A stretch of DNA of 64,000 bases from positions 25,541,068-25,605,067 of the forward strand of contig NC_090952.1 in the NCBI RefSeq assembly GCF_040807025.1, read 5' to 3'. This DNA comes from Struthio camelus. Taxonomy: Eukaryota; Chordata; Aves; Struthioniformes; Struthionidae. The notes below the pieces were generated by a model that saw nothing but the letters and a program-made list of their open reading frames with translations, did no database searches and was not told where the DNA came from. The position numbers and the translations under genes were made by a program. Positions 1 to 64,000 of this stretch are shown here, piece after piece (within the stretch, counting starts at the first letter, position 1; each line of letters begins with the position of its first letter).

Positions 1-379
1 ACCAGGCAAGTAAAGCTACATGCTTGTTTTCTCCCTTCCCCAGGCAGCTGCTAACAGTACTGGAAGCCACAAGCAGGGTGGGACAGACCTCTGTTTTGAG
101 CCAGCGCGACGTCCTTAAGCACCCACGGATGCCTAAGGCGGGTTTGCACTCAAGTTTATAACGAGGCATGAACTGGAAGACCGAAACACCGGCGTGGACA
201 TCACGAACACGCCTCCCCACGCGGGACTGAACCCTTGGCCCCGGCCTCCTCGGCGGTGGCGCAACTGACTTCGGGGGGGGGGGGGAACTTCCCGCCCCGC
301 CGCCCACGGGCGGGACGAGGCGCGCGGCGTCGCCTCAGCGCGGCCCGGCCGCTCCCTCAGGGCGACGGCGCGGCGCTAC

Positions 380-600
380 CTCGGCCGCGCCGCCCTCCTC
401 GGCCGCGACGCTGCCCGCCGCCTGGAAGAGCTCCTCGGTGGCGGCGGCGATGCGCGACGGCGCCTCCTCGCTCAGCAGCTCGCGGACCAGCCCTGCAAGA
501 CAAGGCCGAGAGGCGGGTGTAGGGCAGCGGCCGGCAGCGGAGCCGGGTCCCTCCCGCGGCGGGCGGTACCTGCCACACCGCACGCCGCCGCCATCGCCAT
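380..600 (-). CDS. 5' coding exons of an unidentified minus-strand gene (partial)
   Basis: Two exons can be read on the minus strand. Exon 1 (600..570) starts at an ATG and ends at a GTACC donor. Exon 2 (492..380) follows a TTGTCTTGCAG acceptor and ends at a GTAGCG donor. They join in frame to about 48 residues beginning MAMAAACGVAGLVRELLSEE, alanine- and glutamate-rich and probably helical. The rest of the gene would lie at lower coordinates, mostly outside the window. I do not recognise the protein with confidence. In human, TEX11 (a meiotic TPR protein) lies beside SLC7A3, and its remembered start has a loosely similar LV-x-E/L-L pattern followed by an acidic helix. That makes TEX11 a weak guess from synteny only. 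The gene is head to head with the CBP20 gene and shares its CpG island. Confidence 0.45.
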
Positions 601-846
601 CGCCGCCGCCGCCGCGCATGCGCATTCCCACCACCACTACCGCGCCGCCGCCGCCGCCGCCGCCAGGAGCTCAGCGCCCCACCGATTGGCTGCCCGGCGC
701 GGCCGCCCCGCCTCCCGACCCCGAGTGGCAAGCGCCGGCGCCAATGAGGCGGAGCGCGGTGGGCGGCCCGCCCGCTTGCTGTCCGGTGGGCTCCGCGCCG
801 GTTCTGGAAGGATCCCGGCAGCAGGGCCCGGCCGGGCGCGGGCGAG
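601..846. promoter_or_regulatory. Shared CpG-island promoter of two divergent genes
   Basis: Only 246 bases separate the minus-strand ATG at 600 from the plus-strand ATG at 847. The interval is GC- and CpG-rich, with CGG/CCG triplet runs, no TATA box, and an inverted CCAAT box (ACCGATTGGCTG) near 680. This is typical of a TATA-less bidirectional promoter. The island runs on to about 1.25 kb. Confidence 0.6.
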
Positions 847-3203
847 ATGTCGGGGCTGCTCCACACCACGCTGAGCGGGCTCAACAGCGACTCCTACTGC
901 GAGATCAGCCAGTACCGCGACCAGCACTTCCGGGTGCGGCACCGGAGCGCGCGCGCGCGGCGGCGGCGGGGCCTGAGGCGCTGAAGAGGGGGGAGGGGCG
1001 GCGGGGCCTGAGGCGGCAGCGGGGAGCGTCGACGGAGGCAGCGGGGCCTGAGGCCGGGGGAGGCACCGGGATGGGGTTGGGGCCTGAGGGGCGACGGGGC
1101 CGTGGAGGGAGGCACCGGGTACCGGGGCAGGCCGGTGTGCGGGCGGGCGGGCGGGCGGGCGGGCACCGTGTCCCCGGGCCCGGCGGAGGTGCCCCCCGGA
1201 GCCCCGGGACTGTGGTGGTATAGCTCACCCCGCTGTGTGCTCGTCTCTGCCCTCAGGGTAGCAGGCAGCTGCAGGAGAAATCCCTCAAAATTTCCTCCAC
1301 GCTGTACGTGGGCAACCTGTCCTTCTACACCACCGAGGAGCAGATCCAGGAGCTTTTCTCCAAGTGCGGGGACGTCAAGAGGATTGTCATGGGGCTGGAC
1401 AAGATCAAGAAAACTCCCTGCGGCTTCTGCTTCGTAGAGTATCCTCCCTGCTTCCCTGCTACTGCCAGCTGGCTTGTGGGTGCCACCCCTAGTCCCTCTC
1501 TGGGAAGCAAGCGCGCAAAACTTGAAAGAGGGAGCAAAACTCAGGTTCTCCCTGTCGATCCTTCCATCCTTCTGGCTGTCAAGCACATTTCTTGTGTCCT
1601 CTCTGCTTTTTTTTCCCCTCTGCCCTCGTTCAGAGGCAGGTCTTACTGCAGGACCGTAAGTGAAAAGTACTGTCACTTCTGTATTTTTGGGAGGCAGCAG
1701 AGAGCACCTTTCATTCATTCATTTAGCAGATTTTAGGGCCCAAAAAGAAATCACCAGTCAGACCTGTTGTGTGGTGAAAATTAAGAGCACATGTTCATTT
1801 TCTCACCCTAACTTCACACCTGAATGAACTAGTAGAATAATCCATGGCACTACTCCCGAGCACAGGGTACACGCTTGTACAAGTTGTACTGTGAGCTGCC
1901 TTTGCAAAGCTCTCCTGGGAGGCCTGCTCATCTTATTCAAATTCAGTCAAGTTTCATATGCTATAAAAAGGCATATTACAGCGTTCTTGCCTGTAGCAAA
2001 GCTTTAACACATTTGTTTCATCTACTTCTGAAATAAGTGATCCAAAACTACTTCTTGTCTGTACAGGTACTCACATTAAAGTGTAGCATCTTAGGAAGGA
2101 ATTGGGGCTGTTTTCAGCTTGCATTTATATGAAGGTAGCTTTTGATGCCATAAAAAAGAGCAGTGTTTTAGGCTGGAAGGCAGGATTCCTCTGTTTCTCA
2201 AATACAATAGTTCTCTCTTCCCCCCCCCTGCAGCCAACAAAATAGCACGTTTAGTTTTCCTTACAGTATGTTTCAGATACTACACAAGAGCAGATGCTGA
2301 ACACGCAATGCGATTTATCAATGGCACCAGACTAGATGACCGCATCATTCGAACTGACTGGGATGCAGGATTTAAGGAAGGGCGACAGTATGGGAGAGGA
2401 AAGACTGGAGGACAGGTAAAGAGAACACTAGTTCAGACCCTGAACCTGTTTTCCTTAAAGTTGGGTGCTGCTTTGCCAGTTTTGTCTTATTCAAGATAAA
2501 GTGCAGATAATGAAGACCCAATAGTGAATTTTAGACACTCCCTGGTGGTTTTGATAACTGAGCTACCCTGGCGTTTACAGCTCTAAGTAGAGCTTAAGGC
2601 AGTTTCTGGCTGGGACTCCAATCTTTCTGGCTCTGCAAACAGAATTTGCCTTATTCCTGAGCTAGTACTCCTAAAATGATGCAGAATTTGAAATTTGGGG
2701 GGGGGGGGGGGCAGTGTAGTTGCTAGGCCAATCTCATAATCCAGCAGCATGCCCCAGTGAGAAGGTGAGATTCCTTTGCAGATTTCCTGGAGGGTGGCGG
2801 GGAGGAGGGGTAAATGTTTCTGTTGATTCAGAAAGCTAACTGCAAAGTTGAATTAGAATATTTTTGGATCTTCTTTGTTTTTTGTTTAAAAAGACCTTTA
2901 GCAATCTGTTGTATCCTTGTTTGTTGTTTTCACTACCACCAGTAATTTTTTGGTGGATTCTTTAAAGAGATTTTGAACAAGTCAAAGAACTTGTAACCCA
3001 AATTTCAGTTCCCCACCAGTGCAGCAAGGAAGGGATGATGATTCTGAAGTCTACTGGGAGATAGGCAGTACAGGGTACTAACGCGTGTTACTGCTGTGCC
3101 CCAGGTGCGAGATGAGTACCGGACAGACTACGATGTGGGAAGAGGCGGCTTTGGCAAGATCATTCAGATGCAGAAGGCAAACCATCAGCCTGCAATCTAT
3201 TAA
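847..3203 (+). CDS. NCBP2L: Nuclear cap-binding protein subunit 2 family (CBP20), probably NCBP2L
   Basis: Four coding exons, 847..933, 1257..1438, 2277..2415 and 3105..3203, join in frame to 168 residues. The single RRM shows RNP2 (LYVGNL) and RNP1 (GFCFVEY). The cap-stacking tyrosines of CBP20 are present as Y23 (SQYRDQH) and Y46 (TLYVG), and the C-terminal cap-contact stretch [17 protein letters not shown] is intact. CBP20 binds the 7-methylguanosine cap with CBP80 in the nucleus. Against remembered human NCBP2 (156 residues) this protein differs at the N-terminus, in the linker after the first helix, and in the tail, which ends [16 protein letters not shown]2 itself is nearly invariant in vertebrates, so I favour the X-linked paralogue NCBP2L, which fits the Xq synteny. 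The family is certain; the paralogue is less so. Confidence 0.88.
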
Positions 3204-3843
3204 ACGCCTCATGGGCTCTAGCTCATAGAGGGCTCTGTCCTTCCAGAGCTAGCCCTGTACTTGCATTTTGGATTGGGGTAGGGAGTGAAATCCAAGTTCC
3301 AGCAAAAGGGGACTCTCCTTAGACTGTGGATATACATGTGTTCATCCCCCCTTCCTTCTGGGCTAGAGAGGATGTTCTGTGCTGATACAGGACAACAAGG
3401 GAAAAAACGGACAGCTCTGCAGGATTCTGGGTAAGAAGAAGTGCAGCGTGTCACGCTGACCTTGTGCCAGGACATACTCTTCACGTTGCAGCTGAGCGGT
3501 TGGCTTCCTCCAGGCTGGCTGCAGCCATGGTCGCTCTCAAATGGAACTTCTGGGAAGTTTACCCACATCAAAGCCCTCCAGGTATCTGGGCACCTTGTAG
3601 AGATGCACCAGAGTTTCAGATCTCTAATTTACAATCTCAGTCTGCTTAAAAAACAGTATTGCTGTTTAGATGAGAGAAGTGAAACAAGGTCTTACTGTCC
3701 ACTTGGAGGTGCTTGTCTGCACATCTAACCCTTGGCTTGGTCAGGCCTGCAGAGCCTTTCTTTTTGTGATGACCCCAGTGCTGCCTGGCTTTTCAGATCC
3801 TCACTGTTCGGCGTGATTTTGTTAAATTTCTTTTAATTTTTTA

Positions 3844-3849
3844 AATAAA
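3844..3849 (+). terminator. Polyadenylation signal of the CBP20 gene
   Basis: AATAAA lies 641 bases after the stop codon at 3201-3203, in an AT-rich stretch and followed by GT-rich sequence. It would give a 3' UTR of about 0.65 kb. Confidence 0.6.
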
Positions 3850-3869
3850 CAGTGAGTCCTGTACCTGCT

Positions 3870-5120
3870 GCAGTTTGTGCATCAAAACCATTAGCGGTAT
3901 GACAGGAGCTGGGGAGCGTGCCCCATTAGCATTTTAAAGTCATGAACAGAAAGACTAAAAGGGAGCACAAATGAGTCTTGCTGTCTTTCTCTTGGCCTCT
4001 CTCTTGGTACTAGCTTTTCCTCCTAGCTTTCCTGTTGTGCTTTGCAATAGCTGCTGGCTGAAATCAGAAGGAAGTTGCTTATAAAAAGTGTACAGCTGCT
4101 CTCAATAAGGCAAGTTCTTATGTTTCACACCAGGAGATTCTAGGAAATCTTTCTCTCTCCTGTTACCGCAGTTAGTTCCAGAATCTGAAAAGCAATACAA
4201 AGGCCCAGTGTGCACTTCAGAGGTGAAGGAACCAGGAACTCCTTTCCCTGTGTTTTCAGCAAGCTTTCTTCCCCTTATGTGAGAGGTATAAAGACCAGAG
4301 CTGACACTCTTAACTTCTGCCTAGGGTCTGAACAAGGGACTATGGAGGAACCAAAAACCCTTTCCGATCCGCCCCCGAGCACTTCTCGGTTCAGCCAATT
4401 CCATTGCACAAGTTAAACTCTGACTGTAAATTGGTTTTGTATTATGCAAATAATAACAGCTGCTCCCAGGCCAATAACCTGTAGTCACAATTTCTCTCAC
4501 GTTATCTTATTCAAGATAATGCTGTCTGTTCTGTTGCCTACTCATGTACAGACTAGGCATACAATTTAACTTACTTGAATGCTCGAGTTAGCCTGGAGTC
4601 TTGACATTGACAGCTGAGGTGGGGGGATTGCATTTAATTTTTTGAAATGTCTCCTACCTGCTTGTTTATGCAAGTCAGGTTGCTGCATCTGTACAACTGT
4701 CACAGGTTTTGAAGGACCTGCATGTTAAGCCTTCAGCAAATCTAAGAAACAACACAAGTTGACAAACCTGTGATACAGCGAGATGCCCCTGAGATGCAGC
4801 GAGAAGGAGCAGGAAGTTGACTTAAGAGGGAAAAATATATGCAGTCCCCTGTCCAGCCTGGCAAAGCAGCATCAGTGAGAGGTGCTTTGTGAAGGATATG
4901 AATTACGGAGAGAATATTTCTTAGGCAAACGTAGCAAGGAAAAGAGAAAATGTGAGGAAGACGGGGAGAGAGATCTGCCATTACGCTGCTGGATTGGCAA
5001 AAGTCCCTTGAGTAGGGATATATAAGGCAAGCCTTCAACTTGCTCCTCCTGTTGGGGGTCTCAGTCCTATGTACATGACGGAACATGTGGAAGTCTGTTT
5101 GATCTGAACGGGTGCTTGGA
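3870..5120. other. Intergenic DNA between convergent genes
   Basis: Between the 3' end of the CBP20 gene (+) and the 3' end of the PRSS23-like gene (-). Unremarkable base composition, only short random open frames, and no RNA gene, repeat family or conserved coding that I can recognise. Confidence 0.5.
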
Positions 5121-5124
5121 CTAG

Positions 5125-5324
5125 TTTATTACTGGAGAAGGCATCAGTCTGTTGCTGTAAAATACTAAGATTTCAGCTTTACACAGAGGTCTCCCTGTCC
5201 CACTCATTTCAGTCTAGTGAAAGAATATCTCCTTCAGCAAGTCCCAAACCAAGGCTGGCAAGCTATGCACCATTCCCCTTTCATACATGGCCTTTGCAAA
5301 GAGAGATTTGTGTTACCTTTTATT
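5125..5324 (-). terminator. Two candidate polyadenylation signals of the PRSS23-like gene
   Basis: On the minus strand AATAAA occurs at 5319..5324 and again at 5125..5130. Either would end a 3' UTR of about 0.9-1.1 kb running from the stop at 6219. The stretch 5.3-6.2 kb holds no other convincing coding sequence. Confidence 0.45.
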
Positions 5325-6218
5325 CAGATGCATGTATTCACCTAAAACGATTCATCTGAAATACTACAGCTGCAGTAAATGCCAAAGTCCCTTTCCTCTA
5401 GGATACAATCCCAAAGAGCCAAAAAATCAATGAGAAAGTTTACAAGCTTACAAGTTTACAAGCACGGTCTGGGCCCGTGCTACAGCATAGGGGTACCCAC
5501 ATCACACCACCCTCTATCGGTCAGAAGGGGTGTCCTTGCCCCGAGTGTGATCAGGCAGCAGCAACTGACAGCATCTTGGAGCAACCCCTCCCACCCTGGC
5601 CAGGCTCCTTGCTGTGGCACGCTCTGGGCCTGCAGGACTCGGGCTCCAGGGCTGCCTTTCAGGCACCTTTCATCAGCACACAAAGGTCCTGTTAGAAGAG
5701 AAAACCCTTTGTCCTCACAGAGCGGAGGCAGTGCCAAGCCGGGCAGCGCAGCCAACAAACCTAGAGACCCGATGAGACCTAAGAAGAATTCAGTACGGCT
5801 TAGCAGCAAGCATGTGGCTGCCTCCTCAAGTCATTAGCAGCAATGTGCTGCAAGCAGAGGCCGTTCTTCCTAGCTGACAACCAAGCTCTTTTTGCAAAAA
5901 AAGCTGATGCTCAACTCACGCTAGCACCAACCAAAGGGGCTTAAACACTTGGGGCTTTCCAGGGGATCAGGACTTTGTAGTGAGTCTTTCTCCTCTGGAT
6001 CCCTTCTGATCTGCAGAGCTTGTTCCTCCGTGCTAGAGGACAGAACACAGTTTAGCAGTGTAGAAGTTTGCCGAGAAATGGTGCAGGCATCCTCTCCCTC
6101 CTCCTCACTCAACAGCAGGGCCCTGCTCCCCCCCACACCCCTCAGCCTCACTTGTTTGGGAATACTGCCCTCTCAAAGCTTTTCTGCACTGGGGAGGGGA
6201 AGAGGAAGGCTCTAGTTC

Positions 6219-7286
6219 TCATTCATTCTGACAGCTTTTATAGTCTCCTTTGATCCAGTAACAAATCTGAGCAAACTTCAAAGCGCTCAGGCGAACAGCA
6301 ACATTATAGTCATGCTGCTCCCCACCTACTTCCAGCCACTGGTGCCCTGAGAAGACCCCAATCACCTTCCTCTCCCATTTGTGTTGAACGGGGTCCCACA
6401 CTTTGCCGTATACCCCAGAGCCAGATGCACCAGGCCTGGCATCACAGTGCTGATAGATGAGGTGGGCCGTCTCATCTTCCACCCCGCAGAAGCGGTATAC
6501 CAGCTCGCCTGGCCGGTCACTGTCAAACCCCGAGAAATGAATCCTCTTCCCAGCCATCTCCTCCACTGCTGGAGCCACCGTCAGCTTCATGTGCGGGCGC
6601 TGGTGTGGCCTGCGCAGCTCCAAAAGGGCATAGTCGTAGTCCATGCTGACCGAGTTGGAGCCCCTAATCCAGCCCTTAGGCACCCGTGTGCGCTGCACAC
6701 GTGCCCAGCGCATCGCCAGCCTCTCCGTCCTGTTGCCAGCGCTCTGCACCAGCGTTAGGAAACCCACCTTGATCTTCTTGGCCCCCCTCACGTAGTCTTT
6801 GCCATCGTGAATGCAATGGGCAGCAGTAAGGACGTGCCGCTCAGACACGAGCACCCCTGTGCACCCTGTGGAGATCTTGACGGTAGCCGAGAAGGGGTAG
6901 TCCATCAGGAAGTGGTTCCCGCTGATGGAGAACCGCCCATCTATGCCATAAATCTGCCGCTTGTGCCGCACACGCCGCCTCCGCCACCTCCTCTCCAGGC
7001 CGCTCTCCCGCGGGCTCAGTTCCACTGTGGTGAGGGTGCGGGTGCCGTTGGCGTACACCGTCTCGTAAGAGAGATACTCCTGGAAATCCTGGGGCGTCAA
7101 GGCAGCCTCCCGCTGGGCACAAGCTTCGTCACAGCGTGTCGTCAGCTCCAGGACGGGCTGTGCCGAGAACCGCGGTTTGGCTAGCTGCCGCGTGGACTGG
7201 GGAACGAGAGCAGGAATCGGGTCACCAGCTGCAGCGCTGTGAAGAAAGGCAAGCAAGAGCGCAGCAACCACCTGGCAACAAGTCAT
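6219..7286 (-). CDS. PRSS23-like secreted trypsin-fold serine protease
   Basis: One uninterrupted coding exon of 355 residues, like PRSS23 and PRSS35, whose coding region is a single exon after a noncoding leader. I place the start at 7286 because a TTTGCTTTTGCAG acceptor lies just upstream; the in-frame ATG at 7313 would fall in the intron. A signal peptide (MTCCQVVAALLLAFLHSAAA) is followed by a prodomain with N-glycosylation site N80. A basic cluster ending RHKR before QIYG matches the PRSS23 processing site. The trypsin domain has H157 (TAAHC), D218 (MDYDYALLEL) and S288 (GASGSG), so the triad is intact; the GASGSG context is the family's own variant. It resembles human PRSS23 over its whole length but is not PRSS23, which lies on 11q. 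I read it as a third member of the PRSS23/PRSS35 group, not known to me at human Xq13. Confidence 0.9.
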   Translation of the reverse strand: MTCCQVVAALLLAFLHSAAAGDPIPALVPQSTRQLAKPRFSAQPVLELTTRCDEACAQREAALTPQDFQEYLSYETVYANGTRTLTTVELSPRESGLERRWRRRRVRHKRQIYGIDGRFSISGNHFLMDYPFSATVKISTGCTGVLVSERHVLTAAHCIHDGKDYVRGAKKIKVGFLTLVQSAGNRTERLAMRWARVQRTRVPKGWIRGSNSVSMDYDYALLELRRPHQRPHMKLTVAPAVEEMAGKRIHFSGFDSDRPGELVYRFCGVEDETAHLIYQHCDARPGASGSGVYGKVWDPVQHKWERKVIGVFSGHQWLEVGGEQHDYNVAVRLSALKFAQICYWIKGDYKSCQNE

Positions 7287-9390
7287 CCTGCCAGACCTGC
7301 AAAAGCAAAGCAAAGGAGACGATTAAACTTGCCGGATTAGCGAGCTGGCCACCTGCTGCAGCTTGAGGCTGGGAGGATTATTGGATGCATCTGGCCTTAC
7401 GCCAGCTACCAAGGAGTTCATGCTTCAGCCGCTGCCGCAGAAAACAGGAGGGTCAGGACCTGCCTGGAGCTGAGCGACTATGGAGAGATAGCAATCTAAC
7501 GCGGCGCGGGCTTTGATCTTTTGGCCGGCGAGGCCCTGCAGCACAACCGAGCGCTGCCGCTGGAATATCACGAGCCGATGAGTTTCCTCTGTCGCGCCAG
7601 TACCTCCGTCTGCCCCGAGGTGGATTCCTGGGATGCCAGAGCCGGGCGCCTGCTCGCCGCCCCGCCGCGGGACGCCTCCCACCCATCCGCCGCCTCGACG
7701 CCGCTCCGCCGCCCAGGCACCTGTTGGGAGGAGGAGAAGGATTTGATGGTACCTGCCGACCACGGAATGAGGTGACAGCTCTGTCTGGTTGTTCCTACAG
7801 GGAAGAAGAGGGTGTATTAACTCCGAGTCCAGACCTGTAGGAAAGCATTTGATGGCACAGAGCAGCGAGGAGAAGACAGCCCGTTTTAACTTGGACCGAG
7901 GGCTCCAGTTCAGTCCCCCGCTCTCCAAAACCCAGTTTAAGACTCAATCCGCCGCTGCTTCGCCGTGGGTCAGGCCACCCCCTTTTGTTTTTTGCAAGGG
8001 GCAGGTTGTGCAACGCAGGCAGCTCAGCTACCCCGAGCACGCCTACCGAGCCGGGGCCCTCGGCGGGGTCGTCCTTGGCACGCGGGGAGAGCCCCGCGGT
8101 CCCCGAGGGCGGCCAGGGTCTGCGCAGGACACGTGGCAGGGCGTTCGCTATGAAAGCCGCAGGGGAACGCGGAGCCGGGGAGGTGGAGCCAGGCGAAGAG
8201 GGAGGCCCGGAGCCACGGAGCGCTCCGCACAACCCGCGTGCCCGACCCGCCGGCGCTGCGGCCCCCCCGGCCAGGCCTTCGCCCCGAGTCCCAGCTCCCA
8301 CCCCCCCCCCCACCGCCTCGACGTCCCAGCGGGGCTGCCACCGCCCGGCTCGGCCCAAACGGAGCTGGAGCCCAGCAACCCTGCAGCTCCCTTTGAAACG
8401 CAGCGGCCCAAAGGCGACGAGGCCGAGAGCTCCGGCGGGCGGGAGGGAACGTGCCGGGGCGAGCAGCGCGGGCAGGCTGCCGCTCGGAGCCGAAGTGCCC
8501 CGGGGGCTGACGGGGCAGAGGATCACGGGCAGGGCCGGGGTGAGAGCGGCGCGGCGACAGATCCAGGCTCCGTGGGGCTGCTTCTAGCTGCGTTTTTTTT
8601 TCCCCCCCGAGTCAGGAAAAAAAACCATCCCTTCCAGGGTCGCGCGGGAGGGGGAAGCCGCCCGCCAGAGACCCTCACGCCTGAGAGCCGAGGTGGCTTC
8701 ACCCAGGGACCGGCACCCTCCCCGCGTGACGGAGCCCCCGTCCCCGGCAGAGGCAGCTGGCCGGGCCACGCGCAGTCTGGCGCGGCAGCGGTTAAAGCAG
8801 CGGGAGCGGCGGAGGCTTCGCCCACGCGCCCGCAGACGGACGGACTGACGTGCTCAGGCTCCGGCGCCTCGTTATTCATCATCGCCTCCTCTGATGCACT
8901 GACTTGTACACAAAAGTTAATAGGGGGCCCATGAGAGGCAGAGCCGCTGCCCCGGGGCGGGCGCGGAAGGCACGGGTGCCATCGGCGGCAGCGGGTGGGC
9001 CGCCCGCGCGGGGCCGGCTTCGCCCTCCCGGGGGGCACCCGGCGCTGCTGCCGGCGGAGCTCGCCGGGAGCCGCCGCTGCCGCGTGCCCGCAGCCAGCCC
9101 CAGCAGCGGGCTGCAAGGGGTCCGGGGCGTGGGGCACGGTGCTCCCTGTGGGGCATCCCACCGCCAGCCCCCCCCCCCCAGCAGTGCCGCGACGGGGAGG
9201 CACCGACCTGCACCGTGCCGGAAGCGGTACCGCTGCGCTGCGCTCACCGGGGTCGGCCCGGCTCGGCTCGCACCGTCAGGGCAGCGTGAGCCAGGTGGCT
9301 CCTTCCCTGCCTGGGGGGGGGTCTCATGCCCGGCGTGCTGCCCACCCTGCAGCCGGTGCTCGGGGGCGTCCCCCGGGGCTGGGCATGGCC
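7287..9390 (-). promoter_or_regulatory. CpG-rich region with a candidate leader exon for the PRSS23-like gene
   Basis: The region is rich in G+C and CpG and lies upstream of the PRSS23-like coding exon on its strand. A minus-strand donor (GGCAG then GTACC) at 7753/7752 could end a noncoding first exon spliced to the acceptor before 7286. Long open frames here have proline/arginine-rich composition and no recognisable domain, so I treat them as a by-product of high GC. I see no independent gene. Confidence 0.4.
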
Positions 9391-9397
9391 ATGCACA

Positions 9398-9585
9398 CGG
9401 CTGTGCACAAGGACGTGGGCACATGTGTGCAGCCAGGCACACACGTGTGCAGGCATGCGGCACGCACACACAAGGACGTGGGCACACACGTGTGCAGGCA
9501 TGTGGCACGCACACAAGGACGTGGGCACACGCGTGCCACTGTGCACACACGTGTGCAGGCATGCAGCACGCACACATGGCACGCA
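9398..9585. repeat. Minisatellite of about 43 bp with ACACGTGTGC cores
   Basis: A tandem array in which CAAGGACGTGGGCAC alternates with CACACACGTGTGCAGGCATG. The second block starts near 9440, 9483 and 9543. Copies are diverged and partly deleted. Each carries one or two ACGTG-containing palindromic cores. It lies between the PRSS23-like gene and the 3' end of SLC7A3. Confidence 0.75.
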
Positions 9586-9772
9586 GCCCTGGGTGGCGGG
9601 GGCCGCCCCGCAGCCCCCCGTCGCCCTGCTGGGGCCGGGCTGGCAGCAGCACCGAGCAGAGCTGATGGCATGACGGGGGGACCGCGCTGCTGACCGTACC
9701 GTGACCCTACTCCTCTGCCAGCAAACAAGGAGAGATGCCAAATCCAGGCAAGATCCATCTGCCCTAAATTAG

Positions 9773-10174
9773 TTTATTTTGCAAAATAATATGTCAGGGC
9801 TGATTTAGACCAGAGCAGAACCTGGGAAATCAGCTTCTCCTTGCATGGACGTGGCGCAGCTCCTGGCCACGCTTCCTCTGCAGGCCTCCGCAGGCGCCCC
9901 AGGAGCTATCGCCAAGGTCCTTGCTGCCGCGGTTGCCTGGGGACCCGGTGGCACGCCGCCCCGCAGCGCGGGACCCGCGGACGCGGCCGGGGCGCCCCGG
10001 TAGCGGCGCCGCCGGGGCAGCAGCAGCGCCTGGAGCGCCCTGGCCCGGCTGCGCCTCTCGCCGCGGCGGGCTCCCGCTCCCGCCCCGTGCCGCGGGCTGC
10101 CAGAGCGCCGGCATCGAAACAAGCTGCAGCAGGAGCAGCGGAGCCAAGCGTTTAAAAAACACATTTAGTTTAAT
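9773..10174 (-). terminator. Candidate polyadenylation signals of SLC7A3
   Basis: Minus-strand AATAAA at 9773..9778 and ATTAAA at 10169..10174 both lie downstream of the SLC7A3 stop at 10823. They would give 3' UTRs of about 1.05 or 0.65 kb. The AT-rich patch around 10.16-10.25 kb stands out from its GC-rich surroundings and looks like a 3' UTR end. I cannot choose between them. Confidence 0.45.
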
Positions 10175-10822
10175 GAGTATAAAAGTCGACATGAAAACAC
10201 CAATTATACACGGGCGTACGAGTTTGGACACCGATACGTCTACGCCGCCGCCGTTTTTCGCGGGCGTCGCAGCTAGACGCTCACACCTAGCGCCGCGGGG
10301 GGCAAAACCAGGCAGCGGCTTTGGCTGCGCCGAGCCCCGCGCCGCCGCAGAGCGCCGGGCTGCCGGCGGGACCAGGGCGAGTCGGTCGGAGCCTCGCGGG
10401 AAGACCCCGGACGCGGGCACGGCGCTGCAAAAACACACGGAGGCGACGACAGACGCGCGGACGGGCAGAATAAATAAGAGCTGGGCTAGCGCGCGGGGCC
10501 GCCGGCGGGCAGGCGAAGCAGCAGCGTTGCGGACAGCAGGGCTGTGCGGCGGTGGGGCCGGGCCGGGGGTCGCTGCCCCGCGGCGGGGGATGGCAGAGAC
10601 CAGCCCCGTGCCGCCCCGGGCGCTCGTCCTCAGCGGGGACCACCCGTCCCGGGGACTCGTCTCCGCAGCCTCTGCTCGGCCGGGGGAGAGGGCAGCGCCC
10701 GAGCAGGCTCCGCAATCAGGACTCCTGACTCCGGCACTCGCTCCCCGCGCCGTTCGCGGTCGCGTCCCGGAGCAGAAATACTGGCAGAGGTCCACAGGGT
10801 CCAGGTGCCCAGCGCGAGCAGC

Positions 10823-14669
<3,847 letters not shown>

Positions 14670-16500
14670 CTTGTCCTCTTGCAGGTGGTGCCCAGCTGCT
14701 CAAAACCCCTAGAAGAGAAGCGACCGTAGGAGTGTGAAACTCTGTGTCCTGCACGGACCGTGGGCTGCATGCAGCAGGACCTGGAGACCAGGATGTGAGC
14801 GGTGACACCACTGCCAGCCTGGAGGAGCAGGAGCTGCTCACAGCTGCCTCGTTGGCACCGACCTGGGGCCACCCCCGCCCAGAGCTGCTCGGCTCGTTGC
14901 GTCCCACCTGGGGGGCTACATGGTCCCCCCCCCATCCCGCCCAGGTCTCGCCACAGCCGCTGCATCAGTCCCTGGCACCAGCAGAGTGAGCAGGGGACCA
15001 ACACAGCAACGCCATCGTGGGAAACAGGCTGCCTGCACAAACGCTGTGTGGTCCACACCCTCGTGTGGTCCACACCCTCGGGCACGTCCCAGCGCTTGCC
15101 CGCTGTCTCTGAACAACTCCCCGCTCCTTTGGCAGCCTGGCAGTCCCTGAGCCCAAACTTGACTGCTGGCGCATCGCCGCGGCCCGGCGCGTGGGTGCGG
15201 GCAGAGGCGATGGCGGGCGAACAAAGCTTTCCTGCAGCTGCCGGCGAGGATTCGGCAGCGGGCTCAGTCACTGGGGCATGGCAAGTCCTCCTTCGCTCCC
15301 AGCATCAGCGCTGCGCCCGTCGTGGGGACGCGCGGCCAGACACGCAGCGGCAGCAGCGCGGCTCGCGTCGCCGACGTTCCCACGGCTGCGGCCGGCGGGC
15401 TCCCGGGAGCGCCGTTCGCAATCCCGGCTAGCGATGGCGTGGAGCAGCTCGGCATCAGCCGGGCACCGCTCCCTCCTGGCATCGGCCTGCTCTTCCCACT
15501 GCCTATTTCCCTCTTCTGCCTGGCATCTGGGAAAGGTGACATGTTTCAGCCGGGCGCCCGCAGCAGCGCCGACAGCCTATTGCGTTGAACGTTTCAGCAC
15601 AAAAACGTGCCAGGAGGACCTGGGATACCAGGGTTGCTTTGGTAGCCACCAGATCAGCTGCTTCCCCATAGCCAGCAAACCACCGCGTTTCTAGGAGAAC
15701 TTCCCTGTGATCCGGCCTGTTCTGCTTTGGCCCCAGCCCAGAGCAGAAGGGTGACGAACCCTCCCAGCTCAGGTCTGATTTTTTTGCTAGGCTTCAAGAA
15801 AACAACAAGTGTCCCTACCCGGCACCCTCCCCGCACCAGGACAGCGCCCGCCGCCCCTCTGCTCCGAGGCTCTCTGGCATCCGAAGCAAGGTGCGTCCCC
15901 TGCAAGAGCGGGCTGTGAAACGGGGTGCGCTCCGCGCCAGCCCCTCCCAGCACCCAAAACACCACCGGACCGGGCCTGGCAGGCGCTGTCCGAGCGAGGT
16001 CCCGCAGCAGGACCAAGCGGCGCCCGGGAGCGGGGCAGCCACCGTCGGCTGCTGCCCCCGGCCCTGCTGCCGAGCGGAGTGGGGTGCGCAGCCCCCCAGC
16101 ACCAGAGTGGGCCACACAGCCCCTGGTGCCAGAGTGGGGTGCACAGCCCCCCGGGACCGGAGCGGGGCACGCAGCCCCCCAGACTGCAGCGGGCTGCGCA
16201 GCCCCCCGAGAGCGCAGCGGGCCGCGCAGCCCCTGGTGCCGAAGTGGGGCGCACATCTCCCCGGGAGCGGAGCGGGGCGCGCAGCCCCCCGGGACCGGAG
16301 CGGCCCGCGCAGCCCCGCGCAGCCACATGCGGCTGATGCAAGCGCGGCACCGGTTGCGCCACCCGGCAGCGGCGCCCGCCGCCACTCACCGGCGGCTCCG
16401 CTCCGCTGCGCTGCGCTGCGCTCCGCTCGGCTCCCCTCGGCTCCGCTGCGCTGCGCTCGGTCCGCTCCGCGCGTGGCTCGCTCCGCGCGTGGCTCCGCTC
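14670..16500 (-). other. Probable 5' UTR, leader intron and first exon of SLC7A3
   Basis: A TCTTCTAG acceptor ends at 14709, so 14708..14670 is probably 5' UTR spliced to a more distant leader. A minus-strand donor (GCCG then GTGAGTGG) at 16390/16389 at the edge of a CpG island could end that leader exon, with transcription starting near 16.4-16.5 kb in GCTCCG/GCGCT-type simple repeats. The pairing is inferred. No coding sequence is seen in between. Confidence 0.4.
16080..16322. repeat. 28-bp GC-rich minisatellite, about nine copies
   Basis: Units of 27-28 bases share the frame YGGGGYGCRCAGCCCCY followed by a variable CAG/GAG end; nine consecutive diverged units are readable. If the SLC7A3 leader exon is at 16.39 kb, the array lies at the start of its first intron. 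Confidence 0.8.
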
Positions 16501-16559
16501 ACGCTCCGCTGGCCCCGGGAGCGCCGCCGCCGAGCGAGCAGGAGGTCGGGAGGGCTCCA

Positions 16560-18000
16560 CCCGCCGGATGCCGGATGGCACCGCCCCGAAAACCAGCGCT
16601 GCCGCTCGCCCCCGCCCCGTCCCGCCCCTCCTCGGGACCCCCCCGGCAGCGGCGGCTCCGCGGCGCCCTCCGCCCCCCGCGGGGGGAGCCGACGCCCCCG
16701 GCGCAGCCGCAGCGGCGAGCAGGGCCAGCCCCGACCCCGGCCGGCTCCGGGGGTCGGTAGTGGGATGCTCGGTTCCCGGCGGCACGGGCCAGTCCTGCTA
16801 GCAGGACCCACCACTCTTTTTTAAATCATATATACATTTATACATATATATATATTTTTTTTAAGTCATAGATTGTATCTCTTCATGAGGGTCCCTGCCG
16901 CCGCGTCGGCCCCGGCCCGCCTTGGCGCCCCGCGGAGCGCTCCCGCTGCGGCCCTGGAGCATCCGAGGCCAAAGCGAAACTCAGGCAGCTCTCTGCGCGG
17001 CGGGAAAACGCCAGCGGCGGGAACGCGCCCGGCGCTCAGACACCTTCCCCTTGCAGGAGCGAGCCGCGAGTTGGCACCCTCCTCTCCAGCACGCGGGCTC
17101 AGACCGGCCTCCTGAAAACCTGCTCCTGATGCAATCCGGCCTCCCCACTCCTCCCGCCGGCGCCTCTCGGGCGGGCGGCGAGCCAGAGCCGGCTGCTGCC
17201 TGCCGGCACGGCCAAGCCTCCGCGCCAGCGCTTTGGCGGCAAGAGGCTTCCCGCGCGCGCGGGAGCAGCGCTGCGCGGCCGCACCGGCGGCCTGCGAGCT
17301 CACGGCGACGGAAGGGGCTCGGCGGCATCCCGCGCGAGGCGCTGCCAGGCCACGACGCGGACGCTGCTCTCGCCCTCCAGCCCGGCGCCCATGAACGCGG
17401 TGCAAAGCCCCTTCCCCGCCCGGCCTCGCACCCTCTGCCAGGAAGGAAGCGAGCTCGAGATGAAGATAGAGAAATCCCCTCCTGGCACCTCGCCCTTTGC
17501 ACCAAGCCGTTTCCTGCTTCTCCCCCCCGAATTGCCTGCAGCTTTCCGGCAGTGGCAGGCCAGGGCCGTCCCCACCTCCCGGGCTGATGCCCCCCCCCCC
17601 CCCCAATTCAGGGCCTCGATCCAGCAGCGCGGGCCGCTGCACGGGAACACGCTGCTCTTCCCGGCCCAGCCCCGGGGCGCTGCACGGCGCAGCAGGATGC
17701 GCCGGCGCCTCGCCCAGACGCGAGGCAGCGGGACGAGCCGCCTGCGCCAACCTGCCGCCGAGGCAGCGGGGCCCCGCGGCCGGCGCATCCGGCGCTGGCA
17801 GGCAGGAGCCGGGAGGAACGGGGACGCGAGCGCCGCTTCCCCGCAAAGGCCTCCCAGGCCAGGCGCGGGCCGTGCCCCGCTCCTGCGCCACCTCCCCGGT
17901 GCCGCGGCCGGACGCAGCCCTGCCCTTGGGCAGCGGCGGGCAGCGCGGCGCGCTGGCCCAGTCCCCGCAGACGGCAAGCCACACTGGGGAAAAAAACAGA
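16560..18000. other. GC-rich intergenic stretch
   Basis: Between the putative SLC7A3 promoter and the 3' end of the coiled-coil gene. It has an AT-rich patch (TATATA-type, 16.82-16.87 kb) and a run of 15 C at about 17.59 kb. Open frames on both strands are low-complexity Arg/Ala/Pro and show no domain. Confidence 0.4.
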
Positions 18001-18004
18001 GACC

Positions 18005-18010
18005 TTTATT
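18005..18010 (-). terminator. Polyadenylation signal of the coiled-coil gene
   Basis: Minus-strand AATAAA about 125 bases after the stop codon at 18134-18136, in a short AT-rich stretch within GC-rich DNA. It supports the reading of a real gene end here. Confidence 0.55.
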
Positions 18011-18133
18011 TTAAACATAAGGGGTTTAAACGTTTCATTCGTTCAGGGGCTCCGCAAACGTCGCTGGCCCGCTGCAGCTCACTCGGGCGCCTGGACGAGT
18101 CGCCGCAGGGAGTCTGTCCCCACGTGGCGGCCG

Positions 18134-21121
18134 TCAGTCCCTCCCCGAGACGCTGACCTCGTCCCCCGCTGCATCTTCCAGCCAGACCCCTGGGGAGCAA
18201 GCGCAGCATCGAGGCGCCGCTGCTCCCCAGCCTTAAGCCGCTACCCCCTCCCCTGCGGCAGCGCGGGGCTGGGGGCTCGCCCCAGCCAGGGGCCATACCC
18301 GCCGCCCGCAGCTGAGCCCGCAGGGAGCGGACGGTCTGCCGATAGGCTTCGCACTGGGCAGCGCTGTCCGCTGGGGCCAGGAGGCAAGTCAGCCAGGCCG
18401 AGCACCTCGTCCTCGGACCCCGCCGGGGCGGCCGAGCGCTCGCTGCAACCGCCCGGCCCGCGGGCGGTGTGCTTGGGGGGAGGGAGGGGGGCGCGCGTCC
18501 CCCCAGCCCCACGTACCCAGCGCGCTCTTCACGCGCTCCAACTCGCTCTTGGCGCGCTCCAGCTCCTGGCGCAGCTCATCACCTGCAGGCTGGCGGGAGC
18601 AGGGCGGTAGCGCGGGGCGGCAGCCCGGCCCCCCCCCCGCCTCCCCTCGCCGCGGAGCAGCCCCAGCGCCGTGCCCGCAGGCAGGGCCGCCGACGAGCAG
18701 CTTTTCTTGCAGGGACAAGCCCCCCGCCTGGGGAGCCCAGCGCCCTTGCGGCGCAGCCCGGCCGCCAGCACGAGCGCGGGATCCCTGCGGCCGCTGCCAG
18801 GAGGTGCTAATCGCAGCGGCGTTGCCTGGCCAGGGGAGCCACCGTACGCCCGTCAGCGACCGCTTCCCAGTCCCCAGAACGGCCTGGCCCTAAGACTGCT
18901 GGCAAAGGCACGTATGTATTTTGCAGGTAGGAGACCTCGCACGGCCTCACCTTGCTGCAGGCTCTGCTGACCGCGCGCTCGGGACCTTTTCGGATATGGC
19001 AGGACGTATAAAAGCGGCAGCAGCACAAGGCGCAGGAGGTGTGCATCTGTCAACAGGGTCCCTTACAAAAAACCTAACCGGACAGAAGCCTGCAGAGCTC
19101 CCTATGCGCGGGAGAGGCTGTAGAGCCGTGCAGCAAACGCCCAAAGCCCTCCGTAAGCACCAGGTACTTGAACCGGCTCAAACGCCAGCACCGAAATCGG
19201 CAGCCCCAGGCTCTCAACTCGTCTGGTCACCTCCCGTGCCGAGCGCGCCTGGCGCAAAGCGCAGGGTGGGCCACGTGCCGCGGCGCCCGGACGCCGCTGC
19301 CTCTTACCTGCTCAGCAGGAGCTGCGTCCCCGCACCGTGAAATAGGGCCGGGGAGCAGCTCATGGGGAGAAGGGGACTCCGCACACACCCACGTCTGGTC
19401 AGCCTTACCTGGGAAAAGAGAAACGTCCCCGTTAGAAACGTAACTGCCCTTTCCGGCCCCGCTGACCCCTCTTCAACCTGCCCCAGAGCTATTCAAGGCC
19501 CTCGGAGGCCAGGAGCCGCCGTTGGCCCGGCCCGTTGAGGTGCTCCTGCACCGAGCCTCCCCGCTGCTCACCTGCTCCCAGGACAGTCCGCGTCGCGGCC
19601 GGCTGTTGGGCGCTCTCACCGCGCGCCCTCGGCCCTCGGCTCCCGGTGCAGGCCGCTGGCCGAGCGCTGGATCCTGAAGCAGGGTGCGGGAAACGAAAGC
19701 CAAGAGCGTCAGCCCCTGCTCGCGAAGCGCCCTGGCAGCAACGCGCGCGCTAAAGCTGGGGCCGTTGGCTGCTCTGCCGAGGAGCTGGAGCACGGCACCC
19801 AGGCAGGCGCCGGGCTGGGTGCCTCTCTAGGGGAAGGGGTTTCGCGCAGCCTTGCTGCTCGCCGTTTCACTGCTCTTCCTCCGAGCCTGAGCACGCGCTG
19901 CCCCCTCCTGTCCTTTCCTCAAGATCATCCTCGGAGCCTGCAACCCAGGAGACCCGCGTCGCCTCCTTCGGCGCAGCCGCTCTCCTGGGGCTTCCTCCCC
20001 GACTCACCCTTACTGAGGCAGAAGCGCTTGGGGGAAGCCACTTTTCCCAGCGGTCGCAGCCGGGAGCGAGAAGCCGCCGCGGGAATCGCTGTAGAAAGCC
20101 TCCGAGCGGGCTGCCTGGGACCCCCGGCCTTGACCGCAGCAGCTGCGGCGGAAGAACGCGAGAGAGGCAGAGGCTGCAGCTCGGCGGGGGGCTGCCGCCC
20201 GCCGGCCCGCGAGGGCGGCCCAGGGCTCGGCCAGGCCGCCGGCCCGCGGGGACTCCCCGCTGCCTCCGCTCCGTCCCTTTCCCACGCCGCGTCGCGGGCC
20301 TGCCCCCTCGGCACGTCTAGCCGCAGCATCCGTCCTGTCCCCCCCCCCCCGCCAACGCCGCCACCGCCCGGCTCCCCCGCTTTGCACCGGGCCAGCGCAA
20401 CGTGCAGAATTACTTTCCGTCCCGTTGTCCGGAGGGGCGGCGGGAGCGGCTGCAGGCCGGGCCGGCTGCGAGGTCCCGCCGGGCGGCTGGAGCCTGGGCT
20501 TGGCAGCCTGCGGCAGCTTCAGGCGGGCGCCTGGCGGGGAGAGAGGGTGCCGCAGCCCAGCGGCAAGCGGTGCCCGCGCCCGGGGCGCCCCGCTCGAGGC
20601 CGGGAAGGCAGCTCACCTGGGGGCACGGGCAGCCTCGTCCCCGGGGCGCCGGCCTTGGGGAGCTCCGGGCCCCGGGGTGCCGGTGCCCTGGCGGGGGGCC
20701 CGCGGGGGAGGCGGGCGGCAGCCGGGCCGCCGCCGCACCGGGAGCCCCTACGGACCGGGCTCGGCGGGCGGGCCGGCCGCGGGCCGCGGGGAGCCGGAGG
20801 CGGGTCCGGGGCGGCACCAGCACGGGCTGCGCGGCCCCCCGGCAGCGGCGTGGAGGTGACGGGCCCGGCCGTGTCCGGCCACAGCGCGCTGTCCCCGCCT
20901 GAGCCCACCGGGCTGCCGCCGCCCGGTCCAGGTCCCGGTCCCGGGGAAGGCTGCGGCGCGGCGGCGGCGGCAGCCCCGAGGCGCAGGCGGCTGGCGATGG
21001 CGCGGCACTCCTCCTCGAAGAAGCTGAGGAAGAGCGGCGAGAGCGGCGAGCGCGGGCCGCCCACATGCCGCAGCAGGTCCGGGCAGCCCGGCGAGCCGGG
21101 ACCGGCCGCCGCCCGCCGCAT
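18134..21121 (-). CDS. Unrecognised multi-exon protein with C-terminal coiled coil
   Basis: The best-supported part is three 3' exons, 18582..18517, 18370..18299 and 18189..18134. All are in matching phase 1 with good splice sites, and they encode a continuous heptad region (ELERAKSELERVKSAL, then AQCEAYRQTVRSLRAQL) and an acidic end VWLEDAAGDEVSVSGRD before TGA. A likely first coding exon is 21121..20617; it starts at an ATG and contains SPLFLSFFEEECRAIASRLR, followed by Pro/Gly-rich sequence. It joins in phase to 20088..20014 (or 20008). A further exon with good borders is 19408..19308; the joins through 18.6-20.0 kb are unresolved. I do not recognise the family. Human has no gene known to me between SLC7A3 and SNX12. 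The coiled coil suggests a structural or scaffold role, but nothing shows a function. Confidence 0.5.
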
Positions 21122-21149
21122 CCCGCCGCCGCCCGCCCCGGGGCAGGGC

Positions 21150-21690
21150 CCGCGCCGCCGCGCACCGCGGCGCCCCCTGCCGCCGCCGGGCCGAGCCGCA
21201 GCTCCCCCCCGCCGCCGCCGCGCACCGCGGCGCCCCCTGCCGCCGCCGGGCCGAGCCGCAGCCCCCCCCCGCCGCCGCCGGGCCGAGCCGCAGCCCCCCC
21301 CCGCCGCCGCGCACCGCGGCGCCCCCTGCCGCCGCCGGGCCGAGCCGCAGCTCCCCCCCGCCGCCGCCGCGCACCGCGGCGCCCCCTGCCGCCGCCGCCG
21401 GGCCGAGCCGCAGCCCCCCCCCGCCGCCGCCGGGCCGAGCCGCAGCCCCCCCCCGCCGCCGCGCACCGCGGCGCCCCCTGCCGCCGCCGCCAGGTCGAGC
21501 CGCGGCCCCCCCCCGCCGCCGCGCACCGCGGCGCCCCCTGCCGCCGCCGCCAGGTCGAGCCGCGGCCCCCCCCCGCCGCCGCGCACCGCGGCGCCCCCTG
21601 CCGCCGCCGGGCCGAGCCGCAGCCCCCCCGCCGCCGCCGCGCACCGCGGCGCCCCCTGCCGCCGCCGCCGGGCCGAGCCGCCCCCCTTCC
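21150..21690. repeat. 60-bp GC-rich tandem array, eight copies of a GCGCCCCCTG core
   Basis: The block CGCACCGCGGCGCCCCCTGC starts at 21161, 21221, 21310, 21370, 21462, 21522, 21582 and 21640. Spacings are 60, 89, 60, 92, 60, 60 and 58, so a 60-bp unit with an extra block of about 30 bp inserted twice. Between the blocks lie CCG runs and GGGCCGAGCCGCAGC. The array sits just upstream of the first coding exon of the coiled-coil gene and just past the 3' end of SNX12. Confidence 0.85.
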
Positions 21691-21739
21691 CGCTGCCCGC
21701 CCCCTGCCGGTGCCCCCCGGTGCCCGCAGGACGAGGCAG

Positions 21740-23477
21740 AGACTGGCTTCACAGTGGTTTAATGCGAACGGAACTGGGACGTTACACTGGACAGGGTGTA
21801 GACAGCTTGGTGGATTACAGCCCCGCAGCGGGATACACAGGACGAGGGGCCCGCGGCGCGGCCGGAGCTCGCCCGGCCGAGCGGCGGCGCGGGTCGGGGA
21901 GGACGAGCCCCCGCCCCGCAAGCGCCACAGCCGCCTCCGGCAGCCTGGCCTCCCGCGCCACCCCGGCGGCCATCCCCAGGCCGAGCCAGCCCTCACAGCA
22001 GTTCCCTCCCGGTTTCAGCAGATCATCCTTCTCTCTCAGGCCCACTTCTCACCCACGAGTGCCAGTTCCTTGCCAGAAAACCCACGAGACGTTGCCAAGG
22101 CCTTAGGGGACACGCTTGGCAGGAACAGGAGGTCAGTCCCTGTACACCTACGCTCCAGGACAGGCTCAACTCTGCTGCCACAAAATGATCAAGCGCTTAC
22201 AAACCAGTCAGCAGCTAGCATTGACCTGATGAACCCCAGAGCAGAGGCTGAAACTCACTTTTTGCAGTTGCGAAAGCTGGAGGCGCCTCCAAAGGGCAGT
22301 TGTGGTGCAGCAGGTCACAGCCTGGTGGTCCCTCTCAAGCTCTGAACAGTTCCCTCACTAGTCTTGCATCTTCCCTTTGACATAAGTAACAGCCCAGCTC
22401 ATCACAGGACAGGGGAAAAGAAAGGATGATCAGTCCTTATCCTGCTTCACAAGCAAGCATCTAATCCAGCACTGACCTAGCACTTTCTGCTGTCCCTTTC
22501 TGGAGAGGTGGTCACACCCTAGGTCTGAGTGCTGGGCTCCTCAGCCAGCTGCTGTCATCCCTGCTGCACACTAGCCCAGTGCCCCACCAGCCTTCTTCTG
22601 CCCTCCCTCAGCCAGACCAGTCTCCTCCCCCTCTGCAGCTGGGGCGCAGGATACGGTCACCATAGCTCAGCTGAACAGGGTGCTGCTGGAAATGCCACCA
22701 CACCTGCCTGCAGCAGAGCGAGCTGTGGCATTTTTAAATCCCGGGCCAGGCAACACAGCACACGCTGCTATACCCAGGCCATCCCAGCATCCATACACCA
22801 AACTGCTCGGGCAGAGCATCAGGAGAGCGCACGTTGTGGAACCCCCCCAAGCTGCCAGCAGCACATTAGAAAGGAGGGGGATCAACACTGATACACCAAA
22901 CAGGCCTGTAATGCAGGAGGCTGAGAGCAGGGCTAGAGTAAGTCTTGGATCTCAGCACTTCCAGACAGTGAAGAACGGGGGTTTCATGCAGGGTGAATGG
23001 GGTGGGTGAGGGACCAACACACCCAGGCACCTATTCGCTGTTTTGCATAAGCCTTACTAAAACTCTAATACTTGTTGCAATCACTGACCAACATGACAAT
23101 TGCTATTCTTCAGAGTCTCCTGCAGAGATGCTTGGGGCTGCATGGACAGGGGAGTGAAGGTCATCTCACACCTTTCTGTACAGGGAGAGAGGCAGCTCAC
23201 ACACCGTAATGCCATAGGCAGGTTCCTGCTCCACACCTATTCACACCTGCTGCTAGGTGCAGGACAACACATTCACTTGCATAAATCTTCATACCTTTAG
23301 GCCAAGACCACAGCCCAGTAGAACAGACTGCTGCCAGTTACAAAAGAGGAAAATACTGAACAAATTGGGAGCTTCAAGAGAGGAAAAGCTGGTTCAGAGA
23401 AGACAGATTTAGTGTAAAAATAAATGTCATTTTTGCAGGAGGGAGGGTGGAATGGAGGAAGACGGTGCCAGGTGCTC
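21740..23477 (-). other. SNX12: 3' UTR of SNX12
   Basis: Non-coding sequence of ordinary composition runs from the SNX12 stop to a minus-strand ATTAAA at 21758..21763. Beyond that the DNA turns abruptly into the GC-rich array. No other gene is apparent, so a 1.7 kb 3' UTR is the simplest reading. Confidence 0.5.
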
Positions 23478-26350
23478 CTACTGGCGCACTTTTCCTGGGA
23501 CGTAATTCCTATCAATAGTCTCCTCTTGCAGGAACATATGTAAGCAGCGCTCATTCTGTGCCAGTGGGTGTCCAGCAATTCTGGAAGAAAAGCACAAGTG
23601 GAGGTTAGCACAGCCACCACAGGGGTCCCCACAAATCCACTTTGCGTAGTGAGTGAATAAGGTAAACTTCACTAACGGGGACCAGCCTCAAGCACAAAAA
23701 TGTCATGATCACTCCACAGCCTTGGGAGGCCTGACCTGCCCAAGGGGAGCAAACCCAGGGACTTGGGCTTTTCCCGATCAAATTGAAGCCTTGAAACAGC
23801 CACTCTGGGGCGAGGCCAAGGTCACTGGATCGGCATGTATCAGGGCCAGCAAGAGATGCTTGAGCACAGAGTAATCCCTCCACTAGCACGCTCTGCAGCA
23901 GGGTCACGAGCATCCTGAAACAACACTATGCAGTCAGTGAGTCTCTGCAGCACAACTTATCTGCTAACATTCACTTCAGTCTCAGAACAGAGCACTGAAT
24001 ACAGTCCACAGTCAAGGCAGGACTTGCTTCAGAGATGTGACTTCACTACCCAGCTGCAGGCACCATCCTTTAGCGTGGCACTCGCACACAGTGGATCAGG
24101 ATTCCTTCCTAGTCAACCCACAACCCTTTTCTGCTGGCAGCAGCCAGGAGGGCAAGCACACAGCAAGCCCAGGACACCAAGCTTACTTGTTAATAAACTG
24201 TTCTAGTCCCTGTCTCCGCTCCTCAATGAAGGACTCCTCAAAGATGCCTTCGTCTCCTCGGAATGGAAGCTGTCGTTTCAAAGCTTTTCCAGGCAGCGGT
24301 GGCACTACAATCTGAAAGCGCAGAATCATCGCCATTAGCAGAACTGCCTCCTGCAAGAGGGCTTCCTTCGCTGTTTGATGCTCAGCTCTAGCACCATTAC
24401 TTGGCCAGAGATCAAGCCTCAGCAGCAGCAGCCCACCACAGCCTCTCCTCTGGGTAAGACATGATCATTGCTACAATTGTTACCGTGTGACCCCATTGCA
24501 GCAAAGGTCCGAGCTAGGCCTCACCTTACTGTCTCGCTCCAGCTCATTCTTCAGCCATTCAAAGTCACTGTATCTTCTCCTCACACACGACTCCTTCAAT
24601 TTGAAGATGGGGAGGTTTGTCTGTAACGAAGAGAAGTAGTTAATTTGCAGGTTGGTTCAGAAGCCAGATAGCATTTCAAGATGTAATCGAAACCTAAAGC
24701 TGCATTTAGAAAGCCAAGCCCCCTGAGAAGAACGCATCACGAGAACACCCAGCTCCATTATTCAGGACATAAGCACTGAAGCCCTTCAAAAATCAAGCAA
24801 GCACTTGCCAGGCTACTTGAAGCCAGCCGTTCCCTCCCCCTCAAGTTACTATTTCAGGAAAACACCCCCTCCCAGGGGCACACACTGGAACCAGGGCTTA
24901 CAGTACAGAGAAGGCTTCCCGCCCCCCCCCTCACCCCCTCCGAGTTCACTCCATTTTGAACTGGTGTTCAAGAAAGCTTCGTAGTAGCTTCCAGAGCTAA
25001 AGAACCTCCCATCTGGCACTGCCGTTTCCATGGAAGAATTAAGGGAGGAAATCTTGTCCCAGCAACTGCCCAAGGCCAGATCTCGTGCTACAATCTTCTC
25101 TACAGAACAGACTGACTACCCAAATGGAAAAGCACCTTTTCCATATCTGGCCTGTGCCACGACAGGAACTTTGCAGCAGTTCCCCTCCCTTCTTCCCCCC
25201 ACATCGGAGTCGGAAGCCTGAAAGCTACAGCAACTTCACCCTCACGCTGCCAATAATAAATACATCCTGAAACAATCAAGGAACTAAGGCAGCAGAACCT
25301 TCTGACAAGTCAGCACCAGATGTACACAGGTGGTGCTGCCACACACATAACTGTATTCTCATCAGGTCCGCAAAACAAAACCAGCCGCTTTTGAAACATC
25401 TCTGCAAGAGCTAGTCTCAGTGACACTAAGCGGTTCTCACTGCCATCTGCCAGACACTGTTTGGCAGGTTGAACGAAACCAAGCATCAGGACAGAAAAAG
25501 AGCAAACACCCAATCCTCCTCCGAAAGGCAGCGGAGACGCAGCAGTTAAATCATGCCGTGGAACAGAAGCCAACGCCAGCACCGTAACGTACACTAGCAG
25601 CACCTTGTTTCAGGAGAAGCTCAGTTTTACTTGCGCTATCCTATAGCGAGCCTCGAAGTCACCACCTCAGCCCAATTAAGGCCCAGAACCCTGCAAGAAG
25701 CGCTCAGCCTGCTACGCGCTCTTCAGGACCGCAGGCTCTTTGTGAAGCGACCGAGCTTATTCGCAGACGGCAGCTCCACCGCAGCGTGATGGGCTCCCGA
25801 GGCACTGACAACTGGCTTGCCTTCCCTCTTGGAGGAGGCAGCTGCGGGCAGCCGCTTCCCGCGGCTGAGCGCCAGGCCTGGGGGCCTGCCGGGGGGCACC
25901 CTCCTTGGTGCCCAGGCCTGCCTGGACGGAGAAGGCCCTCCTGCAGCGGCGAGCGCCCCGACCTTGAGCCCTCGCCCACTGGGGAGCGGCCAGGCCCGCA
26001 GCCAGCCCCAGCCCGGGCTTCGCAGGGCCCGGCCTCGCCCCTCACGAGTACGTCCCCCCCCCCGCCCGCCCAGGCCCATCCCCTGCCCCCACGGCTCCCC
26101 CCGAGCTCGCCGCGGGCCCCCTCCCCGGTCGTCCCCCACCGGGGCCTGCGCCGCCGGCCCGCAGAGGCCGCGCCGCGGGCCGCACCCGCATGCGGAGCTC
26201 GTAGCTGGTGTATCTGGCGCGGCCCATGCCCACGGTCTGCGGGTTGAAGATGTCGATCTCCAGGAAGTTGCTAGGCGGCCCGTACGCGTCCGTCAGGTCC
26301 TGCGGCTTGGCGTTCAGGCGCCGGGTGTCAGCCACCGCCGCCTCCGACAT
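23478..26350 (-). CDS. SNX12: Sorting nexin 12
   Basis: Four coding exons, 26350..26186, 24620..24525, 24311..24187 and 23580..23478, join in frame to 162 residues, the same as the human protein as I remember it and nearly identical to it from [13 protein letters not shown] to NYVPGKVRQ. It is a single PX domain protein of the SNX3/SNX12 type. The phosphoinositide-binding [10 protein letters not shown] motif and the basic [14 protein letters not shown] loop are present, which fits PI3P binding on early endosomes and retromer-linked sorting. The upstream in-frame extension to 26428 is a translated GC repeat and is rejected as the start. The gene is divergent from FOXO4 across a shared CpG island. 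Confidence 0.97.
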
Positions 26351-26414
26351 GGTGGTGCTGCCGCCGCCGCCGCCGCCGCCGCCCCGCCCGGCCGCTGCCG
26401 CAGCCCCGCTGCCG

Positions 26415-26745
26415 CCCCGCCCGCGCACGCCGCGGCTTCGCGCCGCCCGCCGCCTGCAAAACCGCGCCGCCTATCCAGGGTCCGGGGTCCCCGCCGCCGC
26501 CCCGCCCGCGCACGCCGCGGCTTCGCGCCGCCCGCCGCCTGCAAAACCGCGCCGTCTATCCAGGGTCCGGGGTCCCCGCCGCCGCCCCGCCCGCGCACGC
26601 CGCGGCTTCGCGCCGCCCGCCGCCTGCAAAACCGCTCCGCCTATCCAGGGTCCGGGGTCCCCGCCGCCGCCCCGCCCGCGCACGCTGCGCCGCCGCCCGC
26701 CCGCCGCCTGCAAAACCACGGCGTTTATGCAGAGCGCGGGGCGAG
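26415..26745. repeat. 85-bp tandem repeat at the SNX12 5' end
   Basis: Units begin with CCCCGCCCGCGCACGCCGCG at 26415, 26500 and 26585, with a diverged fourth starting at 26670. The first three differ by one or two bases, so the duplication is recent or kept homogeneous. Each unit contains GCCTGCAAAACC and CTATCCAGGGTCCGG. The array starts 65 bases upstream of the SNX12 ATG, within its promoter or 5' UTR. Confidence 0.9.
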
Positions 26746-27284
26746 CGGCGGCGCCACCCCGGAACCTGAGGCCAGGACTCGCTCACGCCGCGGCCCCGCG
26801 CCGCCTGCGCCGCCCCGGCCGCTTCCCCGCACTGGGACCGCGCAGAGCCCGAGGCTGAGGCAGCCGCGCTGGGAGCGGGGCTCGGAGCCGCGGCGCGGCC
26901 CGGAGGAAGGGCGAGGGCTCTGCTATACAGCGTCCTGGGCTGGGCCAACCCCGGGCGCTGTGTAGCGCGGCGAGGCCGCAGCCCCGGAACCTGGTTGCCA
27001 ACCCTGGTTCACCGCCCGGGCAGGGAAGGGGAAAGGAGCAGACAGGCTCCCGGCAGGGCTGGCCGCAGGGCCCGAGCGGGCAACAAGGCTGAAGGAGCCA
27101 CAAGCCTAGAGCCCAGCCATTGCAGCGGCAACGGGGCTGGGCGGTGGCTGCGGCCCCGGGGCCGGTCCTCGGCCGGGCACTGGCCGCCGGGGCGGTGCCG
27201 GGAACAGCGCGGAGGGAGGGGGCCCGACAGGCGGCTCGGCAGGGGCGGGGCCACCGTTATGTAAGCGCGGCCGGCGCGGTGCCC

Positions 27285-27437
27285 GCTGGGAGGTGTAGTT
27301 CTCTCGGCGCGCTGCCTGCCACGCTCGCCTTTCGGGGCGGCGCCCCGCCCCGTCGGGCGCGGGCGGCGCCGGGAGTTGTAGTACAGCGGCGGGGCCGGGG
27401 CGCACGCGGGCAGCCGAGCCGGGACTACGACTCCCGG
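27285..27437. promoter_or_regulatory. Three ACTAYRNNNCCCR (ZNF143/THAP11-type) motifs
   Basis: The motif reads ACTACACCTCCCA on the minus strand at 27285..27300, ACTACAACTCCCG on the minus strand at 27369..27383, and ACTACGACTCCCG on the plus strand at 27423..27437. This consensus is known for ZNF143-bound, often bidirectional housekeeping promoters. Occupancy is inferred. Confidence 0.55.
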
Positions 27438-27610
27438 GGCGCCCCGCGCGCGCAGGCGCAGAGCGCGGCGCTGCTCCCTGGTAAACAGAGCGGCGCGGCA
27501 GCAGCGGCGGGGCCCGGGTCTCACAAAGGGGCAGCGGGCCGGGCCGGGTCCATGCGCGGCGGCGGCGGCGGCGCGGCCCAGGCCCGGCGGCGGCGCTGAG
27601 GCGGGCGCCC

Positions 27611-30600
27611 ATGGCGGAGGCGGGCGGCGCTGCCGCCGCCGCGGGGCTGGACATCGACCCCGACTTCGAGCCGCAGAGCCGGCCGCGCTCCTGCACCTGG
27701 CCGCTGCCGCGGCCTGAGCTGCCGGCGGCGCCGGCGGAGGCGGGCGGCTCTGCGGCGGGCGGCGCGGAGGAGGGCGCGGGCGGCGCGGCGGCGGGGCCCG
27801 GGCGGGCCGAGGGGGCGCGGGCGGGCGGCGCGGCGGCGCGGAAGGGCGGCTCCCGGCGTAACGCCTGGGGCAACCAGTCCTACGCCGAGCTCATCAGCCA
27901 GGCCATCGAGAGCGCCCCGGAGAAGCGGCTCACGCTGGCGCAGATCTACGAGTGGATGGTCCGCTCCGTGCCCTACTTCAAGGACAAGGGCGACAGCAAC
28001 AGCTCCGCCGGCTGGAAGGTGCGCGCCGCGGGCCCCGGCGGGTGGGGGGTGCCCGGGCCGCCCCGGGGTGTGAGGGCTGGGGAGAGGTTGGGGGTGGGGG
28101 GGGGAGCTGCACCGGGCAGAGCTGGCCCCGTGGTGAGGGAGGGCCCGGTAGGCCGCTGCCTGTCACCTCGGCCCTGCCGGTGCCCTCTGCGCACAGCCTG
28201 CTGTTCACCTGTTGCTCCGTGTCCCGCCGCAGGCCTCGAGTGCGTTAGCTGGCTCGGTCGGGGCCCGCTGGCAGCCGCGGTGTTGCGGGCCTGTCCCCTG
28301 GGCTCCTCCGGGGCCCGCTCCGGGCTTCGCACAGCCTGAGCGGAGGCACGGGCTTCGCTGGGCGCCAGCCCAGGGCTTCGCTCGGTCACTGCCTTGCCAT
28401 GAAAGGCTGCTCCTTGTTCGCTTTGCGTCCTGAAAGTTTTCCAGGGAGGGAGTCAGGGGTCAGTGGAGAGACTCTAGCTAAGCGGCTGTGTAAGATGAAG
28501 CATCGGTTAAAGGGCCTTTAAATACAAGGCCGCAGTTCTTTAGCCCCTGTGCGAAAGCTCAGTATAAATAACTGTTTCATAGCAGACATTCTTGGCTTTC
28601 AAGAACCTCCCTTCAGAAAGGGTGCTGTGTCCCAGAGCAATGCCGATTCTGCTGCGTAGTGACTGAGGACCTCTGCTGGAGTTAGGAAAAGGGAAAGTAG
28701 ACCGAGGAACATGCTCTTCAAAAATCTCTATATTATCTTCTCCTGTTGCTCTGGCAATAGGCACGTGCTAAGTTCTAGTATAAGAGCTAACTTCCATTTC
28801 CGTCCTCTGCAGGTGGCAGCTTGGTGTTCCCGTTCCGTTTAGTCAGACGGACTCGAGCAAAAAGAAAGGGAGATGTGAGAACTGGCTTGTGAAATAGTCC
28901 CTTGTGCTGTCCTCGTATATCACAGAGGCTGCCAGAGTGACTGGAATCTAAAGCGTGTGATCTGTTGCTGCACACTGGAATTACACTTACGCTACGCTCC
29001 CCTTGTTTGCAGAGTATCTCTCTGTTTGTGGTTAGCAGCGCTGCCGTGGCGCGGTTCTGTGGCAGCTTGAGCCCATATGGTTTGGGGCTTCCACGACTCC
29101 AGCCGGGCATTCCTTTGCCTGTGAGCTGGTGCCTGTGTGATCAAGCAGCAAGTCAGCTCAGAGAGTTGAATTTGCAGAAAACTGATGGTTTTTTCTGGTA
29201 GGTTAGCTTTCAGCTGGCTCAGCTCTCTGAAGTGGCACACCGTGCGGTTGCATGAATGCTGGTGTTTGCTCAAGAGAGGGTAGGAACGTGGTGAGAGGGG
29301 CGCAGCTGTCCCAGCTTAAGCTGGCATAGGTTAATGCAAAACATGTCACCTTTCCCATTTGTCCAGCTCACTGAAGGTTCCTGGGGAGTGCAAGGAGTTT
29401 GACTAAAATTGACTATTCATTTTTTCTTTTCTTCCGTCATGCAGGTTGAATCCCTATTAACAAGTGCTGACTTGAGACAGCGTGCTTAGATACGTTTGCT
29501 TTCTCCTCAGTAGAACTGAGGTCTCACTGATAGACAGTTTTTGCTTGCTTGGGCTAGGCAGGCTGTCCTGGGCCGCCTGCTGCTGCGTGGAATCGTATTA
29601 TTTTGGCAAACAGGACATTACATTGGTGCATTTTCTCTTTGGGAATGTCTCTGTCTGTTTGGCAGTAATGAGTTTGCAGCTGGAACGCTCCCTTTGGGTT
29701 CTCTGCGGTACAAACTCTTTTCCTGACCTTCTAGTAGTTATGAACGTGAAGCGGTTGTATTGTAAATGAATCCTACTGCGTCTCGGTCCTTAAGGCTGAG
29801 GAAGCTGGCACATGGAGTTAAGCAGGCACTGAGATGCTTTATTGTGAGATGTGTTTCAGGACCTAGGTCTGGGGATAGATAACAGAGCTTGAGACCAAAG
29901 TTCGGTGTGGCATCTTAGATATGGCCCAGGATATCTTGGGGAAGTTGAAGGAGCGTAGTGAGGTATCCTATCAGGCTAGATGCTGGTATAGATGGACTTC
30001 TGGCTTGATCCAGTGTGACTGTTCTTTTGCTGTAGTCCTTAGTGTGAAACAGGACCTTTGGCTTTACTCTTAAGATTTCATCATGTGTTGTCAATTTTGG
30101 AAAAAGCGTGGTTGGATTTAGCTTGTGGAGAGGCAGAGATGAGAACACTTTGTGCGTAAGTGTGTGAGAGTTGAGGGCCCTGCTCTGGCACTGTTGCTGG
30201 AGTTGTTTGATGTAGTTTGACTTTTTGCTGATGAAGTTCACTTGTAGTCTTGCAGCCTGTGAATGGGCTAACTCAGGCTAGCTTTAGCAAAGCGGGGAGA
30301 ACAGAAACTTCTTGTGAGGGAAGATGAGAGAAGGCAGAGTGACAGCAGCTGTGCTTGTGATCAGCCCACCTTATGGTTAGAGCAGCTTAAAACTGTGGAC
30401 TTCAACCAGCAAGCAGAAAACTATGGTGGAAATACAATTGAAGCTGTTTAAATGCTGGGGGAAATTCCCCTAAAAACTTGTTTTAATTGTTAGCAAATAT
30501 TGTCCAAGTCTGATTTTGTATATGGACGGTATACTGCAAATTAAGCAGTTACGTATCCAGGAAAAGCAAAGGGAGCTGTGTGCGCTCTCCCTCAAATCCC

Positions 30601-33600
30601 GTTGGCATAGCTTGGCAGGATGCGTGCCCTGGCTTGTGTGATGGAGCATGTGAGGCGGGGGGGGTGGTGGTGACTGCACAGCTCTGACTTCTAGCCCTGC
30701 TTTATGTTAACACATGGTTATGAAGATTTGCAGGTTTTTTCTTTTTTTTGCTTGCAGTGAGAATTATTTTTGTGACAAAGAATTTTACTCTATTTGTATT
30801 AAGGTGCATTAGATTAAGATGAGTTAGAAATTTACAGTTTAAAAGGTGCTGAGTAAGTCAAATTGGTTCATTTTGTGGACTGAATAAATTTAATAGGTGC
30901 CCATTTTTATTCAAGACGAACTGAACAGATGAAAGATGTATTTTCAGTTGAAAAATGGAGCTGCATTTTTGTAACTGTTCTTTATATTTTAGAACTGTGA
31001 CGCTCTGCTTGCACCGTCTTAATTTGTAGACAGAAAAGAAAAACTGCTTGGGTTGTCTTGGCTGTATCGATATCTCAGTTTTGAACTGAATGGGTTGGAC
31101 AAGGGAAACTAGTATGGAGCTGTTGCCAAATGCTGATGTAGCATTTTGATTCCAGTTGAGATACTGCTACAGCTCTTGCAGTTCTGGTGTTTCTGTATTG
31201 CTTTGGCAGAACCGTGCCGGTAGTACGATCTATTCACGTGCGGTGTAGTTCTAGTAGAGAGTTTTAAATGGGAAGCTGAAAGAAGCGCATCTTGAAAACA
31301 CTTATTTTTATCTGCTTTAGTTAATATAAAATCCATAAACTCATTGTTACTTCAGAATTGCTTTACAGCTGTTTCACTCCACTATACAATTGAGGGAAAT
31401 ACAACTGTTACAGACTGCGAGGGTGTAACCTGTGTGAATTCCGGAAAAATCTGTGTTTTCGAGGAAGGTGGTGTTTGCTGTTCTTGAACTGTTTTAAATA
31501 CTTTGTGAAGTGACAGTTTTGCTGGATGTGCAGTCTACCTTTTCTCTGCTGTATTCCCGCAGAAGTTAGGAATTAACTGGGCGGAAAGGCAGAAGTGTCC
31601 CAGCGGGGGGGTGTCCCTGGACTTCTTTGTGATCCTCTCCTCAGTACTCTGCAAGCTGCTCTGTGGATAAGAGGATAATTCTTCCTGACTTTGTGATTGT
31701 TTGGGCGAGGAAGGTGTTACGGTTTTGGAGTAAAGCTATGCTCTGTTCAGGAGAAGCGCATAAACCTTTCTGAAGCGGTTTGTGTGTCCTGGTTGCAGAA
31801 AGCCTTGCTTCCAAGAGCATGAGCAAGCTTGATAAAGTCACGAGCGGTGTTCGGGACTAGTCTTTCTCAGTGGAACAGTCCATATATTCTCCCAAAAGTG
31901 TTTTCTCTGTCTTTGTGGGAATATAATGAACTCTAAAATCATCCTTTTTACCTACCAGAGATGTTTCACCTTAGTGAAAGTCAGGCCTCTTTTCTCTGTT
32001 GCACATGTAGGAAAAGCAACCGATTTTCAAGTGCACCATTAGTTATAGGAGGTTTAGCTGACATCTCCACGTTCTGATACTTTGCATTCACTTTGACTCA
32101 AATGTATGTGTATTCACTGTGCAACAGCTCAAATGGTTGTGTACTGCTAATTAGGAATCACCAGGTGCTCTACTTGTCTGAAACAGAAGCTGTTACTGAA
32201 ACAGAAGCTCTTACCCCTTGTTATACAGGGGCAGCATTTTGCCTACAAATGTTCCATTCAGCCCTCTTCTCATTCTTGAGACACATGCATGTTGCCTGTA
32301 GCTGATGTTAGCTGTTGACCAGATGGATCAGGAGGCCTGGGCGAGGGCTCTGTGGTGATTCCTCGCGTGCAGCCTGCAATTCTGTTGAAGATTATAGAGT
32401 GACTTCCCAGGTTTCCGCCGCTGTGGCGCTGGCTCTGAAGGTCACCAGGCACCTCCTGGAATTGAGGGTGTCGGTAGAGTGTACACAGAGCTTCATCGTG
32501 TTGAACTAGCTGCTCCTCCTTTGGCCGTATGAGGTTCCTCTGTGGAAGAAGAATAAGCCAGAAGACAAAAGCAAGCCTGATCCATGTTCTGGACCATTCT
32601 TGCTGTGCTGGGGCTGGTAGGTTCAGCTAGGTCATCCTTATGCCTTATTGCAAACGAGTTCCAGCTCAAAGGATCTAAAATTAAGCAAATACTTGCTTTG
32701 GTAAAGATGAGCTTATCGTTCATTTGCTTGTTGGCTACTGTCCAGTCAGCTTCTGCTTGTTTTGTAGGCAGATCTACAAAAAGCAATGGTCAGTTCCTCG
32801 AACAGTCACATTAGCTCTTTGCTCATCTCCACCTGGATTCTGCAGGATCTCTGGAGATCTTTTGGCTCAGACTTGTCAGTATCATAGCTTCTTGGCGTGG
32901 GCAGGTGAAGGCCCAAACCAGTAGCAGGAGCTCCTTCTTGTATTTCACAAAGAAACCCTCTATGGAAAGGAACATCTTGTGGTGGGAAGGCTTTACACAG
33001 GTTTGCTTTTGACTTCTGGTAATCATAATCTCCAGCCGCCACCTTGAAAAGGAAACTCTTTCCCTCTCTTTGCTCCCTGAGACGTAGCTGACTTTAGGCC
33101 AAAAAGGCATGAAGCAAAGGGAGATGTAGAACTTAAACTCAGCATCTTAACACTAAGCAAAGATTAGTTCTGCCTGACCTTCACTCTAATGCACGTTTGT
33201 ATGTAGAGGAGGCTTAGCTCAGGGTCTGATTCCCTGCCTGCTGTACAGGGGTCGTGGACAGTGCTGCTTAGGGAAGGAAAAGGATGCTTTCTGTGGGGTG
33301 TGCTGAGAAAGCCATAGTGCTTACTGAGAAGTTCATCTGCCAGAATTGGTACTATTCTACTTTAAACTTTCTTATGCTAAGACTGTGGAGTTGCAACATC
33401 TCATGATAGCCACATGTCCTTAGCCCCCTTTATATAAAGGGACATTAACCTCCCTACTCTACCCAGGAATATTGCACTGAATAAGCATGGGAGAGAGCAA
33501 CATTTTTATTTATTTATTTTGAAGGCTCATTGGAGGTAGGTGTTCCCCTCAAAAGGGGAGGGAGAGGGCTCTCCCTTTTGGCAAAAGCCTACCTGCCTTG

Positions 33601-36600
33601 TGCAATGCAAGACGAGTTACCCGAGGATTTCGCTGCTACCCTGACAGTTTGTTTTGGGAAGGTGCTTTGCTGAACAGTTCAATTTTTCAGGGAGTTCTCA
33701 GTGAAGGTTATTCCTTGGATGCTGCTATTACTTGTTCCAGCAGGTTTTTTCTACTCTGCCTAATCCAACGTTGCTTTTGTTGTATATGCTTGCATGTTTT
33801 AGTAAACTGGTAAATTGCCTCAGTCTTTCTATTGGGAGAACTAAGATTTTTCTTTTCTTCTGAACTCTTCTTGGATTCAAAGGTACAGCTTTCTGTCTCC
33901 TGAGCTTGGTGTCTGCTCACGTGGGCGTTCTGGAAGGGGAGAAATGTTTCGGTGCTCTGGCTCCGGAGCAGTTGTTTACTCAGTGGAGTGCAACTTTGCA
34001 AAATCTCTGCAATGAAGACTTTTTCCTAAAGCCTTTGGAGCCAAGTGCCGGAGTGAATGCTGAGACAGGCGCTGACAAATGTGCAAGGCGGAGCATCCTC
34101 CTCTTGCAGCCTCCGAAGAATACCATGGCAAATTATAATTTAGCACAATTACAGGCCTAGCGTTGGAACGTGGCCCTATGCCGGGTTGTAACCATGTTCT
34201 TTGTATGCCTCCAAGGCAGCGAGAATGTATTAGAGGGAGCAGCAGTGACTGTACTTTGGAATTTTCTAGTGTTTTCTGTCATTAAGTCTCGAGAGAGGTA
34301 TTTTGCCAAGAATTCTGGTGCTTCCATCATTTGCAGTAGGAACTTGAAATTTTCCAGGAAGGATAGTCCTGGTGCTGGAGGAGTGGTGATTGTCAGTCCA
34401 TGAAAACGCAGGCGGACGTGGGCAAGCCTGCAGTTTTCAGGGATAGCTGTTTTTTGAGTCTTTCTCGGTACAACTTGTACTTGGCTTGGCCTGGAGCACT
34501 CTGCTAGCACGGTTCACGCAGTTGCGGCATATGCATGCTGCTCCAGGCCAGGCACAGAAGAGCCTTCTCCTCTCTTGCTCGGATCAGATGAGTACTTCCA
34601 GAAAGGTATGTTGCAGGAGAGTAAGGTAGAGCTTGTTACTCTTGGCTGATGTGAAAGACCTTTATATCTGAACAAAGTACTTGGCTCCAACGCTGTGATC
34701 TGCTGAGAGAAAAACTTGAATTTTATGGTCAGTAACCTGAAGCTTACCCACATAGCCATGTGGTCCCTTGGAGAGGCAGTCGCTGGTATGCTATCTTGCA
34801 TATGAAGCACTTGAGCTTGCTACATGGTATTTCAGTATCTGTGGCACTTGCCTGGAAGGATTGGCCGGGCGAGCTAATCGCTTAGTTGTGCTGCCAGTTC
34901 CTGTGGCCGATTCCTCGTCTTCAGACCTATGCGCTGTTGCGTTGCACAGGGTCCAGCACCTACTCCCTGACACCGAGCGGGGGGACAGCCTATTGCAGAA
35001 GGAAGGAGCGCTCCTTTTCAGTAAATAGGACTGGGAGATTTTTATCAAAGAAGAAGTTTTAGAGCTGTGGTAACTACTTGGGAATTAGGAAATCATTTGT
35101 ATATGCTGTTAGTTGTACCACTCTGGCTTTTCCGTATATCCTGTCTTGTACATGAGGAGGTTGGGGCCGAGGGAATGGTTGATTGTTCAGCGTACAGTAA
35201 ATGTTTCTAGCCAAACTTTAATTTTACGTAATATCTGTCATGAATTTCGTAATGGTTTTGTCTGAATATGGTTTACAGGAATCGTCTTTGATCTGTGGCA
35301 GATCAGAGACCCAGACTGGCATTTTTCCATCACAGTACTTAACACGCAGCATAGCATATGCTCAGAAAAATGATTTAGCCCCCAGAATCTCTAAGATGTT
35401 TAAAGAGTTAGTAGTGCTGTTCCCCTCCCGCCACTTATTGAAGGGGTTCCTGAGGATTTGGAATGAAGGTTTTCTGATTATGCTTGTTCCTTCAAATAGC
35501 ACTTCCTTATGCTCACAGGTGTTGCATAGCTAAAAGCTTCTGTGGATTGCAGGTGCTCAGCAGTGTAGGAAAATCCCAACTGGTGTGAAGCTGGACATCT
35601 GAAAAGCTAACTTCACCTATATTTTTGGCTCGAGTTGCCTAACAGTGGAAAAGGAAGCGCGTCAGGGTTGCCTAGGCAATTGAATTCTGTCATTTCCTCT
35701 CCTGTCAGGTTTGACTTGGGGTTCTACCATTATTTTAGCATAATTAATTTTTCATTAGTGAGATTTGAGAGTGCCCTCTGTATTGTAGGCACGCTAAATC
35801 ATTCTAGTAGCTGCACTCTGGTGCTGGAGAGCGTGCAGTGCACTAACGTGAGAAAGGGAAGAGTAAAGGAGTCTTCCTCCTGCTACCTGTCATAGAGATT
35901 AGCACCTGCCTGAAATAGCAGCTCCTCTTGTCTGCTGGAGTCCTAACTTTCCTGATACGCCTCCAGGGGGTCTCCTCCCGTTGTCAAGAGTCGTTCACTA
36001 CAGAGTTGCTTATACTCTCGCAGAGCACCAAGGTTGGTAGGTGAGTCAGTTCACTTCTATTTGGGGAACATCTGGACTTGAGTCTTGTTGTACTTTTAGT
36101 ACTTTTACATATATTTAGCATGAGAGGGGTTGGACTAGATGACCTCCAGAGGTCTCTTCCAGCCTCAACCATTCTGTGAGTACACCGCAGGGCTCAGGCA
36201 TGCGGATGCATTACGACTCTGGGTGTAGCTGTAGTGGTGAGCTGCTTCACAAAGCTTGTATGAGAGGTGTGAACATGTCTGATAACTTAGGAGTTGCAAT
36301 TTTGACAGCAATTAGCCGTAATAGTGTCCTGCTTTTTTCTCTTGCCTCCAACCATACATTGCTCTCTTCCTTACTTACCCGTTGGTGGTTGACTGCCCAG
36401 GGAGCAAGTTCAAGGAGCCAAAATGGGCAGGAAAAGTAATTTTCAAGGGGGGATAGGGCTACTTTTTGGGTTGGGTTAGCTCTCTGAACCAGTGTATAGT
36501 CAGACAAACACTTGTGTTCGTGGGAGGCAGAGGGCTAGGAGATGAGGAAGGAAGGAGTGGCACAGCAATTAGCCGTTTCTACAGCTATTAGCCATTATGT

Positions 36601-39600
36601 CAGTTTAATAGTAACATGTAAAAGCACTTTGAGATTCTGGCATAAAAGGTTCCAGGCTTCCCGTGTCTATGTTGATGTGAATGCTAGCTTTATTTCAAGA
36701 AGTCTTATTTCAAGCTTCTTTTTCAGCCAAAAGACTATTGAAAACTAGATATTAAAATTTCCATCTGTGGTGCCAGAAGTGATGGTCCATTTTCTTCAGG
36801 TTTCGGTGCTACTGAAAGGCCTGCGCTTCTGTAGTGTGCTTTTGTTGCATGGGAATTAAAACGTGACTTTAGCCGTAAATGATATCTAGCAGAAAATGGA
36901 AAATAGTTATTTGTGAAATTCTGTGAAATCCTGGACCTGTTGGTTTAAAGTTTAGTTTCAGTAAATAGTGCTAAGAACCCAGCAGTTATACAGCTCCAAA
37001 CATGCATGTACAAGCTACTGAGTCATTCCTGATGGGACTTGGTGACAAGAGTTCACAGATTCCTTTCAGAAGAATAAATGAAGAATATGACAACCTAGTG
37101 TGGTGTTCAGTGTGCGCATGTGTGTGGGTTTTCTTTTGTTTTTTGTGTGTTTTTTTTTTTTTTTACTACTGCAACAATATGTATTTGATGTCAGGAACAC
37201 CCACGTGGAGGAGAGAGAATTCTTTGGAAATCAAAGCAGCAGCCTTTTCAGGAGACAGGGTACCAGTCTGAATTATTTTTCCTGAAATTTGAAGGAAAAT
37301 AAATTTTTATTTAAGGAGAGGAAAAAAAAAAAAAAGGCCAGACAGGCCTGTTGTATAGTTATTGCTATGAAAAACTCAGGTCGCGTAACTGCATAAGGAC
37401 ATTGACTGACGCATGTTCCAGCAAGTCCAAGCTCCTCAGAAACCCTTGGGGCGCACTCTGAATAAGAGCCTATTATCCTTTGATACTGATCACAAGCAGC
37501 CAAACAGTCTTCTCTGAATCCTGGGCAGCCAAAGATTAAAATGAGAGCTAACGCAGGACTGCTCTCACATGTCCTTCCTTTTCCATGACAACTCTCCACT
37601 TTCCCTCTGTTTATCTACATCTCCTTTGTTTTAGGACAGTACTTTTGGTGGGGTGGACAAAATTAGCCTAGTAAGGACTTGTCAAAGAGGAAAAGGGTGG
37701 GGAGAAGGAAAGCACTAGGCAGGAAAGAACTCTGAGAGGAGGTGGAAAAGGATGATAAAAGCACATGAAAGCTGAAGGCTGCTGTAGGCTGTTTTGCTTA
37801 TGTGAATAACAGGTACTCTTAGATCACTATGCCACCAGTGCAGCACCTTTAACTATGTGCAGTTTGACCATCTGGACAAATCGGGTGCAGATATTAAACA
37901 ATGCCCCCTGCGGTTCTCGAGGGGACCTTAGGTTCTCGAGGGCGATCTGCTCCAACAATGAGATTATTGCTTGCTGATTCTAAAATACTGGGGGTTTTAC
38001 CAGCAAGGTTGCAGGACAAAAATTCAGTTTGATAATGGTATACAGAGATGTTAGCTAGCAGTTTGTAGAAAAACTAAACAAAAGGGGGGGTGGGGAGGAG
38101 GGGCAAGGAATGTGTGGCTTGCCAAATGAAAAGATGGGAGAGGCTAAGACTGGCGTGTACAGTGTGGGAGTACAGTATCTGCTTGAACATCTTACCCCCC
38201 TAGAAACACGCATGGAGGAAAGCATACTGCCTCCTTGCAGAGTGAGGCTGGCAGCCTCCAGGCTTACCATGACTCCTGCTCCACAAAGTTTCACTCTTGT
38301 ATATCTGTTTTGGGAGTAAAGATGGTAATGGGAAATACTGAATCTGAAGTCGTTTGACACGTCTCTTCACCCGGTCTATTTAATCCGGTTCACTGCTATG
38401 CCTAATGCTCTGATCCGGCCGAAAGCCGTGCAAAGTCAGTGATCCTCTGAGCTGTACCAAAATTCAGAATTTCAGCCAGATTTATTCCATATGACTGCTG
38501 GGGTGGGCAGAAGGGTAGGAGTAGGAGGGAAGACAAGAGTGCCCCTTTCTCACAGCAGCGTTGACTCACGTTGATTTAGGCTCATGGTGAGTTTGCAAGC
38601 CTTATTTGGGAATTTGCCTACTCTCCCTTGTATATGTTGTTATAGATTTCGTAGCAATAGAATATGATTTTGAGAAGTTCTTTAATGTCACTGTCCTGGT
38701 AATGGGAAGCTGCTATAGTTGTATTGATAGTCTTGCCCTTGGTGCTGCAGTGAGACGTTGCACCCCTTGCTATTTGCTGTCGAACGTGTCCAAGCAAAAC
38801 TAGCAGGTTTTCTTTGTTATAACTTTCTTCTCTGGGTACTATCTTAATGCATTCCCACCTAGGTGGGAAGTGTGGTGTCAACAGTCAGATCCTCATATTT
38901 TGGGTTTGCTTTTTTTTTTTCCCCCTTCCAGAACTCTATTAGACATAACTTGTCCCTGCACAGCAAGTTCATTAAAGTTCATAATGAAGCCACAGGAAAG
39001 AGTTCTTGGTGGATGCTCAATCCTGAAGGGGGTAAAAGTGGAAAAGCACCAAGAAGAAGAGCTGCCTCCATGGACAACAGCAGCAAACTCGCAAAAGTCA
39101 GAGGTAAAGCATCCAAAAAGAAGGCTTCTCTACAGGCCACTTCAGAAGCCACTGCTGACAGTCCTGGCTCCCAGTTCCCTAAGTGGCCTGGGAGCCCATC
39201 CTCAAGAAGTAATGAGGACTCTGATGTGTGGAACACTTTCCGGCCTCGAACCAGTTCCAATGCAAGCACCATTAGTGCCAGGCTTTCTCCTATCCTGACT
39301 GAGCAGGATGACCTCCATGATGAAGAGCTTCTCCCTTCTCTAGTGTACTCCAGTGCATCCAGCAATGTTCCACCAACTGTGACTGAGGAGCTTGAGCTCA
39401 TTGATGGGTTAAGTCTAATGTCTCCCAGCTCAACTGTGCTATCCACCCAGCAATCTGCCTCGAGTGGTCCAATCCAGAGAGATTCCAGCTTTTCCTTGCG
39501 GAGCCCAAACACAGCTGGTCAGACCACTACTTTTGGCAATTCCCTGTTTAATCCTGTTGATATCTCGCTGCAGAGTTCTGTCAGCCATTTCTCTGGCCCT

Positions 39601-40155
39601 CAGACCTTGGAAGCTCTTCTGACACCCAGCTCTCCGCCTCCAAGGGATGTTATGATGACTCAGGTGGACCCCGTTCTCCCGCAGACTGGTAGCAGGATGA
39701 GCAGCCGAACTCTTCTGCTTCTAGGTGGACAAGCTGCCCAGAGTAAGATGAGTCCTGGTAATCCACGAGGAAAGCCTACAGAGCAGCAGGCAGAGCCAGT
39801 TGGTGCCAGTGTTTTGCCGTCAACACTTCCCATAGTAGCATCTCCTCAAAACACTGCCAGCGTGGCCAGTTTGAAGGCTCCAGTTTCTGCAACAGCTGCT
39901 CAGTCAGTCCAACTGGGCACTCCACCACTTCTTTCTTCTGCTAGCCCTGCTCCCTTGGGATTGAACCAGGACAGGCTGCCCACTGACCTGGACATTGACA
40001 TGTACATGGAGAACCTTGAATGTGATATGGATTACATAATCAACAGTGACCTCATGGATGGAGAAGGACTGGACTTTAATTTTGAACCCATTCTATCTAC
40101 TCCCAGCTATCCCAGCACCTCACAGGCCTCCAACCATACCTGGGTACCAAGTTAA
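27611..40155 (+). CDS. FOXO4: Forkhead box O4 transcription factor
   Basis: Two coding exons, 27611..28018 and 38932..40155, give 543 residues. The intron splits the forkhead domain at the usual FOXO position (SSAGWK then [13 protein letters not shown]). FOXO4 is an insulin/AKT-controlled activator of stress, cell-cycle and metabolic genes. All three AKT sites are visible: T29 (RPRSCT), S182 (RRRAAS) and S245 (RPRTSS). The DNA-contact helix [10 protein letters not shown] is complete. The C-terminal activation region ([18 protein letters not shown], then [14 protein letters not shown]) is typical of FOXO4. Unlike human FOXO4 as I remember it, it continues to a final NHTWVPS resembling the ends of FOXO1 and FOXO3. 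It lies next to SNX12, as in human. An Ala/Gly-rich low-complexity stretch separates T29 from the forkhead. Confidence 0.97.
29970..30027 (+). mobile_element. Old CR1/L3-type LINE 3' fragment
   Basis: GATGGACTTCTGGCTTGATCC followed by CAGTGTGACTGTTCTT matches the 3' end style of ancient CR1/L3 LINEs (remembered as GATGGACC..TGGTCTGA.CCAGTA.GGC.GTTCTTATG). Only the 3' tail is recognisable and it is diverged, so it is old. Confidence 0.55.
36123..36180 (+). mobile_element. CR1 LINE 3' end fragment
   Basis: GGTTGGACTAGATGACCTCC, AGAGGTCTCTTCCAGCCTC and ATTCTGTGAG form the classic avian-type CR1 tail. The copy is 5'-truncated to under 100 recognisable bases and lies in FOXO4 intron 1. It is the clearest taxonomic marker in the window. 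Confidence 0.85.
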
Positions 40156-40170
40156 CTTCAGGAGCACAAA

Positions 40171-40529
40171 AAGGTAGGTGTGCTTATGGAAAATACTACT
40201 CTGTAGGAAAGAACAGCCCTGTCTGGGAAGTTTCCTGGGTCCAGCCATGTTAGTGGAATAAAGGTACCTCTTTGGAAGTGCAGGTACTTCTTGAGTAAAA
40301 CACTTCTGAGAGCGCTGTAACGTCTTAGAAGGAGAAAAAGCTATGCAAAGGCGGGTGGATTTGACTTACTGGGTAGTGAATTCCTTAATGGAATAGAGCA
40401 CCGATCTGAATGAAACTCCTTTCATCTTTCATTACTAAAGATGCCTGCTCTGTAGGACAACAGTATCTGTCCTGTGATGCCTATAGCTCTGGATTTGACA
40501 TGAGAGCGCCTGCTGATTCCATAAATAAA
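40171..40529 (+). other. FOXO4: FOXO4 post-stop splice donor and alternative early polyA signal
   Basis: Sixteen bases after the stop, CAAAAAG followed by GTAGGT at 40174 is a strong donor. FOXO1 and FOXO3 have a separate 3' UTR exon after the stop-containing exon, so a spliced UTR is plausible. If unspliced, AATAAA at 40524..40529 could end a short message. Confidence 0.45.
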
Positions 40530-40559
40530 GAAAATCTTATATTTGCAGAAGAGTCAAAC

Positions 40560-43500
40560 TGAGCAAGGCATGCTGTGTTTCTATCCAGGCTACAGTTATG
40601 CCTGTAAAATTTTGTAGTGTATGTGGTTGCAAATTATGCCTGTTCCGTGACTGCCTACTTTGCGCTGCATGCAGCAGGACAGGATCGAGCGACCTGTTAT
40701 TGGACCTTCTGCCCTTCCCTTAATATCCAGGACAGTACCTGTAAAGTCTGGTAAGCCTGTTTGTCAGTGTTAACTACTGAATTGCTTATACAGCCATTAG
40801 GATGGCAAAGGAAGAGGAAATGGGAGTACAAGGTGCGAATGGAGATGGAAGGAGGAAGGACGTGTTAGTACTGTCGCGTGCATATGCTTTCACTAACAGC
40901 GAAGCTCTCTCTTCACTAAGCTTTCATATTTGCACGAAGCTTTCTCGAACTGGCATAGGAAATGATGTATATGAGAGCCAGAGTTAAAAATGTCTTGTCT
41001 TTGAGGGTTTGACACGCTAATAAACAGGTAAATAAACAGCAATTTGTAGCTCCTTAAGCACTGAGACAGTCAAAGAATTAGAGAAATGGAATTGTTGGCG
41101 TGTTTTACACTTGAAGCTCAGTTAACAGAAAATGAACAATTTCTTCTATGGACTACAGCACAGATTGGGTATTGATTGGAAAGTGGAAGCCTTACCAAGA
41201 GTATTTCCTGTTTAGGAGACGTTTGTGTTATTTGTTAATGTTTCAAATTCAACCAATGATACCGGCCAGCCAAGCAGAAGTGAGGGCAAACTGCAGATAC
41301 CGCTTCAGGTGCAGGAGGCTCTTGACCTTCAAAATGATGGAGGCTGGGGGAATACTGATACATTTTCATGTACTTAACCTTAATACTCTTCGCAAGGCAC
41401 CTGAGCAGCTTGAAGATAGTCCTGTTTGGAGCAGGAGCTTGGATTAGGTGGCCTCTGGAGGTCCCTTCCAACTGGAATTTTCTTGTGTAATCTATTGCTA
41501 TCGGACATGCTGGATACAGAATATTAGGTTAAATATATTTAAATGTATTTCTGCTCTGCCCCAGTGCAGCCATGCTAGGCAGGTGTCCAGGGTCTAGACA
41601 AAGTGAAATGCTGTCCTTTGAGCTTGTGACGCTTAAACCCTGTGAGCGCGTTGATGCGCTGTCATACATTGATTTTTTTTAAAACACAATTTGTCTCCAT
41701 CTTATTCCATCCAAATCTGAAGACAATGCATAGAATTTCATTTGTTAGTAAAATTCTTCTCTCTGTACTAAAAAGATGTTGCCTTTGTAGAAAAAGGGAG
41801 GATCAATCAGATTCTTTCCCCTGTTTTGTTATGGGTCGTCTTACGTTCTTGTGCATTTCTTACCTGTGCTCTTGCTGGATTACTGAATGGCTGTCTTAAA
41901 TTGACTATCTTAACCTCAGGTAGGATATGGAAATTCAGTTTTGATTTCAAAGACACATTCTGTTGACAAGACAGTGGCAGTGTTCTTCATCTGCGTAAGG
42001 ATTGTTGAAGTTAGCGGCAGAGGCTGTGACTTTTTCAGCACCGTTCCCGCTGGATATTGTTCTGAGCTTGTGATTTTTGCACACCACGCTGGCTCAGGCC
42101 ATCATGCTTAGGGAATGCATTCACGCTGCAGAGGTAAAGTATTTTTCAGACTTGTTTTCAAAACGTATGGATGATGTAGAATGTCCTGCGGTTCTGGGTG
42201 CATTAATTCCCTGGACTGGACAGACAAAACCTCTGGCTATAGAATTCCAGAATTGTGTCTGTGTGTATGTATATATATGTATATTTTTAAGGCTGTAAAA
42301 TGGAAAAGCTGAGGGCATGCTTATCAGAGGGGATCTAGCTGGTAAAAATGTGACTGTAATTCAGATGTTTGAGAGATGATGAGGTTCTTAGCAGCATGGG
42401 TACTTTAATGTCCCATCTTGATACTTGGTGTGTGAATTAGTTAATCAGAGAAGTTACTTGATGCTAAAACCCCTGGATTTGCCGCGTTCCATGCGTGAGA
42501 CTGAAGTGATACTTTACAGGAAATATGCTAGAGACATGCTTACTAATAAAGGGGTGAGATCTGGAACAAGTTCTGAAACATGATCGTATTTCAGCAGAAA
42601 GTTTAACACCTACACAGTTCTTTGAACAGTTTTGAGCAGGATTGCACTCAGAGAAGTGACAGTGCCCCTGTTCAGTGTGGATTTAGGTCTTGTTTTCCTG
42701 TCCCTAGATTCTTTGCTTTTTTTGTGCTTTATGAAGCTTTTGAATTTTGCCTGCGTGCTGGAATCCATGAGGTGGGGTGGGAGGGAGTGCTCCTCCCAAA
42801 GGAGAGCAGGTCTCGTGTAGCATGCTGCTAAGACTGAGAGGTGGACTGGGATTCTGAGAAAGGGGGAACAGGTTGTAAGTAGGGAGAAAGAGAAGACTTT
42901 TCTGAAGAGTTTCAGGAAAACTGGGGAGAGAAGGCAGAACGTTCTCTCAAGTTTAGAAGTTATGAAAAATGAGCTACGGACAAAAGCATCTGTGAAGAGG
43001 TCAAGATTGTGTCATCTCCCCTTTCTCTGAAACTGTAACTGCGAGCAGTTATTAAGGCCCATGTTTGGAAATCACCATTCAGGAAGAGCATGGCTGCCTT
43101 TAAGTACTGCTCCAGGAGGCCAGGCTTTTTCCTTTCATATCCTTCCTGTGGATGTTTTTATTCACGCTAAACTCGCATTGATGAAAGCACCTGTAAAGGA
43201 TCATTAACCTAAAGCCATCTTTCCGAGTGGTCCTCTACTGGCTTAGTCTGTAGCCTTCTGAGCTGGTTTTGGGTGTAGCACTAAAACTGTTAATAAATGC
43301 CAGTGATCATGCTCTGATTTGAATAGCTGGAATGAATTTGGAGCTGGGGAAGTGTTTCCCTTAGTAGGCTGGAGACGATCTTTCAAAATAAGTACTCCGT
43401 CTCTGTGCAGCGCTTGAGAAAGCTGATTAGTTGGCGCTACCCATGATGCGCAAAGATGATGTGACTTGATCCCCGTTTTGCAACTAAACGGTGAAGAGCT

Positions 43501-45199
43501 TGTCTGCAACTTCACCAGCAGTCAGTCTGAGCCCCTTGTCTCTTTACTTGGAGATCAGAGCCCAAACATTGAAACCTTGCGTCTGCCCGGCGGTGATGCA
43601 ACGCCCACAAACCTAGCTATTAATCTCAGAGGAAGAAAGTCAGCGTATGAATGCTTTCCTTACCTAGGAAAAAATAATTCTACAGCTGCTGCTGCTGTTG
43701 CTCTGGTAGCAGTGTCTCACTCTAGTTGTAAGCTGTCAGTCCCTGGTTAAAGCGCTGGGTGTTCAAGCAGTAGAGTGTGACTTACGGGAGCCCTAGTGAA
43801 CAAGGTCATAGAGAAAGCCAGCAGAGCCACAGCTGGAATTTGGCTGTGGGGCGCATGATGCGCGAACGTGGACAATCAGTCTTTCCTTCTGCGTGTACCG
43901 TAAGTGTGCCCTTTTCTAGTCGGGGGGAAGTGTGGCGTGGCCATCTGGCTTCCTCTGAGCAGCTCAGGGGCCTCTGGCTTGATCGTCTCATCTGCACGTT
44001 ATGTATTTCTGCAGGCTGCACTGCAAGCCAGTAAGAGGAATACCTGGGAACAGAATTGCCTCTTTCGTACCGTGATACAGTTTGTACCTCTTTGATCAGC
44101 ATGAAGTCCATCTGTTTGTTCTTCTGGTGGAGTTCAGTTAATGCTCTTGAGTTGTTCAGTTAGACTCAATAAGGCTTCGTTGCCTGCAGAGCCCTTTATC
44201 CCTTGTCTAACCTGGTCTGGACCCTGTGCCTTCTTGCTGTGCTCTAATTTGCTTTGGTCCCAACACTGTGTTTTGATCTACCAGAAAACAAACAAATAAG
44301 TAACGTGCCCCTGCCATTTGCAGTTTCCCAAAGTAGCCTGCTGCTTTGGCTTCTGTTTTAGGTTGTTGCGTTTTCTTGCTAAGGGCTGACTCCCCACTGT
44401 GTAGCATCGTTCCCTTCCACAAGTTTATTTCACGTTCACTTGTCCTAATGCTGGATGCAACCAAGTTGGTGCCCTACGTTTATTTCACTACTCTGCCTTC
44501 CAAAGCAGATCACAGGCACCCAGTGGAGGTTTCATGTCAGTGTCTTAAATCTGCTTAGACTTATTCCAAGGCTCATTTGAAGAAGTTGCGGCTGCTGCTT
44601 TGCTGCTATCAGCTGACTGTAACCAGGGTGAGGCAGAAAGCCTGAGAAGGGATTTCTTCTAAGACTTGGGGGAGGAGAATTTCTGGAAATATTTACTTTA
44701 TGTGTAGGTAGATACAGGATTTCTTTAAGTGGTTGAGCATGTAAACCATTCTTTTAGTGTGTGTGGTCTTTAAAAAGCCCGTAGTCTTTTTCCTACCAGT
44801 TTGCGTTTGTGGCTGCTCAAGGGGAAGAGCAACTTTCCTCTTCCCTGCTGCTTTCCTGCAGTGCTACTAGTGTTAGCCAAGTCCTCCTTTAAACCTGCTT
44901 ATCTTGCAGAGCTTTCCTAGTGCCATCAGCTTATAGGAGGAGTACTTACTTTTGACCTTTCTGCTTTTGTTTTGTCTTCCTGTTTTAAATCGTTCTCTGA
45001 AGTTTGGAGCTGAGCAGTTGCATCCTCCACTTGACTTCCATTGAACAAGGTCTGTGGTGATCTGTGTTTATTCCCTACTGGAAGTGGACATCCTTTGAGG
45101 AGCACAGGGCTGATTGGTAGTAATTAATTCCTCGTCTGGGTGTCCCAGGATTCCCGCTGAAGCTGAGAACTAACCATTCACTCTGTTTCTTCTTCCTAG
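40560..45199. other. Probable FOXO4 last intron
   Basis: AT-moderate sequence with a CR1 tail near 41.45 kb and no convincing coding frame, RNA gene or CpG island. It is intron if the UTR exon at 45.2 kb is real, otherwise intergenic. Confidence 0.4.
41430..41487 (+). mobile_element. CR1 LINE 3' end fragment
   Basis: GCAGGAGCTTGGATTAGGTG, GCCTCTGGAGGTCCCTTCCA and ACTGGAATTTTC match the CR1 3' tail in the plus orientation. Short and diverged. Confidence 0.8.
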
Positions 45200-48100
45200 T
45201 GTCCTTCAGGTTTTGAACATCGGGTTCTGACTTCGCTTCCCACCCCAGCAGAGAAAAGAATGGAGCATGTTGGATACAGTTTCCCTGCACACCACACCTT
45301 GGGCAGAAGGGGCTGCCTACCTGGGAAGAAGGGGGCAACCTGCACCTGGCTGCAACAGGAAAGACTTTGAAAATAATAATCCTGTTTTGTGCCACGTCTC
45401 TCTCTACAAACCTGACCCTGCCTTGGACGTTCTGGGGAGGCCCTGGGCTGTACAAGTCCAAAGAGGAGGCCTGGTAAAAACCTCGGCCGGAGGTTTCTGT
45501 GCCAGGCAATAGCATTTTCCCATGTGAAGAGTTGAGTTTGCTGGAGGAATATCTCAATGGCTATCCTATCTCTGCTATGGCAGAAAGTCTCCCAGTGCCT
45601 CGGACTGGCAGGGGGCCTGCTCTGTTCTCACTTGGCTTGCCCTCTGGGATGAAGTAGTTGGACGTTTTCATAAAGCCACCAGATGTGCACTTGGTATCCC
45701 ACAGACTTGCAGAGGAGTTGGAAGAAGCTTATTGGTGGAAACATTGTGGAAAGCGGGTGTGCTATTTCAGGGGGTTGGTTTCGGTGGTTTTGGTGTGCCC
45801 TTCTCTGTAGCACCCTTTGTCATTCTGCGGAGGAGGGTAGTGGTCATGGTATAGAAGGCTTCCTTTTGTTCATTCGAGCAGAACAGGAGGATGTTTGGTT
45901 TTTCACTGTGCCAACTGAGCCCCATTGAATCAGAAGCATGTTCAGAGAAGTCCCTGTGCTGTTGTCAGCACTTTCTAGATACACCAGGCTGCTGTAAAAG
46001 AGGCACAGGTGCTAATAGCTGTTTCTGGGACATCAAAACATCATAGGTTTGTTTCTGAGCTGTCTTGCTGCAGCGGAGAAGTGGAAAGCCTGGGTGTGGC
46101 CTTAACAGAGCCCTGGTTGCTTTTCAGAAGGGCATTTTCTATAGATGACATATTTTTTTACTAATCTGGGAACTTTCTACAGTGAATATGAAGCCAATGT
46201 TAAGTGTGTCCCCATTAGGCATATTAGGCATCTCTCCCTCTGAGAAAGGTACAAGTGACAGACGACTTTTTCAGAGCTGTATTAGGAACAAATACATTTG
46301 ATGTTTGGTAATGTGTAAGATTGAGGGGAAATAATTGGCAGGTCCCTGCAGTTTAAAACCACCTTGGGGAAGGGTTGTACATTATTGTAATCTATATGTA
46401 AAAGTAGCTGCAAATTACATAGAAGCTTTTCTAAACCTTTTTAAATATATATTATATATTTTAATTGAAAATGAGATTATTGGATTAAAAACACATTTGC
46501 TGCATCTGTCCCCTTGATACCAGATAACACTACAGTATGGGAGGGGACAGACCTAGGGCATTTTGGGCCAAGGAGCTGAAGGTGTCATTGGAAAAGTGGG
46601 AAGGGCACCGCAGTGTAACTGGGGAATAGCTGCTCTCCCCAAAATAGGTGGAAAGTGCCTGTGTGGCATGGCATTCTGCCATAGCTCCTCAGTCCCTTTC
46701 CTCGCTGGGCACTCCCACTGAGCCAAGAGCACGAGGTTAGGGAATGCTAATCATTAACAGCGCTCTCATTCTCAGCTAATCCTTTAAGTAGCTGGACTAC
46801 AGCTGATACAGCAGACATAGATTCCCTCGTCTGCTGAGAAGGTGGCGGGACTGGATCGTGCCTAGATCTGCTGGCCCTCTGGGTAGCCCTTAGGGAGGGT
46901 GCTGTCAGTTGTATTTGGTAGTTGGCTTTTTGGTTTCTGCAGCTTTTTGCTTTCTTGCTGAAGTTTCTGTTACTGCTCGTGAACTTGAGGCTTGTAGGTG
47001 CACCCTTTAGGATGTGCCTGGCATTCTGCTCCATCTCTTTGTTCTTGCGTAATAGAAGCTAGGAGTCAAGAGCTGGTTGGGAGCATTAGCTGGCACGTTC
47101 CTGTCATTTTTTTTTTTTTGGTGTTTGCAATGGTCGGATCTCTGTGGTGCTCTTACGGTGTTCCAGTAAACTTGGTCTGGCAGAAAGTCTCTGGACTGTG
47201 GCTTTCCTTCAGCAGGTTCGTATCATGCAGTGCAGTGAGTGGTACTACCTTGTCCGCTCCGAGTGTTTTCATGGGTTTCTCTTCACTTTCATTTTGGTGG
47301 AAATTGGGACGGAAGTGGTTCATCTGGTTGCCTGAAGCCAGAACTCCCAACAGTCTTATCTTTAGCATGTTCTGCCATTAGAACAGATTATTAGTTTGAT
47401 TACTTTGGCTTGAAGGCTTCTCCATTGTAGGCCTCACGGTCTCAAAATTCACCCACAATCTGCATGTCTGGCCACACCTCATCGTAATGAAAAAGAAAGG
47501 CAGGTCCTATGCTGGGATCCCAGGTCTTGTGGATGTGAGCCATAAATGCACATTCTCACTGCAGTTAGCTTGTTAGAAAAATTGATAGATACGCTTTCCA
47601 CAAGCACCCAAACCCAGTCCCACCTATGGCATATATTGTACATAAGAATCAGCTGTTCTGGGCTGTGCCTAATAGATCTGGCAGGATTTGTGGTTGTGGC
47701 ATATAACGTGCCACTTGTCAGCTTGCACCCTAAGGAGAAATGAGTCCCATGATCACCAGAGCAAGTTGACTGGCTGCTTGTGCTTCTTAGGCACAGCACT
47801 GAGAATCACAAGTGCAAGCCCAATTGCCGGTGGTGTTTCACAGCCAGGCATCAAAGGACAGGATACCAATATGTGTGATCATGCTACACGTGATGCTCTG
47901 TGCCTCTTTTATCACGAAAACAGAGCCCAAAGCAATGGAAAGGACAATATTGGTTACCAGTGCTTCAGACCTGCATATCCGTGGTGAGCCATTTCTGACT
48001 GGTCTGTGCGAAAGAGGTGTCTGCTTCAGGGCCTCCTGAGCTGTGTCCCCAGATGTGAAAGCCCCAGGGGCCTGGCCCTGAGTGCTCGTGGGGAGTCCCC

Positions 48101-50570
48101 TGGGGAGATTAGTGACTCCTCCCCCGTGCATATTTTTCACCTCTTCCAGCTCGAGGAGCTGCAGCCCAGGTACAGCAAGGTTCGTCACAGCGGGTGCCCT
48201 ACAGTGTGGCTTGATAAGAGACCCTGTCCTTTTATTAAGAAATAGTGTGTACCTGTGCTGCTCCCTACTCCCAGTGCCAGACTTCTGGGGAATCGGCTGT
48301 CCTGGGGACATCAGAGGTGACAAGAGCACCTCTGGCAGGAGTTGTGCTCTACAAGTGTGTAGACCAAGCATATGTCTCTTGCTGCAATCTGTGCAGGTGC
48401 TTTCTGTCGTCTTGCCTCAACAGGATCCGGCAGTGGCTGAAGAAGCCTGCTTGCACTAATGCTGAGGGTGGTGGTTGGGAGACGAATGGTGCTCTCAGAA
48501 TGCACAATAAACAATGAATGTAATGTTGCAGATACAGGCAACTCAGCTCCTCGTTTGTATGTGTAACAAGATGGCTTGAATCATGGTCACAGAGGGCAGG
48601 GAAGCAAAGAACTCTGAAGTTCTCCAGCCCCTTCTCAAAAACTCATAAACCTTGAGCTTTTCTAGCCTGGAGTACTTCCTCAGAGGACACGAGAGACTTT
48701 AAAGTTCCTAAACTGCTGCTTGCTGAAAGGATGTACCTAGGAGGGGTTATTCAATGCTTGTCCAGTTCCTTATTTTCTTTCCCTAAGGGTTTGCTACTGG
48801 CTGCTGCTGGATTCAGGATAATGTCTGCATGGATCTCCGCTCTGAGTTAGAGCGGATCCTGCACTTACGAGCTACCTTTACTCTTAATGAGAGGTTGGGC
48901 TGGGATTTAGAGAGCAGCTGTGAGTGTGGTGGGGAGGGGAAGGGGCCAGTGAAATTGGGAGTGATACTCCTGGATAAGTGCCTGAGGGGAACGGCTGGGG
49001 GCTTTCAGGGCTGTTGGCATGAAGCCTTATATTGTGCTGTGTGTGTTTTGCTTGTCCTCGTTGAGCTCGGGTGACCAGTTTCTTCATCTCCAGGGGATGA
49101 AACGCTGTCTTTCACTGCGCAGAGCCTCTGAGCAGCTCTGCGCCGTGAAGGACTCTGGTAACAGCTACCCATGGAGCCTAGCGGGGGACAGGCGTGTTGC
49201 TCTTGTTTACACCTGGGTTTAGCTGATTGCTTGAGCCTTCCTTGTAACTTCAGTATATTTTACTATATTCCCGACTTCCTGTGGGAGCTTGGAATATTGA
49301 AAGTTTCTTGGAGCCCTTAATTTTTCTAGCTGGTATGTCTAAAAACATGACATCCCCCTACCCTGTGCTGCTTTAAAAACAGCAGTCAAATCACTCTGGT
49401 AAGTGAGAGGAATGAAAGCAGTGGGAGCGTTCCAGAGCCCGAGTGTATTCATAAATGAGGCTCATACTAGAAGCAAGTAGCACTAATCAGCTTTTCCAAA
49501 GGAAATGCCTAGAAAGCTTTTATATAGATCATGATTTGTTCATTTTCTTACTTAGTTGCTTATTTATAGCCACACTCAAATACTCCAGGGCTAGCGTTGC
49601 TCCAGGAAACGTGTGTCTGGTGCCACGGGTAGGAGTGCCTTGGGAGTGGTGTCCTGGACTGTCACCAAAGTAGCATGCAAGTTTGGACCCATTATCCAGA
49701 AAAAAGCTATAGGACATGAGCGTGAACAGAGATGGCTTAGGGTTTGCCTCAGCTGTGTGTCTCATGAAAAACTGGTTCCCATTGAAGTAATGGTGGGGGA
49801 AAGTGGAGGAAAAAGCAAGAGGTGACTCCTGTAGCCTGAAAGATCTATCCATGTGAAAGCTTGGTAGCATGGTGGTAACCCATCACTGCAGTTGCTGACC
49901 CTTTGAGAAAGGGATCCCCTCTCTTAAATAGCCTTTACATCTCTCCCTGAAGCAGGGTACATCTGTGGGCAATGGAAGACGATCTCCAATGGAAGCAAAA
50001 TCACATCTAGTATCATGGTGTAAAATAGGGAGAAGAGGCATCAGAAGTGGAAGATGAAAGAGCTGATAGTTTTGCATGTATGGTTCTCTGGCTAAGGCAG
50101 TTCTATGGTGTGTAGTGGAAGGGGATGTTCGCAGCTGGTGTTGTGGTGCTAACCTGTGGTGCTCCCAAGGTGTCTTGAAGGGTTTGGATGCTTAGATGGG
50201 TCCCTTCTTGTGGAAGGAGCCTTCTTCATAAGGCAGTGGAGATGGTTCTGTGGGGAAAAACGTTTCGAGGACAGTGGAGTCTTCACTTGGTGTGGTCACA
50301 GGGAGGTTTTATGCGTTGCTAGCACAGACGTCTGCTGCATACAGGGCAGGCACCACTAGCTGATGTAGTTTCCACCCCTATCCACACTGCACTCTTTCAT
50401 CCATTTCTCACAAGAAAGTTTTTTTTTTTTAAACATAATAAATCTCTGCTTTTGTTTGCTCTCAGTAGCAGTGTAACTTCTGAACCATTACAGGCTCTTT
50501 GTTACCATCTGTGCTAGCAAGACTGTAGAATGTGCTAGACTAGGGGGGAATGTTTGACAAATAAAAACCT
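45200..50570 (+). other. FOXO4: Candidate FOXO4 3' UTR exon with polyA signals
   Basis: A strong acceptor (CTCTGTTTCTTCTTCCTAG) precedes 45200. Downstream the DNA has no sustained coding frame. AATAAA signals occur at 48506..48511 and 50559..50564, the latter followed by GT-rich sequence. A long noncoding last exon is usual for FOXO1 and FOXO3. The link to FOXO4 is inferred from the donor at 40174 and the lack of any other gene. Confidence 0.4.
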
Positions 50571-50589
50571 GTAATCCTCTGCTCTGTGT

Positions 50590-53500
50590 CTCATGCAATT
50601 TGTTCTGTTCCACTGGTGAGGTCCGGCTTTTTCTTTGCCCTCTGCTGCTTTCTTTTGCCTTCCTCAGCTGGTAGGGGAGCCCCTCACTGAAATGCCCTTT
50701 TGCTGGCCAGAGGTGAAAGGGGCACAGTATGACAGCCTACAAGAGGTTCCTGGGTACTCTGAAGTGTAGAGCCCCTTGTTACAACTTGCAGGCAGGGTGT
50801 AGGGGCCCATGGGGTTGCTAAGCTGTAAAACTGACACTGGGAAGTTGTTGCTGTTGAAGGATTAGTCCAGAGTCATCCTAAACTGTTTGTTCCTTGATCT
50901 TCATCTCCTGCACTCACGTCTAGACTATTCGTTGTACATAGCTACATCCAAACATCTTTGAGTGTCAGCAGTTCTACTGGTTAACACTAGGTATATGGAG
51001 CTCCTAGTTGCTTCGGTCTTTCAGCCACCTCATCCACGAGCAAATGCTGACACTTAATTAGGATGGCTGGGTATGGTAGCGGGCTTTATCTTTGCGTGCT
51101 TACTCCAAATCCTCCATCTGAAAAAGCTAGGGAGTGTTTTCTGATATTAGGAGATAAAGGCTTGGAGCTGCCCATCAAAGGGGACGTGAATGTCCCAACA
51201 GAAGCCAGTAGGTGGTTGTTCCTAGGAACTGCAGACCTCTTCCAAGATGTATAAGTAGGTAAGAGGCTTCTCTAGAAAGAAGGCTTTCAGAGAGTTATGT
51301 CAGGAAGGCCTTTTTTGACATAAGGCAAGCAGGAATGAAAATAGAGTTTGCGCCAGTGAAGCAGCTTGCAGGGAATGTGATGGAGCCCTTGACTCAAAGT
51401 GGCATGTCATTCTAGCAAGTCTGCCTTCTCTCAGCTGGGCTCGCGCTGCAGCGCTATGCTGACCCTTTCTGCCCAAGTGCTCCACATACTGTGCGCCACA
51501 GGTCGTCTCAAGAGAGGTCTGCTGCAGAACACAAGAATGATTCAGAGCTTTGGTCATGTTACTTTGAATGGAGACAGGTAAGGAGAACATAGTTAAAAAC
51601 AGTGCGAAGCAGAGCAGGTGTAGAGCATGTTCTCCTTGCATCTAATCCAGTCAGCGGAATCAAAAATGGGGATATTTTAAAAAATATGAGAAATTCTCAT
51701 TTATTAAATTGCCACAGTTTGCAGCCAGGAACTTGCATTCAAAAGCCTGGATATTTAGTGTTCAATAGTATCTGATAAAGAATACTACTGAAAAATAATA
51801 CTGTTAAAACACTTGATGCAGATAACTCTGGAAGGGATCTTAAGCCCCCTGCTTCAAGATTTAAGCCAATCTCCAAATATCAAGGATTAGGAGGAGAACC
51901 TCAGGGGACCTGACTATCCCACGTCTGTTCTTGTGAGGCTACTTAGGACTTCCCGGTGTGCCGAACGGTAGCTCTTGCTAGAGAAAGAAAATAGATTGAG
52001 TGAATGTTGCAGTTGTTGAAGGGATCAAAGCGGATGCATTCAAAACTTGGCATAGTTTAACAGGGGAACATTCTTTCCCCACAGTAGCTGTTATGCTTTT
52101 GATGTTAATTTGAGTTTTGGCCTGTGAGACTTGAGCCTTGTCAAAGTGAGCGGAGCACAGGAGAGACTCCAGGCAGGGACCCGCAGCCTGGGCCCGGGCT
52201 GCTTTTGACTTGTGTGACACCATCTGCACTGGTCACTTAGTGTCTCACTGTGTCCTGTCCTAACAACCAGATCAGTTTAGTGCACTGTCATGGCAGTAGG
52301 TCAGCCTTTCTTTCAGCCTGGGAGACCTCTTAGCTCTCCTGAGTTGTCACCATAATCATTTTGGCCTGGGGAACAGCTGCCTGCAGAGCAGCAGTATCTG
52401 AAGCCAGTGCAAAAACTGCTCACCACCTTTTCTGCTTAGCTCTTGGCCAGAGAGGTGCTTTCCCCAAGATATTCAGCGTTGATTAACGTTTCTCCTGTGC
52501 CACCAGTAATGGGAGCATGTGTGAAATCACAGCGCAGGGTTGTCTGTTGCCCTCCGCCGCAAAGGCGGCATAACGGAGTAGCTGGTGAGCAGGGGTGCAG
52601 TGCAGGCCTGTGAACAGGGAGACGGTGGGGTGGACACTGCCTGCTCCAGGAGCTGCTTGAGAGGTGTCCTGGCAGGAGAGCCTGCCCCGAGCTCCCATGT
52701 TCTTCTTTTCCCCCTCTGCTGCTGCAGTATAACCGGCAGCTGTAGGCCTGGCTCTTCATGGGTCGCTGTAGGCTCTGCGCGCAGTAAACGGTGCAGCTCA
52801 GCTCGCTGCTCTGGCAGCCGGGAACATGCCATTCCTCCCACCGTATGACTCGGGAACAGCTCAGCTCTTACGAAAGCTGTCCTCGCTCCGCCTGCCAGCG
52901 CGGCCCTCTGCCACGGGCTGTTGCAGGGAACGCCGCGACGGCTCTGGGCATGGGCTGATCTCCTCCCTGCAGATGACTGGGAGCCAGGCCACCCTGACAC
53001 TACCTGCACAGGAGAGGGTGCTGGAAATCCTGGGAGATTAGTGCACGCTCGTTTGGCTCTGCAGTAGACTCTGGCAGCTCTCCTCCTCCCAGCCACGAAA
53101 GCAGCAGGGAGGTATTCCCGAGGCCGGACAGATGACGGGTGTGGAGGGCAGGGGCCTGGGTGTCCAGGTTGCTGGACTCGTGGCACAGCACGCGGCCATC
53201 CGCCTTCCTCGAGCGGTATGGCGGCTGCGCTGCTGCTGAGCTCTCCCCAGCACGTCCCGATGCCGCGTCCCCTGTGCGTGCGAGTAGCTCCATGGGCTGC
53301 CTGGGCAGGGGCCTCCCGATGGTCTGAAGGGACCAGCTCCTACGTTTCACAAGCGAAGTCTCGTTATCAGGTGAGTGTGCAGCTTTGCTCTGAGGAATTG
53401 GGCAAATGACTTCCCAGGCTTCCAGTGATATAACCCCCTGTACTAGAGTTACTGCTAACAAACCTTCCTGGGCTGCTGTTGTGGCTTTGCGGATGCTGCT

Positions 53501-54620
53501 CAGGTGGGAGCGGACGATTGCTTCATCTGCTGCTCTCTAGCTCTAAGATCATGCAAGGATGTTACTCTTGTCAGGAAGCTCGGGCTGGTGGTCTGCTGGC
53601 CTTGACCGCACCTCGGCTAGTTTTGGGTCCTTTGTGCTGAGGCCTGGTTGGAGTTGGCAGCCCGTGAAGCCCTTAGTCTTCCTGCTGCCACTGATGTTTG
53701 TTTTGTGAGCTCCTGCCAGGCCACCCCTCCACGCACAGCCCGAAAGAGCTGGGGGTCAAAGGGAGAATCTGCTTCAGCATCTTCAGCATTCAACCCCTTC
53801 TCCCCCAGGCAACGGCGTCCTGTTGCTCGCTTCTAGCTGCTGCTCCCTCCGCAGGGCGAGGATGCTGGGGCGTGCAGCCTGCCGGGGGAGCCAGCCCAAG
53901 GCTCGCCGGCTTTGGAGATGCCGCTCTGCGCAGGAGCGGGGAGCTGCACGGCGAGCTGGCTGCTGCTGCCCGTCCCAGCCCTGCACGACGCAGATCTGCA
54001 AGGGGTAACGGAAAGGCGGGCAAAACTGCTGGCCTGCAGCCCGGCTGCTGGGGGTAACGAGGGCGCGAGGCCACGATGGAGCGCAGGACACGGCAGCCTG
54101 CGGGCAAGCTCGGCCCTGGGGCTAGGTGATGTTACAGCAGTGCCGGTCCCTGCTGCGGCGCTGCTTGCAGTGTGTCTCGGCCTCCCTCCAGGGCCCTGGG
54201 CCGGCTGGGCTGCATCCTGTGTGCAGAAAGCACTCCTTTCTCGGGTACCTAGCAGGAGAGGAGCCAGCATCCTCCAGCATCCTCCTCCTCCTCCCTGGAG
54301 TCCTGCAGTCCCTTGAAAACCTCCCTGCTTTTCCTATCCATGTGCGGTGCTGCTCAGCTGAGCATGGGAAAAAGCTGTAGCTGGGCTCAACAGGAAGGGC
54401 CAAGCTCAGGGACATCGGGGCCCTGTGACCAGATGCCAACTGCTGGCATCAGACCAGAGCTGGACGTACGAGAGCTGCCACCGCGGCTGGGAGCAGCCGG
54501 CTTGGCTGGTGCTGGAGCTGCCTGAGCGCTGTGCTCCCCCTGCGCGGGGAGAGGAGCAGAGCAGCTGGGGGAGCCTGCATCCCCTTCCCAACAGCTGGGA
54601 GAAAGAAAACACGCATCCAT
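50590..54620. other. Intergenic DNA between tail-to-tail FOXO4 and Sestrin genes
   Basis: Composition rises from moderate to high GC towards 54 kb. Short open frames on both strands show no domain. No repeat family or RNA gene recognised. Confidence 0.5.
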
Positions 54621-54624
54621 GTCA

Positions 54625-55952
54625 AACATAATATATTTATAGCAAAAATAGGCTTTTTCTGTAGCTTCCATACACAAGGTTTTCTTTCCCCGTACATTTA
54701 CGCAGTAAACAGGTTGACTGAAGCAGCGTGCACCAGGCTTTTCCGGCTGTCCTCGCTTCAGCCTCCCAGGAGCTATGGGTAGCCCCAGCCCTTCCTCCTC
54801 TTCAGCTGTTCTCCTGCGTGGGGGCTCCCCCCCCCCGGGGGTGGGCCGGCTCCTGGCTCAGGCATCCGTGGGTGCCCCCAGCCAGGGCTGCCGCGCAGGG
54901 ATGGAGCAGCCGGGGGATAAGGGCACGCGCGCCTGCTTGCTTGGCGGAGGGCAGGGTACTGGCTGGGCTGCGTCTGCATGACCGGGGACAGCCCTGGGAG
55001 CCGCGGCCGAGGCGGCAGGTTTCCCTCAGCTCATCCGTGCTGACCCCTAGGTTCCCACATCACTATTTTAAGCAGTGAGTGACTGGGCGCAGGACCCCCC
55101 CCCCCCCGGCCCGTGCTGCCAGCGCTGCAGCAGGAAGATACAAGCCCTGTGCATGCACCGCGTTGGCTCGGGAAACCGCCCGCGTTTCTACCGACACCGG
55201 AGGGGCTTTGGGTGCTGCAGCGCCCGAGCCCGCACAGGAAGGCAAGACGGCCCCTGCAGCAGCGCCCAGTGCCCGGCCGCTGCCAGGGTCCTGCTCCCGC
55301 CACCCCCGCCTGCAAGAGCTTCACAGTTTGGCGTTGGCGTGGGGGCAGCACGCGTGCCCAGCCCGCCAGGGTTTGGCACATAAACGGCAGGACACTTACC
55401 GCAGCGAGCGCGTCCCCCTCGCAGGAGCGGCGCGGCGAAGGGCCGGGTGCACCTCCCTCCCTGCCCGCGCAGCCCCGCGCCTCCGGGCTGCCCGCGTCGG
55501 CCCCTCGGAGCCGGGCGCCGAAGGGCTGCTCCCAGGCGGGCGGCTGCAGCGCCGGGCAGGGAGCCGGCTCTCGCCTTCGGCCCCGCAGGAGCTGCCCTGG
55601 CCGCCGGCAGCAGCCCTGCGGGAAAGGAGAGCCCGGTCCGCTGGCGCCTCCCTCGGCCCGCCCGCCCGCCCCGCGTCTTTGGCGGTCCTCCTCGGCCGCG
55701 TTCAAGTCTCCAGCATCACACGGACTTGCCTCACAGTTTGGTAATTGCACGTTAACAGGGCCGCTCGGTGCGGCCCACAAGGAGAGGTGGGGGGGAAAAA
55801 AGGAAAAAAATAAAATAAAATAAAAGGGAACAAGACAGTCAAGTAAACTAAACGGAGCAATCCCTCGCCGTCCGCCCCAGCACGGCGGGCCGCGCGCGAG
55901 TCCGGGGGGGGAGGATGCTGCCCGGCCCTGCCGCAGCACAGCTCCCCGCCGC
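54625..55952 (-). other. 3' UTR of the Sestrin gene
   Basis: From the stop at 55953 the minus strand runs without coding features to an AT-rich end at 54.62-54.70 kb. There, TATAAATATATT-type sequence could act as a variant polyA signal; no canonical AATAAA is seen there. The run includes polyC and A/G-rich tracts near 55.10 and 55.80 kb. Confidence 0.5.
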
Positions 55953-58900
55953 CTACGAGACCATGTACTGGGTGATGGCCTGCAGGGCGTACAGCAGCTC
56001 CGCCTGCATCCTGGCCTCCAGGATGAGGAGATTCACGTGGACCTGCGGGAGAAGCAAGGGAGGTTCGGGCAGCCGCTGCGGCGCAAGCGAGCGGCCGGCC
56101 GGCCGGGCTAGCGGCAGCCCGGCTCAGCACCGTGCCCGGCCCGGCCCGGGGGTGGTCGCCCTACCTTTTCACTGTGCTTGAACTGCTTCCAGAACCTGTC
56201 AAACATCTCCGGGTTTGTCTTCTCTGGGTAGCAGGTGACAGTTTTAATGTAAACTTTGAGCATTCGCTCCAGGAGATGATTCACTTCCGCGTAGTCGTAG
56301 TCGTCGTACCTGCGGGGAGCACGAGCGACGGTCACAACCCAGCCCCTACCGACTCCCTCGCTCGGGGTCTGCTCCGGTGCACGCTGCCACCGTGGGGGAC
56401 AGCGGCCACCAGGCACCAAGTCCTGCCCCAGAAAGCCTTGGCACGGCCCCCCAGGGTGGCACGGGACGGCTGCGGTGCACACCACTGTCATCGCGGCAGC
56501 AAAGTGCCCTCTCCCAGCCGGAGAAGCTGAGGATTTTCTCCATCTCCTGGCCCCATCTCTTTTCCAAGCCAGTCTGCAGGACATCCCAGAGCGCCTGGGG
56601 ACGCAGCCGAAGCAGGCCGCGCTCCTGCGCCTAGCTCAGCGTGGTTTTCCCCGCGAGGCCGGGAGACGGGGAGGTTTAGCTACCTGATGCCGAACATGCA
56701 GTGGATGTAGTTCCAGATGCCCCGCTTGAAGACCGAGGGTTCGCAGCCCTGCCGCTTGGCCATGGCGCTGCTTTGCAGACCATCCACCATGCGAAACTTC
56801 TCATCCAGGAGATGCCCGATGTCGGAGTAGAGCCGGTTCACCAGTGAGAAGCCGTGGTCTTCCCAGGAGTAATCCTGTTGAGCACAGCAAGAGGCTTTCA
56901 CCACTGCATAAAGGAGCCCGGGGCACGTTCCTAGGAAGAGCTGCTGCTGGAGACCTCGGGTGTCTGCGGGCAGCTCTGCCACAAGTCACAGCGTCCCTGA
57001 TCAGGTGGCTTTTGGATAATTTTGACCCCTGGCGCTGCACTGACCCATGCCTGGCCCAGAGGGCTGATGTGATGAAAACACAAGTCCTCGACGTCAGGTT
57101 GATGCTCGCCTCCCCCTCCCCGACGCTCGTCAGACGGTCCCCTTTCTGAGCAGCGCCTCTCCAGCGCAGGGGCGCAGGGACAGCCCTCTCCGGCACGGAC
57201 TGCAAAAGCAGCTGCCCTCCGGCTGCGCTGGCCCCCCGCGCGATCGGCCGCCCCCCACCAGGGGAAGAGGCGAGGCGACAGCCCAGGCTGCCGCAGGCCT
57301 GCGGGTTTATGTCCCCAGGAGAGCAGGAACCTCACCTGGACTCTGAATACCTGCGTCTGATCCTCGTCGCGCCGGGCAAAGTCCTGGTATCCGAAGTCGG
57401 GGTCCTGCATGTAGCACGCAAGGTTGGTGGCACCGGTGACTTCCCCATCGAGATCTGGGAGGGAGGAGAGGACGAGTCGGAGCAGCGCTAAACGCAGCTC
57501 AGCTCCTGCGCTGCCCTGTGCCCCACGGCCGGGGCGGCCACCGGGCCCGTCCCCGGAGCACGGCTCCTTCCTTTCCCGCTCCCAGCGGCGCCTCTCTGAA
57601 GATGTCCCAGCTGCGCCCACAGGGTCTCCTCTGAGCAGGTTGGGGCCTTGCAGGTGGGAGCTGCGATGGCCACGTCCGGCGGACAGGCTGGTGTTTTTGG
57701 CCCCCCCCCCAACCCTGGCAGGGAGCTGCTGTCCTGCCCACCCACCTCCGCTCTTTTCCTCTCACCTTCCTCTCGATCCTGTTGCAGCGGCCTCGTCTCC
57801 TCTCTGCCCTCAGTCTCGAGGTGGATCCGCTGGATACGTTCCCGGAGGGAATCCAGCTCCATGCAGGAATCCAGAGACTGCTCGGAAATATATGTTATAG
57901 CGGTGGTTAGGGCAGCGGCGCCGGCCCCCTCCTGCCCGCGGATCGACCGCCGGGGCTCACCCGCTTGCGACTGATGCGCAGCAGCTCCTGGTTGCAGCCG
58001 TTCCCGCTGGCCGCCTCGCAGAAGCACTGGTTCCCGGGCGAGAGGGGCTTCAGCGTGCCCCGGCCGCCCGGCCCCTCTTCCTGCTCGCAGCCGCAGCCGA
58101 ACACGAAGCTGGCGAGCGCGTGGCAGTGCGCCAGCAGCACCACCGCGTGCACCAGCTCCGCCAGCGACCAGCTCCACTCGCTGATTTTCAGCAGCTTCTG
58201 CGGGACGGAGAGAGGCCGGCGATGCAGCGAGAGGAGCACCCGCCTCCCCTCCACCGCCAGCCCCGCTGGGGACTGTCCCCGGCCGGCGGAGGTGGCTGAG
58301 GTCCCCGCCGCCAGCGCGCACCCGCTGCCCAACCTCCCGGCCCCGCTACCTCGATGTGCTCCTTGGTGACGAGCCAGGGCCGGTGGGCCAGGATCTTGTT
58401 GATCTCGCTGAGGTTGCGGAGCTTGAGCGGGATGAAGTCGAGGCCGCGCAGCCACTGGGGATCGCCTCCCACGCGCAGGAACTGCAGCACGTGCAGGTTC
58501 ACCAGGTACCTGCAGCGGTGCCGGGCGGCCGCCTGCAAGAGCACGCCGGGCGTGAGCACCCAGCGCTCGGCTCGCCGGGGAAGAGCCGCCCGGCCGCCGG
58601 CATGGGGCGAGAGCGCGACAACGATTTCGGGCTCTGCAGAAAAGCCTGCAGCACGAAGAGCGTAGGGCTCGGGGGCTCCCGGGGCAGCGCCGTGCGCTCA
58701 CCATGATGGCGATGTAGTGGCGGCAGTCGAAGGGCAGCGGGCCGTCCATGTGCAGCAGGTAGTGCTGGGTCTTGAGGAAGCTGTCGAGGTACTGCGGGTG
58801 GTAGCCCATCTGCTGGGTCACCGCCTCCAGCCGGCCCCGGCTCGCCAGCGCCTTCACGAACAGGAACTGGGGGCGCTCGGGCTCGCTGCTGGACATCTTC

Positions 58901-60727
58901 ACTACCTGCGGGGAAGAGGCCGTGTCTCAGCAGCCCGACCCCAGCTCCGCATGGGGCCCGGGTCGGCCCTCGGCCCTCGCTCCTGCTTGGACGAGACCAG
59001 GAGCGAGCGACATCCCGGCCACCGCAACCTGGCCAGCGGCACACGGAGGGGCTCACGGGTCTCCCCCCGCTCTGACCAAGGAGACCGCGCACCAGCCCCA
59101 TGGGTTCAAACGCAAGAGTCGACCTGGAAGACCGAATCCTGCACCGCCTCCCGTTCAGCCCTCTTAACCCGCAAGAGCTTCCCCAGGCCGGCACGCACCC
59201 CGTGAAAGCGCAGAAGAGCGCCCTAAGGTGAGGGGGGTCCTGCCGCGGCGCCGTGCTCGAACCCGCCTCCTACGGCTGCGGCAGCACCAGCCAACCTCCC
59301 CGGCGAGCAGAGCCCAAAGCTGGGTCACCCCGGTCCTTCTCCAGAGGGTGCTGGGAACGGACCACGGGGAGGTGCACAACACCCTGGCCTGGGAAGGTGC
59401 TGCACCCGGCATCCACGGCGCGGGCACGGCCGGCCCCGGCACCGAGCTGGCCTTTGCCACACGGACAGTCACGTCCCCAGCTCGTGCTGAGCATCTCTAG
59501 GTGGGACGCGGGAGCCCCTCGAAAACAGCGAGCGCCTCTCCCCTCCCAGCGCTCGAGCCTCACGCTGGGCACGCGCCGCCTGGCATCTCCAGCCCGCTCC
59601 CGAGCTGCTCCTCGGCAAGGGGACGCGGTAGCCGCTCAAGGACCGGGGTAGGGGGGTGACAGCGGCGCCCACCAGCCCCTGCTGCAGGAGAGGCCGGCCA
59701 GGACACCAGGACGCACCCTCACGGCCCGCGGACCGAGGCGCTGGAGACCCGGAGGGTTTGGCGGCCGCCGCGTCCCCCTCGCCTTACCCATCGCCAGCGG
59801 CCGTCTCGCCCACCGCGGAGCCCTACGGAGCCTCCTCTTCCGCAGCAGCCGGGCAAACGGCCCCGGGGCGACCCAGAGAAGCCCGGGCGAGCGAGGCCGA
59901 AGGGCGCAGGCAGCCGGTGCCGTCGCACCCTCGGAGCCGAGCGGCGCCGACCGTTTTGTGCCGCGCTGCCGCTTCCGAGGACGGCGCCGGCGCGCTCGCC
60001 CAGGCGTCGAGGCGCTCGCCGACGGGCCGCCCGGAGCCTCCTCCTCGGCTCTGCCCGGGGAGAGCCCGAGGCCACGGTGAGCGGCGAAGGGAGCAGAAGC
60101 GCCGGCTGGGCTGCGCGCAGGGCACGGCGCGAAGCAGGAGGCACCCGCCACGGCGAGCGCTGCGGGAAACACGCGTGGGGCCGCGGCCCCGGCGGAGGCG
60201 ACCGAAGCGACGGGCCCGGGGCATCCTCGCCCGCAGCAGGTGATGCTGCCGGGGAGGCGGCGGCGGCGGCCGGCTCCCCCCACCCCCCCCGTCCGCGGTG
60301 CCGGTAACCGGTAACCGGAGCCCCATTGTGCGGGCGGCGGCAGCGGCAGCGCCCCCGGTGCGCGACGAGGGCAGTGCAGGCGGAGAGAGAAAAACAAGTT
60401 TGATTGGCAGTGATGGAGGCACGGCGCCTCCCGCATCCCGCACAAAGGGGACGGAGCCGCCGCACCGGGCACCGGGCACCGGCACCGCGGCGGGGCAGCG
60501 CGGCCGCGCCGACCCCGCGCAGCGCGGCGGGAAGAGCCCGGCTCGGCGGTGCCGCAGGAAGAGCCAGGCCGGTACCGGCGGGCGGGCGGGCGGGCAGAGC
60601 CGGGGCACGGCCGGGCCCGGTGCCCCGGTGGGGGCCCCGGTGGCGGCGGGGCGGCTCCTACCTGCCCCTGCAGCCGCTGGCACCGGCTTCCTCGGGGGTG
60701 CTCCATGCTCTGGGGACACAGGATCAT
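55953..60727 (-). CDS. Sestrin family protein, probable fourth vertebrate Sestrin
   Basis: Nine exons, 60727..60662, 58905..58702, 58532..58350, 58197..57961, 57877..57766, 57454..57336, 56874..56684, 56309..56165 and 56042..55953, join in phase to 448 residues. SESN1-3 have about 480-550. Sestrins restrain mTORC1 by binding GATOR2, and some also sense leucine. The N-terminal half keeps the alkylhydroperoxidase-like set C97, Y99 and H104 ([10 protein letters not shown]). The C-terminal half keeps the GATOR2-contact pair D373-D374 (YDDYDY), W411 and E418. Q341-A344 replaces the SESN2 pocket residues TYNT, and T386, L389 and R390 are P353, F356 and K357. The C-terminal half reads closest to SESN3. 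The N-terminus is short and lacks the usual SRFIPEKE-like motif; initiation at exon 2 (MSSSEPE) is possible. It lies tail to tail with FOXO4. Confidence 0.93.
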
Positions 60728-61230
60728 GGTGAGGCCGCGCCGTGCCGTGCCGTGCCGTGCCCCGGTGCCGCCCGCCCCGTCCCGTCCCGTCCCGTCCCGG
60801 CCGCCGGCACCGCCGAGCCGGGCACCGCGGCAGCCCGAGCACCGGGAGAGGGGCGTGCCCACCGCCGCTCCTGCGCCAATCACCGCCGCCGTGGGGGGCG
60901 GGGCCAAGAGCCGGCGCCCCACCGACCAACCCGCAGCGAGGGGCGGGGCGGCGGCGGAGCCAAGGTTTAGGGAGGGGAGGGGGGGGAGCGGGGGCGGCCG
61001 CCGGCCGCACCACGTGGGCAAGGCTGGAAAGTTACCCGTCGGTCAAGTGCCGGCCGCCCCGCCCACCGCGGCAGGGGGCGGGGCTAGAGCGCCTGCCCCG
61101 GCCCCGCCCCCGCCGCTGGGGGGCGCCGCGGCGCTGCTGCCCCCCCCCCCACCGTCCCGCCCCGGCGGTTGCCCCCACGCGAGAGCCGTGCAGCCGTGGG
61201 CCCTGGTGCGCGGCGGGGGCCGCCCCCCCC
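60728..61230 (-). promoter_or_regulatory. CpG-rich promoter of the Sestrin gene
   Basis: Upstream of the Sestrin ATG on its strand. It contains pentamer runs (GCCGT about 60737..60762; CCCGT about 60775..60800), a CCAAT box near 60870, GGGGCGGGGC Sp1-type boxes, and a CACGTG E-box at 61012..61017. No TATA box. It begins just past the polyA signal of CXorf65, so the two same-strand genes are almost contiguous. Confidence 0.55.
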
Positions 61231-61241
61231 CGGCCTCGGTT

Positions 61242-61247
61242 TTTATT
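61242..61247 (-). terminator. Polyadenylation signal of the CXorf65 homologue
   Basis: AATAAA on the minus strand starts only five bases after the stop codon (61255-61253), giving an almost absent 3' UTR. Confidence 0.7.
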
Positions 61248-61252
61248 CAGCC

Positions 61253-63025
61253 TCAGCGGTTCCTGTCCCTCCGGCCGGGCTCCTGCTTCGCCCTGGCGGA
61301 CGAAGCCGCCTTGCGCTGGGCCCCGTCGTCCTCGGCGGCTGCCGCCGCTGCTCGCCCTGCCGCCTTCCCCTGCTCCGAGGGGCAGCGGCTCACGGGGGTC
61401 CTGCCCGGCCGCGGCACCCGGGGACAGGGGGACATGGGGCACGGGGGTGGCAGGGCATGGGGATGGCAGGCACGGGGACAGTGAGCACAGGGGTGGCAGG
61501 GCATGGGGCACAAGGTGATGGGACAGCAGGGTGGCAGGGCATGGGGACATGGAGAGTGAGGAATGGGGCACAGGGGTGACGGGGCATGGTGGTGGCAGGG
61601 CATGGGGACATGGGGCACGGGGGTGACAGGGCATGGGGATGTGGGGCATGGGGACAGCGAGCACAGGGGTGGCAGGGCATGGGGACATGGAGAGTGAGGA
61701 ATGGGGCACAGGGGTGACGGGGCATGGTGGTGGCAGGGCATGGGGTGGGTCATGGGGCACGGGGACAGCGATCACAGGGGTGGCAGGGCATGGGGATGCG
61801 GGGCAGGGGACCTGGGGCGCAGGGGTGACGGGGCACAGGGGTGACAGGGCATGGGGATGTGGGGCACGGGGACAGGGAGCGCAGGGTTGGGGACATGAGG
61901 GCAGGAGGGGCCGGGCAAGCGGGACACAGGGAAGCAGGGCAGGGAGGTGGCGGGGTCGGGGACAAGGGGGCGCGGGGACCCCTGCCGCCAGGCGAGCGCC
62001 TGCCGGGTGCGGGGGCTGCAGGGGTGGGAAGGGCCCTGGCACAGGGCTGACGGCACGTCCGTGCCCATCACACGTGGCCTCGGGGAAGGCGACCGGGGCC
62101 GTGCTGGCTGCCCCGGGAGCCGGGACCGCTTCCTATAGCCGTTCCCCCCAGCACCACCCCGACCCCTTACCGCCCCGGGGGCTTGCGCGGTGGCAGCGGG
62201 CGCCATCTCCACGTTCGCCGTCCTCCTGCCCTCGGGCACCCTCGGGGTCCGGAGGCGGAGGCGGTGCTGGCGCTCGCAGTGCAGCCGCAGGGCCTCTGCG
62301 GCCGGAGCCGGGGCGGCGGGCACGTTCGGACGGGCTGCTCCCCGCCACCCGCCCCCCGCGCTGCCGCCCGGCCCCGGCCCCTCGCCCACCTGCCAGTGCC
62401 GCGTTGGGCTCCTTGAGGAGGGGCACGAAGGCTTGGTAGGTGTGCTCCTGCTGCGTCCCTGCGGCACGGACCCCCAAAACCCGCCCTGGGTCACCGCCGT
62501 CCCGCAGAGACCCGGCGCCTTCGCCGCAGCCCCGGCGGGCGGTGGGGGGGGGGGGACAGGGGGGACGGCTCTGCCTGCACCCACCGGGCGCACCGAACTC
62601 CACGCGGCACACGTAGTAGGGGCCGGGGGCCGGGAGGGACTTGCTGGCCCGTTCGCTCGGCAGCTTGGCCTGGAAGAGCAGCTTGGGGGTGCCCAGCTGG
62701 TCGCACAGGTCGATGACGGCTGCAAAAGGCAGGGGTGGGCGTGCGGGGCGCCGGACGGGCCCCGGCCCCCCGCCCCGCTGCCCAACGGCCCCCCCGCCCG
62801 GCGCTCACCTCCCGCCGGGACCCCCGCCTTGCTCCGCACGTAGGCCAGCAGCAGCAGCACCGGGCAGTCGGTGTTGGCCAGGAAGCGCTGGTTATCTGCG
62901 AGGACAGGGTGGCCGCGACCGTGCTTGGGACCCCCCCCCCCCGCTGCCACCATCCCGAGCGCCCCCGGGGGCGCTGGGACCCCCCCGGCGGGGCGCTCAC
63001 CGCCGTGCCTGACGCAGATGAACAT
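61253..63025 (-). CDS. CXorf65 homologue (uncharacterised protein)
   Basis: Six exons, 63025..63001, 62895..62809, 62719..62585, 62458..62390, 62295..62171 and 61369..61253, join in frame to 185 residues; the human CXorf65 product is about 183. Start MFICVRHGDNQRFLANTDCP, middle IDLCDQLGTPKLLFQAKL and YYVCRVEFGAPGTQ, then TYQAFVPLLKEPNAAL all match the human protein as I remember it. The N-terminal 90 residues look like a small ubiquitin-like fold, which is my inference. The C-terminus is lysine/arginine/alanine-rich ([16 protein letters not shown], then AKQEPGRRDRNR), comparable to the human basic Ala/Lys tail. Function is unknown. It sits beside IL2RG as in human. The large open frame through its last intron is a translated repeat. 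Confidence 0.9.
61425..61960. repeat. G-rich minisatellite in the last CXorf65 intron
   Basis: Irregular tandem array of GGCAGGGCATGGGGA, CACAGGGGTGACGGGGCATG and related 10-30 bp blocks. A higher-order copy of about 75 bases starting GTGGCAGGGC recurs at 61531 and 61669 (138 bp apart). The plus strand is G-rich and could form G-quadruplexes. Confidence 0.85.
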
Positions 63026-63202
63026 GCCACCGGCGCCGTGGGCTGCGGGGCCCGGCGGCCCCACGGCGGTTGTGAGGTCAGAGCGGGGCCGCCGTGGGCG
63101 AGGGGCTCTGCCAGGACAACCCCCCCACCCCCGGAGCTGTGTCCCCCCCCCCGCCCCGGGGCCCTCGGACGCGAGACGGGCCGAGGCCAAGCGCAGCAGA
63201 GC

Positions 63203-63208
63203 TTTATT
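63203..63208 (-). terminator. IL2RG: Polyadenylation signal of IL2RG
   Basis: Minus-strand AATAAA about 243 bases after the IL2RG stop at 63451. The next gene on this strand starts at 63025, so IL2RG and CXorf65 are separated by under 200 bases. Confidence 0.7.
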
Positions 63209-63450
63209 GCAGCCGCGAGGCCGAGCTGCTCGTTACAGAGCTGGAAACGCTGGGCAGCCCCTGGCACCTGCCCCGCCGGTGCCCCCCCGGGCGGCCCGCT
63301 GCACCGCCACGGCGCCTCCCGTCCCCCCCCCGTCACCGCCACTGCCGGCCGCGCCGAGGGGTCCCGCGCGGGAGCAGGGAGAGCGGGGGGCTGCTTGGTG
63401 GAGGCTGGCTGGAGGCGGGGGGCAGAGGGCGGCGGGGCGAGCGCCGGGGG

Positions 63451-64000
63451 TCACGCTCCCACGTAGCTGTTCTCGCAGGGGCTGCGCTCCCGGGTGCCGG
63501 CGGGGGCCCCGGGCACGGCTGGCGGCTGGTTGCTGCCCTCCCAGAGGGGCTCGCAGCGCTCCTTGGGGGGCAGCTCGCTCACGTAGCAGAGGCTTTCGCT
63601 GTAGTTGGGCTTGAAGCTCTCCACGACGTCTTTGGGGACACCGGTCCATTCCTCCAGGAAACGAGAGCGGGCTGAGAGGGGCCGGCAGGGCCAGCGGGGC
63701 CGGGGTGCGAACCGCCAGCCTCCGCCTGCAGCCGCGCAGCGCCCCAAAACCGCCCGGCGGCCGCCTTACCTGGAAGTTGCCTTTGTGCTTGATGAAGAGC
63801 TCATCAAAGTTCTTGCTGGGATTGGGGATCCTGGGCATGAGGATGACCCACACCCTGCGCGGGAGGGACGGGTTGCAGGGGAAGGGCCGCCCAGCAGCGC
63901 TGCCCCGCTCCGGCCCCCGGCCCCGGCCCGGCACTCACCTTTCCATACGGACCAGTAAGATGACGAGGACCAGGAAAAGCAGACAGGAGGCGATGGGGAC
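63451..64000 (-). CDS. IL2RG: Common cytokine receptor gamma chain, 3' part (partial)
   Basis: Three exon pieces join in phase: 64000..63939 (runs off the window), 63854..63770 and 63651..63451. They encode the end of the transmembrane helix (ASCLLFLVLVILLVRMER), the box 1 motif MPRIPNPSKNFDELF and the JAK3-binding cytoplasmic tail ending SPCENSYVGA. KPNYSESLCYVSELPPK matches the human DYSERLCLVSEIPPK region, including its tyrosine. The gamma chain is shared by the receptors for IL-2, IL-4, IL-7, IL-9, IL-15 and IL-21. The extracellular cytokine-binding exons are outside the window. Its place next to CXorf65 matches human Xq13.1. Confidence 0.95.

Follow-up and report, generated by a model that had tools for sequence, protein, structure and literature searches.

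The 64,000-nucleotide stretch of Struthio camelus DNA analyzed here (the window) carries the gene order SNX12(-), FOXO4(+), Sestrin(-), CXorf65(-), and IL2RG(-). SNX12 was found as four exons (23481..26350, minus strand) whose best PDB match was Sorting nexin-12, and which were 85–92% identical, exon by exon, to a provisional human SNX12 sequence. FOXO4 (27611..40155, plus strand) had a forkhead spread over two exons as well as KIX-binding and TAD domains in Pfam, and its best PDB match was AFX, the old name of FOXO4. Two stretches of CXorf65 (62406..62899, minus strand; E = 6e-23) and one stretch of IL2RG (63562..63648, minus strand; E = 1e-8) were located by tblastn with provisional human sequences. 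The sole Pfam match around these two genes, PF15874, was below the cut-off, and its model is labelled Il2rg yet fell on the CXorf65 exon. The window also encoded an SLC7A3-like cationic amino acid transporter (10889..14642, minus strand) and a PRSS23/PRSS35-type serine protease in a single-exon open reading frame (6219..7286, minus strand). The window was gene-dense and G+C-rich. Rfam at the gathering threshold and a tRNA scan returned no matches in the window, an ungapped repeat finder detected no repeated pairs of at least 40 bases within 28000–55000, and no CR1-type ATTCTRTG tail pair was present in the window.

The preliminary description had placed a complete Sestrin, a member of a family of stress proteins that curb growth, between FOXO4 and CXorf65, and it was recovered when the gene was rebuilt from the sequence as nine exons on the minus strand, running from 60727 to 55953. 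The coding sequence of 1347 nt encodes 448 amino acids without internal stops, while base-shuffled versions averaged 13 stops and none of 1000 stayed open. All eight introns were GT-AG, had compatible phases, and ranged from 83 to 1756 bp, and G+C at codon positions 1, 2, and 3 was 0.62, 0.37, and 0.88. Exon 1 (60662..60727; codons 1–22), the least certain, has a CACC-ATG context, a GT donor, phase 0, and an in-frame splice. A search of both strands beyond base 50000 for a missed exon with the N-terminal GPSxFIP motif of SESN1–3 found none. Exon 2 (58702..58905), where the SESN-A domain starts, exon 6 (57336..57454), and exon 9 with the stop (55953..56042) followed from the exon chain. Exon 3 (58350..58532) encoded C97, Y99, and H104, equivalent to the AhpD-like peroxidase residues C125, Y127, and H132 in SESN-A of SESN2, and exon 4 (57961..58197) encoded the GATOR2-binding motif WSLAEL, with S162 corresponding to SESN2 S190. 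The variable SESN-B linker was encoded by exon 5 (57766..57877), with the SESN2 L261 equivalent kept, and the leucine lid, which was changed, by exon 7 (56684..56874) together with kept equivalents of SESN2 L351 and D364. Exon 8 (56165..56309) encoded the second GATOR2-binding motif, DDYDY, with D373 and D374 corresponding to SESN2 D406 and D407, as well as W411 and E418 (SESN2 W444 and E451). All nine exons are on the minus strand.

The protein matched a single Pfam family, PF04636 PA26/Sestrin (624 bits, E = 1.8e-187), nearly over its full length (residues 18–446 on profile positions 6–445 of 445), and its best match among solved structures was human Sestrin-2 (470 bits, residues 32–446). 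NCBIfam profiles, which are prokaryote-oriented and say little here, returned no families for the Sestrin or for the NCBP2-like stretch. A pattern search for Sestrin relatives found no match in viral_contigs and five in the prokaryotic genome_contigs, none of which was confirmed, as expected. Judged by its sequence, with gene structure, family, location, and motifs all visible there, the locus is very probably a genuine protein-coding Sestrin gene. A processed retrocopy is ruled out by the eight introns.

Upstream of exon 1, the presumed promoter (60728..61128, minus strand) had a G+C content of 0.82 and a CpG observed/expected ratio of 0.90. On the minus strand, no AATAAA or ATTAAA hexamer occurred within 4 kb of the Sestrin stop, the first being at 51705, and variant poly(A) hexamers were found from 54686 down. 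With simple patterns applied to 52001–62500, no paired p53 site was detected, and no FOXO site was detected within the Sestrin gene. A single p53 half-site was present in intron 1 (60392); downstream of the gene were two further p53 half-sites (55722 and 54102) and one FOXO site (54705). The antioxidant-element pattern was too loose for its matches over this interval to have any meaning.

The leucine lid and the conserved Sestrin residues

The window Sestrin was compared with human SESN1, SESN2, and SESN3, with provisional SESN1 and SESN3 sequences in the alignment, identities, and tree. Of 214 positions invariant among these three proteins, 166 were kept and 48 were changed in the window Sestrin alone. 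In the lid region (SESN2 370–391), 3 of 14 invariant positions were kept, while the figure for the rest of the protein was 163 of 200 (p = 5.7e-6, Fisher test), and 12 changes fell within one 22-residue stretch, a clustering equalled in 1 of 2000 shuffles; these statistics are post hoc, as the alignment was seen first, and the shuffles account for where the stretch lies but for no other choice. In SESN2 numbering, the lid changes were T374Q, Y375S, N376S, T377A, T386P, and R390K, turning TYNT into QSSA, and the lid residues T374, Y375, T377, T386, and R390 correspond to Q341, S342, A344, P353, and K357. The changes were visible also in the alignment with the SESN2 structure sequence. In contrast, the provisional SESN3 sequence keeps TYNT, T386, and R390, the provisional SESN1 sequence keeps the lid, and the lid of SESN2, the solved leucine sensor, likewise differs from that of the window Sestrin.

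Several of these residues have been studied in human SESN2. Mutations of T374 and T386 were reported to abolish leucine binding, R390 helps to coordinate the carboxyl of leucine, and SESN3 was reported to bind leucine very weakly, according to a 2024 review (PMC11429811). The Y375F form was reported to lose leucine binding and to retain GATOR2 binding, and Y375 is also absent from the window Sestrin. E451Q/R390A/W444E serves as the 'apo' construct in a structural study (PMC12136191); R390 is changed both in it and in the window Sestrin, which keeps W444 and E451. Unlike these laboratory forms, the window Sestrin has several lid residues changed naturally. Non-metazoan Sestrins similarly lack TYNT in the reviewers' motif search, but T374 and T386 are present in ∼76% of them and both are lost here, while H132, found in only 1.9% of them, is kept in the window Sestrin (figures from PMC11429811).

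Outside the lid, the functional residues of SESN2 were largely shared. Invariant positions were kept at 4/4 around WSLAEL (SESN2 188–193) and 11/12 around the DDYDY hinge (SESN2 400–412), with the letters of both motifs intact, and at 11/11 in the HSEKVH region (SESN2 447–458), which holds E451. Around C125 (SESN2 113–135), 14/16 were kept, and both neighbors of the catalytic cysteine were changed (Q124R and S126R). By itself, D364R was reported to alter WDR24 binding very little (PMC10938194), so the retention of D364 carries little weight. Given that R390K is conservative and that the pocket floor (W444 and E451 equivalents, HSEKVH) is kept, weak leucine binding by the window Sestrin is possible.

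Given that the family profile, peroxidase residues, and GATOR2 motifs are kept, we predict that the window Sestrin, with WSLAEL, DDYDY, and L351, would attach to GATOR2, inhibit it, and in this way hold mTORC1 back. This braking step, in which GATOR2 binding is deduced from motifs, seems modestly probable. Based on TYNT to QSSA, T386 to P, and R390 to K, the protein is also predicted to be leucine-blind, so that leucine should not close the pocket or release it from GATOR2, and its action would be governed by the amount made rather than by amino acids; both leucine blindness and expression of the gene are presumed from the DNA itself. Another reading, possible if on the doubtful side, accepts a fourth genome-duplication copy but supposes that leucine sensing or GATOR2 control was abandoned and that the protein now has a redox function or accommodates a different ligand in its altered pocket. 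The retained C125, Y127, and H132 and the concentration of changes in the lid would suit such a role, whereas the well-kept GATOR2 motifs speak against it, as do the incompletely conserved surroundings of C125, where both adjacent residues differ.

Relationship to SESN1, SESN2, and SESN3

The window Sestrin was identical to human SESN1, SESN2, and SESN3 at 231, 215, and 234 of 401 columns (57.6, 53.6, and 58.4%), SESN3 being the closest, while the three human proteins shared 245, 250, and 272 columns among themselves (61.1–67.8%). An orthologue of SESN1, SESN2, or SESN3 would be expected to exceed the paralogue level clearly with one of them, which the window Sestrin did not, and the proposal that the gene is not a near copy of any of them holds on these values. 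Residues common to the window Sestrin and one paralogue alone numbered 25 for SESN3, 16 for SESN2, and 15 for SESN1.

An unrooted quartet of the window Sestrin and the three human proteins, built on 401 columns or 303 core columns, was nearly star-like, with at least two of the three topologies indistinguishable. On 401 columns, the AU test spoke against a grouping with SESN1 (p = 0.02); the KH (p = 0.085) and SH (p = 0.17) tests did not, nor did the AU test on the core columns (p = 0.17). SESN2 and SESN3 could not be told apart as nearest relative: the best tree placed the window Sestrin beside SESN3 on 401 columns and beside SESN2 on core columns, in neither case significantly. On core columns, the internal branch was 0.026 and the window branch 0.28 vs 0.17–0.36 for the human paralogues; on 401 columns, the window branch was the longest (0.57). 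Given this longest branch and the 48 private differences, the window Sestrin may have evolved fast or under relaxed constraint. A star-like shape would be expected if two genome duplications in quick succession had produced the four genes.

The order at human 6q21 is SNX3(-), FOXO3(+), SESN1(-), with the same relative strands as SNX12, FOXO4, and the Sestrin in the window; SESN1 and SESN3 map to 6q21 and 11q21. To our knowledge, no Sestrin lies next to FOXO4 in human. The order and strands of SNX12, FOXO4, and the Sestrin, as first described, were borne out on the window side by the exon chain, PDB matches, and tblastn, and the strands match those of the FOXO/SNX paralogon at 6q21. In the 2024 review, human SESN1, SESN2, and SESN3 are assigned to chromosomes 6, 1, and 11 (PMC11429811). 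The PRSS23/35-type protease would fit as a further marker of the same paralogon, judged by the human locations of such genes. Taken together, the sequence comparison and gene order fit a fourth genome-duplication copy (ohnologue) of SESN1–3.

Alternatively, the gene could be a duplicate of SESN3 (or SESN1) that arose later than the genome duplications, was inserted beside FOXO4, and then evolved fast. The excess of residues shared with SESN3 alone and the non-significant best tree on all columns would agree with this, but the introns exclude a retrocopy, the FOXO adjacency repeats the FOXO3-SESN1 arrangement, and the best core-column tree lies beside SESN2 instead, also without significance; we consider such an origin unlikely. 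It is very unlikely that the standard SESN1, SESN2, or SESN3 of this lineage relocated next to FOXO4 and diverged, given 54–58% identity to each human gene against the 85–92% per exon of neighboring SNX12. A decaying pseudogene or chance exons, to which the lack of AATAAA and ATTAAA in the 4 kb past the stop and the divergent exon 1 and lid might point, are very unlikely in view of 448 codons without stop or frameshift, eight intact splice pairs in an unbroken exon chain, the profile match, the coding composition, and the invariant Sestrin positions kept.

A candidate fourth vertebrate Sestrin

We propose that the gene, here called SESN4, is the FOXO4-linked ohnologue of SESN1–3, that it dates from the two genome duplications early in vertebrate history, and that this lineage retained it whereas human would have lost it. 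That it is at once a fourth vertebrate Sestrin of this origin, a leucine-blind GATOR2/mTORC1 brake, and a gene absent from human is, on present evidence, an evenly balanced proposition. The broader scenario, with four ancestral vertebrate Sestrins, one per FOXO chromosome, and a leucine-blind, amino-acid-independent mTORC1 brake in the FOXO4-linked copy lost in human, is more tentative.

Three Sestrins are counted in vertebrates in both the 2024 review (PMC11429811) and a 2026 review (PMC13072324), and an amino-acid-independent, leucine-blind Sestrin brake is not known to be described in either. In a search of open-licence papers, the name 'SESN4' was not found, the sole match to 'sestrin 4', 'sestrin-4', or 'sestrin4' concerned Drosophila inactivity, and queries on a Sestrin ohnolog, teleost Sestrin family synteny, and FOXO4-SNX12 synteny returned nothing.

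If true, a fourth Sestrin would alter the reconstruction of how the family divides stress and nutrient sensing. It would also matter for reading knock-outs across species, because loss of one Sestrin may have left different mTORC1 wiring in mammals. Finally, with its kept GATOR2 motifs and naturally changed lid, such a protein would be an experiment of nature in which GATOR2 binding is uncoupled from leucine sensing, with no need for engineered mutants.

Gene model of the FOXO4-linked Sestrin

The exon chain, read from the minus strand (60727 to 55953) and checked by script, is a complete Sestrin gene model, as the preliminary description had proposed for this place between FOXO4 and CXorf65: nine exons with fitting phases, a frame open throughout and a near full-length PA26 match. 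All eight introns are GT-AG (83 to 1756 bases), and the coding sequence of 1347 bases encodes 448 residues with no internal stops; none of 1000 base-shuffled versions remained open. G+C at the three codon positions is 0.62, 0.37 and 0.88, the pattern of a coding gene. PA26/Sestrin was the sole Pfam family matched (residues 18-446 against profile positions 6-445 of 445; E 1.8e-187), and of the six matches among solved structures with E up to 1, five were to Sestrin-2 and the other, a weak one, to a peroxidase-related protein. A chance pattern was ruled out by the intact exon chain, the coding composition and the PA26 match, and we regard this as almost certainly a real gene, with exon 1 the least certain of the nine. 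Beyond the stop, AATAAA does not appear on its strand until 51705, a distance of over 4 kb, and variant poly(A) hexamers occur from 54686 down. Between the Sestrin start and CXorf65 lie degenerate tandem repeats (61428-61890) whose periods include 15, 31, 46 and 111 bases.

Neighbouring genes and their human counterparts

From left to right, the window carries an NCBP2-like gene, a PRSS23/PRSS35-type serine protease, an SLC7A3-like transporter, SNX12, FOXO4, the Sestrin, CXorf65 and IL2RG. Profile and structure matches, and matches to human protein sequences, bore out the strands read earlier, SNX12(-), FOXO4(+) and Sestrin(-), with CXorf65 beyond. The SNX12 product scored best against SNX12 among solved structures (321 bits vs 293 for SNX3), and the forkhead stretch against AFX, which we take to be FOXO4 (235 bits vs 215 for FOXO1, from chains of unequal length). 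CXorf65 and IL2RG are both on the minus strand, the sole Pfam match there falling below cut-off. The NCBP2-like gene (847-3173, plus strand) has four stretches matching human NCBP2 at 68-85% identity; the human genes NCBP2 and NCBP2L are on chromosomes 3 and X. The protease (6219-7286, minus strand) is a single-exon open reading frame with TAAHC and GASGSGV motifs and 55% identity to human PRSS23; the SLC7A3-like gene, between it and SNX12, is also on the minus strand. A long G+C-rich tandem array at 21149-21681 (periods of 60, 152 and 212 bases) has long open frames on both strands whose meaning is not evident, and an 85-base unit is repeated 3.7 times with 96% matches at 26404-26717, just upstream of SNX12 exon 1.

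Human Xq13.1 has SLC7A3, SNX12, FOXO4, CXorf65 and IL2RG in the same order as the window, and is not known to have a Sestrin in that block, nor a PRSS23/PRSS35-type gene beside SLC7A3. Human 6q21 reads SNX3(-), FOXO3(+), SESN1(-); 11q carries PRSS23 and SESN3, and 6q PRSS35 and SESN1. The presence of both families on 11q, on 6q and in the window supports reading the FOXO4 block as a partner from which both genes were lost in human, and the protease is possibly another such lost ohnologue. According to a 2024 review, the human chromosomes are 6 for SESN1, 1 for SESN2 and 11 for SESN3 (PMC11429811).

Relation to SESN1, SESN2 and SESN3

In an alignment with human SESN2 residues 60-479 and provisional human SESN1 and SESN3 sequences (401 columns), the window Sestrin shared 231, 215 and 234 identities with SESN1, SESN2 and SESN3, and the human proteins shared 245, 250 and 272 among themselves. 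Since an orthologue should exceed this paralogue background and none does, the gene is not an evident orthologue of any of the three, nor a near copy, in agreement with the preliminary description. In contrast, the neighbouring SNX12 matches its human counterpart at 85-92% per exon. Two-and-two site patterns paired the window Sestrin with SESN3 at 8 sites, SESN2 at 6 and SESN1 at 4, and at 48 positions it alone differed where SESN1-3 agree.

The maximum-likelihood quartet (unrooted, four tips, SESN1 and SESN3 in provisional sequences) was nearly star-like. With all columns, the best tree joined the window Sestrin, the longest branch (0.57), to SESN3; pairing with SESN2 was indistinguishable from it (AU p 0.48), and pairing with SESN1 gave AU p 0.02, KH p 0.085 and SH p 0.17. 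With 303 core columns, the linker and lid having been taken out after inspection, pairing with SESN2 was best and no pairing was excluded; the internal branch was 0.026 and the window branch 0.28, inside the human range of 0.17-0.36. Four near-simultaneous copies would give such a tree, although an unrooted quartet of four tips, built in part on provisional sequences, is not proof. We consider the gene very probably an ohnologue from genome duplication.

The leucine lid and proposed function

The preliminary description did not include a change in the leucine lid. In human SESN2 numbering, the substitutions are T374Q, Y375S, N376S, T377A, T386P and R390K. The window Sestrin keeps 166 of 214 positions invariant in SESN1-3, with 3 of 14 kept in SESN2 370-391 vs 163 of 200 elsewhere (Fisher p 5.7e-6, for a region picked after inspection); when every 22-residue stretch was scanned, the maximum of 12 changes was equalled in 1 of 2000 shuffles. 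A frame error was ruled out because exon 7 is open solely in the Sestrin frame and the lid aligns to SESN2 without gaps.

Mutations of T374 and T386 are reported to abolish leucine binding, R390 to be important for carboxyl-group coordination, and Y375 to seal the lid with H86 (PMC11429811); E451Q/R390A/W444E SESN2 served as the apo construct in a structural study (PMC12136191). Y375F in human SESN2 reportedly abolishes the binding of leucine but not that of GATOR2. The ostrich protein by nature resembles these mutants, and is probably leucine-blind. The best-matching solved Sestrin-2 chain, 9lwf_X, has F at position 375 where the next, 5dj4, has Y, and is thus the leucine-blind Y375F form. 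Weak leucine binding may persist, since R390K is conservative and the pocket floor is kept (W444 and E451 are retained). SESN3 is described as binding leucine very weakly despite normal TYNT and HSEKVH motifs (PMC11429811).

The GATOR2-binding residues S190, D406 and D407 are retained, as are L351 and D364; L351D is reported to abolish WDR24 interaction, and D364R alone to have very limited effect (PMC10938194). From its likeness to leucine-blind SESN2 mutants, the protein would be expected to bind GATOR2 and restrain mTORC1 with leucine present or absent, which would place its control at its expression. In the main alternative, the protein does other work, redox or with a different ligand, which leaves the lid unconstrained. 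Retention of the peroxidase residues C125, Y127 and H132 speaks for this; both flanks of C125 are altered (Q124R, S126R), which speaks against a redox role. We lean slightly towards a GATOR2 brake; the joint statement, a leucine-blind fourth-Sestrin ohnologue braking mTORC1 through GATOR2, we hold to be evenly balanced.

The 2024 review's alignment of 1006 metazoan Sestrin reading frames gives conservation of 92.6% for T374 and 92.4% each for T386 and R390 (PMC11429811), so some metazoan entries have other residues there. The name 'SESN4' did not occur in the 5.39 million open-licence papers searched; sequence databases, outside that search, may already list the gene under a '-like' name. Vertebrates are credited with three Sestrins in that review and in another of 2026 (PMC11429811; PMC13072324), and the gene described here, if our reading is true, would be a fourth.
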